This document shows, piece by piece, positions 1-64,000 of a DNA stretch of 64,000 nt. A program made the position numbers and the translations under genes. The DNA is taken from positions 48,727,351-48,791,350 of the forward strand of contig CP141140.1 of the NCBI GenBank assembly GCA_035235625.1, written 5' to 3'. The notes under the pieces were generated by a model that did not search any database, had not been told where the DNA came from, and saw nothing but the letters and a program-made list of their open reading frames with translations. The DNA comes from Saururus chinensis. Lineage: Eukaryota; Streptophyta; Magnoliopsida; Piperales; Saururaceae. Numbering within the stretch: position 1 is the stretch's first letter; each line of letters begins with the position of its first letter.

Positions 1-1759
1 CTGGAAAAATGGGCTGGTAGTTCCATTCAGTCCTGATCCCAAATTTTCTGATTCAAAGAAATTGAGCCTAAGTCTTGTAACTGTATGGTTGACATTGTAC
101 TCTGTTTTAATCAGATGCAGACCGGCTTTTCTGATAACTTAAACTGGTGAACCACTAATACTAGGCTGCTGTCTCTGATAACACAAACTGAATGACTTCA
201 CCTGTTTGATAAATTGAGGCTGCGCAATGACAATGTGAGGGGGTTGAATTTTGAAGCGAAGACCCATCCTAGGCTGCTGTTTCTCTTTCCACCAAACACC
301 TGTCCTTGAGTACCATATACTCTCCTCGGTTTCTGGCAAGGTCACTTGACACTGCAGGCAACAGAGACGACGATTGCATTGGTGACGACAACTACGAAGA
401 GGAGAAATTCATCCAACTCCTTCCTCCTCTGGTATGATGTTCACATCACTTTTCTGTTCTTTCCAGTACACATGTAGTGTAAAAATAATTTATAATTATA
501 TTTTTTAAATTGTTTTAAGTTTCATTTGTGCATCTCTTTAAAACAAAGCTAGGTCAATATTGGATAGAATTAAAGCTGGGATGAAGATTATGGATAGTGA
601 CCTTTCACTTACGATCTTGTTGATTGTTTCTGGAAAGGGCTTCAATATTTCTGTTCTTTTGTTTGTTGCATTGGGTTGGACTATGAATTTTTGTTTTGTC
701 GATTTTCCTGCAAAGGACTTTTAATCCCCTTTTCTTCTATAAGTTTACAATTTAGGGGATCCTTTGAAATACATATTCTGTAGGGGGTTTGTAGGGACAG
801 ATACCCATTAATCCAGTGGAAGACAAATTCAAGTTTCTGAGATCTTGGTAATTTCGTATTTTGTCATCTCACCCAATTTGCTCGTATGTCTTTTGATAAT
901 TTTTATGGTAGTATTTTACAAGAAAGTACCAAACAATTTCACATGTTTTGATATTTTTTTATTTGCTAAAGAAAGCTAATATTTGATTCTTTATCAATTC
1001 TGATGAGGTGGGACTGATAGGACATGGAGACCATGATTGGAATAAGGAAGTGCATATGTTCCCCCTTTAATGTGTGTGGGACTATATTTTAAGCCATAAT
1101 TTGTTTTAGTTTTAAAATTTTCATTTATTTTAAAAATTATAATTATTTTTAATATCACTTTGTGAATACTATTTCTCAACTCGTTAGGATGGTCAAGTTT
1201 GTGAGAATAAAGAGAACTAGGATTAGTGGAGAGGGGATGAATGTTAAGTCCCTGCCACTATTTAGGGCCGACTGGCCACTAATTTTTTGGCTTCTATATT
1301 TGCTTGTTGGCCCATATGGCTATTAGGATTTGCTGTCACCAATTTTTGTTTAATTGTTCTCTTTATTAAGCCCCATTAAGGCTAAGACAATGTAAAGCCG
1401 TCGGGCTTTTGATATTGGTAACAAGTTGATTGCTTTCCAGTCTAGTAATCTCTTTCTCCTCTTTTTCTCTCAATTCCCCCCTTTCGTCCCCTTTGGCTTG
1501 CATCCAAGTTGTTTGACCAATGGTCTTTGTTCACTTCTTCCACTTTCACCCAAAACACCCATCCCTATTCCTTACCCTACTTCAAGTCAATACATAGCAA
1601 TGAACAACTCTATTGATCTCAAAACTAAAGAAGAATGCAAAGGAGGACTCGACTTAGCTATCTGATGAGTCGAGCTCAAAATTGTATAAATGACTAAGAT
1701 GCCCTCAACTCAAGTGAAAGAAAAGGAATCAAATATGAGAAACGTACGTAAATGACTAA
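1..1759. other. No gene recognised; diffuse repeat-like DNA
   Basis: Only short open frames occur here (for example 139-345 minus, 68 codons). None resembles a family I know. The segment at 345-430 has more balanced base composition than its surroundings but gives no recognisable protein on either strand. Position 1165-1760 lies just downstream of the minus-strand Copia relic and could hold that element's 3' LTR, but no terminal TG...CA pair could be paired up. Confidence 0.4.
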
Positions 1760-1839
1760 ACTGCCCTCATATAATACTAAGGAGTAAGGACTGTAACAGC
1801 ATGCACGCACAAATATACCCCATGAAAAAAATTCTAGAT

Positions 1840-2270
1840 GTAGGACAAATTGGGAGTTTGTTTAATAATGAAACCGAGTATCTGTATGCCTCTTTGTAAA
1901 AACATTGGCAAGCTGAAAGGGCTGAACACGGGAATGGGGTAGAGTGCCAAGTGATGGTGCACAAAGTGACAATCAATCTCTTGTGCTTTGTGTGTGCATG
2001 GAAAACTGAATTTTGTGCAATCTGAATGAAGCTCGTATTATCACAATATATTAGGGTAGAAGTAGTAATAGTTGCACACATATCAGCCCGTAACTAGCAA
2101 AGCTAAACAATCTTTGCAGCAGTGGTAGCCATAACATGATACGTAGCCGTAACAGTAAATTGAGCAATTCCAGCCTGCTTCTTACTCTTTTAGGAAACAC
2201 AAAATAGCCTCTAGTGGACTTACGATCCACCACATTGCTGATCCAAATCGGCATCAGAATAAGCATGTGT
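1840..2270 (-). pseudogene. Copia retrotransposon RNase H relic
   Basis: This is the C-terminal end of a Ty1/copia Pol polyprotein, in pieces across shifted frames. Reading the minus strand, first comes HAYSDAD in one frame, then NVVDRKSTRGYFVF in another, matching the usual 'YSDADWAG...DRKST(S/T)GYCVFLG' stretch of copia RNase H. Further on YCDNTSFIQIAQNSVFHAHT matches the 'CDNxSAIxIAxNPVxHxRTKHI' motif near the end of these polyproteins. At least two frameshifts and several stops separate the blocks, so it is dead. The reverse transcriptase part is not visible upstream (higher coordinates), where the sequence turns purine-rich (about 2280-2400). Family assignment is strong; element boundaries are unknown. 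Confidence 0.75.
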
Positions 2271-2429
2271 TGTAAACTTAGGACTTACTGAGGAATTAAG
2301 GTTGGAGTAAGGGTGAAATTGGATGAAAGGATAAAGGAATTGGAGGAAAGGATCAAGGACATGGACGAATGGAAGATGGAAGGGAATTGGAGAACAAGTA
2401 CTCAAAGCTAACTTAATTTTTTCATTCAA

Positions 2430-2964
2430 GAATCAACTATCATAATAAGAGCATCCGTCACATATATATAGGGACCATATACTTACTTAACAATGAATTT
2501 TAATTCTACCAAACTCATAATGGGCTAACAAGACTCCTAAAGCACAATAAGAAATAACTACTGATTAATTAATTTAGTTACTAAATTAACCCTATCTAAT
2601 GGCTAATCAATTACTAATATGCCTAGGTGGTTCATAACAACATGCAGCACTAACTCTAGGAAAAAGAGAGAATTAAACTTCTAGACAAAGTAGCTGAATA
2701 TTCTGGAAATACTGAAGCATGTGAAGACCTGCAACTTAATGAACAACAATTGATGCATATGAAAACTGGCTAACATCATGATCTTCATATTGAATATTAG
2801 GTTGAGTGACAGTGAGATAAACTAGCAAACCAAAAATCTCCTGATACCTTGTAGAATCCTTACCTTGTAGCATCCTCAAGAATTACACCAAGCTAAGGAA
2901 ATTTGCTTAGTGTAATTGATATTGTAATTGCTCATACATTTACTGTTATAGATCGCCAGATCAA
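2430..2964. other. AT-rich spacer, no gene seen
   Basis: No coding potential, RNA gene or clear repeat boundary is visible. It may be part of the proximal promoter of the downstream two-exon gene or more of the Copia relic. Confidence 0.3.
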
Positions 2965-3103
2965 GCTAGAAATCATCCTCTAATCTCCCTCTCTTTTCTC
3001 TGTCATACCTGTCTTTCCCCTTTCTCTTACCCCACCCTGTCGCCACAGCCAGTAGGGTTTTTTCCCTCCTCCATTCATCCCTCTTGCTCTACTGAAATTC
3101 CTT
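2965..3103 (+). other. Possible 5' UTR exon of the 4149-5752 gene
   Basis: A CT-rich, leader-like stretch runs up to a GTAAGC donor at 3104, and a matching acceptor (TTTTTTATAG) ends at 4127, 21 nt before the ATG of the two-exon gene. Plant genes often have such a spliced leader, and 'ctagggttt'-type motifs typical of plant leaders follow directly at about 3111. This is inference from splice signals and composition only. Confidence 0.35.
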
Positions 3104-4148
3104 GTAAGCCCTAGGGTTTACATCATCCTCATAAATTTCCATGAGTTTCGTTTCATGGCTTATGCTACAGGATGTGCCTCTATCACTTCCTGTGCACCGC
3201 ACCCATGCAGGTCCAATTGTCTAACACATGCACATGCACATACACATGATCAATCTATAAGGTGGAGATTTTTTTTAGAGGAAGGTTTTCCTAAGAGGAA
3301 AATTGGGGAGGATCTCTTTAAAATTTTATCTTGCCACCTTGACTAGATTTATGCATATATACGAGTCAACTGCTTATTTTTTTTTTAAAGAAAGAACTTG
3401 TCATAAGAGGAAAAATTAAAAAGGATCTTGGATTCAACCACCTAGTCAAGATCTATGCACAAGTTAATCCATAAGTTTAAGTTTTTCCTTTGTAACAAAA
3501 TGCTCATTTGAGGAAAATTGGAGAGATCATCTCCTTGAGATTTATCTTGCCACATGACATTCCTCTCCTCAAGCCTATCATTCTTAGGATTTGGCGAAAT
3601 CTTGTTGAGATGGAATTCACTGTACATTACTAGCGGTCTGACTGGTTTGATATCAGCTACCTTGTCTTTTTGAGTGAGGTTTGGTGTGGAAGAGGCTGGT
3701 GAAACTGAGTTTGAGCTGAAGTCAACTCACTATGTTATATTTAATTTGAAAATTTTAGAATATGCAAAAACTATGTAATAAATAATTTGTGTGTAAGGTT
3801 CAAAATTATGTGAGCTGGGCCAATTGGAGTGAGGCTATTTTAGTAATAATGAATATGTTAATTTGGCTTGATACTTCAGGTATACATTGGAGATGGGTAA
3901 ATATGCTTGGGTGGTATTAGAGTAGATAAGATTAAGATATTTCAGTTCTTACTACGCCAACAATGTTCTGCCAGTACAAGAGACATTTTGAGGATTTGTT
4001 CGATCTTTAATGGGCAGTGATTAGTAGTATTAGGAAATCAAGGGATACGTTAGGGTATAAGTTTCTTATGTATTTTGAGATTGATATGAACTAGATATCA
4101 TAAATTATACTTGTGTATTTTTTATAGGGGCTCCACTTTATTTCAACA

Positions 4149-5752
4149 ATGTCAAGGCCTATGGTGCTTGTTTTCCTGCTAGTGATACTTATAATAACAT
4201 CTCAATTTGAGTGGAAACAACAATTTGTGATTGATTTGGAAGGAAGTCCAAGCATTTCACAGAAGCATGATGATGGATTGAAGAAAGAAGAGGTTGTCAA
4301 AGAAAAAGTAAGTGTTTGTTTTTTCTGAATAACCCCTGCGACATATCTCGTTTTGATTGTATATGGTCTGATTTCTAATAATTTAACTTTAAATCTTTTG
4401 AAATAAGATAGAAGCCTATTATTTATAGCAGTAGTACTTTATTTGTATCAAGGTTTGCAATCTGGATCTTGGTTTTGATCTGGGTTGGTCTGAGATCTCA
4501 AAGGGATCAGGGAAATGATCTTGGTGATGAGGAAATTTTGATCTCACACAGAAAGTTGATGTGCATTTAATATTTAAACTTATAAATACTAATACTACCG
4601 TAAAAAATCACCAAATATGTTGAATAATATGCTAAACTTCTTAAAAAAATCTGCTAAATAAAAAGAGATTCAAGATAGTTTGTAGATGAATAATAATGCA
4701 ACCCAAACATTGGTAATATCACATTTATTGGGTTACATTACACTAATAGGGCAGGATTTACCAAGACAGCTTCCAGATTAATAATAATACAAACAGTTCA
4801 AGAAAATTTTCATGTGAAAAGTTATTAATAGGGAATAACATTTCAAAAGAGAGGTACTAAGTACTTCAAAGAATATATTCTAAGTGGAATATATTCTCAC
4901 AGGAATGTATTCATGTAAAATGCTTGGTGAAAGTATAAGAATTCTAATAATTTATTTTTTTATTAAACAAATGAGATTGGGCTAGATTTATTGAGATCTT
5001 GGTGAAATTGCCTCAAACTGAGACTACTTCCATGCCATATTTCTTGGATCCTCACTGAGAAGAGAGATTTCGGCGAGATTGAAAACCGTGGCGTGTATTT
5101 ATTTAAATTTTTTATTGTCTTCTTGGTTTATGAAGTTATTGGGGTCATGTGTAATAAATTAAATCTGTTCCATTTCTGAATCCTAGACCTGACTTGGATT
5201 ACTATACGTAGTTTGTTAAATGGCTCCAAATCCAAACCTGGGCAGAAATCTGTTTCATCTAGCCAATATTCCCATTTTAAGCCCGAATTCCTTGTGTGCT
5301 TGCTGTACTCAGCATTATTGTTTCTGTTACAAGTTACCTGCTCTTAGCATTCTGAATGATGTCATTGGCATCTTTCTACGAGGGACGCATTACAATTTCT
5401 TTGGTTAGATTTACTATTGGATTAATTCATATTTATTATGTCTTAGATGAAAATAGATTTCGTTGTTGTTCCCGGTATTCTTGGATAATTCTTATAGTCA
5501 TACTTAAAATATAACCTGGATGGTGTACTGAGTTTATTGAAAATTTTAATCGCTAGCTTCATTCCTTTTTCTTATCAGATAATTTTGTCACAAGAAAGGA
5601 ATATACAGAGACTCAATGAACTTGTTCGCAATCTTCGGGAACAACTTGAACAGTGCAGATTGTATAACAATACATTGAATGAAGCAGGAAGTACCCTCTC
5701 TTCAAAAGTAGTTGAACTTGCGCAGCAGCAGTTTCTGGAAGGAACTGTGTGA
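4149..5752 (+). CDS. Two-exon gene: small membrane-anchored coiled-coil protein, function unknown
   Basis: Exon 1 is 4149-4307 (53 codons) and exon 2 is 5579-5752 (57 codons plus TGA). The intron is 4308-5578, GT-AG, phase 0; the acceptor follows a pyrimidine-rich tract (CCTTTTTCTTATCAG). The 110-residue product begins MSRPMVLVFLLVILIITSQF: one hydrophobic segment at about residues 5-17, a signal anchor or signal peptide. A short linker rich in K, E and D follows (about 28-53), then a heptad-like amphipathic segment (about 54-105, including NIQRLNELVRNLREQLEQC) that should form a coiled coil. The start is the first ATG of exon 1 and gives the hydrophobic N-terminus at once. I recall unnamed plant proteins of this plan (membrane anchor, short linker, one coiled coil) but cannot name a function. 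No frame damage is visible and the splice sites are good, so it is probably a live host gene. The intron carries a hAT-like insertion. It could also be a conserved short type II membrane protein of the Golgi or ER; that is inference. Confidence 0.72.
4449..5090. mobile_element. hAT-like non-autonomous element inside the intron
   Basis: The left end CAAGGTTTGCAATCTGGATC and the reverse complement of the right end (CACGGTTTTCAATCTCGCCG) form imperfect terminal inverted repeats. Both ends continue into the 'gatc/gagatctcgg'-rich sequence common to a widespread group of plant hAT-type elements. Flanks ATTTGTAT (4441-4448) and GCGTGTAT (5091-5098) could be a worn 8-bp target-site duplication (5 of 8 identical). 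It contains no transposase. The element lies wholly within the intron, well away from both splice sites. Confidence 0.45.
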
Positions 5753-6324
5753 AAATCACGCATTTTTTTTCCACGATCCGAAATAGTGTCATTTTAACTT
5801 AGGATCCTTGTTATAAGTTTTTCTCTTTATAAAATTGATTAATAGAACTTGTATTATCTGTAACCTCATTATCATGTTGGATAATGTAATTCTCAATCTC
5901 AAGTCTTTTGCTATTTTGTATCAGTGTTTTATTGTGTGGAGTTTTGTTGCCTTCATATCGATTCTATAGTTTTTCTGACATTCTTGTGGCTTTTGGAAGG
6001 ATAAGTACAACAGCTGACACAAAAATGCAGTGTAAATAAGACGTGCAAAATTTATCTCTTGAAGTAGGTTTTTATGTTATTCAATGCAGTGGTTGACGTA
6101 TGTTGAAGAATTTGATACTAGCCAGAGGCTAATTATGTTTGTTTTTAAACTTAGCCAATTAACACATACCTTTTTGGTTGTCTTTGGGTAAATTAAAATT
6201 TAAAAAATTTACCAAAATAGACCTATATTCTATGCAAATAGTTTGGAATGTGCTCAGGTATACTGAAATTGCGAAATTAGATATGTGCCATTGAAGGTTG
6301 TATCTTATTGACGATAATGATGAT
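5753..6324. other. 3' flank of the two-exon gene
   Basis: AT-rich sequence without a gene. It should hold the 3' UTR and polyadenylation site of the upstream gene, but no canonical AATAAA is seen close behind the stop codon. Confidence 0.35.
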
Positions 6325-6394
6325 ACCTCCCATCAACGCGCGTTACTAATAACACATCTAACAATTGTTATTAGTAACACGTGTTGATGGGGGG
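6325..6394. repeat. Short foldback with 29-nt arms
   Basis: ACCTCCCATCAACGCGCGTT...AATAAC (6325-6353) is mirrored by GTTATT...AACACGTGTTGATGGG (6366-6394), with about 12 nt of loop. The pairing is nearly perfect. The CGCG/ACGTGT core stands out in AT-rich DNA. It may be a small foldback MITE or the end of a larger element. Confidence 0.6.
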
Positions 6395-6726
6395 TAGAAG
6401 CCTATAAATTAGATGTGTAAATAAATGTATAGGCATGGAGCACTATGTTTAGGAAAAAGAAATTTTATCTAAATTGCATGGACCCACCTTAATTGATCTC
6501 ATGTAATTACTAAAAAGTATTTTTAAAATTTTATACCTCCTTAATGCTGATATAATGGAGTATATTTGGTTTGTTCAACTTTAAACCTAGGAAGAATTTG
6601 GGTTTGAATTGTGACCAAGCTTTTTTTGGGCAAATTATTTAATTAAAAAGGGGCCAAAATTAAGTGCCTATCGATACGATATGAATGATACTATGGAAAC
6701 ATACCAAATTTTCTTGTGGGAGTTAC

Positions 6727-8100
6727 CTATAACACCCTTCAATTTGGTTTTACAATTTTGAGAGATTTTTCAAAAAAAATTTGAATTTCTCTGACTTTGT
6801 TTGAGAGAAAACAGGTAATTGAGTCAACGAGTAGGTGGACTCGCTAGATTGGGCAAGGCTAGATGTGCACTAGGTTGCTAGCCAAGCCCATTATCCCATT
6901 TGTCAAATTGCTTTGGTGCCAAGTCAAGAATAACCAAAAATTGGCATTGATTTGACCTTGATTTGATTTGATCTAATTTGATAAGTTTGGATGGAGAATT
7001 AACCAGAGCAACTGCCTTGTTAATGCACCCCCTCTCTCCTATCTCTTGCTCTACTTGTCCTATCCCTTCTCACTACTCCTTCCTTCTCTTGTTTTGCTTA
7101 ATTTTCTTACCACCATTAAACCTTGATTTGAAGTACTTTCAAGAGCCTTGAGATTGACTCATTGAAGCATCAGTTTGGGGGAAATCCACTATGGCTTTGT
7201 GTGCCATTAGAAAAGCTTTCTAGAGTGTTTTGACTGATTCAAGGTAGGTTAAATTGGATTTTCAATGTTATTTGATATTGTATGATTTTAACATGGTTCT
7301 TAGGGTTTTGAATTCTTGAATTAGGGTTTAATAAATAAAGAGGTTTTCTTCTTCTCTCTTCTTCAAGAATCAAGTTTTGGGATTGAATTTCAAGGTAAGT
7401 GACTTCTCACTTACTAATCTACCTTTTCATGAATACTTTTATGTATGTTTGAATGATTGAGCCTAGGATTTTGTTAAATCATGTATCAATGGTGATTACT
7501 GCATGTATAATGGTGATTACTACATGATTTGAATGATTATTTCTATGTCTTAGTTATTGAAAGCATGATGCTTGATTTTAATAGTTGATTCCTAGTCTCT
7601 ATTAATGTCTATTCTTTTGATAAAAGATGTTTTTAAATGCTCTTGTGGTTATACATTTTAGATGCCTTGTGAATAACATGATTTTTTATGAGTTGATTAT
7701 TCTCAGAATTCATTGTATCTCTTGAATTGGCAATTTTTTTTAGGCCGTCCTAGACTCTTTTATATATGAAATTTCTCTGAAGGGATCTTGACTCATTACT
7801 CTTGGTCTCATAAAAAGTTTAGAGGATTTCAAGGAGTTTTGCTTGGTCAAAGAGTAATTTTTTCTTGTTTTTGATTTTCTGCCGGTTAACATTGATATAG
7901 TTTTTGGGTTCGTTTCGAGGTCTTTTCTTTATGGAATGGACTTACGAAAATTAGATCTATATTTGTGTCTATTTTGATTTGGTATTTTTTATTAAATTTA
8001 ATTATTAATTTTTTTGCAATCCGTGCTATTCTCAATCAATAGATCTGTTGTTTCGTGTTTCGTGAATTTTCTCGAATTCATTTGGACTCAGATTGCTCCC
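6727..8100 (+). mobile_element. Gypsy (Tekay/Del-like) LTR relic
   Basis: At 6727 the sequence CTATAACACCCTTCAATTTG resembles the 'TGTAACACCC' start of plant Tekay/Del-type LTRs, with the TG mutated. A CT-rich leader-like block follows at about 7020-7110 and AAGGTAAGTGACTTCTCACT at about 7391, a layout shared with the other Gypsy-type LTRs in this window. No 3' boundary or partner LTR was found; the end given is approximate. Confidence 0.35.
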
Positions 8101-10120
8101 AAAATTCTTGTGGGCAATATAATATGTGTTACATGTTCAACATGAAAAGTGTGGATTGATTAGGAGTCTTTTTGAGAAGTTTATGTCAATTGTATTCCAA
8201 TTGTACAGAAATTCCAGAACTGTACAACCATTTTTGAAATTTTGAATAAATTATTTTTCGGTGTCAAATTGTACCCCAAATTTATTTTTGAGTCTCCAAT
8301 TGGGCTAAATTACATTTTCCTAAGTTTCATTTGATTTCAATATTGTTAGGTATTATTTCAAAATTTTGGAGTCAACTACAGTAAAAAAAATCATGGTTTT
8401 GACCTAACATGTGTAGTTGGGTATTTTTGGCTCATGCAATGTTGTAAAATGGTTTATATGCACTTTCATCATGTTTTTTCACCGATCAATATACCACTGG
8501 GTGGGAATAGATTATTTTCTTGTATGGGTAAACAAGATAATGAAACTTAAAAAGTTTTGTACCAATCATACACCTGAAAATTTACTGAAATACTCCATGT
8601 GGACTCCAGATGACTTTTTGGTGGCACGGGGAAACACCATCAAGATGAGTGCTAGCTGCAGACAGGTAATTCATTGCATGCCCTTTAGCCAAGGGTGTTG
8701 AGTCAAGTGGAAACAATTTCTTAAATTTCTTGTAAATCATGTGAATGTGATTTACTTAAATAACTGTTGGAAGTAGAATGCTTCATGTTTATGTTCTTAT
8801 GGATTTAAATATTTTACTTATATGTATGATTTTCAAAGCACGAGAATGTGGCTTAGTGTGAGTTTTTTATTGGGCATAAGGTCATGGATAGTTTTTGTTT
8901 TATATGAACTTATCTACCATGTGTACTTGTACATACAAATGTATTCGACTTTGCAAATTCTTAGCGAGAAGATTGCGAGAGTTCACAGATTAAGAATTGT
9001 CCTTTGTGGCAAGGGTAGTTGCTAGGGAAATAAACTCTTAGTTAGTCATTTCCTTTAATTTTAAAGTATTGTAATAACTTCTTACGAGATGGATCTTGTG
9101 ATAGGTTTATTTACTTAAAGTTGAATTATTTTAATTAAATAATTAAAATAATACCGCCCTCAGGCATTGTTGTGATAGTACCGCCCCCCAATATCTTATC
9201 AATAATCACTGATGAGTACATATTGGTTGATGTGCACCTATATTGACTGGTACGTCTTTCCATGACCTATGCACATGTGAGCCTTTCTAGAATATGGAAA
9301 AATGACATAGGATACCCCATGTTCAAAATAAAAAACTCTCTGCATCCGCCCTGCATCTGTCTCCTCACCAACTTTGCAACCTTCGTGAGTGTCACACTCC
9401 CCCTCCATCTTTGGCCTTACTTGTGCTCAACACTTGTATCCTTTGTGCCATATGTATGCTCAGCATCTAGCAGTTAAAGCCGTTGCCCACTGTTTCACCT
9501 ATTCTGCTACAACTCCAAGGTGTGGCCGAAGCCCACCTCGAATTTAGGGAACCAAACCACCTGGTCCTTCTCATCTACACTCTAGACTCCAGCAGATCCT
9601 CTGAAATTGAAGAAGGCATGGTTGAAGTTGAAATAGTTTCATTACTAGAATACCAGTGGATCTATTTCATTACAGCTAGACTAACAAAGTTAAGTAGTAA
9701 ACTACCAAATTACCAAACTGCTTTATGAGGAACAAAATTTGATTTCATTTTCTAAACATTGTATTTTTGTTTACACAATTAAAATGGCCAATGGAAAAGC
9801 TGCTTCAAGGTCATCTTCTCACGTGGAGGTCAAGGCTAATTACCACATCTTGGAGGTTATGCAAGAGCATTATTCGGTTATCTAAATCAAAAGAAGCTGT
9901 TTGAGCTGAGTTGCTTTGAGAAGATGTTTGAGATGAGCCTCCAACTGGACATTGGAAGGACAATGTTCCTTGTGCAAGCACTGAAGTATTTGATTCGTAG
10001 ACATAAAAATGATTTTCTCTTCTAAGTAACACAAATCTATACAATAAAGATGTTACCAAAGGAATTTTGCATGGTGACTGGGTTGAGGGTCCATGAAATT
10101 ACCCCCTATCCAAGTTGTGC
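8101..10120. other. No gene recognised
   Basis: Several 60-95-codon frames occur (8417-8701 plus, 9483-9728 plus, 9811-10059 minus) without family resemblance. The frame at 8525-8664 ends at a plausible donor (AGACAG|GTAATT) and has exon-like composition, so it could be a captured exon, but no acceptor is convincing. A short AT palindrome (TTATTTTAATTAAATAATTA region) lies at about 9126-9151. Confidence 0.35.
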
Positions 10121-10381
10121 CCTCAAACTAAGAGGGATTCTCTATTATATAGGTTGTTGGGGGGTGAACCAAGGAAGGCCCTGCTAGAAAAGGTGAAATA
10201 ATGTAGGGGGGACGAAGATGCAATGAAGATAGCTTTTGTCCTAATGTTTGAGAGCTTGTTTATTAGAAGGAGTTGGGAGCATAGGGTTCATAAGAGGTTC
10301 TTGGTATTGGGCGATGATTGGTATATAGGCCTTAAATCAGTATCCATGGGGGAGCATATGCTTCTGGGATACACTCCATGA
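10121..10381 (+). pseudogene. Possible DUF1985-like fragment (MULE/Ulp1-type protein)
   Basis: A frame with one internal stop reads ALLEKVK, stop, then GDEDAMKIAFVLMFESLFIR, RRSWEHRVHKRFLVLGDDWY and on to a second stop at 10379-10381. The pattern 'D..A.K.A..L..E..L..R.......DDW' is reminiscent of the plant DUF1985 domain found in Ulp1-carrying Mutator-like elements (Kaonashi type) and in many unnamed plant proteins. The match is from memory and weak. Only about 85 codons remain, and no protease domain is seen nearby. Confidence 0.3.
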
Positions 10382-10739
10382 ATTGGAACAGGAGCCCAAG
10401 ATTGGGCCAAGTGATGGTGGCAACGTGTATGGCTTCTTACAAAGATTAATGGTAAGTGGTAAGATAAGTTGATAACCTCTTTCTTCTACAATGTAAATGA
10501 ATTTAAATATTTGATGTAATAATACAGGTTTGGGCAATGGAAAGGCTCCCTAAGCTCGGGGAAGTGTACACTATTCTTTCCATAAATTCTTTTTCAAGGT
10601 TGTTAAATTGCTTTGGTTATAAGAATTCCTCCTACGAAAAGATTGAGGTGGCACTATTCAAGTAAGAGAAGGTAAGTTCCTGAATTTAATATAGTATTTT
10701 AAAAAATTCAATTATGGTTATAAAATACACTCTCCTTAT

Positions 10740-11585
10740 TTATAAATGTTAGAAGTGGGCATTATGTTAAATGGGTTAAGCTCATATTATTAAGGTGAGT
10801 ATATTATTTACATGGGTTAAACCCATAATATTTATGTGGGTCAAGCCTGTATTACTTAAGTGGGTCAAGCCTATATGGTAGAGAGAGCCCAAGCCCACTT
10901 TGTGTTGAATGAGAATCACATATGTGAATTTGTTAAAGGAGTGAATAGTCCCACATCGCCTAGAAAAAGGTAATGGTGTTAGTATATAAGACATTTCAAG
11001 TTAGGCCCTTTGGCTAACCCACTTTTGTGGGGGAGAGACATGTTAGACCCATGCACTTAGGTGGGCTAACCCACATGCACGCCGCCGCTGCCGTCCAGCT
11101 TGGTTCGCACGCACGGTCGGGTTGGGTCAAGTCGGGTCAACAAAATAATATTTTTGAGACAAATTTATTTAGTTTATTTTTCTATTTATTTGGTTTAGTT
11201 TTCTATTAATCAAAATGGGTCCGGTTTGTTTTCACTAAAGAATGCGTCTATTAACATATGGACACATCCATTTGAACGGGAAATGGTGTCTTCAACGGGA
11301 TTTCTTATAAAATGATTGAAAATAATTTTTGCAATTATTTGATTCTGGATTTTCCATCCATTTTCTTTCTGTGAGGGCATACATACTATGGTTTGCTGTA
11401 TGTACTGTGTTGGAGGTGCTCCTACAATACGTGGTTGATCGTCTTATCTTGGAAGGTAGACGCCCAAGAGTCCTAAGTACCGTTAAGGAGGGCAAATTAT
11501 ATCTTAAGGATAGAGCAACTTGCTTGATTCGATCATAATCTTTTCAGTAATATTTCTCATCACAATATTTACAAAGGTACAAAAA
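10740..11585 (+). mobile_element. LTR-like segment, copy 1 of a diverged pair
   Basis: This segment has repeated GTGGGTCAAGCCT-like lines, the plant LTR motif AGTCCCACATCGCC (about 10948), a TATATAAG box (10983-10990), GACATGTTAGACCC (about 11037) and a GTCGGGTTGGGTCAAGTCGG stretch (about 11117). It ends with GCAACTTGCTTGATTCGATC and TTTACAAAGGTAC (about 11569), typical of Copia LTR ends. A diverged partner lies at 14460-15060. Outer ends are uncertain. Confidence 0.42.
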
Positions 11586-12566
11586 TAATAATAAACACTT
11601 GATTAGTTAGGTTTTGTTTATGAAGTTATTAAAGGTTTTAGATGATGAGAGGGATGTGAAGCTCATTAGGGAAGCTGCTGAACTGAAGGCCTTCATGACT
11701 AGTGAGAGGGTGTGGTTTGATAGTTTGGAGCAAGGATCTATTGAAAGTGATGGAGGAAAAGGAAGTTTGAGAGATGAAGGTGAGGGAGAAGTGGCTGAAA
11801 GGGATCCATCTCAGGGTGGGAGGCTGAGGATAGGGATGGAGAAGGGACAAAGGAATGGGCAGAGGAGGTTCAGAATTCCATAAATGATGAACCTGCTCAA
11901 TGTCAAGGTACCCATACACTTCCAAAGTTTATTCAAATGAAGAAATCCCTAGACTATTGCGTGAAATTCTATAAACCTTAAGGAGGCTAGAAAAGAAATT
12001 TATTAGAATCTCAGGGGAGGTGGGCAGGTTGATGAAGAAGGTGGATGGTGAGCATGATTATAGTCCTGTTCATAAAGAAAGGGATAAGGGCATCAACAAA
12101 GACAATCAACGGGAGTAACTGATGTCATATACTATATATGGGCAAATGGGCAAACTTATTGTAACTGACCTCTACAAAGTGTAACATTTAAGATTTTTTT
12201 ACATTTCTAAACCTAGCCATGTGGAAAATAATGTGTTTGACCCTTTTAACTTCTACATGTAATAACTTTTGAAATAATTGATTTTTGGGTTTAAATTGTG
12301 GTTACAAATTTGACAGAAGGAGTTTTAAAATACCACTAAAAACACTTGAATCGAAGTTCAGGTAAATGGAGATATGACTATTTAAAGTTGGATATAGTTT
12401 GTAGAGCCCCCTTACCCGAATTAGAAGTGTAACTAAGCCGTTTACTTAGCTCAGCTGGCCTTGTTAATTAATGTGACTGAAATTGGGTTTAAGAGGCCCA
12501 ATTGGGCTATGAAATGGAAGGTCTTTTGGCCAAAGTCCTTCGCAATTAGGGTTCTTAATTCTTATT
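11586..12566. other. No recognised gene between LTR-like copies
   Basis: An open frame at 11614-11883 (89 codons, E/G/R-rich) has no family resemblance. The rest is AT-rich. It may be the decayed interior of the retroelement suggested by the flanking LTR-like pair. Confidence 0.3.
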
Positions 12567-12772
12567 AATATTTAGAGTCTTGTTTATATGAGCCCGGGCT
12601 CATATATGCCTATGTGAGCCCGGGGTTTATAGGCAGTCGGATTTACATCCGGCAGCTCATAATATTCATGGGCTTAAATGCCCATAAATATTATGAGCCG
12701 CCGGATATACCCGAACTCACGTAGAGGTATATGAACCCGGGCTCATATAAATTTTTTCCTAATATTTATACC
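12567..12772. repeat. Long nested inverted repeat (foldback)
   Basis: About 205 bp fold on a centre near 12676. The inner arms CTCATAATATTCATGGGC (12656-12673) and GCCCATAAATATTATGAG (12680-12697) pair at 17 of 18 positions with a 6-nt loop. Outside them come CCGGC/GCCGG, then TATATGAGCCCGGGCTCATA (12586-12605) against the matching AACCCGGGCTCATATAA side (about 12733-12750). The outer part AATATTTA...TAATATTT extends the stem to about 12567 and 12772. The CCCGGG palindromes make each arm self-complementary too. This looks like a foldback MITE or a hairpin-RNA-type locus. Confidence 0.72.
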
Positions 12773-14459
12773 TACCTATGGGTTCTTGAGGGGGGAGTTT
12801 CAGCCACTTGAGAGAAAAAGAGTCATATGAGGACTTGAGAGAAAAAGAGTCATTTGAGGATTTTACGGCAAGCACGGCCCTAGCCTCTAGATTTTCTTTG
12901 TGTTTAAAACATTCATTTTTTGTTCAAGTGCATTGTTGTGGTGAAATTGATTTCTTGTGTTACAAAATCCAATACTGAGAGAAAAGTGGACTTGCCGACA
13001 GAAGGCGAGGGAGTAGAGACCTGAAGATTGGCACCGGAAGATGTACTTCCAACATTTTGACACTCCGAAGGATGTGATAATTTTATTCTTAGAAATCCAA
13101 GAAGTTGGGATTTGGGTGAGGACTTCATTCTGGGCCCGGTTAATATAGCACAACTAAATGATGTAAGGCTAGGAGCTGCAAGCAACAAGTGTGAAGGTTG
13201 TATTACGTAATCAAGTTTTTCTAAAGTTCAACGTGTTAGGAAAGGGTTATTATTATATTTTATATGTTCCAAGTTAATAGCTCCGTATGGTAAACAAATT
13301 ATTTCATATTAATAGTTTAATTGGGAAGGTAAGAATATCATAAGTTTATTTTTTTCTTTTAGTAGACATGAGTTTTATCATAATAAAATTTATTATTTTT
13401 TTATATATAATAATTAATATAGGACAGAAAGAGTATTGAACTTAAGTTAACACTCCCCCACACGTGTTAATATTTATCAAAGCTCATGGCCCAAATAAGA
13501 CGGGAAAGGAGGAGATTAAAACAAGGGCTTTGGGGAAAATATCTCCCAAAACACAAATAAGAGAGAACTTTGTTATGTGCGATCCGAACCCAAGCCCCTG
13601 TCTTTGAAACAATGTTAAATAATTAAGTTTCCCAAAACATAAAAATGATGAAGATGGTTTAAGGAGGTCTTAAATGGGTTAGGCCAGAGAAGGGAGTCAT
13701 ATAAGCTAGCTTTGATGGGGTCTTGTTCTACTATATACAAGCAGCAGGAGGTGGAGAGTGCTTCCGTAATTCAGAAGGGCGATTGATCCACTGCTCTAGT
13801 CAGACTTACCAGGCCGTTGGAGGATACAGAAATTTTTAGTCTCTGGCAGCTATCAAAGCTATTGAGGTGACGAAAGATCTGAAAATTGATAAGCTGTCTG
13901 GAAGGTGACAGTGTGCAGGTGATTATTAAATTAAAGAAGGTCGGAAGGATCTGTCTTGGGTTGGTCTGAATTTTGCCACATTCGGCCTAATGTGGCAAAA
14001 TGTCCCGTAGCCCCTATGAATTTACATATCGATCCCTTAAACGTTAGATGCCTTAAAAAATCAATTGTCTCTCAATTAACACCAATTGAAGCCATAACAT
14101 GCCTTCATGCCGTTGAAAAATTAAACCAACATTCACCTTTTTTTATATGGTGTTATTGATTATGAATATGGATTTACATTACTGCCATCATAGTTAATTT
14201 ATACATGAATGCATTTGTGAAAATAATGCGACCAAATTGGTTACTAATGATATGATAAAAAATCCTTTCAATGCTTTGTTTTAAAAAATAAGCCTAGAAT
14301 TTCTTCCACATATTGTTAAGTTTGGTTATAGCATGCCCCTTAAGATTAGGGTGCTGGTCTTCTAAAGCAAACCAACTCAGACGTAAGGTTATGAGCAACT
14401 AAAAACATTAGGAACGAAGAATTAAAGAATGGAATTACACAAAAAAGACTTGGTATAAG
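12773..14459. other. No recognised gene
   Basis: Short frames only (12887-13188 minus, about 90 codons, no resemblance). A Stowaway-like right end (ATAGGACAGAAAGAGTA, about 13420-13436) is present without a clear left end. Confidence 0.3.
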
Positions 14460-15060
14460 AATGACATGAAATTAATTATTAGAAAGTGGGTTATATTGGG
14501 CTAAGCCCAACTTGTAAGATGCCCATGTTTATTTATGGGCTTATTACGTTTTGAGAGCCCAATCCTATTTTTATTTGAACAGAATTCTGCGTATAAATTA
14601 GTTGAAGGGAAAATAAATACCTACGTTGCTTAAAAGATAAAACTTGAGTGAGTATATAAGATATAAGATTTACCTTATAAGACATGTTAGACGAGGCCAT
14701 AACTCACATGCGTGTGCATACTTCTGCCATCGGTTCAGCTCTTATGCGTGGCCGACAGGGTCAGGTTAGGTTGGGTCAACATGAAATATAATTTTAGGAC
14801 TAATTCTTTTGGTTTATTCTAAACTGGTTTAGTTTGGGTATCTCTTAACTTAAATGAGTCTTAACTGTATATATCTATTTGTGTTCCTAACAGGCATACA
14901 TGTTCGTTTGGACAGTTTTTTTTTTTTAATAGAATTTTCCTCTGTTATATAAAAAGCTAAAAATATTTTGTTGCTCAAAACTTTTTCCACTAGATTTTAA
15001 TTGCAAATCTGTAAACGGTGGTTCATTGCACACGCAGTTTAGAGTGTTACTACTACGTGT
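14460..15060 (+). mobile_element. LTR-like segment, copy 2 of a diverged pair
   Basis: It aligns in order with 10740-11300: GTGGGTTATATTGGGC, AGTATATAAGA, GACATGTTAGAC, the ACATGC/GTGTGC tract, GTTAGGTTGGGTCAAC and TTTGGTTTA. Many substitutions separate the copies, so if they are the two LTRs of one insertion it is old. The interior (11.6-14.4 kb) shows no pol sequence. Confidence 0.4.
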
Positions 15061-15540
15061 GCAAGGCCATTTCATCTTAAAAGGCAGATGTCCATGTGAT
15101 CCCAAGCAATAACATTAATTTAAAGAGTGAGTATTTAATGCTCGACTTGATCTTAATTCCAAATTTTCTCTAGGTACGACAATAACATTAATTTGAATCA
15201 ACCATCTAGCACTGTCCAACATAAAGAGTATACAAATTAAAATGTGATGGTCTTCAGTAAAAAAAATGAACAAAAGAGGGGGGGGAAAGGAGACAAAATG
15301 AAATGCGTGGTATATCATTTGAGTCCATACTTAAAAGCAGCTGTAAATTGCCCATTACAGACAATACACTTGAGGAACCATGACAGCTTCATTCTTTTGA
15401 AAGCGGGTCTGAAAACAAAAGGGAATCGCAATTGTATATTCAGCTTTCACAAACAAAATTAAAAAGTTATGGGCCTTCAATCATAAAACTGCCGATTGAT
15501 AGTCAAAACATCAAATCCAACTGAGGCATTTAATGGCCAA
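15061..15540. other. 3' flank of the polcalcin gene
   Basis: No gene recognised. Frames on both strands are shadows. It should hold the 3' UTR of the minus-strand polcalcin gene. Confidence 0.35.
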
Positions 15541-15556
15541 AATGCATCAAACAAAT

Positions 15557-15808
15557 CTAGAACACTTTGGCGATATCTTTCATGAGTCCTCTATTAGCCT
15601 TGTGGAAATCAGAGAATTCCTTAAAATCGATGAATCCGTCACCGTCGGTATCGATCTCAGTCATCATGCGCTGAATTTCATCAGGAGAGGCAGAACCAAG
15701 TTGTTTGAGGGCATCTCCAAGCTCCGAAGAGGAGATCTTGCCGTCGCCATTCGCGTCAAAGCGCTTGAAGATCCTCTCCACCTCTTTCATGTCACTTGCA
15801 TCTGCCAT
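15557..15808 (-). CDS. Polcalcin (two-EF-hand pollen calcium-binding protein)
   Basis: The gene encodes an 83-residue acidic protein with two canonical EF-hand loops. Loop 1 is residues 18-29 (DANGDGKISSSE) and loop 2 is residues 53-64 (DTDGDGFIDFKE); all calcium-ligating positions (D, N or D, D, E at 1, 3, 5, 12) are in place. Polcalcins are typically 77-86 residues with exactly this two-hand plan and the end 'ANRGLMKD(I/V)AK(V/I)F', seen here as HKANRGLMKDIAKVF. They are small cytosolic calcium sensors made mainly in pollen and form the polcalcin allergen family. The frame is uninterrupted and intronless, as is usual for the family. The start is the first ATG, giving MADAS, like other members. 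A TATA-like AAAATATAA lies about 50 nt upstream on the minus strand (15858-15867), so the leader would be short. Closest alternatives are longer calmodulin-like proteins, but these have extra EF hands. Confidence 0.93.
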   Translation of the reverse strand: MADASDMKEVERIFKRFDANGDGKISSSELGDALKQLGSASPDEIQRMMTEIDTDGDGFIDFKEFSDFHKANRGLMKDIAKVF

Positions 15809-18299
15809 TCTTGTTAGGTGCTTGTAAATCTATGTATCCTTCCTTCTCTTTTAGAAGATTATATTTTGGTAGAGATAATGTTGGAGCTAAGATCTGTAAG
15901 TGATGCCTCTTAAAGCACAAGGGAGTGGAGATGCTTAAGGGTCGGATTGTCCTAATGACTCGGGTGTGATGCTAGTAAGCTGTATCTTTGAATGAATTAG
16001 GACCACTAATTTCGTTGGTTTTCACCTTAATTCAGTTCAAAACAAGTGGAAGAACTAGACTTCTAATATTGGCAAGAAGTGACAGTTTTTTTCCTAGAGA
16101 AGTGGCATACATCATCAGCCAAATTTTCCTCATTAAATGATTGAAAAACCTTCTCTGTTTGTTTCCTTAGTTATTATTATCTCTATGCAATAAATATCCG
16201 TAGCCAATATGAGCACATCATAGATTATGAGATCTAAAACGTGCATAAAGCATATGAAATATTTTAATGATAATTATACCATGAATGCCTAATATAAATT
16301 CAGGTAAAGTATAAGGATGAGGTAATAGATATAATAAAAAAATATAAAAGATAATTGCTTCACAATTAGTCAAATTGAAAAAAATAGAAAGAAGGGAGGT
16401 CATTCAATCAAAATTTTGCGTTTAGCATATGTTTACATGACTTTTTATATACTTGTATGAAGGCAATAGGAATATTTTCATTTTGTTAAATATTAAACAA
16501 CTCATCATGTTTACATGAATAACATTAGTTTGAACGAGGAAAAAAAAAGTGATGATGGCATATGTGCATATCTTTCAAAACATATTCATGTTTCACTCTT
16601 TTTGTGAAGGAAAATCGTTGTTATGACATATTTTTAGAGAGTGGGTTAGGGGTTTAAAGAAGTTTTTTGTATTGGAAATAGTGTTTGCTAGGAAATTTAT
16701 TTTTAGTTAAAAAACAAATGCCAACAAAAATGGTTTATATGGGTTAAGGATTACGTGGAAAACTTTGTTTCCACTGGTTTGTGGTAATGGAAAAGAAAAT
16801 TTCTAGGAAAAGGTAGGAGGAGAGAGGAGATGGGAAAGTAGAGGAGGAAGATGAAGGAGACTTGTCCTTTAAAAATATCATGCCCTGTTTCACCCTTGCC
16901 CCACCTTCTTTTGCAAGGTTTGGGGTTGTGGGTTGAATGGTGGGGCAGAGGGAGGAACCAAAAATTGTTGCAAGAGGACAAGATCGGATGAGGCCAACAT
17001 TGAAGGAGGTTGGAGTCAAGGGGAGGCGGGGGCCAAGGGATGTCAAAATGGAAGGAGAGGCCAATCTCGGAGGCCAAAAGCGGGAGTGCCATGGTTGAGG
17101 TCTAAGTACTATAGAGGAATGTATGTGTTGGAAGATCCCACGACAAAAGCAATAGTATGTGTAAAAGGAGAATCAGCTTTGTAACTTAGATTTGTTAGGG
17201 TTGTCTAAGAAGGCAAAATGCACATGTAGTTATATCAAGCTCTAAAAAAATTATTGAAGATTCTGCCTAAAAGCATGTGATCTGTGAATTGACACATCAT
17301 GGAAGGTCAATTCTATCTATTCCCATATTTTTCATTTCATAATCAATCCTCCCAAGATGTCAAATGTGTCAAAAGTTTGTCTCAAATATATGATAAAATT
17401 CAGCTGTCGATTGATCACCTAAGCACTATGCAGGTTCCAGTAGTCTCCTTGTAGATAGATATGTTGTTGTATACTTTGAGGAATCTTCAATATTTTTTCA
17501 AATTAAGTCAATTCGAGGCAATTTTTCAAATTTAGTCAATTCGATTCCAATATGCTTCAAATTGGTCTTTTGACACCTTCCTCATTTAAATAGGAACATT
17601 CCATGAAAAACCAAAGTGAGGAAGCTCATTCATTGTCTTTGGAACTCCGGGTCTTCATCTTAGAGTGTTCTCATAATCCTCAACTTGGGGACTCATCTTA
17701 TGATTCAAGAAGTTGAATAGTTGTTGATCTCTTTCCTTTTGATATCTAATCTTCCCAGAGTCATTGTATTGTCGTGAGAAGGTTGGTTGATGAGTATTTG
17801 ATCTAAACTATATGTTCAAAGGTTCAACTTTTTCCTATTGAGATTGTTTGAATAACTGGAAAAGTGGTTCTTTGGATCTTCTTGGTTGGATTTCTGAAGA
17901 GGTCATGCACTACTGAAAAAGTGGTGGACACGATGGATATGCCCAGAGTCATTGGTGATGTGTGAAGTGGCCACTATTGAATTTTTGATGGATTGTATGT
18001 ATAACATGTGAAGGTGATATTATATCAAACTTTATTTCCTAATGCATTTTTAAGGTTAGGCTAGGCCCTGTAGTTTTCCCTTGTTTCGGGTTTTCTACGT
18101 GAAAATTTTGTATGTCTTGTTGCTTGGTTTATTTGTTTATTTGCTATTTGACAGGCCACATAAATTAGGGTTTAACTTTTACTACATGTAATAATTAAAT
18201 AAATTAAACTGATAGGTTTATTAAATTATTTTAGGAGTTGGTAATCTAATTAGAAATTTGGTGACTATTGCATGCTTAAAGTGATGCATAGTATGCCGC
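15809..18299. other. Polcalcin upstream region and repeat-poor spacer, no gene recognised
   Basis: The first few hundred bases should contain the polcalcin promoter. Beyond that only short frames occur (for example 16933-17184 plus and 16744-17092 minus, which overlap and look like chance). No structural RNA or clear transposon end is visible. Confidence 0.35.
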
Positions 18300-19320
18300 A
18301 TCAACTCTCAAGTATGACAAGAAGGGATGATGGGAGGGGGATGGGAAGGGAAGCCTATTGCTAGCCCTGCAACAAATTCTTTGCAATTTGGGGGCTAACT
18401 TGGCTCATGCAAGGCGGACAAGCCAAGTCATGTATGTGTTAGGGAAGCAAGGGTTTTGGCCAAGTGCCAAGGTGATTTTGAAACTAAGTACCTTAAAAAA
18501 TTGGAGTAGCTATATTGGCGGGCATTGTGTGCAGTAAAGGCATACAACATGTGTGGTAAAAGTGTACAATACATGTTGCAGTTGCATGCAACATAAGTAG
18601 TAGGTATGTTCAATGTTGGACAACACATGCAAATACCCCACAATATCTTGAACTTAATGGGTTGGAGGGACGACCATGCCTGTACAACCACTTTAGCTTC
18701 CACTCTAGCAAAATCTAAGAAACCTCTTATTCTATATAAGAGTGGGTAGTCTCGTTGCAAGTTGAGTGACAGCGGATGGCTGGTTGGCAGCCACAAATAT
18801 GGGAAAGGGGTCTATGTAAGCTACTTGGATGGCTGAAACACCTACTTCAAATATGATTTGGATGCAGATGACTAGATTCATGGGTGCACATGCAAGCGGC
18901 CATGCCCTGAGTGCAGAAAGTGGTGCTTGTACAAGCAGCTAGCTAAGAGTGCACATGAACATGGAAATGTTGGTAAAGATTGGCAAGGATCTTAGCATGA
19001 CTAGGAGTGTGGGTTAAAGCCCAATGCAAGCAGGAAACACAAAAGGTAGAATTTGCATGCAAATGGGCGTTCAAGAGGGCCAAATCCTACTGGCAGCTAG
19101 AATCCATGAAAGAAGTAGACACACTATGGGCTTTGCAGAGGAAAGAAGCATGAGAATTGATGACTTAGAGCTTGTGTAGGAATGGAAGGCTGTTGGACAA
19201 GGGGGAATTCTTTAAGAAAAGTGCACGCTGAATCCTAGTTGGGATAAGTCTCCTTATAGAGGTCTTGAGTGGGTGTTGTGCAGATTTCACATGGATGTAA
19301 TAGATCAAGGGTGGTTCAAG
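18300..19320 (+). mobile_element. Likely Copia LTR relic upstream of a pol fragment
   Basis: A TCTATATAAGAG box (18731-18742) is followed by leader-like sequence. The stretch around 19220-19290 (GATAAGTCTCCTTATAGAGG, then CTTGAGTGGGTG) resembles the distal part of plant Copia LTRs. A Copia pol fragment begins directly after it on the same strand. No LTR termini or partner LTR could be paired, so the limits are loose. Confidence 0.35.
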
Positions 19321-19327
19321 AGCAAAT

Positions 19328-19866
19328 TTGTTAAGCATTAGTCAAATATATTACTCTAGTTTTATTGTTAAATTTAGAAAAATATATTGTTACATTGTGA
19401 ACAATGATGAAGTTACTTGTGTTAAGGAAATTAGAGATCATGATAATTGTTACTTATTGGATCATGTTTACTTAATCTTTCTTTGCTTGATTGTACATCT
19501 TTGTCACGTCAATGCCTTGGACATGTGAACTCTTGAGAACTACTAAAATCACAAAGAATGGGATAGAGTGTTACTCCTATGCTTAAAATTATTGAAAATC
19601 TTGTGTGTGGTGCATGCCAAAAGTGTAAACAAACAAAAGCCTCACATAAAAGATAAAAAGATATCAAGACTAAAAAACCCTTTGAATTAATTCACATGGA
19701 TCTATTGGGTTCAATGCAGACTACCAATTTGAGCTGGAAGAAATACATCTTTGTCATGGTAGATGACTTATCCATATTCACTTGGGTAAAGTTTTTGAGA
19801 GAAAAATATGAATGCGTTTGAATCCTTTGAAACCCTTGTCTTAACCATTCAAAACCAAAGAAGGAT
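19328..19866 (+). pseudogene. Copia Pol relic: GAG-pre-integrase zinc finger and start of integrase
   Basis: The order of motifs is that of a Ty1/copia polyprotein. LSISQIYYSSFIVKF and NDEVTCVKEIRDHDNCYLLD (19328 on) correspond to the region before GAG-pre-integrase. In another frame come CLGHVNSRELLKITKNG and then CGACQKCKQTKASHK-like residues, the His-Cys zinc finger (H...H...CxxC pattern), followed by PFELIHMDLLGSMQTT and KKYIFVMVDDLSIFTWVKFL, the start of the integrase core with its first catalytic Asp (HMDLLG). Frameshifts occur near 19470 and 19600 and a stop near 19818. The relic stops abruptly at 19866, where a Gypsy-type LTR begins, so it was probably cut by that insertion. Confidence 0.8.
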
Positions 19867-20690
19867 TGTGACACCTGTGATTTTTGTATGATTTTTTGGA
19901 GTATTTAATCAGTTACTAACCCATGTTTAAAGTAAAAAAAAAAAGCTCTAAATTTTTTATTCTTCAAGTTCTTGATGATAATGAATATTTAATTATATCT
20001 ATTTATGTGTATGACTTTCTTAGGAGTTCTCAAGTTGAGTTCCAAGAATATCTTAACCTGTGTCTAAATCAACACAAATAATAATTGATATGCAAGAGTT
20101 GAAGACATTAAATTCAATACTATTTCATTGCATCAAAAACCTCTTGGATTAGAAACTACACTCGAAGACAAGGAAAGCACACCCAAGAAAACCTAAAAGA
20201 GACTTCAGATAGCTTAGATATGACCATTTGAAATTTGGGGTAAATTATAGTTTTTAGCCTATACAAGTTTTGAGGTAACACCTACATGGGTACATAGAGA
20301 GCCACTACCTAAATTTGATCCAAGTGAGACTAGATGACCTAAAAGATGAATAGTTAGGATTTTCTAAGCCTAAGGCATGGATTTGTTAAGTAGGAAGCTT
20401 CCAGAATTTATTTAGATAACCCAAAATCAGGATTTGGTAAAACAGAATTTGCCAAATAGGGTCTCAATAAAACAACTATATATCCCAACATAAAATTCCA
20501 ATTCATACAATTTTGGTTGATTCTAAAATCTGGTTCAATGGCCTGCAAAATCATCTCATCACACGATTTTGTGATCTAGTTTTAGGGGTCAAACTCTACA
20601 TCCAATCAGAGTCAAAGAAACTGAGGTCTCTTCCATATCCCTGTTTTCTCTTTCTTTCCATTTTTGTGAAAGGTAGAGGCCTAAAAATCC

Positions 20691-20900
20691 TATAAAAGCC
20701 CTAAAACTCTCCCCTATATATCACAATTTTGTAGTTCCCTCATCCCTCTCCCTCCCTAGTGGTATATGTTTCCCTCCATTTTTCCTCTCTCTAGAACCTA
20801 TCTTCTTCTGTCCATATATTTTTTTCTCTTCTCTTCTTCCCCTTCCAACCTTCTTCAATCATCATTCTTCAATTCTCTTCCTTTTCCTCATTTTAATTAG
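20691..20900 (+). promoter_or_regulatory. TATA box and CT-rich leader, probable LTR promoter
   Basis: TATAAAAG at 20691 is followed about 30 nt later by a roughly 160-bp stretch of CT-rich sequence (CCCTCATCCCTCTCCCTCCC and similar), the usual layout of a plant transcription start and leader. Because it sits within the Gypsy-type LTR and no host reading frame follows, I take it as the LTR promoter. Confidence 0.45.
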
Positions 20901-21109
20901 TATTCAATCGGTAACTATTATAGTTTCTTTTGTTTCATAGGCATCGAATATGTTAAAGTCATTTTCAACTTAGTAATCAGAGGAAAGTGAACTTACCTAT
21001 GATTGGTAGCTTTATGGACATTCATTAGCATCATTAGGATAATTAGCGTGTTTAATATCTATATTAATAGTTCTTATAATACCTTATGTATTATGTAATA
21101 TTTTTTATG

Positions 21110-21215
21110 CTTCTGCATCATATGGAATACATATTTTTCTATTAGTGTATGGTTATATGTTTCTTCTGCATCATATGGAATACATATTTTTCTATTAGTG
21201 TATGGTTATATGTTT
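21110..21215. repeat. Perfect 53-bp tandem duplication
   Basis: The unit starting CTTCTGCATCATATGGAATA occurs at 21110-21162 and again at 21163-21215, seemingly without mismatch, so the duplication is recent compared with the worn LTR around it. Confidence 0.9.
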
Positions 21216-21595
21216 GTTTGGAAGAATGCTTAGGTTTAGTGAATTTTTTATACTATTTTTCATATATTGCTTAAAAATTATTTATATGACTATTTCAAAT
21301 TAATTGCTACAAATGTTTTTCTATGATATGCTTATATAGAGTATGTGATTATTTATATGCAACTATATAGGATATATTCTTCAATACTAGATGACTATAT
21401 GTATATATGTTGTATGTGTTTGACATTGCATGCTCATACATATATGCTACTATATAATATGATTTATTTTTAATATATGCATCATTTTAAGGCGTCATGA
21501 GTTAGACCCCCACCATGTGGTAAAGTTGGCCTATATAGACGCTAGAGCTACTCAACATTGCACAAGTGCGATGTCAAGGTGGAACCCTAGGTGTC

Positions 21596-22420
21596 CATAG
21601 TATGTGACATGGACATTTGGGTGTGGATATCTTGTCATTTGTTCCTTAGTAATTGGCAGACAATGGGTCTTGCTTACATGATACTTAGAGACATTTACTT
21701 GTTTGGTTGGACTGACCTTGGAAATTCTAAGTTATCCAAGTTGGTTAGGTCGTGATGCCAACTTTAGTTGCTTAGTAAAGGTAAACTTTAAATTTTTGTT
21801 TTTCGATGGTAATTGGGAATCACTAAGAAACCTAATAGAATTATTGAATAATTTGGGTAATAGCTAATAAGGTGGACAAGTTTATACTCTCCCCTTTCTT
21901 AATTTAAAAGTGGTGCATGGCAATTGGATGATTAATGATGACATATTATGAATGAATGAATTCTCATACCCCGAAAGTGTTGAAAAAGATGGGGGCCCAA
22001 CCTAGGGTACATGACCTCAAATCCCTCCCATGATTTTTCCACTGAGATTGCGAGCCGACTCACTGAAGCATTATGATTGTCGTATCGACACAACGGGATA
22101 TATGGCACTTAATAAGTGGAAATGAATAATCGAATTGAACGAGGTTTAGTGATGATTACTATTACATAAAAATTTTAATAATTATGAATTGTTGAATATA
22201 TTATGTTCCCATGTTGTTCATAGTATGAGACATGGACATTTGGGTGTGGATATCTTGTCATTAGTTCCTTAGTAATTGGCAGGCATTGGGTCTTGCCTAT
22301 ATGGTACTTAGCGACATTTGCGTGTTCGGTTGGACTGACCTTGGCAAGTCTAGGTCAACTAAGTTGGTTAAGTCATGATGCCAACTTTGGTTGCCTAGTA
22401 AAGGTAAACTCTAAAATTTT
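21596..22420. repeat. Direct repeat of about 200 bp (21596-21797 and 22219-22420)
   Basis: Both copies run from CATAGTATG(T/A)GACATGGAC through TTGGTTAAG-like sequence to AGTAAAGGTAAACT, roughly 85-90 percent alike by eye, 623 bp apart. They are in the same orientation and lie inside the Gypsy-type LTR, so this is an internal LTR duplication. Confidence 0.8.
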
Positions 22421-22439
22421 TATTTCATGATCGGAATTA

Positions 22440-22701
22440 GGAATTACTAGGACGAAATCACTATATAAGGGGATTTTGTCATTTAGAAGAACGAAATCGC
22501 CTTAAGGTGATTTTGTTCTTCTAAAGGACAAAATTGGGTTAATTGTTATAAACTGATAAACCGATCATATAATTTTTTTTAAAAAAAGCTATGCAGGCAC
22601 TAGCTGTTTGGCTGGCACCTGCGTGGCAAAAAGCAACACCACTTTGAGAAGGTTGATTTGGTAAATATTTTTTTTAAAAGTATTATTTAAATAATTTTCC
22701 C
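22440..22701. mobile_element. One end of a MULE of the 41782-42959 family
   Basis: It carries the same subterminal GGACGAAATC / TTCTAAAGGACAAAATT motifs, the GGCACCTGCGTGGCAAAAAG block and the terminal ...TTAAATAATTTTCCC as the right terminal inverted repeat at 42750-42959. No GGGAAAATTATTT left end was found nearby, so the copy is truncated or its other half was lost. The base after the element is 22702 (ATGATTTTA). Confidence 0.7.
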
Positions 22702-23417
22702 ATGATTTTATTTTATTTAAATCAAGTGAAAGCTTCCTCAACACTTTGCACAGCTGTAAGTGTGACCAAGATACACCATTGTAAATAAAGATATATTTGA
22801 AAAAAAAAAAAAGCCAATACTATGGGCTGTTTGGGTATTAGATTTTTAAAAAATGAAAGCAGAATTTTTTTAAATTAATTTATAAAATTCACCATCGAAT
22901 GTGAATTATTGTTGATAATAAAAAAATTTAAAATAAATTCAGATGTCGCATTAAAAACAATTTTTAAACTTCAAACTACTAATACTCTCTCTTCTAAACT
23001 CGGATATGTTCATTTTTTATATTATTACGCTCCTAAATTCGAGCTTTATTAAACAAGATCTCACAAGGGTAGTTAATATTAAACTTTTAAAGCGGGCACT
23101 ACTTATTATGACACATTTTTTAAGGCTCAAATTGATATAAGAGGTAACCATTAAAAAATAACAAAATCTATAATTTTTAAAACATGGAAGATTATTTTGT
23201 CCTCTAGGATATCTTTAATTTACAAATGTAGTCAATTATTGAATCAATGGCGCAAATGCTAAAATATTTGTGTTAATTGGCACTAATGTTTGTTAGCATA
23301 GTCAAAGTCCCCTCTATGTTAATGATTTCCAAGAAGCCACAATTGGGAGGATGGAAAATTTTGCCAACATATATAGGAGATTAAACAACATATTCATAAG
23401 CTTGAAGTCTTAAAATT
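22702..23417. other. AT-rich spacer, no gene
   Basis: No coding or structural signal recognised; an A-run lies at about 22800-22812. Confidence 0.35.
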
Positions 23418-23519
23418 ATTCTCCCTCCATCCTATGTTAATGACTACATTTGGCTTGTCAAAATGAACTAATATTTTTAAATAACTAAATGTAATTGTTA
23501 ATTTAATATAGAGGGAGTA
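23418..23519. mobile_element. Stowaway-like MITE
   Basis: CTCCCTCCATCCTATGTTAA at the left and TTAATATAGAGGGAG at the right form the terminal inverted repeats of a Stowaway (Tc1/mariner-type) MITE; GGGAG is followed by TA. The arms (TGACTACATTTGG versus AAATGTAATT) continue the pairing inwards. About 100 bp, no coding capacity. Confidence 0.75.
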
Positions 23520-24435
23520 TCATATTGCATTACAAAAGAAAATTGGTTATTGAAGATGCAAAACCAAAGTACATTATTGAAAGCACAATAATAGATGGTG
23601 GTTTGCATGATAATAACTTGACTGTTATTATGAAAAAAAAATCTTGGTTATAACTATTGGGACATCTAAAATATGACAAAGATCTTCACAAACTTACACT
23701 AAAAAATAAAATATAGAATTACATCAATTAGGATCATTTATTGTTTGTCATCAAATGTAAGAAACATTTTGATTTCTAACATGGTCTCAAACATATGGTT
23801 TTTCCCTGCCTAAGGGAAATCTATGACTATTTGCCTACTTTAGGACCACCACCTCCGTCCCTGCATTTATGCCTTAGAAGTCACTGGTCGTCCTGTGTCT
23901 GCTAGGATATCCTTTACTAGGTAGAACCTATTAGTCATGAGGTTCAGCTGCACACATGCAAACACCTGTGTAGTAGAGCATCACTTTCTATAACATGTGC
24001 TATGGTTGACGAATCCTATAAGTGGAATATATCCTAATGAACTTCAATTTGGAGGACAATAAAATTTTCCTTTTGCCTTGGCCAAGCATGAAATGTTGTC
24101 TTCATCGTCAAGGTATGAGTTGAGCTTTTATGGAATCTAAGGGCCTATTTGGATATGGAATTTCTCAGAAATGGAAGTAGAGGTGAATAAATGATTATAG
24201 GGGTAAAATGGGGGAGGAAAAGGGGTATTTAGGGGTAATTTTAGGATATTTTTAATTTGCACCAAAATTTTAATGGATTAGAATGCATCGAAATATATAA
24301 CTTTCTCTCTCCTATGCAAAATGAAAATTCCCCTCCAATCTCTTCCTAAAATAAAAAATACCAAAATTTTAATGTCTTAAACGTGTCCTTGCTTAACAAT
24401 AGAGTATCATTTATAAAATACACTCCCTCCTTTCT
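23520..24435. other. No gene recognised
   Basis: Mixed-composition sequence. The stretch 23820-24010 is less AT-rich but has no frame or repeat that I can name. Confidence 0.3.
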
Positions 24436-25720
24436 ATAATGCCCGAGATTTTTTATCACATTTTTTAAAATTTTACAATTTTTTTTTATAACATAATGAA
24501 TATAAATTGGGAAAAATGATAAAATATAAAACCTGTGAAAGCAGTTTATAATTTAAAATATCACACATCAATTTTCCCCATCAATTTTTTTTTCATTTAA
24601 TTAAATATCATACAGCCAAACCAAACATCCTCATGCGCTACTCGAAATAAATGTACAAATAAATTACCATGCTCATGGGTTTAAATACAAATCTATCCCA
24701 GGCATCCTTGAGTGCATGTCTCATAAACAGTTCACTGTCTAATCTAAATTACAAGTCCAAAAAATATAAACATTTTAACTATCTCACCCAATACATCAAA
24801 TCATAGCAAAAATAATGCTTGCAGTGAGTCAGGGGGTATACTTGAGCCAAAGGGAATCAATCCACTCAAAGGAACATGCGTCCATCTTCAGGTTCTCTTT
24901 GTCACAAACCTACAAAAGCCTCCTGACCATCGGGCTAAAAAAATAAGGAAAATAAGTATTTTCATACTCTATAAGAAAATACTTAATAGGGGAGTTCTAA
25001 ATAGTGAACTTTGTAAGTCCATACATATATGTGTGCATGCAACTCAAACATGAAGCAAGCAGGTGTATAATAATCATGTACATATACATACAAGCATTCC
25101 AAATACATACCATCAAACCAATCTTACACTTACACTCTTAATCATAGTTTAACCAACTTACTCGTATAATCATATATTTACTCATATAACTTACACATAC
25201 TCATACAACCTTACTCTTATAATCTTACTCATACGACCTTACTCGTATAATCTTACTCATACAATCTTACACTTATAGTCTTGCTTAGAAATTTACGCTT
25301 ACAGTCATGCTCAAAAAATTACGCTTACAGTCTTGCTCAAAAATTTGCATTTACAGTTTTGCTCAAAAGCTTGCACTTACTCATACATACACATATTGTC
25401 AACCACTAAAGCTCATTACAATTAATAAAATCCAATGTCAAAAAGGAAATTTCTAACCCATCCCACAAGTGATTTAAAAAAAACTACAGTCGATTTCCAA
25501 AGTGCAATCAGAGAGACTCGAAAAACTTCGTAACGTCTAGTTTTTCTTGTTTTTGAAAGGCAATTTTGAAAATTTTTGCCCCGAAGTGAGTTTTGGTGGT
25601 GAAGTGAGGTTCCGTCCGAGTGTATACTAATACAATCCTGATAAAGCAGTGAACTTTGGCAAAAATCACTAGCTGAGCAAGGGGTTAATCCGGCTAGGAT
25701 CAATTTCATGGTAAGGCCTT
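24436..25720 (-). mobile_element. Reverse-oriented Gypsy (Tekay/Del-like) LTR
   Basis: The segment CAAACCTACAAAAGCCTCC...GGGCTAAAAAAATA...TATTTTCATACTCTATAAG (24903-24986) is the reverse complement counterpart of 46110-46195 in the plus-oriented LTR. The outer end at about 24437 (TAATGCCCGAGATTTTTTAT) resembles the mutated terminal TGTAACGCCC of such LTRs. It also contains the degenerate ACTCATAC/CTTAC array that mirrors the AGTAAG array of the other LTR. The inner boundary is approximate, and no polyprotein adjoins it. Confidence 0.5.
25080..25385. repeat. Degenerate ACTCATA/CTTACACTTA repeats
   Basis: Imperfect iterations of TTACTCATAC, CTTACACTTA and TTACGCTTACAGTC(T/A)TGCTCA. On the opposite strand these read GTAAG/GAGTAAG, matching the array at 45480-45990. 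Confidence 0.7.
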
Positions 25721-25829
25721 TCTCTAGCTCTAAATCCTATGTTCGTATACATGAGTCTTCATATATTGTGATATGAAACACACAACGTATTTACAACTTT
25801 CATCTCCTTGGTAGTTTTACTTAGACGGC

Positions 25830-27500
25830 TGACCATGTTCGGCTCATTGAGACAAATGGTGTTTGATTCTTCCCAAGCATTATCCAAGCATTCTCCCGGT
25901 AGTCTTTGATTCTAGTCTTGATCTAACCGGAGGTCCGGATTTATAATGGCCGATTCAGGTTGAGGCCAGCGTCGAAAATTGGGGAGGTGACCTTGTGAAT
26001 TGGTAGCTTGGACTTATGGAGTGACTCTTCCGATATTGATGTAGCTCTTCGGAAATTGATCATTATTTAATGTTGTTGTCGTGTTATTAATTTTACAATA
26101 TTAACTGTATAGTGTAATTTGTGACACACAATGCAGGTAGAATATAATATTCATTGCAAGTCTTTTCTTATCATGTAACTAGCAACATGTCAATCCTTTG
26201 TGCATGTTTTTGATTACACGATATGTACAAAAATTCAAAATATCATGTTATCAACCTCACAATTCGTAACTGGGTCGTGCTATCGATAACACGATGCATA
26301 AACAAAATAGTGTTTCTAAGAACATGATCATTGTTTATGTCGTGTTAGGAAGAAATATATTACAAAACTAGGTCGTGTATTCGATCATACATAATATATT
26401 TATGTCGTGCAATATTAGGGTGATGATTGTGTCATTGGAAACACGGTTATGCATTTATCATGTCACTGATAATGCGAGAATAAATGGCTCGAAAAAATAG
26501 ACTGCAGGACAAAGTTCTATGGGAAAAACATAGTTTTTTATATTAATAATATTAATATTTACAGAACATGAGTACATTACAGTGATGCTATTCTTTATAG
26601 AACATAAAACAAAAGACAAAAAATCTATTAGTCAACAAAAGACAAAAAATCTATTAGTCAACCACCATCTATGTTCCCCTTCCACGCTCTGTTTGTAAGT
26701 TCAGCATCTGACTCCTAGAGGGATTACAATGGCTCGTCCACCACCAACTGCAAGTGAGAGAGAAAAACATAATCAATACAATAGACAATTACAATGAAGA
26801 TTCTACAAAAGATCATACATCGGCTATCTCCATGACAACAACCTAGTGAGCCATTGGGTAAATGCAGTTAGACAATCAGGGCTTTGAAATAACGCTCGAC
26901 TATGACCCTTCCTCCCCGTAGGCGGATGAGGACCACACCGATCTACTCATCCGCCAATTGGGGTTGAAGAATCCATGATTGGGCATTATTTAAATGGCCA
27001 GATCAGCCCGCATTTTGACCAGGTTGCTGACCATACTGTTCTCATGGAGACAGATGGTGTTCGATCCATCCCGGTGGTGAAGATCCGTGTGGGCCCCCAA
27101 ATGGTAACAGGAGATGCAGATTTATAAATGCTAATTTGGAAATGGATGCATGTTTAATGCTAGCAAAATGGAGTGACTCTTTGAAAATAGATCGTTAACT
27201 TAATGCTATTGTCATGTTATCTATATTACGAAGTTAAGGATATTGTGTAATTGGTGACACGTAGTGCAGATAAAACATTATATTTATTGAATTTCTTATT
27301 GTGTAATAGGTGACAGGCAGTGCAAAAAATATTATATTCATGGAATTTCTTATCGTGTAATTGGTAACATGTAAAGCCTTTGTGCATTTTTTCGGTTATA
27401 CGATATGTATATAGTATAGAATATTTACAAAAGAATATCAAAATATCATGTTATCAATGACACAAGGCTTTAGTAAATCGTGTTGTTAAGAACATGAGTG
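25830..27500. repeat. Two diverged direct copies beside a MULE (25830-26460, 26990-27500)
   Basis: Both copies share, in the same order, GCTGACCAT...TTC...CTCAT.GAGACA.ATGGTGTT, GGAGTGACTCTT, a TGCATGTTTTTGATTACACGAT-like block and AAATATCATGTTATCAA. Within the second copy the AATTTCTTAT(T/C)GTGTAAT line is itself repeated (about 27250 and 27345). Both are rich in CGTGTTAT/ATAACACG motifs. They lie downstream of the minus-strand MULE transposase relic and may be its terminal region duplicated. Confidence 0.55.
26611..26662. repeat. 26-bp tandem duplication
   Basis: AAAAGACAAAAAATCTATTA plus GTCAAC occurs twice in a row. Confidence 0.85.
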
Positions 27501-27559
27501 TAGAATGGATTTTCCTATTATCAGCTAAAGAAAGGGGGTGAAAAAGGTAACCCTAATCG

Positions 27560-28740
27560 GTGTTCCCCTTCCTTATGTCATTTTCTCACTCTTTTGTCAC
27601 CCTCCTTCAGCTTATAGTTGTACTATCAACCACATTTGGAGGGTCCTCTTGTGCACTGGTACATCATTTGCGGTTGTGATCCAACTGCCCACATGCTCCA
27701 CATTTGTGTGGGGCTTTGACCTATGGTTGTAATGCTATCCAATTTTTTCATGGACGCACCCACTGCTTGAGTGGGATAGGTGGGTTGAATGTAGGTAAAA
27801 CTCCTATCAATGCCCACTGGTGCCTATCTGTTATTGGGTATAATGGCTCGCAATATTCAATGTATATGTTTCTATAGAGTACAATTTTTGCAGTAGTCAA
27901 AAACATCGAAGTGTCTATGATCAATTGTTGCGATTGCATGTTTACACAATAGCCCCAAATGCTGAAGCTTTTCACATGTGCATCTATGTTTGACTAGATT
28001 CACAACAACTTGTTTAATACATATTGTGTAAATGAGTACACGATAAATGATCAATGTTGTGTTATCGCATAAATGACCCATAACACTAACCATACAATCA
28101 CACTACATCATGTTATTTGAAATAACAAATTTACATGAGATGACAATAACGTTTAAACTTACACACGATAGTAATTGCATTTTACCTAGTGATATAGCGA
28201 GTTAACTTGGAATTCAGATTGATACCAGCAATACATGCACATTACTTGCTTCTTTTCTTCTGTTTTCAATGTGTTTACAGGCAAATGGGGTTCTCTTCAG
28301 TCATAGTTTGTCCACTTGTCAAACGCTTCTCAAATAGTGTGGTTGTTTGCTCCTTTGTATGCTCAATTAACCGAGTTATAGGCATCGGCCTAATTTTTTT
28401 GAACATTGCATTGTACTTTCAGACTTGTTTGAGCTAAGGGTTTCATATCTTTTTCCTAGAAATGCAACATTGGCCTAATGCTATAAACCTATCTTGTTTA
28501 GCCAAGCAAATGCTTCAGGATTATGTTCTTTAATGTTGTTCATTATTTCATGATACACATTCTGTTTGAAAGTTTTAGGTGTCACATTGAGCTGGTTCTT
28601 TAGGTAGTTGTCTTTGAATCTATCTAATATATTTGCTGCTATATAACAGATGCAATATCTGTGGTGTGTAGAGGGAAAATACTGCTTAACATCATTTTCC
28701 AAGCCCTTCATTCTATCAGAACAATTGTATCCAACTCGGA
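27560..28740 (-). pseudogene. Mutator-like (MULE) transposase relic with SWIM zinc finger
   Basis: Reading the minus strand, the order is that of a plant MuDR/MULE transposase. At 28711-28481: MKGLENDVKQYFPSTHHRYC, then FKDNYLKNQL and EHNPEAFAWLNKIGL, the C-terminal half of the MULE transposase domain. Next (about 28480-28200, frames broken) come NKSES, NRRKEASNVHVLLVSI, corresponding to the 'SN.AES...KI..R...A....V.P' part. At 28010-27880 HRCTCEKLQHLGLLCKHAIA is a SWIM zinc finger (CxC...CxH). Then HQWALIGVLPTFNPP and KQWVRP follow, the stretch before the usual C-terminal zinc knuckle. The N-terminal half with the first catalytic Asp is missing: homology stops near 28740. Multiple stops and frameshifts make it non-functional. 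Confidence 0.85.
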
Positions 28741-28824
28741 TGGAGAATTAGAAAATAGATTATTTCTAAGCAATTTAAGAAACTAGCACTATGTTTTCTC
28801 ACACTCATTCTCAACTACAACAAC

Positions 28825-29433
28825 TGTAATGCACTAGTATGTCTACTTGGTATAACTAATGCAAAATAGGAGCAGAGGGATCTTGTTCTCAATCTAGCAT
28901 TTCAAAGAGAAGGAGGTGGCAATTCAAGTGCAATTGGGAGAAACTCTCCAAAAAAGCTTGGCCTTTGTTGCCATGGGAAGCAACTTGGCGATGACAAAGG
29001 CCAATATGGAAAATGACAACTCAATCTAGTCGAAAAGTTGCCGATCTCCTCGCTCCTCCTCCCTTGCTACCCGTGATCTCCTAATAGGTCCATTCCTAAG
29101 GACTTAGGAATTATAACCTAATTGGACCCTTTTCCCCTTAAAGCTCATTTCCTATTTTAATTAAATATCCCAACTTAAAGCCTCAATCCAATAAAGAAAA
29201 TTTTTGTAAGTTATAATTAACATAAGAAAGCCCACGATTTAAAATTCAGAATAAATCGCTTTATATCTTCAAAAAATAATCTCTTGTCCAACCTCCGTTT
29301 TTTGCGTTCTTAGTACTGTTACAATGGACTCAAAGTTTACTTTCTATTTATATAAAATTTACACTCCAAATCAATGTGTGCATGGAAGAATTAAATAAAT
29401 AAAATATTAGGGTCAAAATTATTGGTTGTTACA
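28825..29433 (-). mobile_element. LTR of a reverse-oriented Gypsy-type element
   Basis: The plus-strand copy starts TGTAATGCACTAG and ends ATTGGTTGTTACA, giving a perfect 5-bp terminal inverted repeat (TGTAA...TTACA) of a 609-bp LTR. On the minus strand it starts TGTAACAACCAATAATTTTG, preceded by a purine-rich AAGCTAAGTAGGA (29434-29446), the expected polypurine tract. So this is the 3' LTR of a minus-strand element; ACAAC (28820-28824) would be the target site. No second LTR was found in the window. Confidence 0.65.
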
Positions 29434-30050
29434 TCCTACTTAGCTTAAAAATGAACTTCATCCTCGAAGTTCGATAAGTATACAAAGCAAGTTCCTGCTA
29501 GGTCTTCTATGATTTCGTTGTACTACTATAATGTTTTCAAATCATTTTTCTTTTCTTAAAAATTTGAAAACAATCGTTAAATACATTAAAAAACATTGAG
29601 ATTTGTAGGTACTCTTATGGTGGAATTGAGGGAATAGATGTTGCCATAATCAATTCATCCCATTCCACATATGATCATACTTAAGAGCCTTGTTGAAAAA
29701 TTCATTGGGGAAAACTATTTTTCCATCATTATCCAATGGGATCATAACAAAGGAATTTCAAACTCTCTTAATGAAAACGTGCCACAAGAGATGACTTTGA
29801 AGTGGGGATAGACATAAGCAACGTAGTACTCCACTACTCACTTCTCTCAACCACTACACAACTTACAATTTAAAAATTTTGTAAATATTTAGCACTCAAC
29901 ATTCAACTTGTCAACATACAAACATAAAACTGGTGGCAAGTTGTTGGCCAGACATCCTCGAAATCATTGCCCACTCTTTTCCCTAATCTTAGAACTTTTT
30001 CAACAATCCAATAATCATACAAGAAATTTCAACAAGGAAAATGATATTCC
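29434..30050 (-). mobile_element. Internal 3' region of the same Gypsy-type element
   Basis: Minus-strand translation next to the polypurine tract gives SNFEDEVHF then stop, like the extreme C-terminus of many Gypsy polyproteins ('...FEDEV.F'). The rest of the segment has no long frame. It is repeated at 38650-39220 at roughly 85-90 percent identity, in the same orientation. The 5' part of the element (integrase, reverse transcriptase, protease) is absent. Confidence 0.6.
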
Positions 30051-30234
30051 TACTCTGAATCTTTACACTTCTCCTTACACCACTTATGTGGCACACTCTA
30101 TTCAAGTTTTGGCATGACAAAGAAAAGGGCAGACAAAGCCCGCCCTCCTGCATCTCACTGGAGGCAGCCTCTGCCTGCCTCTCCCTCCTACTTTATATTA
30201 GCTTCCTTCCCCAAACTTTACTGGTGTTTTGGCG

Positions 30235-30542
30235 ATGGAACTACTTATAGGCTTGCAGCAGTTGTGGGGGACGTTCAAAGTAGCCATTGTCTCCTACATG
30301 GCCTCTCTGTGGCCTCCTTCTTCACCCCTTGTCATGTTACTGGCCTTCTACTATGTGCTCTCAGGGTTCTTTGCACCTTTGCCCCAATTGAGGAAGAGGG
30401 AAGTTGGAGAGGAGATGGAGCCCCTACCACTCCAGCTGAGCGAGGTGATGAAGGAGGAGTTGAGGGCCTATGACGGATCCCACCCGAAGAAGCCCTTTCT
30501 CATGGCAATCAAAGGCCAAATCTACTACATCTTGCAGAGTAG
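30235..30542 (+). pseudogene. First exon of a membrane steroid-binding protein (MAPR/MSBP) gene, isolated
   Basis: The frame from the ATG at 30235 encodes about 102 residues matching the N-terminal half of plant membrane steroid-binding proteins: an N-terminal hydrophobic segment (about residues 29-47, with VMLLAFYYVLSGFF), an acidic linker with EEMEPLPLQL, and the start of the cytochrome-b5-like domain (EELRAYDGSHPKKPFLMAIK, then GQIY). In intact members the exon ends after '...IYDVSQSR' with a split Arg codon; here QSR is followed at 30543 by GTTTGTTGG, a usable donor in the same phase. The expected second exon (starting '.MFYGPGGPY', haem-like ligand residues) is not found downstream. YILQSR replaces the usual D(V)SQSR. 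Because the donor and following bases are kept, this looks like a DNA-level copy of exon 1, not a processed pseudogene. Confidence 0.75.
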
Positions 30543-31900
30543 GTTTGTTGGTCCTTTTGGTCTTTGTCAGTTGTTATTGTTGATTCTATTGGTTCTCTAT
30601 TTTCCAAAAAAATACTCATTTTTTCTACTAATCAATATTTTGAGCTTACTCAAGTTTGCTTCTTTGTGCTTTTTGTGTGGCTTTGAATATGTTCATTTCT
30701 AATAACCTGTAGTACTGAGCCTTTTCTATATGTACATGTCTTTTGATCATATCAATTTAAATTCCATGTCCTCCTAATGTTTAAGTGTATATGTTGGTAT
30801 GTAGGAAGATGTTATACAAGTAAATTAGACAAAAACATCTAATTGATGATAAATAGATATTACCCTTCTTTCTAATATAAGTTGATATGTTGATCTTCTT
30901 TATGTCCTAGATTTATATATGGGTAATAGAGCACTACATTGTTGTTGGATTCAACCTTAAGTCATTCTTAAGGGTCTTAAAAGGGACAAATTCCAATTAC
31001 AGTATTACACTTTTGTAGTCTATGTTTACATGAAAGTGGGAGCCCTCGGTGTTTTAACTATTTAAGTTCCTCTAAAAGTTCACATATGTGGCCTTCTTCA
31101 TCTGAATTGCTCGCCAATATTTTGTTTTACATGTTGAAGGTTATTGCTTTATGGAGGAATTTATCTAAGCTATTTTGATCTTGATTATAAGGTCCAGTTA
31201 CTTTTGTTTCCTTCTCTAGAATGCCTTTTGCTTTTCTCTTTGTTTTACTTTGTTGAATTTCTCCCGCTATTATTTTTTTTCATGTTAAATCAATACAAAC
31301 AAAACTCTGGTTGTTCAAGTTAAGATTATGACCATGAATGCTTGGTGTTTTCTTGTACTTGCACCTTGTTAATCCATCAATTGGAGGTAGGTTTACCTTG
31401 GATTTCTATTTGAATTTATTTTTTGTTCTGTTTCGTATGGGATCAACTTGTACATTCTATTAATGATCTATTGTCGAAATGCTAAACAGTAAAGTTAAAG
31501 AATTTGGTCATATCGACCATTTATTTGCATATCTAGACTCGTGCTTGAGCTTGAATCACTATACAGTGACCACATAACTTAGCTCAAATTTGACTTAGTT
31601 CTGACGTTGTCAAAAAAAATAATCTCCTTAACCACTTCACCTACAATACCTTTTGTGTTAAACATTTCATCAAATAAATATAATGTTCTCACCATTTAAA
31701 TACATTTTTTATCAAATATAATTTTATCACTTTGTCACTAAAGTTGTACGCTTGGCCCATATTATTTTAAATAATATTTGTACTTCTTTATATTGATTAT
31801 ATATTTTAATGCATAAAAATAGATGCAAATATATAATTAATATTTCTACTTTATTATACCAATATATACTAATTTCTTGGTAAAAAATAATATTATCAAA
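30543..31900. other. AT-rich sequence, no gene
   Basis: The beginning may be intron 1 of the copied MSBP gene. No exon 2 and no named repeat was found. Confidence 0.35.
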
Positions 31901-32003
31901 TACTCCCTCTATTTTAAATTAATAGCTCCATTTGGTTTTTAAAATAAATTAATTTTAATTTATTTTTAAAAATTAAATAGAGCTATTAATGTAGAATAGA
32001 GTA
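31901..32003. mobile_element. Stowaway-like MITE
   Basis: TACTCCCTCTATTTTAAATT at the left and GTAGAATAGAGTA at the right are inverted repeats starting at a TA dinucleotide. AATAGCTCCATTTGG pairs with AAATAGAGCTATTAAT inside. The 103-bp element is a near-complete hairpin with TA target duplication. Confidence 0.85.
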
Positions 32004-32650
32004 TTTATAGATACAACATTGTACGAAATTGCCATCATTTACTAAAAGCTCATAAATTTGTGAATAGACAACTAAAGTATAAATAATATTATTTACTGAT
32101 TTATTAGCTTCCTTTCCTTATATTTTCATTTGATGTTATCCTATATCTTGTGGTTGTATGTTTATCCATATATGCATCTTTTAGCAGTCTTCTATAAACA
32201 TATCACTATTATTAGCACATATGTACTGCCCCCATTCCATTAAAGTGTTCATATGCTTGTATTAAATATATATTTTAGTAGTTTTGTATGAACATGTCAT
32301 TATTAGCACATATATACTATATGTATATGTGGCACTACAACCTCTTTTGCATACTCCAACCTTCTTTTGGTTGCATGAAATATATTTATCATTTGATAAC
32401 CTAAATTTTGTAAATCTTTGTATTCACTTCTTACTTCAAGTGTCATCCTATAAATACCAAAAAGAAAGAATTAGTGCCTTTATGGTCAACTACATTTGTG
32501 CATATGAGATATCATATATGAATGTATATCATTTATTTCTATGATATATAAATATAATTTTTTAGTAAATATCTCATATGTAATACATGTATATTATGTC
32601 TCTTTAAAACATTAACTTCCAAATAATTTATATCATATCATGAGTAATGC
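32004..32650. other. AT-rich spacer
   Basis: Nothing recognised; the frame at 32284-32544 (86 codons) has no family resemblance and is probably chance. Confidence 0.35.
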
Positions 32651-33455
32651 GTAAGGGTGCTAAAGAGCCAGGTCGAATCAAGTTTTAGTATGTGGGAGAA
32701 CATGAAACTTGATGTCTTGTTGTCTTGGACTCATCCCAAATAAATATAACTTACCCTAATTTTATGAAGAAAAAAGAGACTCCATGACTCAATGCTGAAA
32801 AGTATTTAAAAAATTATTGTAAAATTCAAATTTCTAAGGATACACAATAGTCTTCATAGAAAATTTGAAAGATATATCATAATTTATTTGATACATAAAG
32901 ATAGTAAATAATATTACTATAACTTATTGTCTAATTATTGACATAGTGTTCGATATGTAGTACAATATATCCCATTTTTTTATTTGGTTGTACTATATAT
33001 GTATATATTTTATTAAATCTTATTTCTATAATATATCTAAATTTTAATACATATCACATGTGAAAATATGTGTATAATATGTCTTTAAATGTTTACTTCT
33101 CAAAAAAATATCATGTGTGATATAAGCCAATGCTCAATACATAGACATTATACATTCATTAATAACATATAAATTTGTAATATATATGTATATGTTATAA
33201 ATATAAATTGGGATTGATAATTGTGCATATGTATACATAAGTGAATATGTATTTATGTATATTATAAAATATATTTACGAATTCCATTCGAGTTCGAGCC
33301 GAGTTCAAGTTCTATTCAAGCCGAGTCAAGTCCAACCAGGGTATGCTCGAACGTAACTCGAAAATATTCGAATTTGAGTCGAGTTCGAGCTGAGCCACTT
33401 TGAGTTGAGGCACCTTTGCTTGACGAGCTTCCTCATCTCATTAGCACCCCTACTT
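32651..33455. mobile_element. hAT-like non-autonomous element
   Basis: The left end GTAAGGGTGCTAAAGAGCC and the right end CTCATTAGCACCCCTAC are inverted copies (GTA(A/G)GGGTGCTAA). The right subterminal part is rich in GAGTTCGAGCC/GAGTCGAGTTCGAGC, typical of a widespread plant hAT family whose ends read TAGGGGTG...GAGC. Imperfect 8-bp flanks GTAATGCG (32644-32651) and AGAATGCG (33456-33463) look like a target-site duplication. The interior is AT-rich and has no transposase. Confidence 0.62.
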
Positions 33456-34400
33456 AGAATGCGTGAAAACTGATAGTTTGTGCTGTTGCAAGGAAATTAA
33501 AAATATTGGCTGCAATCACCTTCAAGGCCAATTGCAGAACTTGTTTGGACGACTTCTCAGCCTTTCCACATTGTAAGATATATCACTTTCTTTTGCTTTA
33601 CATGTTTTCTATGCTCTCCACTAACAATGCACCCAACGCATAGGAGCCCTTCATCTATGAGATTGAGGTGTACAAACTAGCGCTAGTGTGTGCTTCGTCA
33701 ATCACAAATATCAAGGTACCCTATACATTCCTTAAGTTGGGTGCATTGTTACTAGGGAAAATATTAAAAATGCTTCTTTCATTAGGAAACAAAGCAACTT
33801 CATTAACAAAGAGAAAGGTGGGGTCCTCCTTGTACCTCCCATTGAGCTACCCAATCAAAGACGCCAATTGAGCACTCACCCGACCAAGGCACCCCCCATG
33901 AGATTACCTTGTTGCACAGCTGTGAGCATTGCAGAAAAGTGAAAAGGCTATACCTTATGTTGCCAGCTTCAACAATATCATCATATCGTGCCCACAATAA
34001 AATGGACCAACCCCATTGCTAGTCATCGTGATAGCCTGCTTCAATGGTAGTTGTGGTACTTCTTTGTCTCCATCTTCCCAATGGAGTTGTGTTCCTTGCT
34101 TTAGAGACTGCCTTCTGAAGTGGCACTGTACTTACTGTCTATGATCTGGTTTAAGATCATCGTATCTTGTACTATATGTTTTTGTATTTGTGTTTCTACC
34201 TTGTGCTATTGTGTTCCTTGCATTTTATACTATGTATCTTCTATGCATTTATTTGCATTATTAGGCTTCCTGCAGACTATTTTTTTTGTAGTAGGCACCG
34301 TATGCATGAACTTTTCTTTTCGTAAGCAATGACCATACCTTAGGGGAATTCCCGCATAAAAAAAATCCATAAGAATGATTTGGCTGGATGTACTCAGTGG
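33456..34400. other. No gene recognised
   Basis: Base composition between 33480 and 34100 is less AT-rich and short frames exist on both strands (33668-33871 plus, 33803-33997 minus), but I recognise no family. It may be a decayed gene or retroelement fragment. Confidence 0.3.
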
Positions 34401-36897
34401 TTTGTTAATTACATAGCCATTGAAAATACAATCCGTAAAGGTACAACAATCTCAGCGGGTTTTTTCTATCTGAAGCATTCTTTAAAATTGGCATCTAACA
34501 CTGTAGAATTAGACATGAAAATTCCCAGATTTGGTGAGACAACTTTACAATGACACTTTATACTTTTGTTCTTACCCCCGCCAAGAAAAAAATGATATGC
34601 CAGTATAACATCATTTTCTTTCACAATCACTAGTCTGTCCTCACTGTATCCCAAAACAGAGGCCGACAATTCACATGTAGCTTTTTCCATTCAACATAAT
34701 TGTCCACAATGAAAGGCCACCAATGATTAGGATCATAGTTGTCGAGGCTAGGGTAATTAATATGCATATACAAGGAAAAATTAACACATCAAGAAGTGAA
34801 TAAATTTGATAAAAATAATCGACTATTAATGTGATTAATGACACTATGACATCATAAAAAAAGTATAAAAAAAACAACTACTAACAACAATGAGAATAAG
34901 GGCACCATACTACCTCCTTGCAAAAATGGAGGAAGCCCATCCACTGATCCATAGTTAATACCTTAAGTCCTTTTGGCTATGCAAAGATGAATGAGGCAAC
35001 TCAATAACATTGAAATACAGGATTTTAACTTTGACGCTACCAAATGTATTTATCATTGAAGATATACAATTACAAGGTAGAGCCACACTACATTTCCCTT
35101 AAGTACATTGTATGGAAGTAAATGGATGTTCAAAGTGTTATCCAGTTAGTGGGAAGCATAGAACATACAATAGTGAAATAGCCCTGTTTCTTAGCTTTCA
35201 TTTTCTTGATATGATATCATTGTTGTAAGTCTTTTGGTATAATACTAGAAATGTACCACACATTTCAAAGAAAATAAATGTAAAATAAAACCTACAGTGT
35301 GTAGACACATAGAAGGTCTTACATAAGCACAAATTTCAGAGCATTCAATCCCACAATAATATCCTTGAGGTAAAGTTTATTTGTCACCATGCCAATTGTT
35401 CAGTAATAGTAGTCTGTCCACCTTTTCCAAAAAATCTAAACATATACATCATCAACTCCACACATTTGTAAACTCATCAACTATCTTTTCTCTACTCATC
35501 AACTTGACACATGTATATTGAAGAGAGAATTTTGCTGGTTGGCACACTTACATTTCAATATGACAACTCCTTTAGAAAGAGGCAGCAGAATTTCTAACCT
35601 ACATGTCTTTGTCCTGCAAGTTATGAAACATTGTCTAAACTCTACTGATGTAAGGGTGTATGGGATTCCATTTTTATGTCAAACAAAGGTAACAAAGGTG
35701 CTAATGCATCAAATTCCATTAGTTAAGACTTATTATGAGGAAGAACCTTTTAGTTTAACTCTTGCCTTTTTTTTCAGATCTGAAAGGTGAAAACATTTTG
35801 TAATAATTATGGCCTAATGAAACACTCCTGTCAATAACACATAATATTTAAAAAACTATTCCATTTGAATCCTCACTCTTATATGTTGGGACATAATATC
35901 CACCAGAGGCCCGACAGAATCATCCTTCACTCTCTGAATAAGGATTGATTATAATCTACGAAAACAAAAATGTAAAAAACTCAACTTCAGATCATATAGG
36001 AAAAGAATTCTATTTTGCGCTCCACAAGCAAAGCTTTCACATCTTGTTTTGGAACAAAAAAGAATAAAGAAATAAATAAACAACACAAGAGTTCAAAGCT
36101 TGTTCTTTCACAATCTCTTTGATTCAATATTATGATTGGCTCAGCATTGCAATTTACTCAAATGTAACTGACATAATTGACCTGGGATTTAAATAGAATT
36201 ACAAAGGATTGCTACATCAGGCCTACAATGCTGAGAGTCAAAATTAATGCACATTAAAATATACTACCTCTGTCCCACATGATATATGTGTCATAAACAC
36301 TGGACACATAAAACTATCAAAATGCATGCATAGGGAGGAGATGAAAGAAAGACAAATATATTTACTTATTTGCAAGTGCAGAATGTCACATTTGAATTGA
36401 CAGCACTACCTGAAGCCAACCTATTAGAGTTTCAAAGGAGGCACCAGTTAACTCCAACTCCCTCATCTTCCACAATCTGATGTCACCCACTTCTGGTTTT
36501 AGAAGAGCTCATTACACAAAAAACACAAACCTAAAATAAAATTGTACGAAAAATAGATGGCTGTAAGTAGTAAGTCAGCCTATTACATCCTTGTCATTCC
36601 AAGCTCATTGCCTGGCTTTTCTTGTGCTGGTTTTTTTTCCAATAACATATTTGATCAGAAAACTAGCATACATTGGTAACTAACTCTCCATAAAATGCAT
36701 TCAAATGTCAAGAGTGAAATCAGAAAAAAGAACAAGAGACCCAGGTAAACACCTTGAAAAATCAATCAAATCATCTCCATCTTCATAATGGATAAACTAT
36801 TGAAACAAATGAGAAAAATATGCAATCGTATTTTTTATCTAACCTAAAAGGTCCCTTCTTAAAAAGTCAAGGATCCTACCACTTCACATTCTCCAAT

Positions 36898-37005
36898 TAC
36901 TCCCTCCATCCCATATTAAGTGTCCTATTTATTTTTTTCAAAATGAACTAATTTAAGATCATTTTGAAAAAACAATAGGACACTTAATATAAGACGAAAG
37001 AAGTA
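36898..37005. mobile_element. Stowaway-like MITE
   Basis: CTCCCTCCATCCCATATTAA...GTGTCCTATT and its mirror AATAGGACACTTAATATAAG...GAAGTA form the two arms, flanked by TA. The arms pair almost to the centre (TTCAAAATGA/TCATTTTGAA). Confidence 0.88.
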
Positions 37006-38040
37006 TATTTTTTTAGACATGAAAGGTGAGAACATAAAAATTTAAGCACAAGTTAACCTTAGAAGCAATATAGCTACAAAATAAGCTAGTGTTGATCAGC
37101 CTTTGAACCTTTTTTTATTGTAACTCAAATAGAAAATCAGGTCATAGGCTTCTAAGCATCACCAATCACAAGTTTGGTTGAAGTATTTTCTGCAACAGAA
37201 GAATAACAAGCTTAAACAACAATGACAATTGCAGCCTCCTTATGGCTTCAGGTTGCATTTGGATAATGGAAAACCATAAAACGAAATTTGAACAGTTTAC
37301 TCCAACTTCTGGCAGCCTATCCAAGTTTGCAATAGCCAAGGCCTAACAGAACCTACTTTATGTATTAAATCAAGAACTTAAATATTTTAGATTTAGATTA
37401 CATAGAATATATTCTACTTGCCACCGCGTACCACAGACTATTCTCTTTTTTCATAATAGAAATACGTCAATAGGTCAACATATTCCCAAATCCTTTATTT
37501 TATAGTACGGATTGGGCAGCTTTGCCATTTATCCAAAAGCAACTGACAACCTCAACATATTGATGGGTAATGCAGTTTAGTTCTGAACAGTACTTCTAAA
37601 TCAGACCTAAAATGCTGCGAGGTACTCCAGTGTGTGCACAGGAACATATATTTGAACATAATCTTGTTTATATTTAATAAAACTGACACAAACTATCAAA
37701 GAGATAAAAAATAAAGAAAAAATACAGAGACAAATTCATCTAACCTGATATACACATAATTAATGGTACAACCAAGTGAACCCAACTTATTATGGTTTCG
37801 ACGGCTGTTAGAAAATCATGCACTCCAGCTCTCCTCACAAGATGTGTCCTATGCTTAATCTCCTTTGGTAAGTGCTTATTACGCAAGAAATATTTATCCA
37901 CAAAAAAAACAGAACTACAAAGTAATATGACAATAAGCTCTACCTCAGCCAATTTGCACTCTAGTCCCTCATAGTCCTGAGCTTTTTTGAATGGTTTCCC
38001 CCACATAAATTTTTCCCAAAAACAAAATGATAAAACTACA

Positions 38041-38118
38041 TTGAGAACCCTCTAAAAAGTCCACCAAATACCTAACATCATTAAGAACCCTCTAAAAAGT
38101 GCATCAGATACCTACATG
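38041..38118. repeat. 40-bp tandem duplication
   Basis: TTGAGAACCCTCTAAAAAGT at 38041 recurs as TTAAGAACCCTCTAAAAAGT at 38081, followed in both by CCA/GCA TCA(A/G)ATACCTA. Confidence 0.85.
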
Positions 38119-38616
38119 AAAAACAAACAAATCAGCTGCAATCCCTACATGGATTAAAGCAACGAAGCATAACAAAATCCATCAGATACAGGAACATGCA
38201 GCTCCTAGGGAACCTACCACACCAACACAAATACCACCATATCCGAAGCCACATCAAGAGAAAAGACAGATTTGCCAATGTTCAAGAGAAAATCACATCC
38301 CTGCGGATTCTAGATTAAGCAAATGAAAAGAGAGACACAGTGAAGAGCAAAAGAGAGGGTGAGCAGGAAAGGCTACACACTAGGTAGAGGGGATGAAGAC
38401 AGAGGCAAAGAGGATGTGGCCGGCAAAGGAGGTGAATCCCATTACACTGCTCATCAAAGGATCCAATCGCCACTCTCTCTGTCTGTAAGCGGATGGAGCA
38501 GGAGGGAAGAAGGAATAAAAGCTGATATTTACATGTTTTGTTGTACAATAAGGCTTGATGTGTAATTTTGTTACAGGTGACACTGTGGCAGTGTGGGATA
38601 GTGTATAAGATTTGGA

Positions 38617-39220
38617 GCTAGGAGGAATTGAATAAATAAAATATTAGTGTCAAAATTATTGGTTGTTATATCCTACTTAGCTTAAAAATGAACTTCATCC
38701 TCGAAGTTTGATAAGTATACCAAGCGAGTCTCGCTAGATCTCCTATGATTCCATTGTACTACTATACTGTTTTCAAATCATTTTTCTTTTCTTGAAAATT
38801 TGAGAACACCCGTTAAATATGTTCAAAAACATTGAGACTTGTGGGTACTCTTATGGTGGAATTGAGGGAATTGATGCAACCAGAATCACTTCATCCTATT
38901 CCACATATGATCCTACTTAAGAGCCTTGTTGCAAAATTTATTGGGGAAAGCTATTTCAAACTCTCTTAATTAGTGCCACAAGAGATTTTTTGAAGTGGGA
39001 ATAGACATAACCAGTGTAATACTCCACTACTCACTTCTCTCAACCACTACACAACTTGCAATTTGAGAACTTGCAAATATTTAGCACTCAACATTCAACT
39101 TGTCAACATACAAACTGGTGGCAAGATGCTGGCCAGACATCCTTGAAATAGTTGCCCACTCTTCATAACCTTAGAACTTTTTCAACAATCCAACAATCAT
39201 ACAAGCACTTTCAGCAATCC
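38617..39220 (-). mobile_element. Second copy of the Gypsy 3' internal region with an LTR stub
   Basis: The segment matches 29383-30045 with a few short deletions: TAAATAAAATATTAG, ATTGGTTGTTA(C/T)A, CTTCATCCTCGAAGTT and TCAACATACAAAC. Only about 50 bp of LTR (the U3 start on the minus strand) is left at 38617-38666; beyond it the sequence differs. This copy is therefore truncated within its 3' LTR. Confidence 0.7.
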
Positions 39221-39584
39221 AAGCATCTTGCTATATCAAACACCAAAAGATCACGAAGAAGGCTAAACAACTACATCTTATAGAAAAAGGCTAACAAGTA
39301 CTGATTTAGATCAAACCAACATCGTAAGATGATGCTAGCTACCTACGTACGAGTTGCACCTCGACCAGGTCAGATCCAAATGTAGTTCTACATGCCCTAG
39401 CATGATACTATATAAAATACACCGATCAATATGTTCAATTAAACTAACATGCAAATTACACAATTAATATCTATGAAAGATGTCTTACTGAATCTTTCAA
39501 GAAATGATTGCTAATTGGAAACTATGCATACAAGATTCACACATAAGCAGGGGGATGATAAGGCTTAACAGAATGGATAAACCA

Positions 39585-39807
39585 CCACAAAAAGTAGTTT
39601 GTTATGTACTACTATCACAAAGCTTCTTGAACTTATATCTCAAACTAATATGCAGGTAGCAAATAATAAATCAAGCACATGCTATTCCATTTACCACAAA
39701 AAGTAGTTTGTTATGTACTACTATCACAAAACTTCATGAACTAATATCTCAAACTAATATGCGCAAGTACCAAATAATAAATCAAGCATATGCTATTCCA
39801 TTTACAT
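39585..39807. repeat. 109-bp tandem duplication
   Basis: The unit beginning CCACAAAAAGTAGTTTGTTA and ending GCTATTCCATTTA occurs at 39585-39693 and 39694-39807 with few changes. Confidence 0.9.
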
Positions 39808-39809
39808 GT

Positions 39810-41772
39810 CATGGTTATGCAGAATAAACTAAAAATTCTCAAAGAATTTTGAAGGAGACCTTAATACTAAACTTGCATCTCATTTTTTCAATTGAATTTT
39901 CAAAAACAAACATGTAAAAGAATACATATGCTTGTTTCAAAGCAAAGTTTTTAGAAATATGTTTTGTCGGAGAAAAAACATAGCTCTCAAAACAATGTTT
40001 TCTAATAGATTTGTTTCCAAAAAACATGATTTCAAGAATCTGCATGTGAGTTCAAGGAAAATTTTTCAAAAGCACATGTATAGCATATTTTCAAAAAAAT
40101 ATTTTTAAAATATACATAACATGTTTCCCAAACTAACAGCAAGTGTTAGATTTTTCAGAAAAAATATTTTCAAAATCTACATAACATGCTTCCCAAACTC
40201 ACAACAAGTGCTAAAAAAAAGTATGCAAAAGGTATCAAAAAGTATTTTTCAAACACGACATGGCAAGATTTGAAAGTGCAAGGTTTGAAAATTATATTTC
40301 TTAGGTTAAGCTACTTAAGAAGCATAACGGCCCAACATGCTTCTTACGTAGCTAAAAAACTTCACTTTTAAATTCGAAAGCAGTATTCATTCTTGGAATA
40401 GAAGTTTTGAAATCCTTTCAAAATTCAAAACTACTATTTTTAAACCTTTTCTTCATAGATTTATAGTTTTGGGAAACAAGAGTTTTCAAAAATCACAAAT
40501 TGTGAAAAGAAAGTTTTAAATTACATTTTAATTAGAGTCATAGTTAAAAACAATAATTTACTTTTATTTTTTGTAATCAAGTGATGCACTTTCTATTATC
40601 TTCTTTTGAAAAATACCATGCAATTTGAAAACTAATCATGCAATCATGAAAGCATACTATGCAACTTAAAAATTATTTTAGAACATACACAAGTAGTTTT
40701 TATAATTTTTATCTTTTGAAAAAATGATGTGCAAATATTTGATAATCCAGTTTGGAAATATAACATGCAACTTATGAAAACATGATTTGCAGTTTAGAAT
40801 TCCTTTTGAAAACTCATGACTTAAAATAGCTCTTGTTTTGAAAACATGATTTTCATATGCCCACTATAATTCTTGTAACATGATTTAAAACACAAATGTT
40901 TTGAAAAACATATGCTATGATGATGTTATTATGAAAACAGTTATGATTTTGAAAACATAGTTGTAGAAGAAAACATGTATTTCTTCAAAAATTTACATTG
41001 TTCCTTTGGGATGAAAAAAAAATCATTTAGGATGGTTAGTGTGTATCACAAAATTTTGGACAAGTCCTTATCGTTCAATCAGTGTTCTAACCTAGTCATT
41101 CTATGTATATGTATAATATTTCCCTCTTAACTACTTGTGGCCATAGAGGCACAAGAAGCCAACTAGAGAGTCAGAGAGAGCACAAGCTAGTGGAGGTGGA
41201 GTGGAGAAGCCAAAGACGGACGAGGAGGTGGAAGAGGAGTTAATTGCCGACATGACTACTAGAATCAGAATCAGTGAGAAAAGAACAAAAGAAGTAGAAG
41301 TCGATCACATCAATGTGGACTCCACCTACTGACCCAGGCTAACCACACATGACTATCAAAACAAGTTAGTAGTCAGGTTGGCTTTTAAAAACATTGTTTC
41401 TATGTGGGGCAGCAATGACTAGAGAGTTACAAAAAAAAAGCCCGTCTTAATCTATCTTCAGCGTGAGTAGCAACGAAAAGAGGAGCAAAGAGCATTGGAG
41501 GGGAAGGGAAAAATTAGAGAGAGAGAAAGCACAAGCCAACACAGAGGGGGAGAGGAGTAAAAGCCAAAAACGAAAGGAGTCGATTGACCCAGGCTAACCC
41601 CAACATGACTGCCAAAATGGGTTCATGAGAAAAGAACAAAAAAGAAGGGACTTAAGTCAGGTTTGGCTTATAAAACATTGCTTCCATGTGGGGCAACAAA
41701 GATCGGAGAGTAAACAAAAAGATCATCTCCCTACCAAGGAGGATTTGTCCATGTTGGATAATCTTTAGGTAA
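39810..41772. repeat. Array unit 0, first part
   Basis: This is the first and most diverged copy of the 2.0-2.6-kb array repeat. Landmarks are GAGAAAAAACATAGCTCTCA (about 39970), the TTTTGAAAAC-rich AT part (40080-41000), AGTCCTTATCGTTCAATCAG (about 41064), a purine-rich GAGAGAGCACAAGC block (about 41175) and GACCCAGGCTAACC (41331). The last part is doubled within the unit (41140-41420 and 41440-41700). It is cut by a MULE at 41782. Confidence 0.7.
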
Positions 41773-41987
41773 TTTTTCTTTGGGAAAATTATTTAATTAA
41801 TATTTAAAAAAACTTATTTACCAATTTAGACCACTTTGGGAAATATTTTCCAAAGTGGTGTTGCTTTTTGCCATGCAAGCGCCAGCCAAGCAATTGGCGC
41901 TTGCGTGGCTTTTTTTTTAATTTTTAGTTGATTTCGTTCTTTAGAATGACGAAATAAACTTAAAACTGATTTCTAAAGGACAAAATC

Positions 41988-42178
41988 GGTTAAGGGTTTA
42001 TATTACTTAACCCAATTTCGTCTAGGTGATTTCGTCCTTCTAAAGGACAAAATTGCTGCACTTGGCCAATTATGACGAAATTGGTTAAGGGTTTATATAC
42101 TTAACCCGATTTTGTCCAGGTGATTTCGTCCTTCTAAAGGACAAAATTGCTGCACTTAGCCAATTCTTCCGCCGTTAG
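41988..42178. repeat. 95-bp tandem duplication inside the MULE
   Basis: The unit runs from GGTTAAGGGTTTATAT through TGATTTCGTCCTTCTAAAGG to GCTGCACTT(G/A)GCCAATT and is repeated with period 95 (from 41988 and from 42083). Each unit contains the small foldback TTTCGTCCTTCTAAAGGACA. Confidence 0.85.
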
Positions 42179-42329
42179 CTTCTAAGACCAAAACGATTTT
42201 GTCCTTCTAAAGGATGAAATCACGTAACTTTGCATCTCGGTACTGATTTCGTTCACCTGTCACTGTTCATTCATTCAACTCATACACAATTTGATTCATT
42301 CCACACATTTCATGCATAACAAAGATAAC

Positions 42330-42660
42330 AAGTCCTCGCTGCTGGAGTCCGGAGTATCGAGCTCTGTTGGGTCGGAGAGGAAGCTGTCTGGGTGGGTCCT
42401 AGTCAGGGTTGGCGGGATTGGGGCCGGGGCCAGAAAGGGGCGAGGGGGAGGTGGGCATGGAGAGGGAAATGGGCGGAGCTCAATAGTAGCTGACTCTTGA
42501 GACCTTCCTGCCCGCCAGCCAGCTTCCGGGTCGGTGGGTCTGCCATGTTTAGCTTCCAAATGGTGGGTCTGCCATGTATGTGTTTTTTTGTCATAGCAGC
42601 GCTGCAGTTTCATGTAAGTGTGGTGATGTCGTCACCTTAAACGACGAGAAACAACGAAAT
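42330..42660. other. GC-rich core of the MULE, possible captured host fragment
   Basis: Composition jumps to G/C-rich sequence (for example GGCGGGATTGGGGCCGGGGC). Frames of 63-105 codons exist on both strands (42291-42500 plus, 42296-42613 minus, the latter with a Pro-rich stretch), but no family is recognised. Pack-MULEs carry such captured gene pieces; here the source is unknown. Confidence 0.4.
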
Positions 42661-42968
42661 CATCCTCCATCGTTACCCTTCTCCAATATGGCAGCATTCC
42701 TGCCATTAATGCTACACTTTTACTTTTTTTTCTTTCTACTTTTTAAATTCCCGATTTTGTCCTTTAGAAGGACGAAATTAACTTAAAACTGATTTCGTCC
42801 TTTAGAATCAACTAAAAATTTTTAAAAAAAAGTCACGCAGACACCAATAGCTTCGCTGGCACCTGCGTGGTAAAAAGCAACACCACTTTGGAAAATATTT
42901 CCCAAAGTGGTCTAAATTGGTAAATAAGTTTTTCTAAATATTAATTAAATAATTTTCCCTTTTTCTTT

Positions 42969-43223
42969 TCCAATGCATTCTACAAATATAGACCTATTCC
43001 TTTAAATTTTGCTTTTTTCTCTTTCAGCCAGCCTAATTCAACTGAAGAGATGATCATGCCTTCCCCATCATCAACATCTTTGACATCCCTATGTACTTCT
43101 GCACGACACTGCAAGGTTCACTATGGTTGCTTCACCATGGATGACATCAAGGTTTACCATGGTTGCTTCAGTTTAGCTAGACTCAATTTTTATGTCCTTC
43201 TGCACTGCACCACTGGCTGCTTT
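42969..43223. repeat. Repeat-module segment, left of the LTR insertion
   Basis: CCATGGTTGCTTCAGTTTAG and CAATTTTTATGTCCTTCTGC through CACTGGCTGCTT match modules found again at 46660-46950. An earlier CACTATGGTTGCTTCACCAT copy lies at about 43121. The Gypsy-type LTR begins right after GCTGCTTT. Confidence 0.65.
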
Positions 43224-46200
43224 TGTAACCACCCTCATTTTTCTGTATTTTTTTTGTATTTTTTTGCTATTCTTTGCAATATTCTGTAATTTTTTGCTCG
43301 TATTTCTGATGGTGAAATGTAACGCTTTGGCATATCTGTATATGTAATGTTGTGACCGTAAGAGTCGGGAGTAGTGTTTAGTCATAGGTCATGGGCCTCG
43401 ACACATCATAGAAATTTTTGGCGCAAAAATCGGACAGGACGTGTGAGAACAGAAGCAGAAAGAAAGAGAAAAAAAATAATATAAAGAGGATCGGGCACGC
43501 TGAGGCACGCCCGACCTGCTGAATGAACAGTGAAGGGCCCCTTCACTATGTGAGGCCTTGGCTTGGCGATGCCGTTGCCGCCTCCCTAACCTGGCTCCGC
43601 CACCCCGGCCACCACTCTCCCTCTCTTTTCCATTTCGGCCCAATGACCCCTTTTCGAATTTTTGACAGATTTGTCGCCGCCTCCGCCTACATGGCCACAA
43701 GCTCGCCCCCACAGCTCCGTCCCAACAAGGATGACCTCCGGCCAGTGGAGTCCCGGCCTCCCTGCCCTTGTCTATAAGTACGCAACGAAGTCCTCTGCTA
43801 TGTTGTGAGGCTTCAACAATGTGGAATTGTTACCGCTGGATGTAATCTGCGGTCTACTTTAACGTTGTGGCCAACATGCGTTTTAAACTGTTGGCCGACC
43901 ACCAATTAGTCACCTCTTATTCTATGGTCACTTTCGCCATCCCTAGGGATACGACCTTGTATCCGATCGCCCTAGTGCGCCCAGTCTTTTGCCTTGAGTG
44001 AAATTAATCTAACCTTATCGAGATTAATTCCAGCATCTTTGAAAATCCTCGGGACAACAATGACTCTCTTAGTGCGATGTTTTTGGCTGCCTATTTCGCT
44101 ATCGACGTTGCTACTGTCATTTGCTTGCCATCAAACTCTTGTGGATTACGAGGCAAGGGACCTTGAACTCGTAATTTTATTATAGTATGCTTTGATTGTG
44201 TAGTAGCATGCTAGGAGTTTATAATTTAATGTTCTGCATGATTATGATGATTATATAAGCATGTTGTTTGTATGTGAATTGTGCATATGTTAGTAAAGAC
44301 TAAAGGTAAGTAGTAAGTTCCTATGAATTGTACGTATGTGACCAGAGCACGTAATCTTTGTTGTGGGCTGATAGTATGTGATCGATGGGCACAAGTAGGA
44401 GTTTGGCAAGGGATACTTCATAGTTCATGACATGGAAACTGTGACTCTGTGTTGGGTGAGGAAAGAAGAAAAATGGATGGGCGAAGGTTGGACTTGATGA
44501 AATTGGGGGATTGATTTGGATTGAGTCTGATGGTGTATTGGAGCAACAAGTTAAAGGCTTTGGGAATGCAAGGATTTAGCAGACTTAAGGTTCAGAACAT
44601 CTTGGGGGATTGTGAGTTAGTAAGAGATAACGACATAATTATACATGCATAATATATGTAATATGAATTGTAATGAAAGAATAATGTATAAGAGATTAGT
44701 AATTGATGATAGGACTTAGGTCTAAGGGTTTCACTCGAGAAATTCGAGAAGGACAATTTGGTGTTTAGGCGAATGGTGTAAGATATAAGACCGTAAGTAT
44801 TTGATGGTGAGAGCTTGAGTCTGGAATTCAAGTTTGACAAGCAAGGCCATGCTGAGATTTGTATGATGGTAAGTGTAAGGGTGGGGGATGAGTTAAGTAA
44901 AGAATTCTACCTTTGTGGATTGAAACTTTTGTACGAGCGCATTTCTAGACTTGTTGGCTAAAGAACATAATTTGCATAAGTTACCTAATATAAACTTGAA
45001 TGGTAAGTAACCCTAATTTGATAACGATGTGAGTTTGAGACTCAGGGTTTCGACGGATTAAGTTTTGTTTTGTGTAAGTAATCGACTGAGCATCCTTTCT
45101 GGTCTAGCCATGGTGTTATCCTTTGGGATTTAGTCTTAGCATTGTATTTCGGCCCAGACGTTTGATAGCGTTGTAGGTTTTCACCCTTCGTGGGCTCTAT
45201 ATGTATTCTGCCTATAGATAGCACTGTATATTTTGCCCAAGAGTGGCACCATATGTTTTTTCGCCCTTAGTTGGCACTATATGGCCCTTGTTGGCATTGT
45301 ATAGCCCCAGAGAGTGGGCATTTACGCGCTTAAGTATGTAGTATCATGGATCTGCTCTTACTTATTTGATCCTATGCCTCATGAGCATATGTGTGTCTTG
45401 CCTTCAAAAAAGTCCATGGTGTCTAGTTGTTCCTCGAAAGTTAAGGTGATGCCCTAGTGACATTTATTTCCTTTCTGATACTGGAGCTTATTAATTGTAA
45501 TGAGCTTCAGTCGTTGGTAGTATGTGTATTTCCGATTCTGAGTAAGTTGTATATTTTAGACTCTAAGTAAGAGTAAGTTGTATATTTCAGATTCTAAGTA
45601 AGTTGTATGGGTAATATCCAGAGTAAGTGTGAGCTTCTAAGAAAGTCAGTAAGAGTAAGTTTGATTATGAGTAAGATTGTACGAGTAAATTGGTGAGACT
45701 TTGATTCTGATGGTAAGTGTAAGCTTCTAAGGAAGATGTGAGTACGTTTATGAGTAAGAGTAAGTTTGAGTATGAGTAAGATTGTACGAGTAAATTGGTG
45801 AAACTTTGATTCTGACGGTAAGTGTAAGCTTCTAAGGAAGATGTAAGAGTACGTTTATGAGTAAGAGTAAGATTGTACGAGTAAGGTCATACAAGTAAGT
45901 TTGTACGAATAGGTCGTACAAGTAGGTGTATGTTGTAAGTGTAAGCGTACGTTGTACAAGTAAACTGATAAGACTAATTCAAAGAGTAAGTGTAAGTTTA
46001 GCTTATGCGATGATTTGTATGTATAACCATGTTTATCTTTCTTATTTTATTTGCTTCATGTGTGATTGCATGGAAGGATCTATAAATGAACTTACGAAGT
46101 TCATTGATTTATTTTTCCCCTATTGGGTATTTTTTTACTGAGTATGAAAATACTCACCCTATCTTTTTAGCCCTTTTGTTCGGAGGCTTTTGCAGGTTGT

Positions 46201-46620
46201 TCGATAACTTCTTGGTCTGGACTTTTTCCTGTGGTGGACTATCCTTCCTCGACCTGGATTGCAACAAAATCGTAGTGAGACTTTGTAGATTTTAGTGCCA
46301 CGATCTCATGTATCGATTAAGGTAAGAGAAATGTATTATTTTTTAGACATGTGTATCTATATATGAATCAGAACACAGACTGTTGAAGAACTTGTACTCA
46401 GAAAGGCCTGAGATGTATTTGTTTTTAAAGACCATGGCCATGGTGAGTTTTACTTATATATTTTTGTTTCGGGTCACGCCTGAGAATTTTAGTTTTGTCA
46501 TATGATGAATTAATTTACGAAAATTATTTTTATATGATTTTGAATTTTGTTGGTTCATTTGATTTATATCCGTATTTTAAAATAAAATATTAGCAAAGTT
46601 TTAAATTAAATATAAGAAAA
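43224..46620 (+). mobile_element. Gypsy (Tekay/Del-like) LTR, plus orientation
   Basis: It starts TGTAACCACCCTCATTTTTC, a one-base variant of the usual Tekay LTR start, and interrupts the repeat module at 43223. A GC-rich part (43480-43770) leads to CTATAAGTACGCAACGAAG (about 43771), a TATA-like promoter. The distal part includes TACTGAGTATGAAAATACTC and GGAGGCTTTTGCAGGTTG (46135-46200), shared in reverse with 24903-24986. The 3' end (expected GGGTGTTACA) is not seen, so the limit near 46620 is inferred from where the module sequence resumes. No polyprotein is present: solo or truncated LTR. Confidence 0.6.
45480..45990. repeat. Degenerate AGTAAG-type array within the LTR
   Basis: Dozens of imperfect GAGTAAG, GTAAGTGTAAG, TTGTACGAGTAA units. 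One larger line (GTAAGCTTCTAAGGAAGATG ... GAGTACGTTTATGAGTAAGA) occurs twice, at about 45717 and 45825. Confidence 0.8.
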
Positions 46621-46629
46621 AACCTCTGG

Positions 46630-46960
46630 CGAGCCATCATCAATATATTTGACATGATGGTGGAGGAGAGCCACTAGCATGTGGAGGGTTGCTTCAGTTT
46701 AGCCATACTCAATTTCTATGTCCTTTTGCATTGCACCACTGGCTGCTTCGGGGCTAATGACATGATGGTGTGGGAGAGCCACTGGCACATGGAGGGTTGC
46801 TTTATCTTATTTTCCGCGTTTCACCATGGTTGCTTTAGTTTGGCCAAACTCAATTTCTATGTCCTTCTGCACTGACCACTGGCTGCTTCGTGGCTAATGA
46901 CATGTTGGCAGAAAAGAGCCACTGGCATGTAGAGGGTTGCTTCGTCTTATTTTGGGTGGC
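46630..46960. repeat. Tandem modules of an unknown sequence, right of the LTR
   Basis: Three copies of a GAGAGCCACTGGCA.GT.GAGGGTTGC motif start at about 46666, 46773 and 46913. Two are followed by CAATTTCTATGTCCTT(T/C)TGC and CACTGGCTGCTTCG.GGCTAA. The frame 46681-46875 is open through two modules and even preserves the repeated peptide LNFYVLLH, but no family is recognised. Confidence 0.65.
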
Positions 46961-47099
46961 AGCTGGTAGAACATATTTGCAAATATTAACAATGACAGAT
47001 ATTGTGAACTCATGGAGTTGTAGGTACTCCCCATGGAATTGTATGTAGTAGGGGACTGTGATAATGCACTCCACGCAGATACATGATGTCATTGTTAAC

Positions 47100-47440
47100 T
47101 TTTGCCCTCGACACTAAACACTTAAACAAGACATTGGGAAAAATATATCTTGGATATATCTCAAATATCTCAAATAAAATATCACAAGTATTTCTGATAT
47201 CTTGGACCCCTTCTAGACCTTCACTCATGACATTTTTCCCACCTAGTCCCTTACTGGCATCTATATAAGTGTATGAGAGGTATATCTGTATTTAAGTACC
47301 TACCAAAAAATGATGATGTGGAAGAATATTGCGCCCACTTGGATTCCAATATGCTTAGCCTTCTAGTAGTCAGGTAGCCTCCAACCCCCACTTAAGCTAT
47401 TTATTGCTATATATTCTAGTTTGACTACCAAGTTTTATTT
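47100..47440. repeat. Displaced piece of an array unit
   Basis: ATATCTCAAATAAAATATCA, ATATCTTGGACCCCTTCTAG, GTATTTAAGTACCTA and AATATTGCGCCCACTTGGAT occur in this order, as in the promoter-proximal half of every later unit (for example 57130-57180). It is probably the rest of array unit 0, separated from 41772 by the MULE and LTR insertions. Confidence 0.6.
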
Positions 47441-47480
47441 GGATTCCAATATGCTTAGCCACCATCGTGTTTTCCACTTT

Positions 47481-47668
47481 AATCATTGACACTAAATTCA
47501 ACCATGACGTTCTCTATTCCTATTTATCATATTTTCTAATTGATAAACATAATTTATTTTAGTATAACTGTAAAAATCATTGACACTAAATTCAACCTTA
47601 GACGTTCTCTATTCCTATTGATCATATTTTCTAATTGACAAACATAATATATTTTTGTATAACTGTAT
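47481..47668. repeat. 94-bp tandem duplication
   Basis: AATCATTGACACTAAATTCA...TCTAATTGA(T/C)AAACATAAT...GTATAACTGTA is present at 47481-47574 and 47575-47668. Confidence 0.9.
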
Positions 47669-48130
47669 TCATGTGGTGTTACGATTGTTTGACATTAGTG
47701 TTAGAAGTTTTAGATGTTAATATATGATTAGATTAATAACATCAAATTTGGTCAACTAATACTTTTTCCAAATATCTCCCATAGATCTTAGATATATCTA
47801 TGACAAAAGATATTGTGAACCTCGTTATAGGTCCCCGTCCAATTTTTCACGTATCATACCTATGTAAGTATGTAGGTTAGCAGTGGTGACTACTTCACCT
47901 CCACCTCCCCCACTTGCTGCTTGACCAGCCCCATCTCAATTCAACCACTATTGTTGACACAAGTTAGGTGAGAGAAGTCCTCTCAACCAACTTTTGTCTC
48001 GTGGCTTTACCATCCACCAAGGATGCAATACGGATGGTAGAGGGTGAATTTCTAGAGTTCCAAGCAATGACTCCTTGAGGTCAAGAGGTGAGAAAAATAT
48101 GGTGGGGTGCTAGTTGTGGCTTCCCCTATA
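47669..48130. other. Spacer, no gene
   Basis: No repeat match or reading frame recognised; slightly less AT-rich at 47880-48060. Confidence 0.3.
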
Positions 48131-50665
48131 TATTGATACAAGAACCATAATTTTCACAAATATGCATGACATGATTTCAAAAGCAAGTTTGGAAAAGTGC
48201 AATTTTGAAAAGAAATTTAAATAACTAGGCTAACAAATTTTCAAAATTTATATCACGTTTTCATATTGACTTTTCAACAAAAAAAACAAAAGAATACATA
48301 TGCTAGTTGCATAGCAAGTTTTCATAAAACATATTAGTTCAAGATTAATTTTCCAGAGAAAAAACTCAGCTCTCAAAATATTTTCTAAAAAGATTTGCTT
48401 CTAACAAACATAATTTCAAGACTCTACATGTCATTAGTTCAAGGGAAATTTTTACAAAGCAACTACATAGCATATTTTCACAAAAATAGTTTCAAAGCCA
48501 TGCTTCCCATACTCGTAGCAAGTGTTAGAAAAAAGTATTCAACATGTATAAAAATAATATTTTTCAAATACATGCTCAGCTTTATATGGCATGATTTGAA
48601 AACGCAAGGTTGAAAACAATTTTTCTTAGGTTGTTAAGCTACTTAAGAAGCTAAATATTTCACTTTTAAATTGAAAAGCAATATCCTTTCTTAGAACACG
48701 TGTTTTGAAATCCTTTCTAAATTCAAAACTACTTTTTTTAAACCTTTCCTTCATAGTATTTAAAAACAAGTTTTCTTCAAAAAACACAAATTGTGAAAGG
48801 AGAGTTCTAAATCATAATTTAATAACAGTCATAGCTGAAAACGGTAATTTACTTTTATTTTCTGAAATTAAGTGATAAACTTTCGGCAATCACCTATCAA
48901 AAAATACCATACAATTTGAAAGCTGATAATGCAGTCTTGAAAACATACTATGCAACTTGAAAATTATTTTAGAAAATATGTAAGTAGGTATTTTCATTTT
49001 TATCATTTGAAAAAAAAGGTGTGCAAATATTTGATACTCTAGACTAGAAACATAGCATGCAACTTTTGAAAACCAGTTTAGAAATTCATTTTGAAAACTC
49101 ATAACTAAAAAACTCCCTTTTTGAAAACGTGATTTTCATAAGCCATTTATAATTTTTCAACGTGATTTTAAAAGTAAATATTTTAAAAAACATATGCATA
49201 ATATGCACCTTTTGAAAACATACTTTACAATATAGAAATTCATTTTGAAAACTTATGCCTAAAAAACTCTTGTTTTGAAAACATGCTTTTCATAAGCCTT
49301 TCATCATTTTTAACATGATTTTAAAAACAAATGTTTTGAAAAACATATACTATGACAATGTTATTCTGAAAACAAAATGATTCTAAAAACATAGTTGTCT
49401 AAGAAAACATGTTATTACTTCCAAAAACTACATAAGTACTTTAGGATAAAAATAAATTTTCAATTAGGATGGTTAGTGTGTATCGTGTATCACAATATTT
49501 CGGAGAAGTCCTTATCGTTTAGTAAGTGTCCTAGCCCAATCATCCTATGTATGGGTACAATTGTTTCCTCTTAACTACTTGTGGCAAAACAAGCGTTGGG
49601 TAGTCAAAAAGTTTGTGGTCATGCTTCTTTGGAGCGAGTAGCTAGGGAAAGAGGAGCAGAGAACACCATATGCGCAAGGAGCCAATTAGAGACAAAAAGA
49701 GAGAGAAGAGAGAGAGAAAACTAACAGGGGGAGGAGAAGCCAAAGATAGATGAAGAGGCTAGGGAGGAGCCGATTGACCCAAACTAACCCGACGTGACTA
49801 CAAAAATGGGTTAGTGAGTAAAGATCAAAAAGAGGTCAAAGGGAATGACATCAAGTCGACCCTGCCGATTGACCCGGGCTAACCTTACATCACGACTATC
49901 AAAACAAGATAACTCATAGAGAGAAGTTAAAAAGTCATAAGGAAATTGACCTCCGAGAGCTTATCTGGCATATACCTAGAAAGACTTCTTATGAGGAATT
50001 GATGTTAGACTTCAGCAAATAAAAGAAAGAAATAATAGATAGAAGTCAACAATGCATTTTCTATATCTATGAGTTGTAGGAGTTTGCAATGTCTCGGCTA
50101 TATCTATGAGATGTTGATATTTGAAATATCTCAAACAAAACATCACAATTATTTCTCATATCTTGGACCCCTTTCAGACCTCATTCGTGACTTTTCCCTA
50201 CTCATACCCCCTGCCCCCGTCTTTTCATCCTTCCATTTTTCACTCTCAATGGCCAAAACGAATCCATTTCTTGCATCCTCATGTGTGTATTTAAGTACCT
50301 AATGACGTGGGAAGACTATTGCGCCCACTCGGATTCTTATATGCTTAGTTTTTCGGTTTTCTACCACATCACTCCAAATATTTATTGCTAAACAATCTAG
50401 TGACTACTAAATTCAATTTAGATATACACCATGTTAACCATTGGCATTATCTTAAAACTTGCTAGAAAAAAAAACATGATGATTTCAAGAATATGCTGGT
50501 CATTAGTTAAAGGAAATTTTTGAAAAGCATCATCTGCATAACATATTTTTAAAATTTACATTGTCTTGTTTCCAAAACTTAGTGCAAGTGTTCAAAAAAA
50601 AGTTTGCAGGAGCTATCAAAAACATAGTTTTCAAATACATGATCAGTTTTAAATGACATGATTTC
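48131..50665. repeat. Array unit 1
   Basis: Carries all unit landmarks in order: GCATAGCAAGTTTTC (about 48309), CTCAGCTCTCAAAATATTTT (about 48364), AATTGTGAAAGGAGAGTT (about 48788), TCCTTATCGTTTAGTAAGTG (about 49509), GCGAGTAGCTAGGGAAAGAG (about 49635), CGATTGACCC (49771), TATCTCAAACAAAACATCAC (about 50127) and AGTACCTAATGACGTGGGAA (about 50294). No durable frame runs through it. Confidence 0.8.
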
Positions 50666-51142
50666 ATGTTTTCAAATTAAATTTCAAACACAAAATTGTA
50701 AAACAATACATATACTTGTTGCATAGAAAGTTTTTCAAAACAAAATATAATGATCATATTTTGTCAAAGAAAAACCCAGCTCTCAAAAAATTGTTTTCTA
50801 AAAGATATGCTGAAATATAACTTGATTTAAAAAAACTACATATCATTTGTTCAAAGGAAAATCTTCAAAAGCATCTACATATTTTCATAAAAATATTTTC
50901 AAAATCTACACGCCAAGTTGCCTAATCTCCCAGCAAGTGTTCAAAAAAAGAATGGATCAGAAAGATATTTTTCACAAAAAAATGATAAGCTTTACATGAC
51001 ATGATTTGAAAGTACGAGGTTTAAAAATGATTTTTCTTAGGTTGTTCAGCTACTTGAGAAGCAAGTGGGCCCAACATATTTCTTAGCTAAAAATTTCGCT
51101 TTTAAATTCCAAGGCATAATTCTTTCTTAAAACAGGAATTCT
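50666..51142. repeat. Array unit 2, left part
   Basis: It begins at the CATGTTTTCAAATTAAATTT landmark and proceeds normally to AAAACAGGAATTCT, where the LTR retrotransposon is inserted. The remainder resumes at 55686. Confidence 0.8.
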
Positions 51143-51644
51143 TGACATAAGAGGGTTTCTTCCTCTTCTTTTAGGAGTCCCTCTCAGGTTATGCCACATG
51201 TATGCCCACATGTCCAAAGGCTAACAGGGGTAAACCTATCCAGCTTCTAGAAGCGTCTCTAGGCAAAGGTGAAAAGGGAGGGGCACACTAGTCAAATTCA
51301 CAGTCAGAAGTCCATTGGGGATGAAAAGAGGGAATAAGAGGGAAAGAAAGGCAGATTGGAGGCATGATTAAAAATTGGCAAATATTATGTTCTAGAAATT
51401 TTATTTCTTTTCTTTGTAAAGCTCATGGATTTGAGCTGAGTTATGCTGTGGATTCAGCCTCTGTAATTTCAATCTTCTACTATAGTGAACAGCTTGTGGA
51501 TTCAAGGTTCCTATTACTGTAATTCTAGGAAACTGAATAGAAATACTCCGGTCTTTCTTCCATTTCCCTGAGTTTAGTGTTTAGCTTTGTATAATCTATT
51601 TAGGTCAATTGTGTGCTTGTTGTTTCTGAAATTGAACTGCATCA
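51143..51644 (+). repeat. 5' LTR
   Basis: It starts TGACATAAGAGGGTTTC and ends AAATTGAACTGCATCA. Length 502 bp. It shares CCCTCTCAGGTTATGCCACA, GTCCATTGGGGATGAAAAGA and GAACAGCTTGTGGATTCAAG with the 3' LTR. Confidence 0.92.
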
Positions 51645-51647
51645 TTT

Positions 51648-51662
51648 TGGCGCCATTTGTGG
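51648..51662 (+). other. Primer-binding site (tRNA-Asp type)
   Basis: TGGCGCCATTTGTGG lies 3 nt after the 5' LTR. TGGCGCC is complementary to the 3' end of plant tRNA-Asp, used by many Gypsy-type elements; pairing after the first eight bases is imperfect. Confidence 0.7.
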
Positions 51663-51682
51663 ATATCTAGAGAGAGATTTCC

Positions 51683-52900
51683 ATGGCTGCTCCACTTCCC
51701 ACTGAACCTTCTTTGTAGTTCATTGTAGAGCTTCGGTAGCAGTGGAACCAAGTCCAGCAACAGCAGCAACAAACCCAGTTGCAGCTTCAACAAACTCAAC
51801 TCCAGCTACAACAACTACTCCAACAGATGCAGCACCTTAAGCTCCTCATTCCGCCACCCCCACCAGTCGCTGGAGTTGGTGCCGACCCAGAACTGCAAGC
51901 AGAGGCGGGAGACAGAAGTTTTCCGCCAGAATAGAACAACGGAAGAACTGGGCTTCTGTTTTCTTATGGATGGCCACTGGAACCGCCGGTCTAAGGGTTC
52001 GCAGGTGGACAAGAACAGTATGGCAGACGGCATGGGTTCCCAGGACGACCAGAGCATCAAACCGGTATGGGTGGCCCACCTCCAGGGTCACCCATCGATT
52101 CCCGGGATGACCAGAACAGAACGGAAGAACTGGGCTTCCGTTTTCCTGTGGATGGCCACTGGAACCGCCGGTGCAAGGGTTCCTAGGTGGACAAGAGCAG
52201 TATGGCGGGCAACATGGGTTCCCAGGACGACCAGCGCATCACTGCAGAAAGGAGGGATTTCTGGGACAGCCGAAAATGACTGGCGACAGGGACGACTACT
52301 AGTTCCCTGGCGGAAGACCGTTTGGATGATTTTTGCCAGATGGGAAGGGATCTCCAGGGGGACCTACCGGCACCTTTCTACCCTCTCTAGTCGCAGTTGG
52401 CCACCACCTGAACCCCTCAACGCCCTGTAGCGCCACCCCTGTTTCCTCATGAGGACTCCATTGAAGAAGATGAACCAGTGGCTCCTTATAGAGACCGTCC
52501 AATAAACAGCGGATGGGTGGCATGATTTGCGCCAGACAACTACGCTCCACCGGACGCTTGAATCCCTGGCAGATGACCTTCTGGGTTTCCGCCAAGAGAT
52601 GAGACACTGGGGGAGAGGCCGACTCAACGACGGCAGACAGCAGGGTTTTCCGCCTAGTACCGGTGTGCTGGGAGGGGTCTTTATCACAGCGAAAGACATC
52701 CAGACTTCCTGCCTGGAATTTGGCCGCCACTGGGATGCCTGAACAGGAGCGGGAAGACCACTTGGAGAGAGAGATGCTAACCCTCCCCTGCACCAAAGAG
52801 GACTGGCGGGTCGACAACTTCCACCTTAAGACGATTCCAATGAAGAAGAGGAAGAACATTCCCCACTCCCCACCGGCCAGAGTATGCAAGGAGGAAAATC
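51683..52900 (+). pseudogene. Decayed gag-like region, Gln/Pro/Gly-rich, with internal duplication
   Basis: From the ATG at 51683 the frame reads MAAPLPTEPSL, stop, then a Gln-rich helix (QVQQQQQQTQLQLQQTQLQL) and LLIPPPPPVAGVGADPEL, before further stops. A later frame repeats a Gly/Arg/Pro-rich stretch. A 130-bp piece (GGAAGAACTGGGCTTC(T/C)GTT, GGATGGCCACTGGAACCGCC, CATGGGTTCCCAGGACGACC) occurs at 51941 and again at 52123, period 182. Such low-complexity N-terminal regions are seen in Gypsy gag-type proteins, but no gag zinc knuckle is visible. Several stops and frameshifts show it is not functional. The 290-codon minus-strand frame (52299-53171) is antisense to this and not considered real. 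Confidence 0.55.
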
Positions 52901-53673
52901 GAGATGGACCACAACCAGTTACATTGCCGTTGACGGATGCAGATGAGTCTGTGCTTGAGCTCATCTCTCTGCTGGCTTCTGAACTTGTGCTTCTGGACAA
53001 CGTTGAGTTGATTCCAAAAATTTTGGATCTAACAGTGGGTGCATTTGAAGAGATGTAGACAGATCTGAATTTTATAGAGCTGACAAAGGAAGGTGCAGAC
53101 TGTGAAGCCTCAATTACAGATTTGAAAGCAGAAATTGAAGCATCACAAATTTCCTGCCAACTGCCCTCCACCCCTGGAAAGTGGAAGGAAGAAGCTAATT
53201 CAAGTTACAAAGTAGAACAAAGTGAAAAGGGCTCATGCATGGAATATCCAATTCAAAGGAGCAGCAGTTGTTTAAAGAAAGTTACCAAAAATGGGAACCT
53301 ATCAGAACCCACGATCTGGAGCCACAAGTTACTTGCTCACTACCATCTATTACACAAGATTTGAGAGAAGGAGCTAGTCCTAGTTCAGAGTGTAGAGGAA
53401 GCAGTTTCAGCCTTGATCATCTCAATTGGCATAAAAATGCAAATACCTCTCCTTTCGGATGGTGATGCTGTAGAAGAAGATATTGATACTGAAAAGATTG
53501 AGGAGCATGGGCATAACACCAGTTTCATCTATAGTCCTCGGCAAATGCAAAAACATGAGTTTAGAAGACAAGCTATGTATGATGACTGGCTTGAAAGGAT
53601 CTCTAACAATGTGGAACTTCGTGAGGTTTATGAAAGGGGAAGTGTAACAACTGCTTTGACCAGTGAATTAAGA
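52901..53673 (+). pseudogene. Captured or internal coding fragment of unknown origin
   Basis: Acidic, helix-rich frames follow one another: LTDADESVLELISLLASELV and LTVGAFEEM (to 53058), then after one stop ELTKEGADCEASITDLKAEI. From 53413 the frame [40 protein letters not shown] and [20 protein letters not shown] runs without a break into the P4-ATPase piece. Codon use and composition are host-gene-like, unlike the gag-like part. I do not recognise the donor gene or genes. It could be a third captured gene or more of one of the two that follow. Confidence 0.5.
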
Positions 53674-53922
53674 GTTATAACTGAGGTGGATGAAGAGATT
53701 GGAAAAATCTTGTACGAAGCTGAATCACCAGATGAAGCAGTCCTTGTTGTAGCTGCAAGAGAAATAGCTTTTGAATCTGTTAATAGGACCCAAACAAGTA
53801 TATCACTTCTTGAGTTAGATCTTGGAACAAAAATGGAAAGAACATATAATCTACTGAACAGTTTAGAGTTTGATAGTTCAGGAAAGAGGATGTCAGTCAT
53901 AATTAGTGATGAAGATGGTGAT
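53674..53922 (+). pseudogene. Captured P4-ATPase (phospholipid flippase, ALA-type) fragment
   Basis: Residues 88-170 of the 236-codon frame read [20 protein letters not shown], then [20 protein letters not shown] and [20 protein letters not shown] with VIISDEDGD. This is the nucleotide-binding-domain stretch of plant aminophospholipid ATPases ('[24 protein letters not shown]', '.Y.LLN.LEF.S.RKRMSVIVRDE.G'). Intact proteins are about 1100-1200 residues in membranes of the secretory pathway and flip lipids between leaflets. Here only about 83 residues remain; the phosphorylation motif (DKTGT) and all membrane helices are absent. The piece is intron-free and fused in frame at both sides, so it cannot work as a flippase. 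Confidence 0.85.
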
Positions 53923-54800
53923 GCTACCAAGAAGCTTAGTGGACAACCTGCGTTTATTGAACTACTGATGCAGTACTTGCGTGGTTACAGTAAGGAAGAG
54001 GAACTTGGTGTGTTGATTCTCAGTGATCTATCATCTACAAGGAGAGTTGGAAGGTCGGGATATCACTGCTGGCTCTTTCAAAGAGCTGTCAACTTTTCTG
54101 CTTCATCTAGATTTTTTCCATAAAAAGGATCATAAATATGATGTGGAATTCTTGCCACCTGATGGCAGTGCTTATCTGTTTGATACCAGACATATTGAAA
54201 AGAGTTTGGGTTTAAGATGTTGGGATCATTCAAAATGTAAAGCATCTAAAGAATCGCAGAAAGTATGCTGCTGCACATCTGTAATGCAAACAGCATGGTG
54301 TTTTACATGGACTCCAAGCATTATGCATTGAAAGCCCTCAATTCTGTTTTAGCTGTCTCTTTGATAGATGTAAATAAGAGACCTGCTTCATTCGGCCAAG
54401 ATAAAGGAGGAGAAGGTTGCTGAGTCATGCATAAATCACCTTTTGGAAAGTTTGCAGATTACATCCGAACCTTTAATTCCTTCCCCTGATTGGTAGACAA
54501 CATCGTGAGCTATCTTAAGAGGCAAGGAGAATTGCTGCTGTATTTTACCAAATATTTATCTAGACAGATTTCCTCAGCACTACCAGTGCATACCCATATT
54601 GGTACACATCATATCAAAGCTTCAGGCAAAGTTCTTAAGAGTTTTAGTTGATGTCAAGCCATCTGCTGCTGAACTTAAGGAGACATTCAAACTCTTGTTC
54701 ACCTTGCTTCTGATGTATGTCGAGTACTGTTTTCAATCAGATCTGCAGGAAAAGTCTGAAAATCTTACCACCTTCATTTTGGATATTATGTGGTGTTTTA
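53923..54800 (+). pseudogene. Captured fragments probably from a Nup188-like nucleoporin gene
   Basis: Directly after the ATPase piece the frame continues [20 protein letters not shown] and [12 protein letters not shown] (to about 54030). A small frameshift leads to [40 protein letters not shown] and SAYLFDTRHIEKSLGLRCWD (to about 54240). Later shifted frames give HYALKALNSVLAVSL, AESCINHLLESLQ, LKRQGELLLYFTKYLS and VLVDVKPSAAELKETFKLLF. The helical-repeat character and order recall the plant Nup188 homologue, a large nuclear-pore scaffold protein, from memory only; another large helical-repeat protein is possible. No intron-like breaks separate the blocks, indicating a spliced-RNA source. 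Stops and frameshifts make it dead. Confidence 0.5.
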
Positions 54801-55160
54801 TAGGCATTACTGGGTTTTATTTGAAGCTGTTCCCAAGACTATTTTTAAAGCCAGAGTACAGAATGGAAGCGTTTATATTATTGCTTTACCTATGAGAATC
54901 ATTCTTTGGTTTTGTGTCATGGAAGCAATACCAATTGAAGAATTTGTTTTGCTCTAGAATGATTAGCCCTTGATATTACTTCTAAGAATTTTCTTGTGGT
55001 TTGAAGAACCTCCACCTGGCCAATATTTTGGTGTTATTGCTGAGATCGATGACCCAACTTTGGCTGTACTTCATCTACAAATCTCGACTCTCCCCCAGCA
55101 ACAAAATCATTCACTCCCAGGTTGTGGCATCAGTTCTATTGCTCGAGGACGAGCTTCTTT
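54801..55160 (+). other. 3' interior of the retrotransposon
   Basis: A last frame (54970-55182) includes EEPPPGQYFGVIAEIDDPTL; a parallel frame gives SVLLLEDELLLGGRD next to the polypurine tract, like the 'LEDE(L/V)LF..GG' tail of many Gypsy polyproteins. This would be the only trace of the original pol end. Confidence 0.4.
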
Positions 55161-55174
55161 TGGGAGGGAGGGAC
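55161..55174 (+). other. Polypurine tract
   Basis: TGGGAGGGAGGGAC lies immediately before the 3' LTR, where plus-strand priming is expected. Confidence 0.8.
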
Positions 55175-55685
55175 TGATGTAGGACAGGTTTCCTCCTCTT
55201 CTTTTGGGAGTCCCTCTCAGGTTATGCCACATGTATGCCCACCTGTCCAAAGGCTGACAGGGGTAAACCTGTCCAGCTTCTAGAAGTTGTCTCTAGGCAA
55301 AAGGGAAAAGGGAGGGGCAGACTGGTCAAATTCACAGTTTGTTATAACAAACTGTCAAAAGTCCATTGGGGATGAAAAGAGGGAAAGAAAGGCAGATTGG
55401 AGGCATGATTCAAAATTGGCAAATATTATGTTCCAGCAATTTTATTTCTTTTCTCTGTAAAGCTCATGTATTTGAGCTGAGTTATGCTGTAGATTCAGCC
55501 TCTGTAATTTCAATTTTCTAGTGTAGTGAACAGCTTGTGGATTCAAGCTTCCTATTACTATAATTCCAGGAAACTGAATAGAAATACTCCAATCTTTCTT
55601 CCATTTCCCTGAGTTTAGTATTTGGCTTTGTATGATCTACTTGGGTCGACTGTGTGCTTGGTGTTTCTGAAATTGAACTGCATCA
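55175..55685 (+). repeat. 3' LTR
   Basis: It starts TGATGTAGGACAGGTTTCC and ends AAATTGAACTGCATCA. Length 511 bp. Unlike the 5' LTR it contains an extra perfect palindrome, CAGTTTGTTATAACAAACTG, at 55335-55354. Confidence 0.92.
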
Positions 55686-57530
55686 GTTCTGAAATCATTT
55701 CAAAATTAAAAACTACTTTTTTTAAACCTTCCTTCATAGATTTGTAAGTTTTTGAAAAAATACAAATTGTGAAAAGAGAGTTTTAAATCATTATTTAATA
55801 AGAGTCATATAGTTGAATATGATAATTTACATTAATCTTCTGACATCAACATATGCACCTTCCATTATCACCTTTCGAATAATACTATGCAATTTGAAAA
55901 CAGATCATGCAGTCCTGGAAACATACTACAAAACTTGAAAATATTTTAAAAAAATGCAAGTAGTTTTATAAATTTTTATCTTTGAAAAAAGGACGTGCAA
56001 ATATTTGATAATCCTATTTGAAAAAATAACAAGCTTCTTTGGAGTGAAAACATGATTTTCAGTATAGAAATTCATTTTGAAAACTCATGCCTAAAAAATT
56101 CATGTTTTAAAAACATGATTTTTTTAAACTTTTATAATTTTAAAAACCAACATTTTGAAAAACATATGCTATGATAATGTCATTTTGAAAACAAAAATGA
56201 TTTTGAAAACAAAGTTATTTAAGAAAACATGTTATTACTTCCAAAAATTACATAATTACTTTAGGATAAAAATAAATTTTCAGTATCACAATACTTCGGC
56301 AAAATCCTTATCCTTTAATAAGTGCCCTAGCCCAGTCATCCTATGTATGGGTAGAGTGTTTCTTCTTGACTACATGTGGCGAAACAGGCATTGGGCAGTC
56401 CAAAAGTTTGTGGTCTTGCTTCTTTGGTGTGAATAGCAAGGGAAAGAGGAGTAGAGGGCACCAGATGCTCAAGGAGCTAATTAGAAAGAGAGAGAGAGAG
56501 AGCAAAGCCAATGGAGGGAACAGGAGGAGGAGAAGCCAAAGATAGATGAGGAGGCTGGGGAGGAGCCGATTGACACAGGCTAACCCGATGTGACCACTAA
56601 AATAGGTTAGTGAGAAAAGAACAAAACGAGGACAAAAGGAATGACATTAAGTTGACCCTGCCGATTGACCAAGGCTAACCTTACATGACTATCAAAAAAA
56701 GATAAATCATGGGGAGAAGTTAAAAAGTCATAAGGAAATTCGCCTCCGAGAGCTTATGTGGCATATATACCTAGAAAGACATCTTATAAGAAATTGATAT
56801 CAGACTTTAGCAAAAAAAGAAAGGAATAATAGATGGAAGTCAACAATGCATTTTCCCACTCCCGGACACTTACCACTTCCCTTAGAGTTGTAGGAGTTTG
56901 CAATGTCTCAACTATATCTACAAGATGTTGATATTTGAAATATCTCAAACAAATATCACAATTGTTCCCCATATTTTGGACCCCTTCCAGACCTCATTCA
57001 TGACTTTTTCCCCACTTGTGTTACCCTCGGCCCCAATCCTTTCATCCTTCCATTTTTCACATTCAATGCTGGCCAAAATGAATCCATTTCTTGCACCATC
57101 TTCCTAGGCATGGTTATAACAGGTATGTGTATTTAAGTACCTAATGACGTGGGAGGAATATTGTGCCCACTAGGATTCTTATTTGCATAGTTTTTCGGTT
57201 TTCTACCACGTCACTCTAAATATTTATTGCTAAACAATCTAATGACTACTAAGTTCAATTTAAATACACCATCATTTTAATCATTGACATTATCTTAAAA
57301 TTTGCTCAAAATCAAAATAACTTGATTTTAAGAATATGCAGGTCATTAGTTTAAGGATATTTTTGAAAAGCATCATCTGCATAACATATTTTCAAAATCT
57401 GCATTGTCTTGTTTCCAAAACTCAGAGCAAGTGTTCAAAAAAAAGTTTGCAATAGCTATCAAAAACATAGTTTTCATATACATGATCAGCTTTAAATGAC
57501 ATGATTTCAAAGTGGAAAGTATAAAAACTT
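55686..57530. repeat. Array unit 2, right part
   Basis: It resumes with GTTCTGAAATCATTTCAAAA and continues through AAATTGTGAAAAGAGAGTTT, CCTTATCCTTTAATAAGTGC (about 56308), GAAAGAGAGAGAGAGAGAGC (about 56485), the GATTGAC block (56566) and ATATTTTGGACCCCTTCCAG (about 56970). With the left part it makes one full unit of about 2.3 kb. Confidence 0.8.
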
Positions 57531-59595
57531 GCATATCGTGTTTTCAAATTAAATTTCGAACACAAAATTGTAAAAGAATACATATGCTTGTTGCATTGCA
57601 AGGTTTCAAAAACAAAATATAAAGATCATGTTTTGTGAGAGAGAAAACCCAGCTCTCAAACCATTGTTTTCTAAAAGATAGGTTTCAAAAAAACTTGATT
57701 TCAAGAAACCACATGTCATTATTTCAAAGGAAATTCTTCAAAAGCATCTACATGTTTTCATAAAAATACTTACAAAATCTAAATGTCAAGTTTCCCAATC
57801 TCATTGCAGGTGTTCAAAAAAATATACATCAAAAAGATATTTTTTAAATAAATGATAAGTTTTACATGGCTTGATTTGAAAGTGCAAGGTTTAAAAATAA
57901 TTTTTCTAAGGTTTGTTAAGCTACCTACTTAAGAAGCATGCGGGCCCTACATCTTCTTACTTAGCTAAAAATTTCACTTTTAAATTCCAAAGTAGTATTC
58001 TTTCTTAAAACAGGAGTTCTGAAATCCTTTCAAAATTAAAAACTACTTGTGTTAAATGTTCCTTCACAGATTTATAACTTTTTGAAAAAACTGAAATTGT
58101 GAAAAGAGTTTTAAATCATTATTTAATAATAGTCATATAGTTGAAAACAATAATTTAATTTATTTTTCTCAAATCAACTGATGCACCTTCAATTATCACC
58201 TTTTGAAAAATACCATACAATTTGAAAATAGATCATGCAATCCTGAAAGCATACTACGAAACTTGAAAAATAATTTAAAAAATATGCCAGTAGTTTTATA
58301 AATTTTCATCTTTTGAAAAAAGGACATGCAAATATTTGATAATCGAGTTTGAAAAAATTACATGCTTTTTTGGCATGAAAACATGATTTTCAATATAGAA
58401 ATTCATTTTGAAAACCCATGCTTGGAAAACTCTTGTTTTGAAAACATGATTTTCATAAGCCTTTTATAATTTTTAAACATGAATTTAAAAACAAATGCTT
58501 TGAAAAACATATGCTATGATATTGTTATTCCAAAAACAAAAATGATTCTAAAAACATAGTTGTTTTAGAAAATATGTTATTACTTCCAAAAATTACATAA
58601 TTACATTAGGATAAAAATGAATTTTCATTTATGATAGTATGTATCGTGTATCACAATATTTCGGAGAAGTCCTTATCGTTTAATAAGTGTCCAGCCTAGT
58701 CGTCATATGCATAGGTAGAATTATTTCCTCTTGGCTACTTGTGGCAAAACAGGTGTTGGGTAGTCCAAAAGTTCGTGGTCATGCTTCATTGGCGTGAGTA
58801 GAAAGGGAAAGAGGAGCACAGAGCACCAAAGGAGCAAAGAGCCTATTAGAGAAAGACATAAAGAGAGAGATCAAGCCAACGGAAAGGGAGAGGAGAAGCT
58901 GATTGACCCAGGCTACCCGACATGACTACTAAAATGGGTCAGTGAGAAAAGAACAAAAAGAGGACAAAGGGAATGACATCAAGTTGACTCTGCCGCTTCA
59001 CTTGGGCTAACCTTACATGACTATGAAAAAAAGATATCTCATGGAGAAAATATTAAAAAGTCATAAGGAAATTCACCTTCGAGAGCTAATCTGGCATATA
59101 CTTCGAAAGATTTCTTATGAGAAATTGATATCAGGCCTCAACAAAAAAAGAAGGGAATAAAAGATGGAAGTCAACAATGCCTTTTTCCACTCCCGCACAC
59201 CTATAACTTCCCTCGAAGTTGTAAGAGTTTGCAATGTCTCAGCTATATCTCTAAGATGTTGATATTTGAAATATCACAATTATTCCCAATATGTTGGACC
59301 CTATCCAGACCTCATTCGTGACTTTTTCCGAACTCGTGCCCCCTTGCCCCAGTCCTTTCATCCTTACATTTTTCACTCTGGCAGCTGGCCAAAATAAATC
59401 CATTTCTTGCATCATTTTCCTAGACATGAGTATGATAGGTGTATGTATTTTAAGTACCCCTAATGGCGTGGGAGGAATATTGCGCCCACTTAGATTCCTA
59501 TAAGCTCAATTTTCAAGTTTTTCACCACGTCACTCCAACTATTTATTGCATATCATGTTTTACATGGTATGATTTGAAAGTACAAGGTATAAAAA
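57531..59595. repeat. Array unit 3 (short by about 250 bp)
   Basis: All main landmarks are present (CCAGCTCTCAAACCATTGTT about 57649, CTTATCGTTTAATAAGTGTC about 58672, GATTGACCCAGGCTACCCGA 58901, ATATGTTGGACCCTATCCAG about 59289). It lacks the roughly 250-bp block that in other units follows the 'TTATTGCTAAA' landmark, so its period is only about 2.07 kb. Confidence 0.8.
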
Positions 59596-61845
59596 CTTGC
59601 ATATCATGTTTTCAAATTAAATTTTCAAATAGAAAACTTTAAAAGAACACATATCCAGGTTACATAGCAAGTTTCCAAAAACAAATCCAAAGATCATGTT
59701 TTGTTAAAGAAAAAACATAGCTCTCAAAACATTGTTTTCTAAAAGATATGTTTCATAAAAACATGATTTCAAGAAAAGTATGTCATTAGTTCAAAGGAAA
59801 ATCATCAAAAGCATCTACATATTTTCATAAAAATATTTCCAAATTATACATGGCAAGCTTCCCAAACTCACAGCAAGTGTTCAAAAAAAAGATGTATCAA
59901 AAATATATTTTTCAAATAAATGATCAACTTTACATGGAATGATTTCAAAGTGAAAAAGGTTTAATAATAATTTTTCTTAGGTTGTTGAGCTACTTAAGAA
60001 GCATGAAGGCCCAACATGTTTCTTATTTAGCTGAAAAATTCATTTATTAATTCCAAAACAGGAGCTTTGAAATCCTTTCAAAATTAAAAACTACTTTTTT
60101 TTAACCTTCTTTCATAGATTTATATGTTTTTGAATAAACACAAATTATGAAAAGAGAGTTTTATAATACGATAATTTACATTAATTTTCAGAAAGCAACT
60201 GATGCACCTTCAATTATCACCTTTCAAAAAATACCATGCAATTTGAAAACATATCATGCAATCCTAAAAATATACTACGAAACTTGAAAATTATTTTTAA
60301 AAATATGATAGTAGTTTTATAAATTTTTATCAATTGAAAAAAGGATGTGCAAATATTTAATAATCCAGTGTGAAAAAATAACATGCTTCTTTGGCATGAA
60401 AACATGATTTTAAATATAGAACTTCATTTTGAAAACTCATGCCTAAAAAATTCTTGTTTTGAAAACATGATTTTCATAAGCCTTTTATAAGTTTTAAACA
60501 TGATTTTAAGAACAAGTGTTTTGAAAAGCATATGCCATGATAATGTTATTCTAAAAACAAAAATGATTCTGAAAACATAGTTGACTAAGAAAACATGTTA
60601 TTTCTTCAAAAAATTACATAATTACTTTAGCATAAGTCCTTATCGCTTAATAAGTGTCTTCGCCCAGTCATCTTATGTATAGGTAGAATTGCTTCCTCTT
60701 GACTACTTGTGGCGAAACAGGTATTGGGTAGTCAAAAAGTTTGTGGTCATGCTTCTTTGGCATGCGTAGCAAAGGAAAGAGGAGTCAAGAGCGCCAGAGG
60801 CCCAAGAAGCCAATTAGAGAAAGAAAGAGAGAGAGAGAGCAAGTCAATGGAGGGGGAGATGAGAAACTAAAGACAGAAGAGTCTGGGTAGGAGCTTATTG
60901 ACCCAGGCTAACCTCGAGGTGACTACTAAAATAGGTCAGTGAGAAAAGAACAAAAGTGGACAAAGGGGACTACATCCTGTTGACCTTGCCGATTGACCCA
61001 GGCTAAGGCTAACCTTACATGACTATCAAAAAGGATAACTCATGGGGAGATGTCAAAAAATAGTGAAGAAAATTTACCTTCGAGAGCTTATCCGACATAT
61101 ACCTAGAAAGACTTCTTATGATAAATTGATATTAGACTTCAGCAAAAAAAGAAAGGAACATTAGATGAAAAGTCAACAATGCATTTTCTCACTGGGGCAC
61201 ACGGACAATTTCCCTCAAAGTTGTAAGAGTTTGCAATGTCTTAGCTATATCAATGAGATTTTGATATTTGAAATATCTCAAACAAAATATCACAATTATT
61301 CCCCATATCTTGGACCACTTTCAGACCTCATTCGTGACTTTTTCCCCACTCGTACCCCCCCGGCCCTCCTTTCATCCTTCCATTTTCACTTTGCAAGCTG
61401 GCCAAAACGAATTCATTTATTGCATCATCTTCCTAGACATGAGTATGACAAGTATGTGTATTTTAAGTACCTAATGATGTGGGAAGAATGTTGCGCCCAC
61501 TTTGATTCCTATAAGCTTAGTTTTCAAGTTTTCCACCACGTCACTCAAACTATTTAATGCTAAGTAATCTAGTGACTACTAAGTTCTATTTAGAGATATA
61601 TCATCATGTTTATCATGGCCATTATCTTAAAACTTGTTAGAGTGACGTGTTTAAGAATACAGGTCATTAGTTTAAGGAAATTTTTGACATTCATCATCTG
61701 CATAGCATATTTTCAAAAATCTACAGTGTCTAGTTTCCAACTCATGAGTTCAAAATAGTTTGGAATAGGTATCAAAAACATAATTTCAAATACATGATCA
61801 ACTTTACTTGGCATGATTTGAAAGTATAAGCTGTAAAAAACATGC
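59596..61845. repeat. Array unit 4
   Basis: Landmarks in order: ACATAGCTCTCAAAACATTG (about 59715), CTTATCGCTTAATAAGTGTC (about 60640), GAAAGAGAGAGAGAGAGCAA (about 60822), TTGACCCAGGCTAACC (about 60898), ATATCTTGGACCACTTTCAG (about 61304) and ACCTAATGATGTGGGAAGAA (about 61469). Confidence 0.8.
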
Positions 61846-62530
61846 ATATCATATTTTCAAATGGAATTTAAAATGCAAAACTATAAAAGAATACATATGT
61901 TGGTTGCATAGCAAGTTTTCAAAAACAAAATCCAAAGATAATGTATTGTTAGAGAAAAAACCCAGCTCTCATAACATTGTTTTCTAAAAGATATGTTTCA
62001 AAAAAACATGATTTCAAGAAAACTACATGTCATTAGTTCAAAGAAAAATCTTCAAAAACATCTATATATTTTCATAAAAATATTTTCAAAATCAACATGC
62101 CAAATTTCCTAAGCTCACAGCAAGTGTTCAAAAAAAGTATGCATTAGAAAGATATTTCTCAAATCAATGATCAGCTTTACATGGCATGATTTGAAAGTGC
62201 AAGGTTCAAAAATTATTTTCTTAGGTTGTTGAGCTACTTAAAAAGCATGTAGGCCCAACTTGTTTCTTACTTAGCTAAAAATTTCACTTTTAAATTCCAA
62301 AGCAGTATTCTTTCTTAAAAGAGGAGTTTTGAAATCCTTTCAAAATTAAAAACCACTTTTTTTAAACCTTCCTAGATTTATAATGTTTTGAAAAAACACA
62401 AATTGTGAAAAGAGTGTTTTAAATCATTATTTAATAAGTCATATAGTTGAATACAATAATTTACTTTAATTTTTTGAAATCAACTAATACACCTTCAATT
62501 ATCACCTTTCGAAAAATACCATGCAATTTG

Positions 62531-62966
62531 AAAACAGATCATGCAGTCTTGAAAACATAGTATGTAACTTCAAAATTATTTTAAAAAATATGCAAGTAGT
62601 TTTATAAATTTTTATCTTTTGAAAAAATGACGTGCAAATATTTGATAATCCTGTTTCAAAAAATAACATGCTTCTTTGGCGTGCAAACATAATTTTCAAT
62701 ATAGAAAATTTATTTCGACACCTCATGCCTAAAAAAACTCTTGTTTTGAAAACAGATCATGCATCCTAAAAACATACTACGTAACTTCAAAATTATTTTA
62801 AAAAATATGTAAGTAGTTTTATAAATTTTTATCTTTTGAAAAAAGGACATGCAAATATTTGATAATCCTGTTTGAAAAAATAACATGCTTCTTTGGAGTG
62901 AAAACATGATTTTCATGATTTCAGAAGCCTCATTTTGACACCTCATGCCTAAAAAACTTTTGTTTT
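62531..62966. repeat. 218-bp tandem duplication in unit 5
   Basis: AAAACAGATCATGCA at 62531 and 62749 begins two copies, both passing through AAGTAGTTTTATAAATTTTT and ACACCTCATGCCTAAAAAA. Confidence 0.9.
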
Positions 62967-63148
62967 GAAAACATGATTTTAAAAACAAATGTTTCGAAAA
63001 ACATTTGCTATGATAAAAATGATTGTGAAAAAAAATGATTATGAAAGCATAGTTGTGTAAGAAAACATATTATTACTTCCAAAAATTACGTAATTACTTT
63101 AGGATAAAAATGAATTTTCATTTAGGATGGTTAGTGTCTATCGTGTAT

Positions 63149-63396
63149 CACAATAAGTCGAAGAAGTCCTTATCGTTTAATAAGTGTCCTAGCCTAGTCA
63201 TCCTATGTATAGGTAGAATTGCTTCCTCTTGACTACTTGTGGTGAAACATGCATTGGGTAGTCAAAAAGTTTCACAATAAGTCGAAGAAGTCCTTATCGT
63301 TTAATAAGTGTCCTAGCCTAGTCGTCCTATGTATAGGTAGAATTGCTTCCTCTTGACTACTTGTGGCGAAACATGCATTGGGTAGTCAAAAAGTTT
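63149..63396. repeat. 124-bp tandem duplication in unit 5
   Basis: CACAATAAGTCGAAGAAGTC to GGGTAGTCAAAAAGTTT occurs at 63149-63272 and 63273-63396, nearly identical. Confidence 0.93.
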
Positions 63397-64000
63397 GTGG
63401 TCATGGCAAGGGAAAGAGGAGTAGAGAGCACCAAATGTGCAAGGAGCCAATTAGAGAAAGAAAGAGGAGGCAGAGAGAGCAAGCCAATGAGGGGCAAAGG
63501 AGGAGAAGCCAAAGACAAATGAGGAGGCTAGGGAAGAGCCGATTAACCCAGGCTAACCCGACGTGACTACTAAAATGGGTCAAGGAGAAAAGAACAGAAA
63601 GAGGACAAAGGGGATGACATCAAGTGTTGACCCTGCCGATTGACCCAGGCTAACCTTGCATGACTATCAAAAAAGAATAACTCATGGGAAGATATTAAAA
63701 ACTCATAAGGAAATTTACTTCTGAGAACTTATCTGGCATATGGCATATACCTAGAAAGACTTCTTATGCGAAATTGATATCAAACTTCAGCAAAAAAAGA
63801 AAGGAATAATAGGTGGAAGTGAACAATGCATTTTCCCACTCCCGTAAACCTACAACTTCCCTCAGGGAGTTTGCAATGTCAGCTATATTTATGAGATGTT
63901 GATACTTGAAATATCTCAAACAAAATATCCCAATTATTCCCCATATCTTGGACCCCTTCTGGACCTCATTCGTGACATCCTTCTATTATTCACTCTGGCC

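Follow-up and report, generated by a model that had tools for sequence, protein, structure and literature searches.

To our knowledge, the capture of several host genes by a single LTR element is known mainly from Bs1 of maize. According to the available text of PMC13317346, Bs1, an LTR element, has taken up segments of genes for a proton ATPase, a xylan endohydrolase and a beta-1,3-glucanase and carries a new chimeric gene; a preliminary description of the locus studied here had already named it as a precedent. A survey in maize counted 425 LTR elements with gene pieces, deriving from at least 189 captures, and the available part of that report gives, under the conditions of the survey, 0 elements that combine fragments from two or more standard nuclear genes (PMC2774510). 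For the BARE-2 and Veju chimeras, a switch between co-packaged RNAs was proposed, again as far as the available text of PMC13317346 describes it.

The window, that is, the whole stretch of 64,000 nucleotides of Saururus chinensis DNA that was analysed (C1:48727351-48791350, in a searched genome of 516.46 Mb in 11 contigs), contains the element under study at positions 51143-55685. It is best explained, with a probability of about 0.86, as a dead, non-autonomous, Ty3/gypsy-related LTR retrotransposon in which pieces of spliced mRNAs from three host genes have taken the place of most of the coding interior. All its features lie on the plus strand. The 5′ LTR (51143-51644), with TG...CA ends, is paired with the 3′ LTR (55175-55685) at 92.5% identity over 492 aligned sites (K2P 0.080). 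A PBS-like primer-binding site, TGGCGCCATTTGTGGA, is found just after the 5′ LTR at 51648-51663, with a motif akin to it at the same place in all six related elements inspected (L014, L019, L020, L021, L022 and L025), and a polypurine tract (PPT), GGGAGGGAGGGAC, directly precedes the 3′ LTR at 55162-55174. The right target-site duplication reads GTTCT (55686-55690) and the left one ATTCT (51138-51142), decayed from GTTCT as indicated by the sister copies and the empty site described below. Thus, the paired LTRs, PBS, PPT and near-matching 5-bp flanks that had been noticed at the outset are all present.

The earlier claim that the interior holds no reverse transcriptase was upheld as well, since none was found either by Pfam on 10 ORFs, where the one match above the curated cut-off was a P-type ATPase, or by tblastn with 50 ORF pieces from three pol-bearing relatives. 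In the latter search, matches at E < 1e-4 were confined to a gag-side stretch (52490-52868), and the best match outside it (E 0.002, 53524-53616) fell within the RING piece. The classification as an LTR retrotransposon is based on the paired TG...CA LTRs, the PBS and PPT, the short target-site duplication with its empty site, the lack of a reverse transcriptase of its own, and a pol-bearing relative (L021, on C5) in which the domains follow the order reverse transcriptase, RNase H and integrase along the minus strand.

The backbone of the element is recognizable on both sides of the captured pieces. A gag-side remnant (51645-52867), with a Q-rich start, P/G-rich repeats and a broken frame, resembles in parts L021, L022, L023 and L024, and is followed by a module common to L025-type elements, here called module Y (52833-53139). 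No host parent of module Y was found; the candidate at C5:37564528 (L030) is short, 82% identical and stop-broken. At the other end, the 3′ backbone W (54756-55174) consists of an old dispersed repeat (54756-55016) and then the 3′ end region (54997-55174). W was considered as a further recently captured gene and dismissed, its first part matching many dispersed copies at about 75% in a genome search in which the best 40 of 133 candidates were scored.

Between these backbone parts, pieces of three host genes follow one another, from which five parental introns, all with GT-AG ends, are exactly missing. The RING-finger piece (53140-53677) matches a locus on C3 (L018, minus strand, near 49948.6-49949.2 kb), where an intron of 195 bp (GTACAT...TTGCAG) is present that the element lacks. 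A C3HC4 RING domain (PF13920, E 3.7e-9) is encoded farther downstream at that locus, and the matching exons and this domain would belong to one gene. The P4-ATPase piece (53671-53918) derives from C10:35781772-35782765 (L029), which it matches at 35781772-35781945 and 35782686-35782765, an intron of 742 bp (GTCTCT...CTGCAG) being absent from the element; at the protein level, it is supported by Pfam PF13246 (E 1.6e-5) and by P4-ATPases of the PDB (best E 8e-12). The Nup188 piece (53918-54760) derives from L015:3733-5938 on C11, without the parental introns of 334, 898 and 119 bp, all GT...AG, the first of which rests on a 15-base exon end, and is supported by PDB 9sob_B, 'Nucleoporin (DUF3414)' (E 5.4e-12). 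The preliminary description had recognized the P4-ATPase piece and a probable Nup188 piece, joined without introns, and had proposed a non-autonomous family that took up two or more spliced transcripts of the host; each of these points holds, and the RING piece raises the number of transcripts to three. A normal host gene with the order RING, P4-ATPase, Nup188, which would have contradicted that reading, was not among the matches listed (the best 40 of 270 candidates), and the parents are spread over C3, C10 and C11. Therefore, as in Bs1, spliced pieces from more than one unlinked host gene are found between the LTRs.

Intron-free pieces would likewise be given by processed pseudogenes made by LINEs, and nesting of insertions is frequent in plant DNA rich in repeats, which could suggest assembly at the DNA level, with such pseudogenes landing successively inside an old LTR element. 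However, the RING/P4, P4/Nup188 and Nup188/W borders are direct joins in one orientation, without poly(A) between the pieces, and the RING piece, the P4 piece and the start of the Nup188 piece share one reading frame. Neither of the LINE signatures looked for at the three borders, a poly(A) tail and a longer target duplication for each piece (the latter checked by eye), was seen. Additionally, short overlaps of at least 5 bp are present at two of the three borders, so that DNA-level assembly is considered very improbable. The RING/P4 overlap is AGAGTTA (53671-53677), amounting to 7 bp with L016 and L020 as partners and to 5 bp with the two parent genes as partners; the Nup188/W overlap is CTGAA (54756-54760), 5 bp with L014 as the W partner; and the P4/Nup188 overlap is 1 bp. 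Among random junctions, overlaps of at least 1, 5 and 7 bp arise in about 45%, 0.65% (0.0065) and 0.07% (0.0007) of draws, respectively, rates to be read against three junctions whose partners were picked with the junction already known. These overlaps partly support template switching at short matches, which would fit two of the three junctions, the P4/Nup188 junction being uninformative.

Read-through transduction, in which transcription of the element continues into an adjacent host gene and the resulting RNA is copied after splicing, could also introduce intron-free sequences, and the available text of PMC13317346 describes transduction for plant LTR elements. However, the three parents lie on three contigs and the captured pieces sit inside the element, flanked by backbone at either end, so that three separate events would be needed, each followed by an internal deletion; this route therefore appears hardly credible for the element in the window.

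The element lies in a host tandem repeat that covers most of the range 49213-63976 (no strand assigned), with units of about 2.0-2.3 kb; units without the element are found at 57716-58321, 59783-60342 and 62030-62627. The spacing of units, determined with six probes, was 2001-2642 bp, except for two intervals, of 4330 bp (where a unit was missed) and 218 bp. When the two flanks of the element were joined and then aligned to other repeat units, the alignment ran across the joint in five window units (62030-62627, 87%; 57716-58321, 85%; 59783-60342, 78%; 40152-40724, 75%; 48431-49015, 74%) and in L012 (85%). The empty site in L012, where the neighbouring unit reads GAGTTCTGAAATC, has GTTCT once. 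These matches of the joined flanks to empty units show that the element genuinely inserted into the tandem repeat.

At least five further large copies of the chimera were identified, all on C1, at about 51.04, 51.09, 51.14, 54.55 and 54.68 Mb, the copy numbers being lower bounds as the best 40 of 270 candidates were scored. The joint between left flank and 5′ LTR is common to all five sister copies, and that between right flank and 3′ LTR to four of them (L009, L010, L011 and L013), whereas L012 is cut inside the 3′ LTR and continues into an empty unit. GTTCT flanks both sides of L010, L011 and L013, and L009 has GTTCT and ATTCT. L012 and L013 are partly rearranged. Flank and element divergence are similar across the C1 copies: K2P is 0.080-0.098 for the left flank and 0.045-0.091 for the LTRs, and the right flank gives 0.054-0.075 in four sisters and 0.148 for the L012 unit. 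Since the copies share insertion site and flanks at similar divergence, the element was inserted once and multiplied with the array of about 2-2.3 kb units; it was array amplification, not transposition, that made the C1 copies of the finished chimera. Thus, the expectation that a genome search would find other copies of the same chimera was correct, but these copies followed from one insertion. The five sisters were also considered as proof of repeated transposition of the chimera and were discarded as such, the insertion site being common to all, and they provide no evidence for several transpositions of the finished element. Evidence for transposition of the captured pieces comes instead from relatives such as L014.

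A younger, independent element on C8, L014, has LTRs 97.2% identical (K2P 0.029) and the target duplication GAGTA, and its RING-P4 junction is identical to that of the window element. Its P4 piece is longer and passes another apparent splice site, where GACAG stands before GTATG in the gene and before TGTC in L014. The module after P4 in L014 has its best non-element match (76%) in an open frame of 1805 codons at C3:46592647-46593003, presumably a NO VEIN-type gene, although this large C3 gene gave no Pfam or PDB match. The RING piece is also present, without P4, in L016, L017 and L019. No LTR pair was found for L016 and L017 within the sequence stretches examined, and the sequence after RING in L016 had no recognizable intact parent gene among the better of 33 listed matches, which were elements and degraded repeats. 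L020 carries no RING piece; its P4 piece, which extends further upstream than that of L014, follows a PPR E-motif piece (PF20431, E 7.3e-9). Outside the element, this PPR part is matched best at C4:10086151-10086393 (68%). Searches of the PDB with L014, L016 and L025 pieces returned nothing useful.

No element besides the window copy and its five sisters on C1 was seen to carry the Nup188 module. The RING-P4 join occurs in L014 as well, and the RING piece in L014, L016, L017 and L019. This nested sharing of modules indicates that RING was likely captured first, then P4 and then Nup188 in the window lineage. The divergence from the parent genes over all sites agrees with this order (K2P 0.1185 for RING, about 0.07-0.08 for P4 and 0.028 for Nup188), but synonymous sites alone do not set P4 earlier than Nup188 (0.019, a single change, versus 0.032). 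The combination of modules suggests that RING-P4 arose when an L016-like element recombined with an L020-like one. Since independent relatives carry RING without P4, RING with P4, or PPR with P4, the lineage gained genes stepwise and probably exchanged modules between elements.

It is somewhat probable that the lineage is a running exon-shuffling machine, which would repeatedly take up spliced mRNAs (RING, P4-ATPase, Nup188, PPR and the presumed NO VEIN-type gene) and swap modules by copy-choice recombination, with new multi-gene sets continuing to arise and transpose. In the mechanism favoured for the window element, the element RNA and host mRNAs would be packaged together in particles provided by relatives with pol genes, where the reverse transcriptase would switch templates at short shared sequences, bringing mRNA segments into the new DNA copy. 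Jumps between two co-packaged element RNAs would then pass modules on. RING likely came first, P4 was joined to it next and Nup188 last, and the finished element inserted once into the C1 repeat and multiplied with the array. Against this simple picture, the divergence between the LTRs (0.080) exceeds that between the Nup188 piece and its gene (0.028), so that a single simple clock does not accommodate the dates.

Regarding the source of the particles, L021 has zinc-knuckle (CCHC), RVT_1, RNase H, H2C2 and rve domains, and L022 is 86% identical to it. Like the window element, both have related LTRs, a gag-side start and the same PBS/PPT layout; unlike it, L021 retains recognizable gag and pol domains. 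It is plausible that L021 and L022 are relatives of a helper. However, their LTR regions match those of the window element at only about 75-80% identity, in a search that scored the best 40 of 130 candidates, and they are therefore not identifiable as the helper itself.

A frame of 252 codons (53365-54123) runs from the RING piece through P4 into Nup188, the first part of RING and the tail of Nup188 being in other frames; as in Bs1, a hybrid reading frame is thus predicted from the sequence across host pieces. The corresponding frame has 244 codons in L010 and 223 in L009, these two stopping at a common point. The chimera might accordingly have been kept by host or element as a working gene, like that proposed for maize Bs1, a possibility compatible with the capture of spliced mRNAs preferred here. 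In raw pair counts for the RING piece, dN was lower than dS in 5/5 gene-element and 9/10 element-element pairs. Compared with its gene, Nup188 gave dN/dS of 0.51-0.86 in the five C1 copies counted, all but L012. However, constraint on the gene would by itself be expected to lower gene-element ratios below 1. The P4 piece differs from its gene by 16 nonsynonymous and 1 synonymous changes in the window, with dN above dS in all three element-element pairs, and aligning the Nup188 pieces of all six C1 copies to the gene gives 6-10 gap events, one of which can stem from three intron bases carried near the start of the gene reference. The frame is also reduced to 137 codons in L011 and was not detected in L012 and L013 by a motif search. 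The signs of selection on the cargo thus appear mixed and weak: selection on the RING part is possible, the other pieces look like decay, and a retained working gene is judged a distant prospect.

In a literature search of titles and abstract beginnings, with most subscription journals outside it, no comparable lineage was found, and this one may already have been described elsewhere. Its intermediate stages coexist in one genome, which makes capture order, junction partners and recombination between elements directly testable. The relatives with other sets of pieces indicate that mobile elements are able to reshuffle exons from different genes, and riding in a tandem repeat array represents a second route by which such a chimera can be multiplied. 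Captured gene fragments are likewise carried by LTR elements of maize, rice and sorghum, but the window element differs from those of the maize survey in holding three host genes. With the BARE-2 and Veju chimeras it shares the proposed template-switch mechanism; however, in these an element is fused with another element or with unknown DNA, whereas the window element joins identified spliced mRNAs. The closest precedent is maize Bs1, which likewise has three host-gene segments in one LTR element, although the genes and the species are others and the likeness is drawn from descriptions rather than from sequence kinship. In contrast to Bs1, relatives with partial sets survive here, so that the order of gain and the exchange between elements can be read, and it was a tandem repeat array that multiplied the finished chimera.

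An AT-rich tandem repeat with units of ~2.0-2.3 kb occupies window positions 49213-63976, together with 48250-49197 and 39869-41149, and the mutual likeness of its units is 71-88%, with a GC content of 31.8% across the part at 55691-63976. This repeat likewise borders the five other copies, on contig C1, of the chimera, the non-autonomous LTR element with RING-finger, P4-ATPase and Nup188 cDNA pieces. Two direct copies of 124 bp, 98% alike, were also observed within the array, at 63148-63396. In addition, a direct repeat of ~600-650 bp was found at window 29384-30035 and 38621-39217, 82.7% identical and 9.2 kb apart, which perhaps represents the LTRs of another old element; the sole ORF of at least 150 codons in the 29384-39217 region (30202-30702) had no Pfam match.

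Window 54756-55016, the first part of the chimera's 3' backbone, belongs to a dispersed repeat, matching its copies at ~75% identity. The part of L016, a RING-bearing relative without P4, that lies 3' of the RING piece also matches stretches adjoining some loci of this repeat, among them those at C6:31.576-31.578 Mb and C3:40.68 Mb. Since these loci have such neighbours, the backbone may be an older element.

Among the related LTR elements, L020 (C8:34853500-34862500) carries on the minus strand, at 5750-6604, a PPR E-motif piece with a P4-ATPase piece immediately after it. L025 (C1:64480500-64488000, element at 1747-6660 within the stretch) is bounded by an LTR pair, 97.6% identical, with the target duplication ATCTG, and its cargo holds long open frames, parts of it being matched by more than 10 dispersed loci. 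It is a young element, kin of the chimera lineage.
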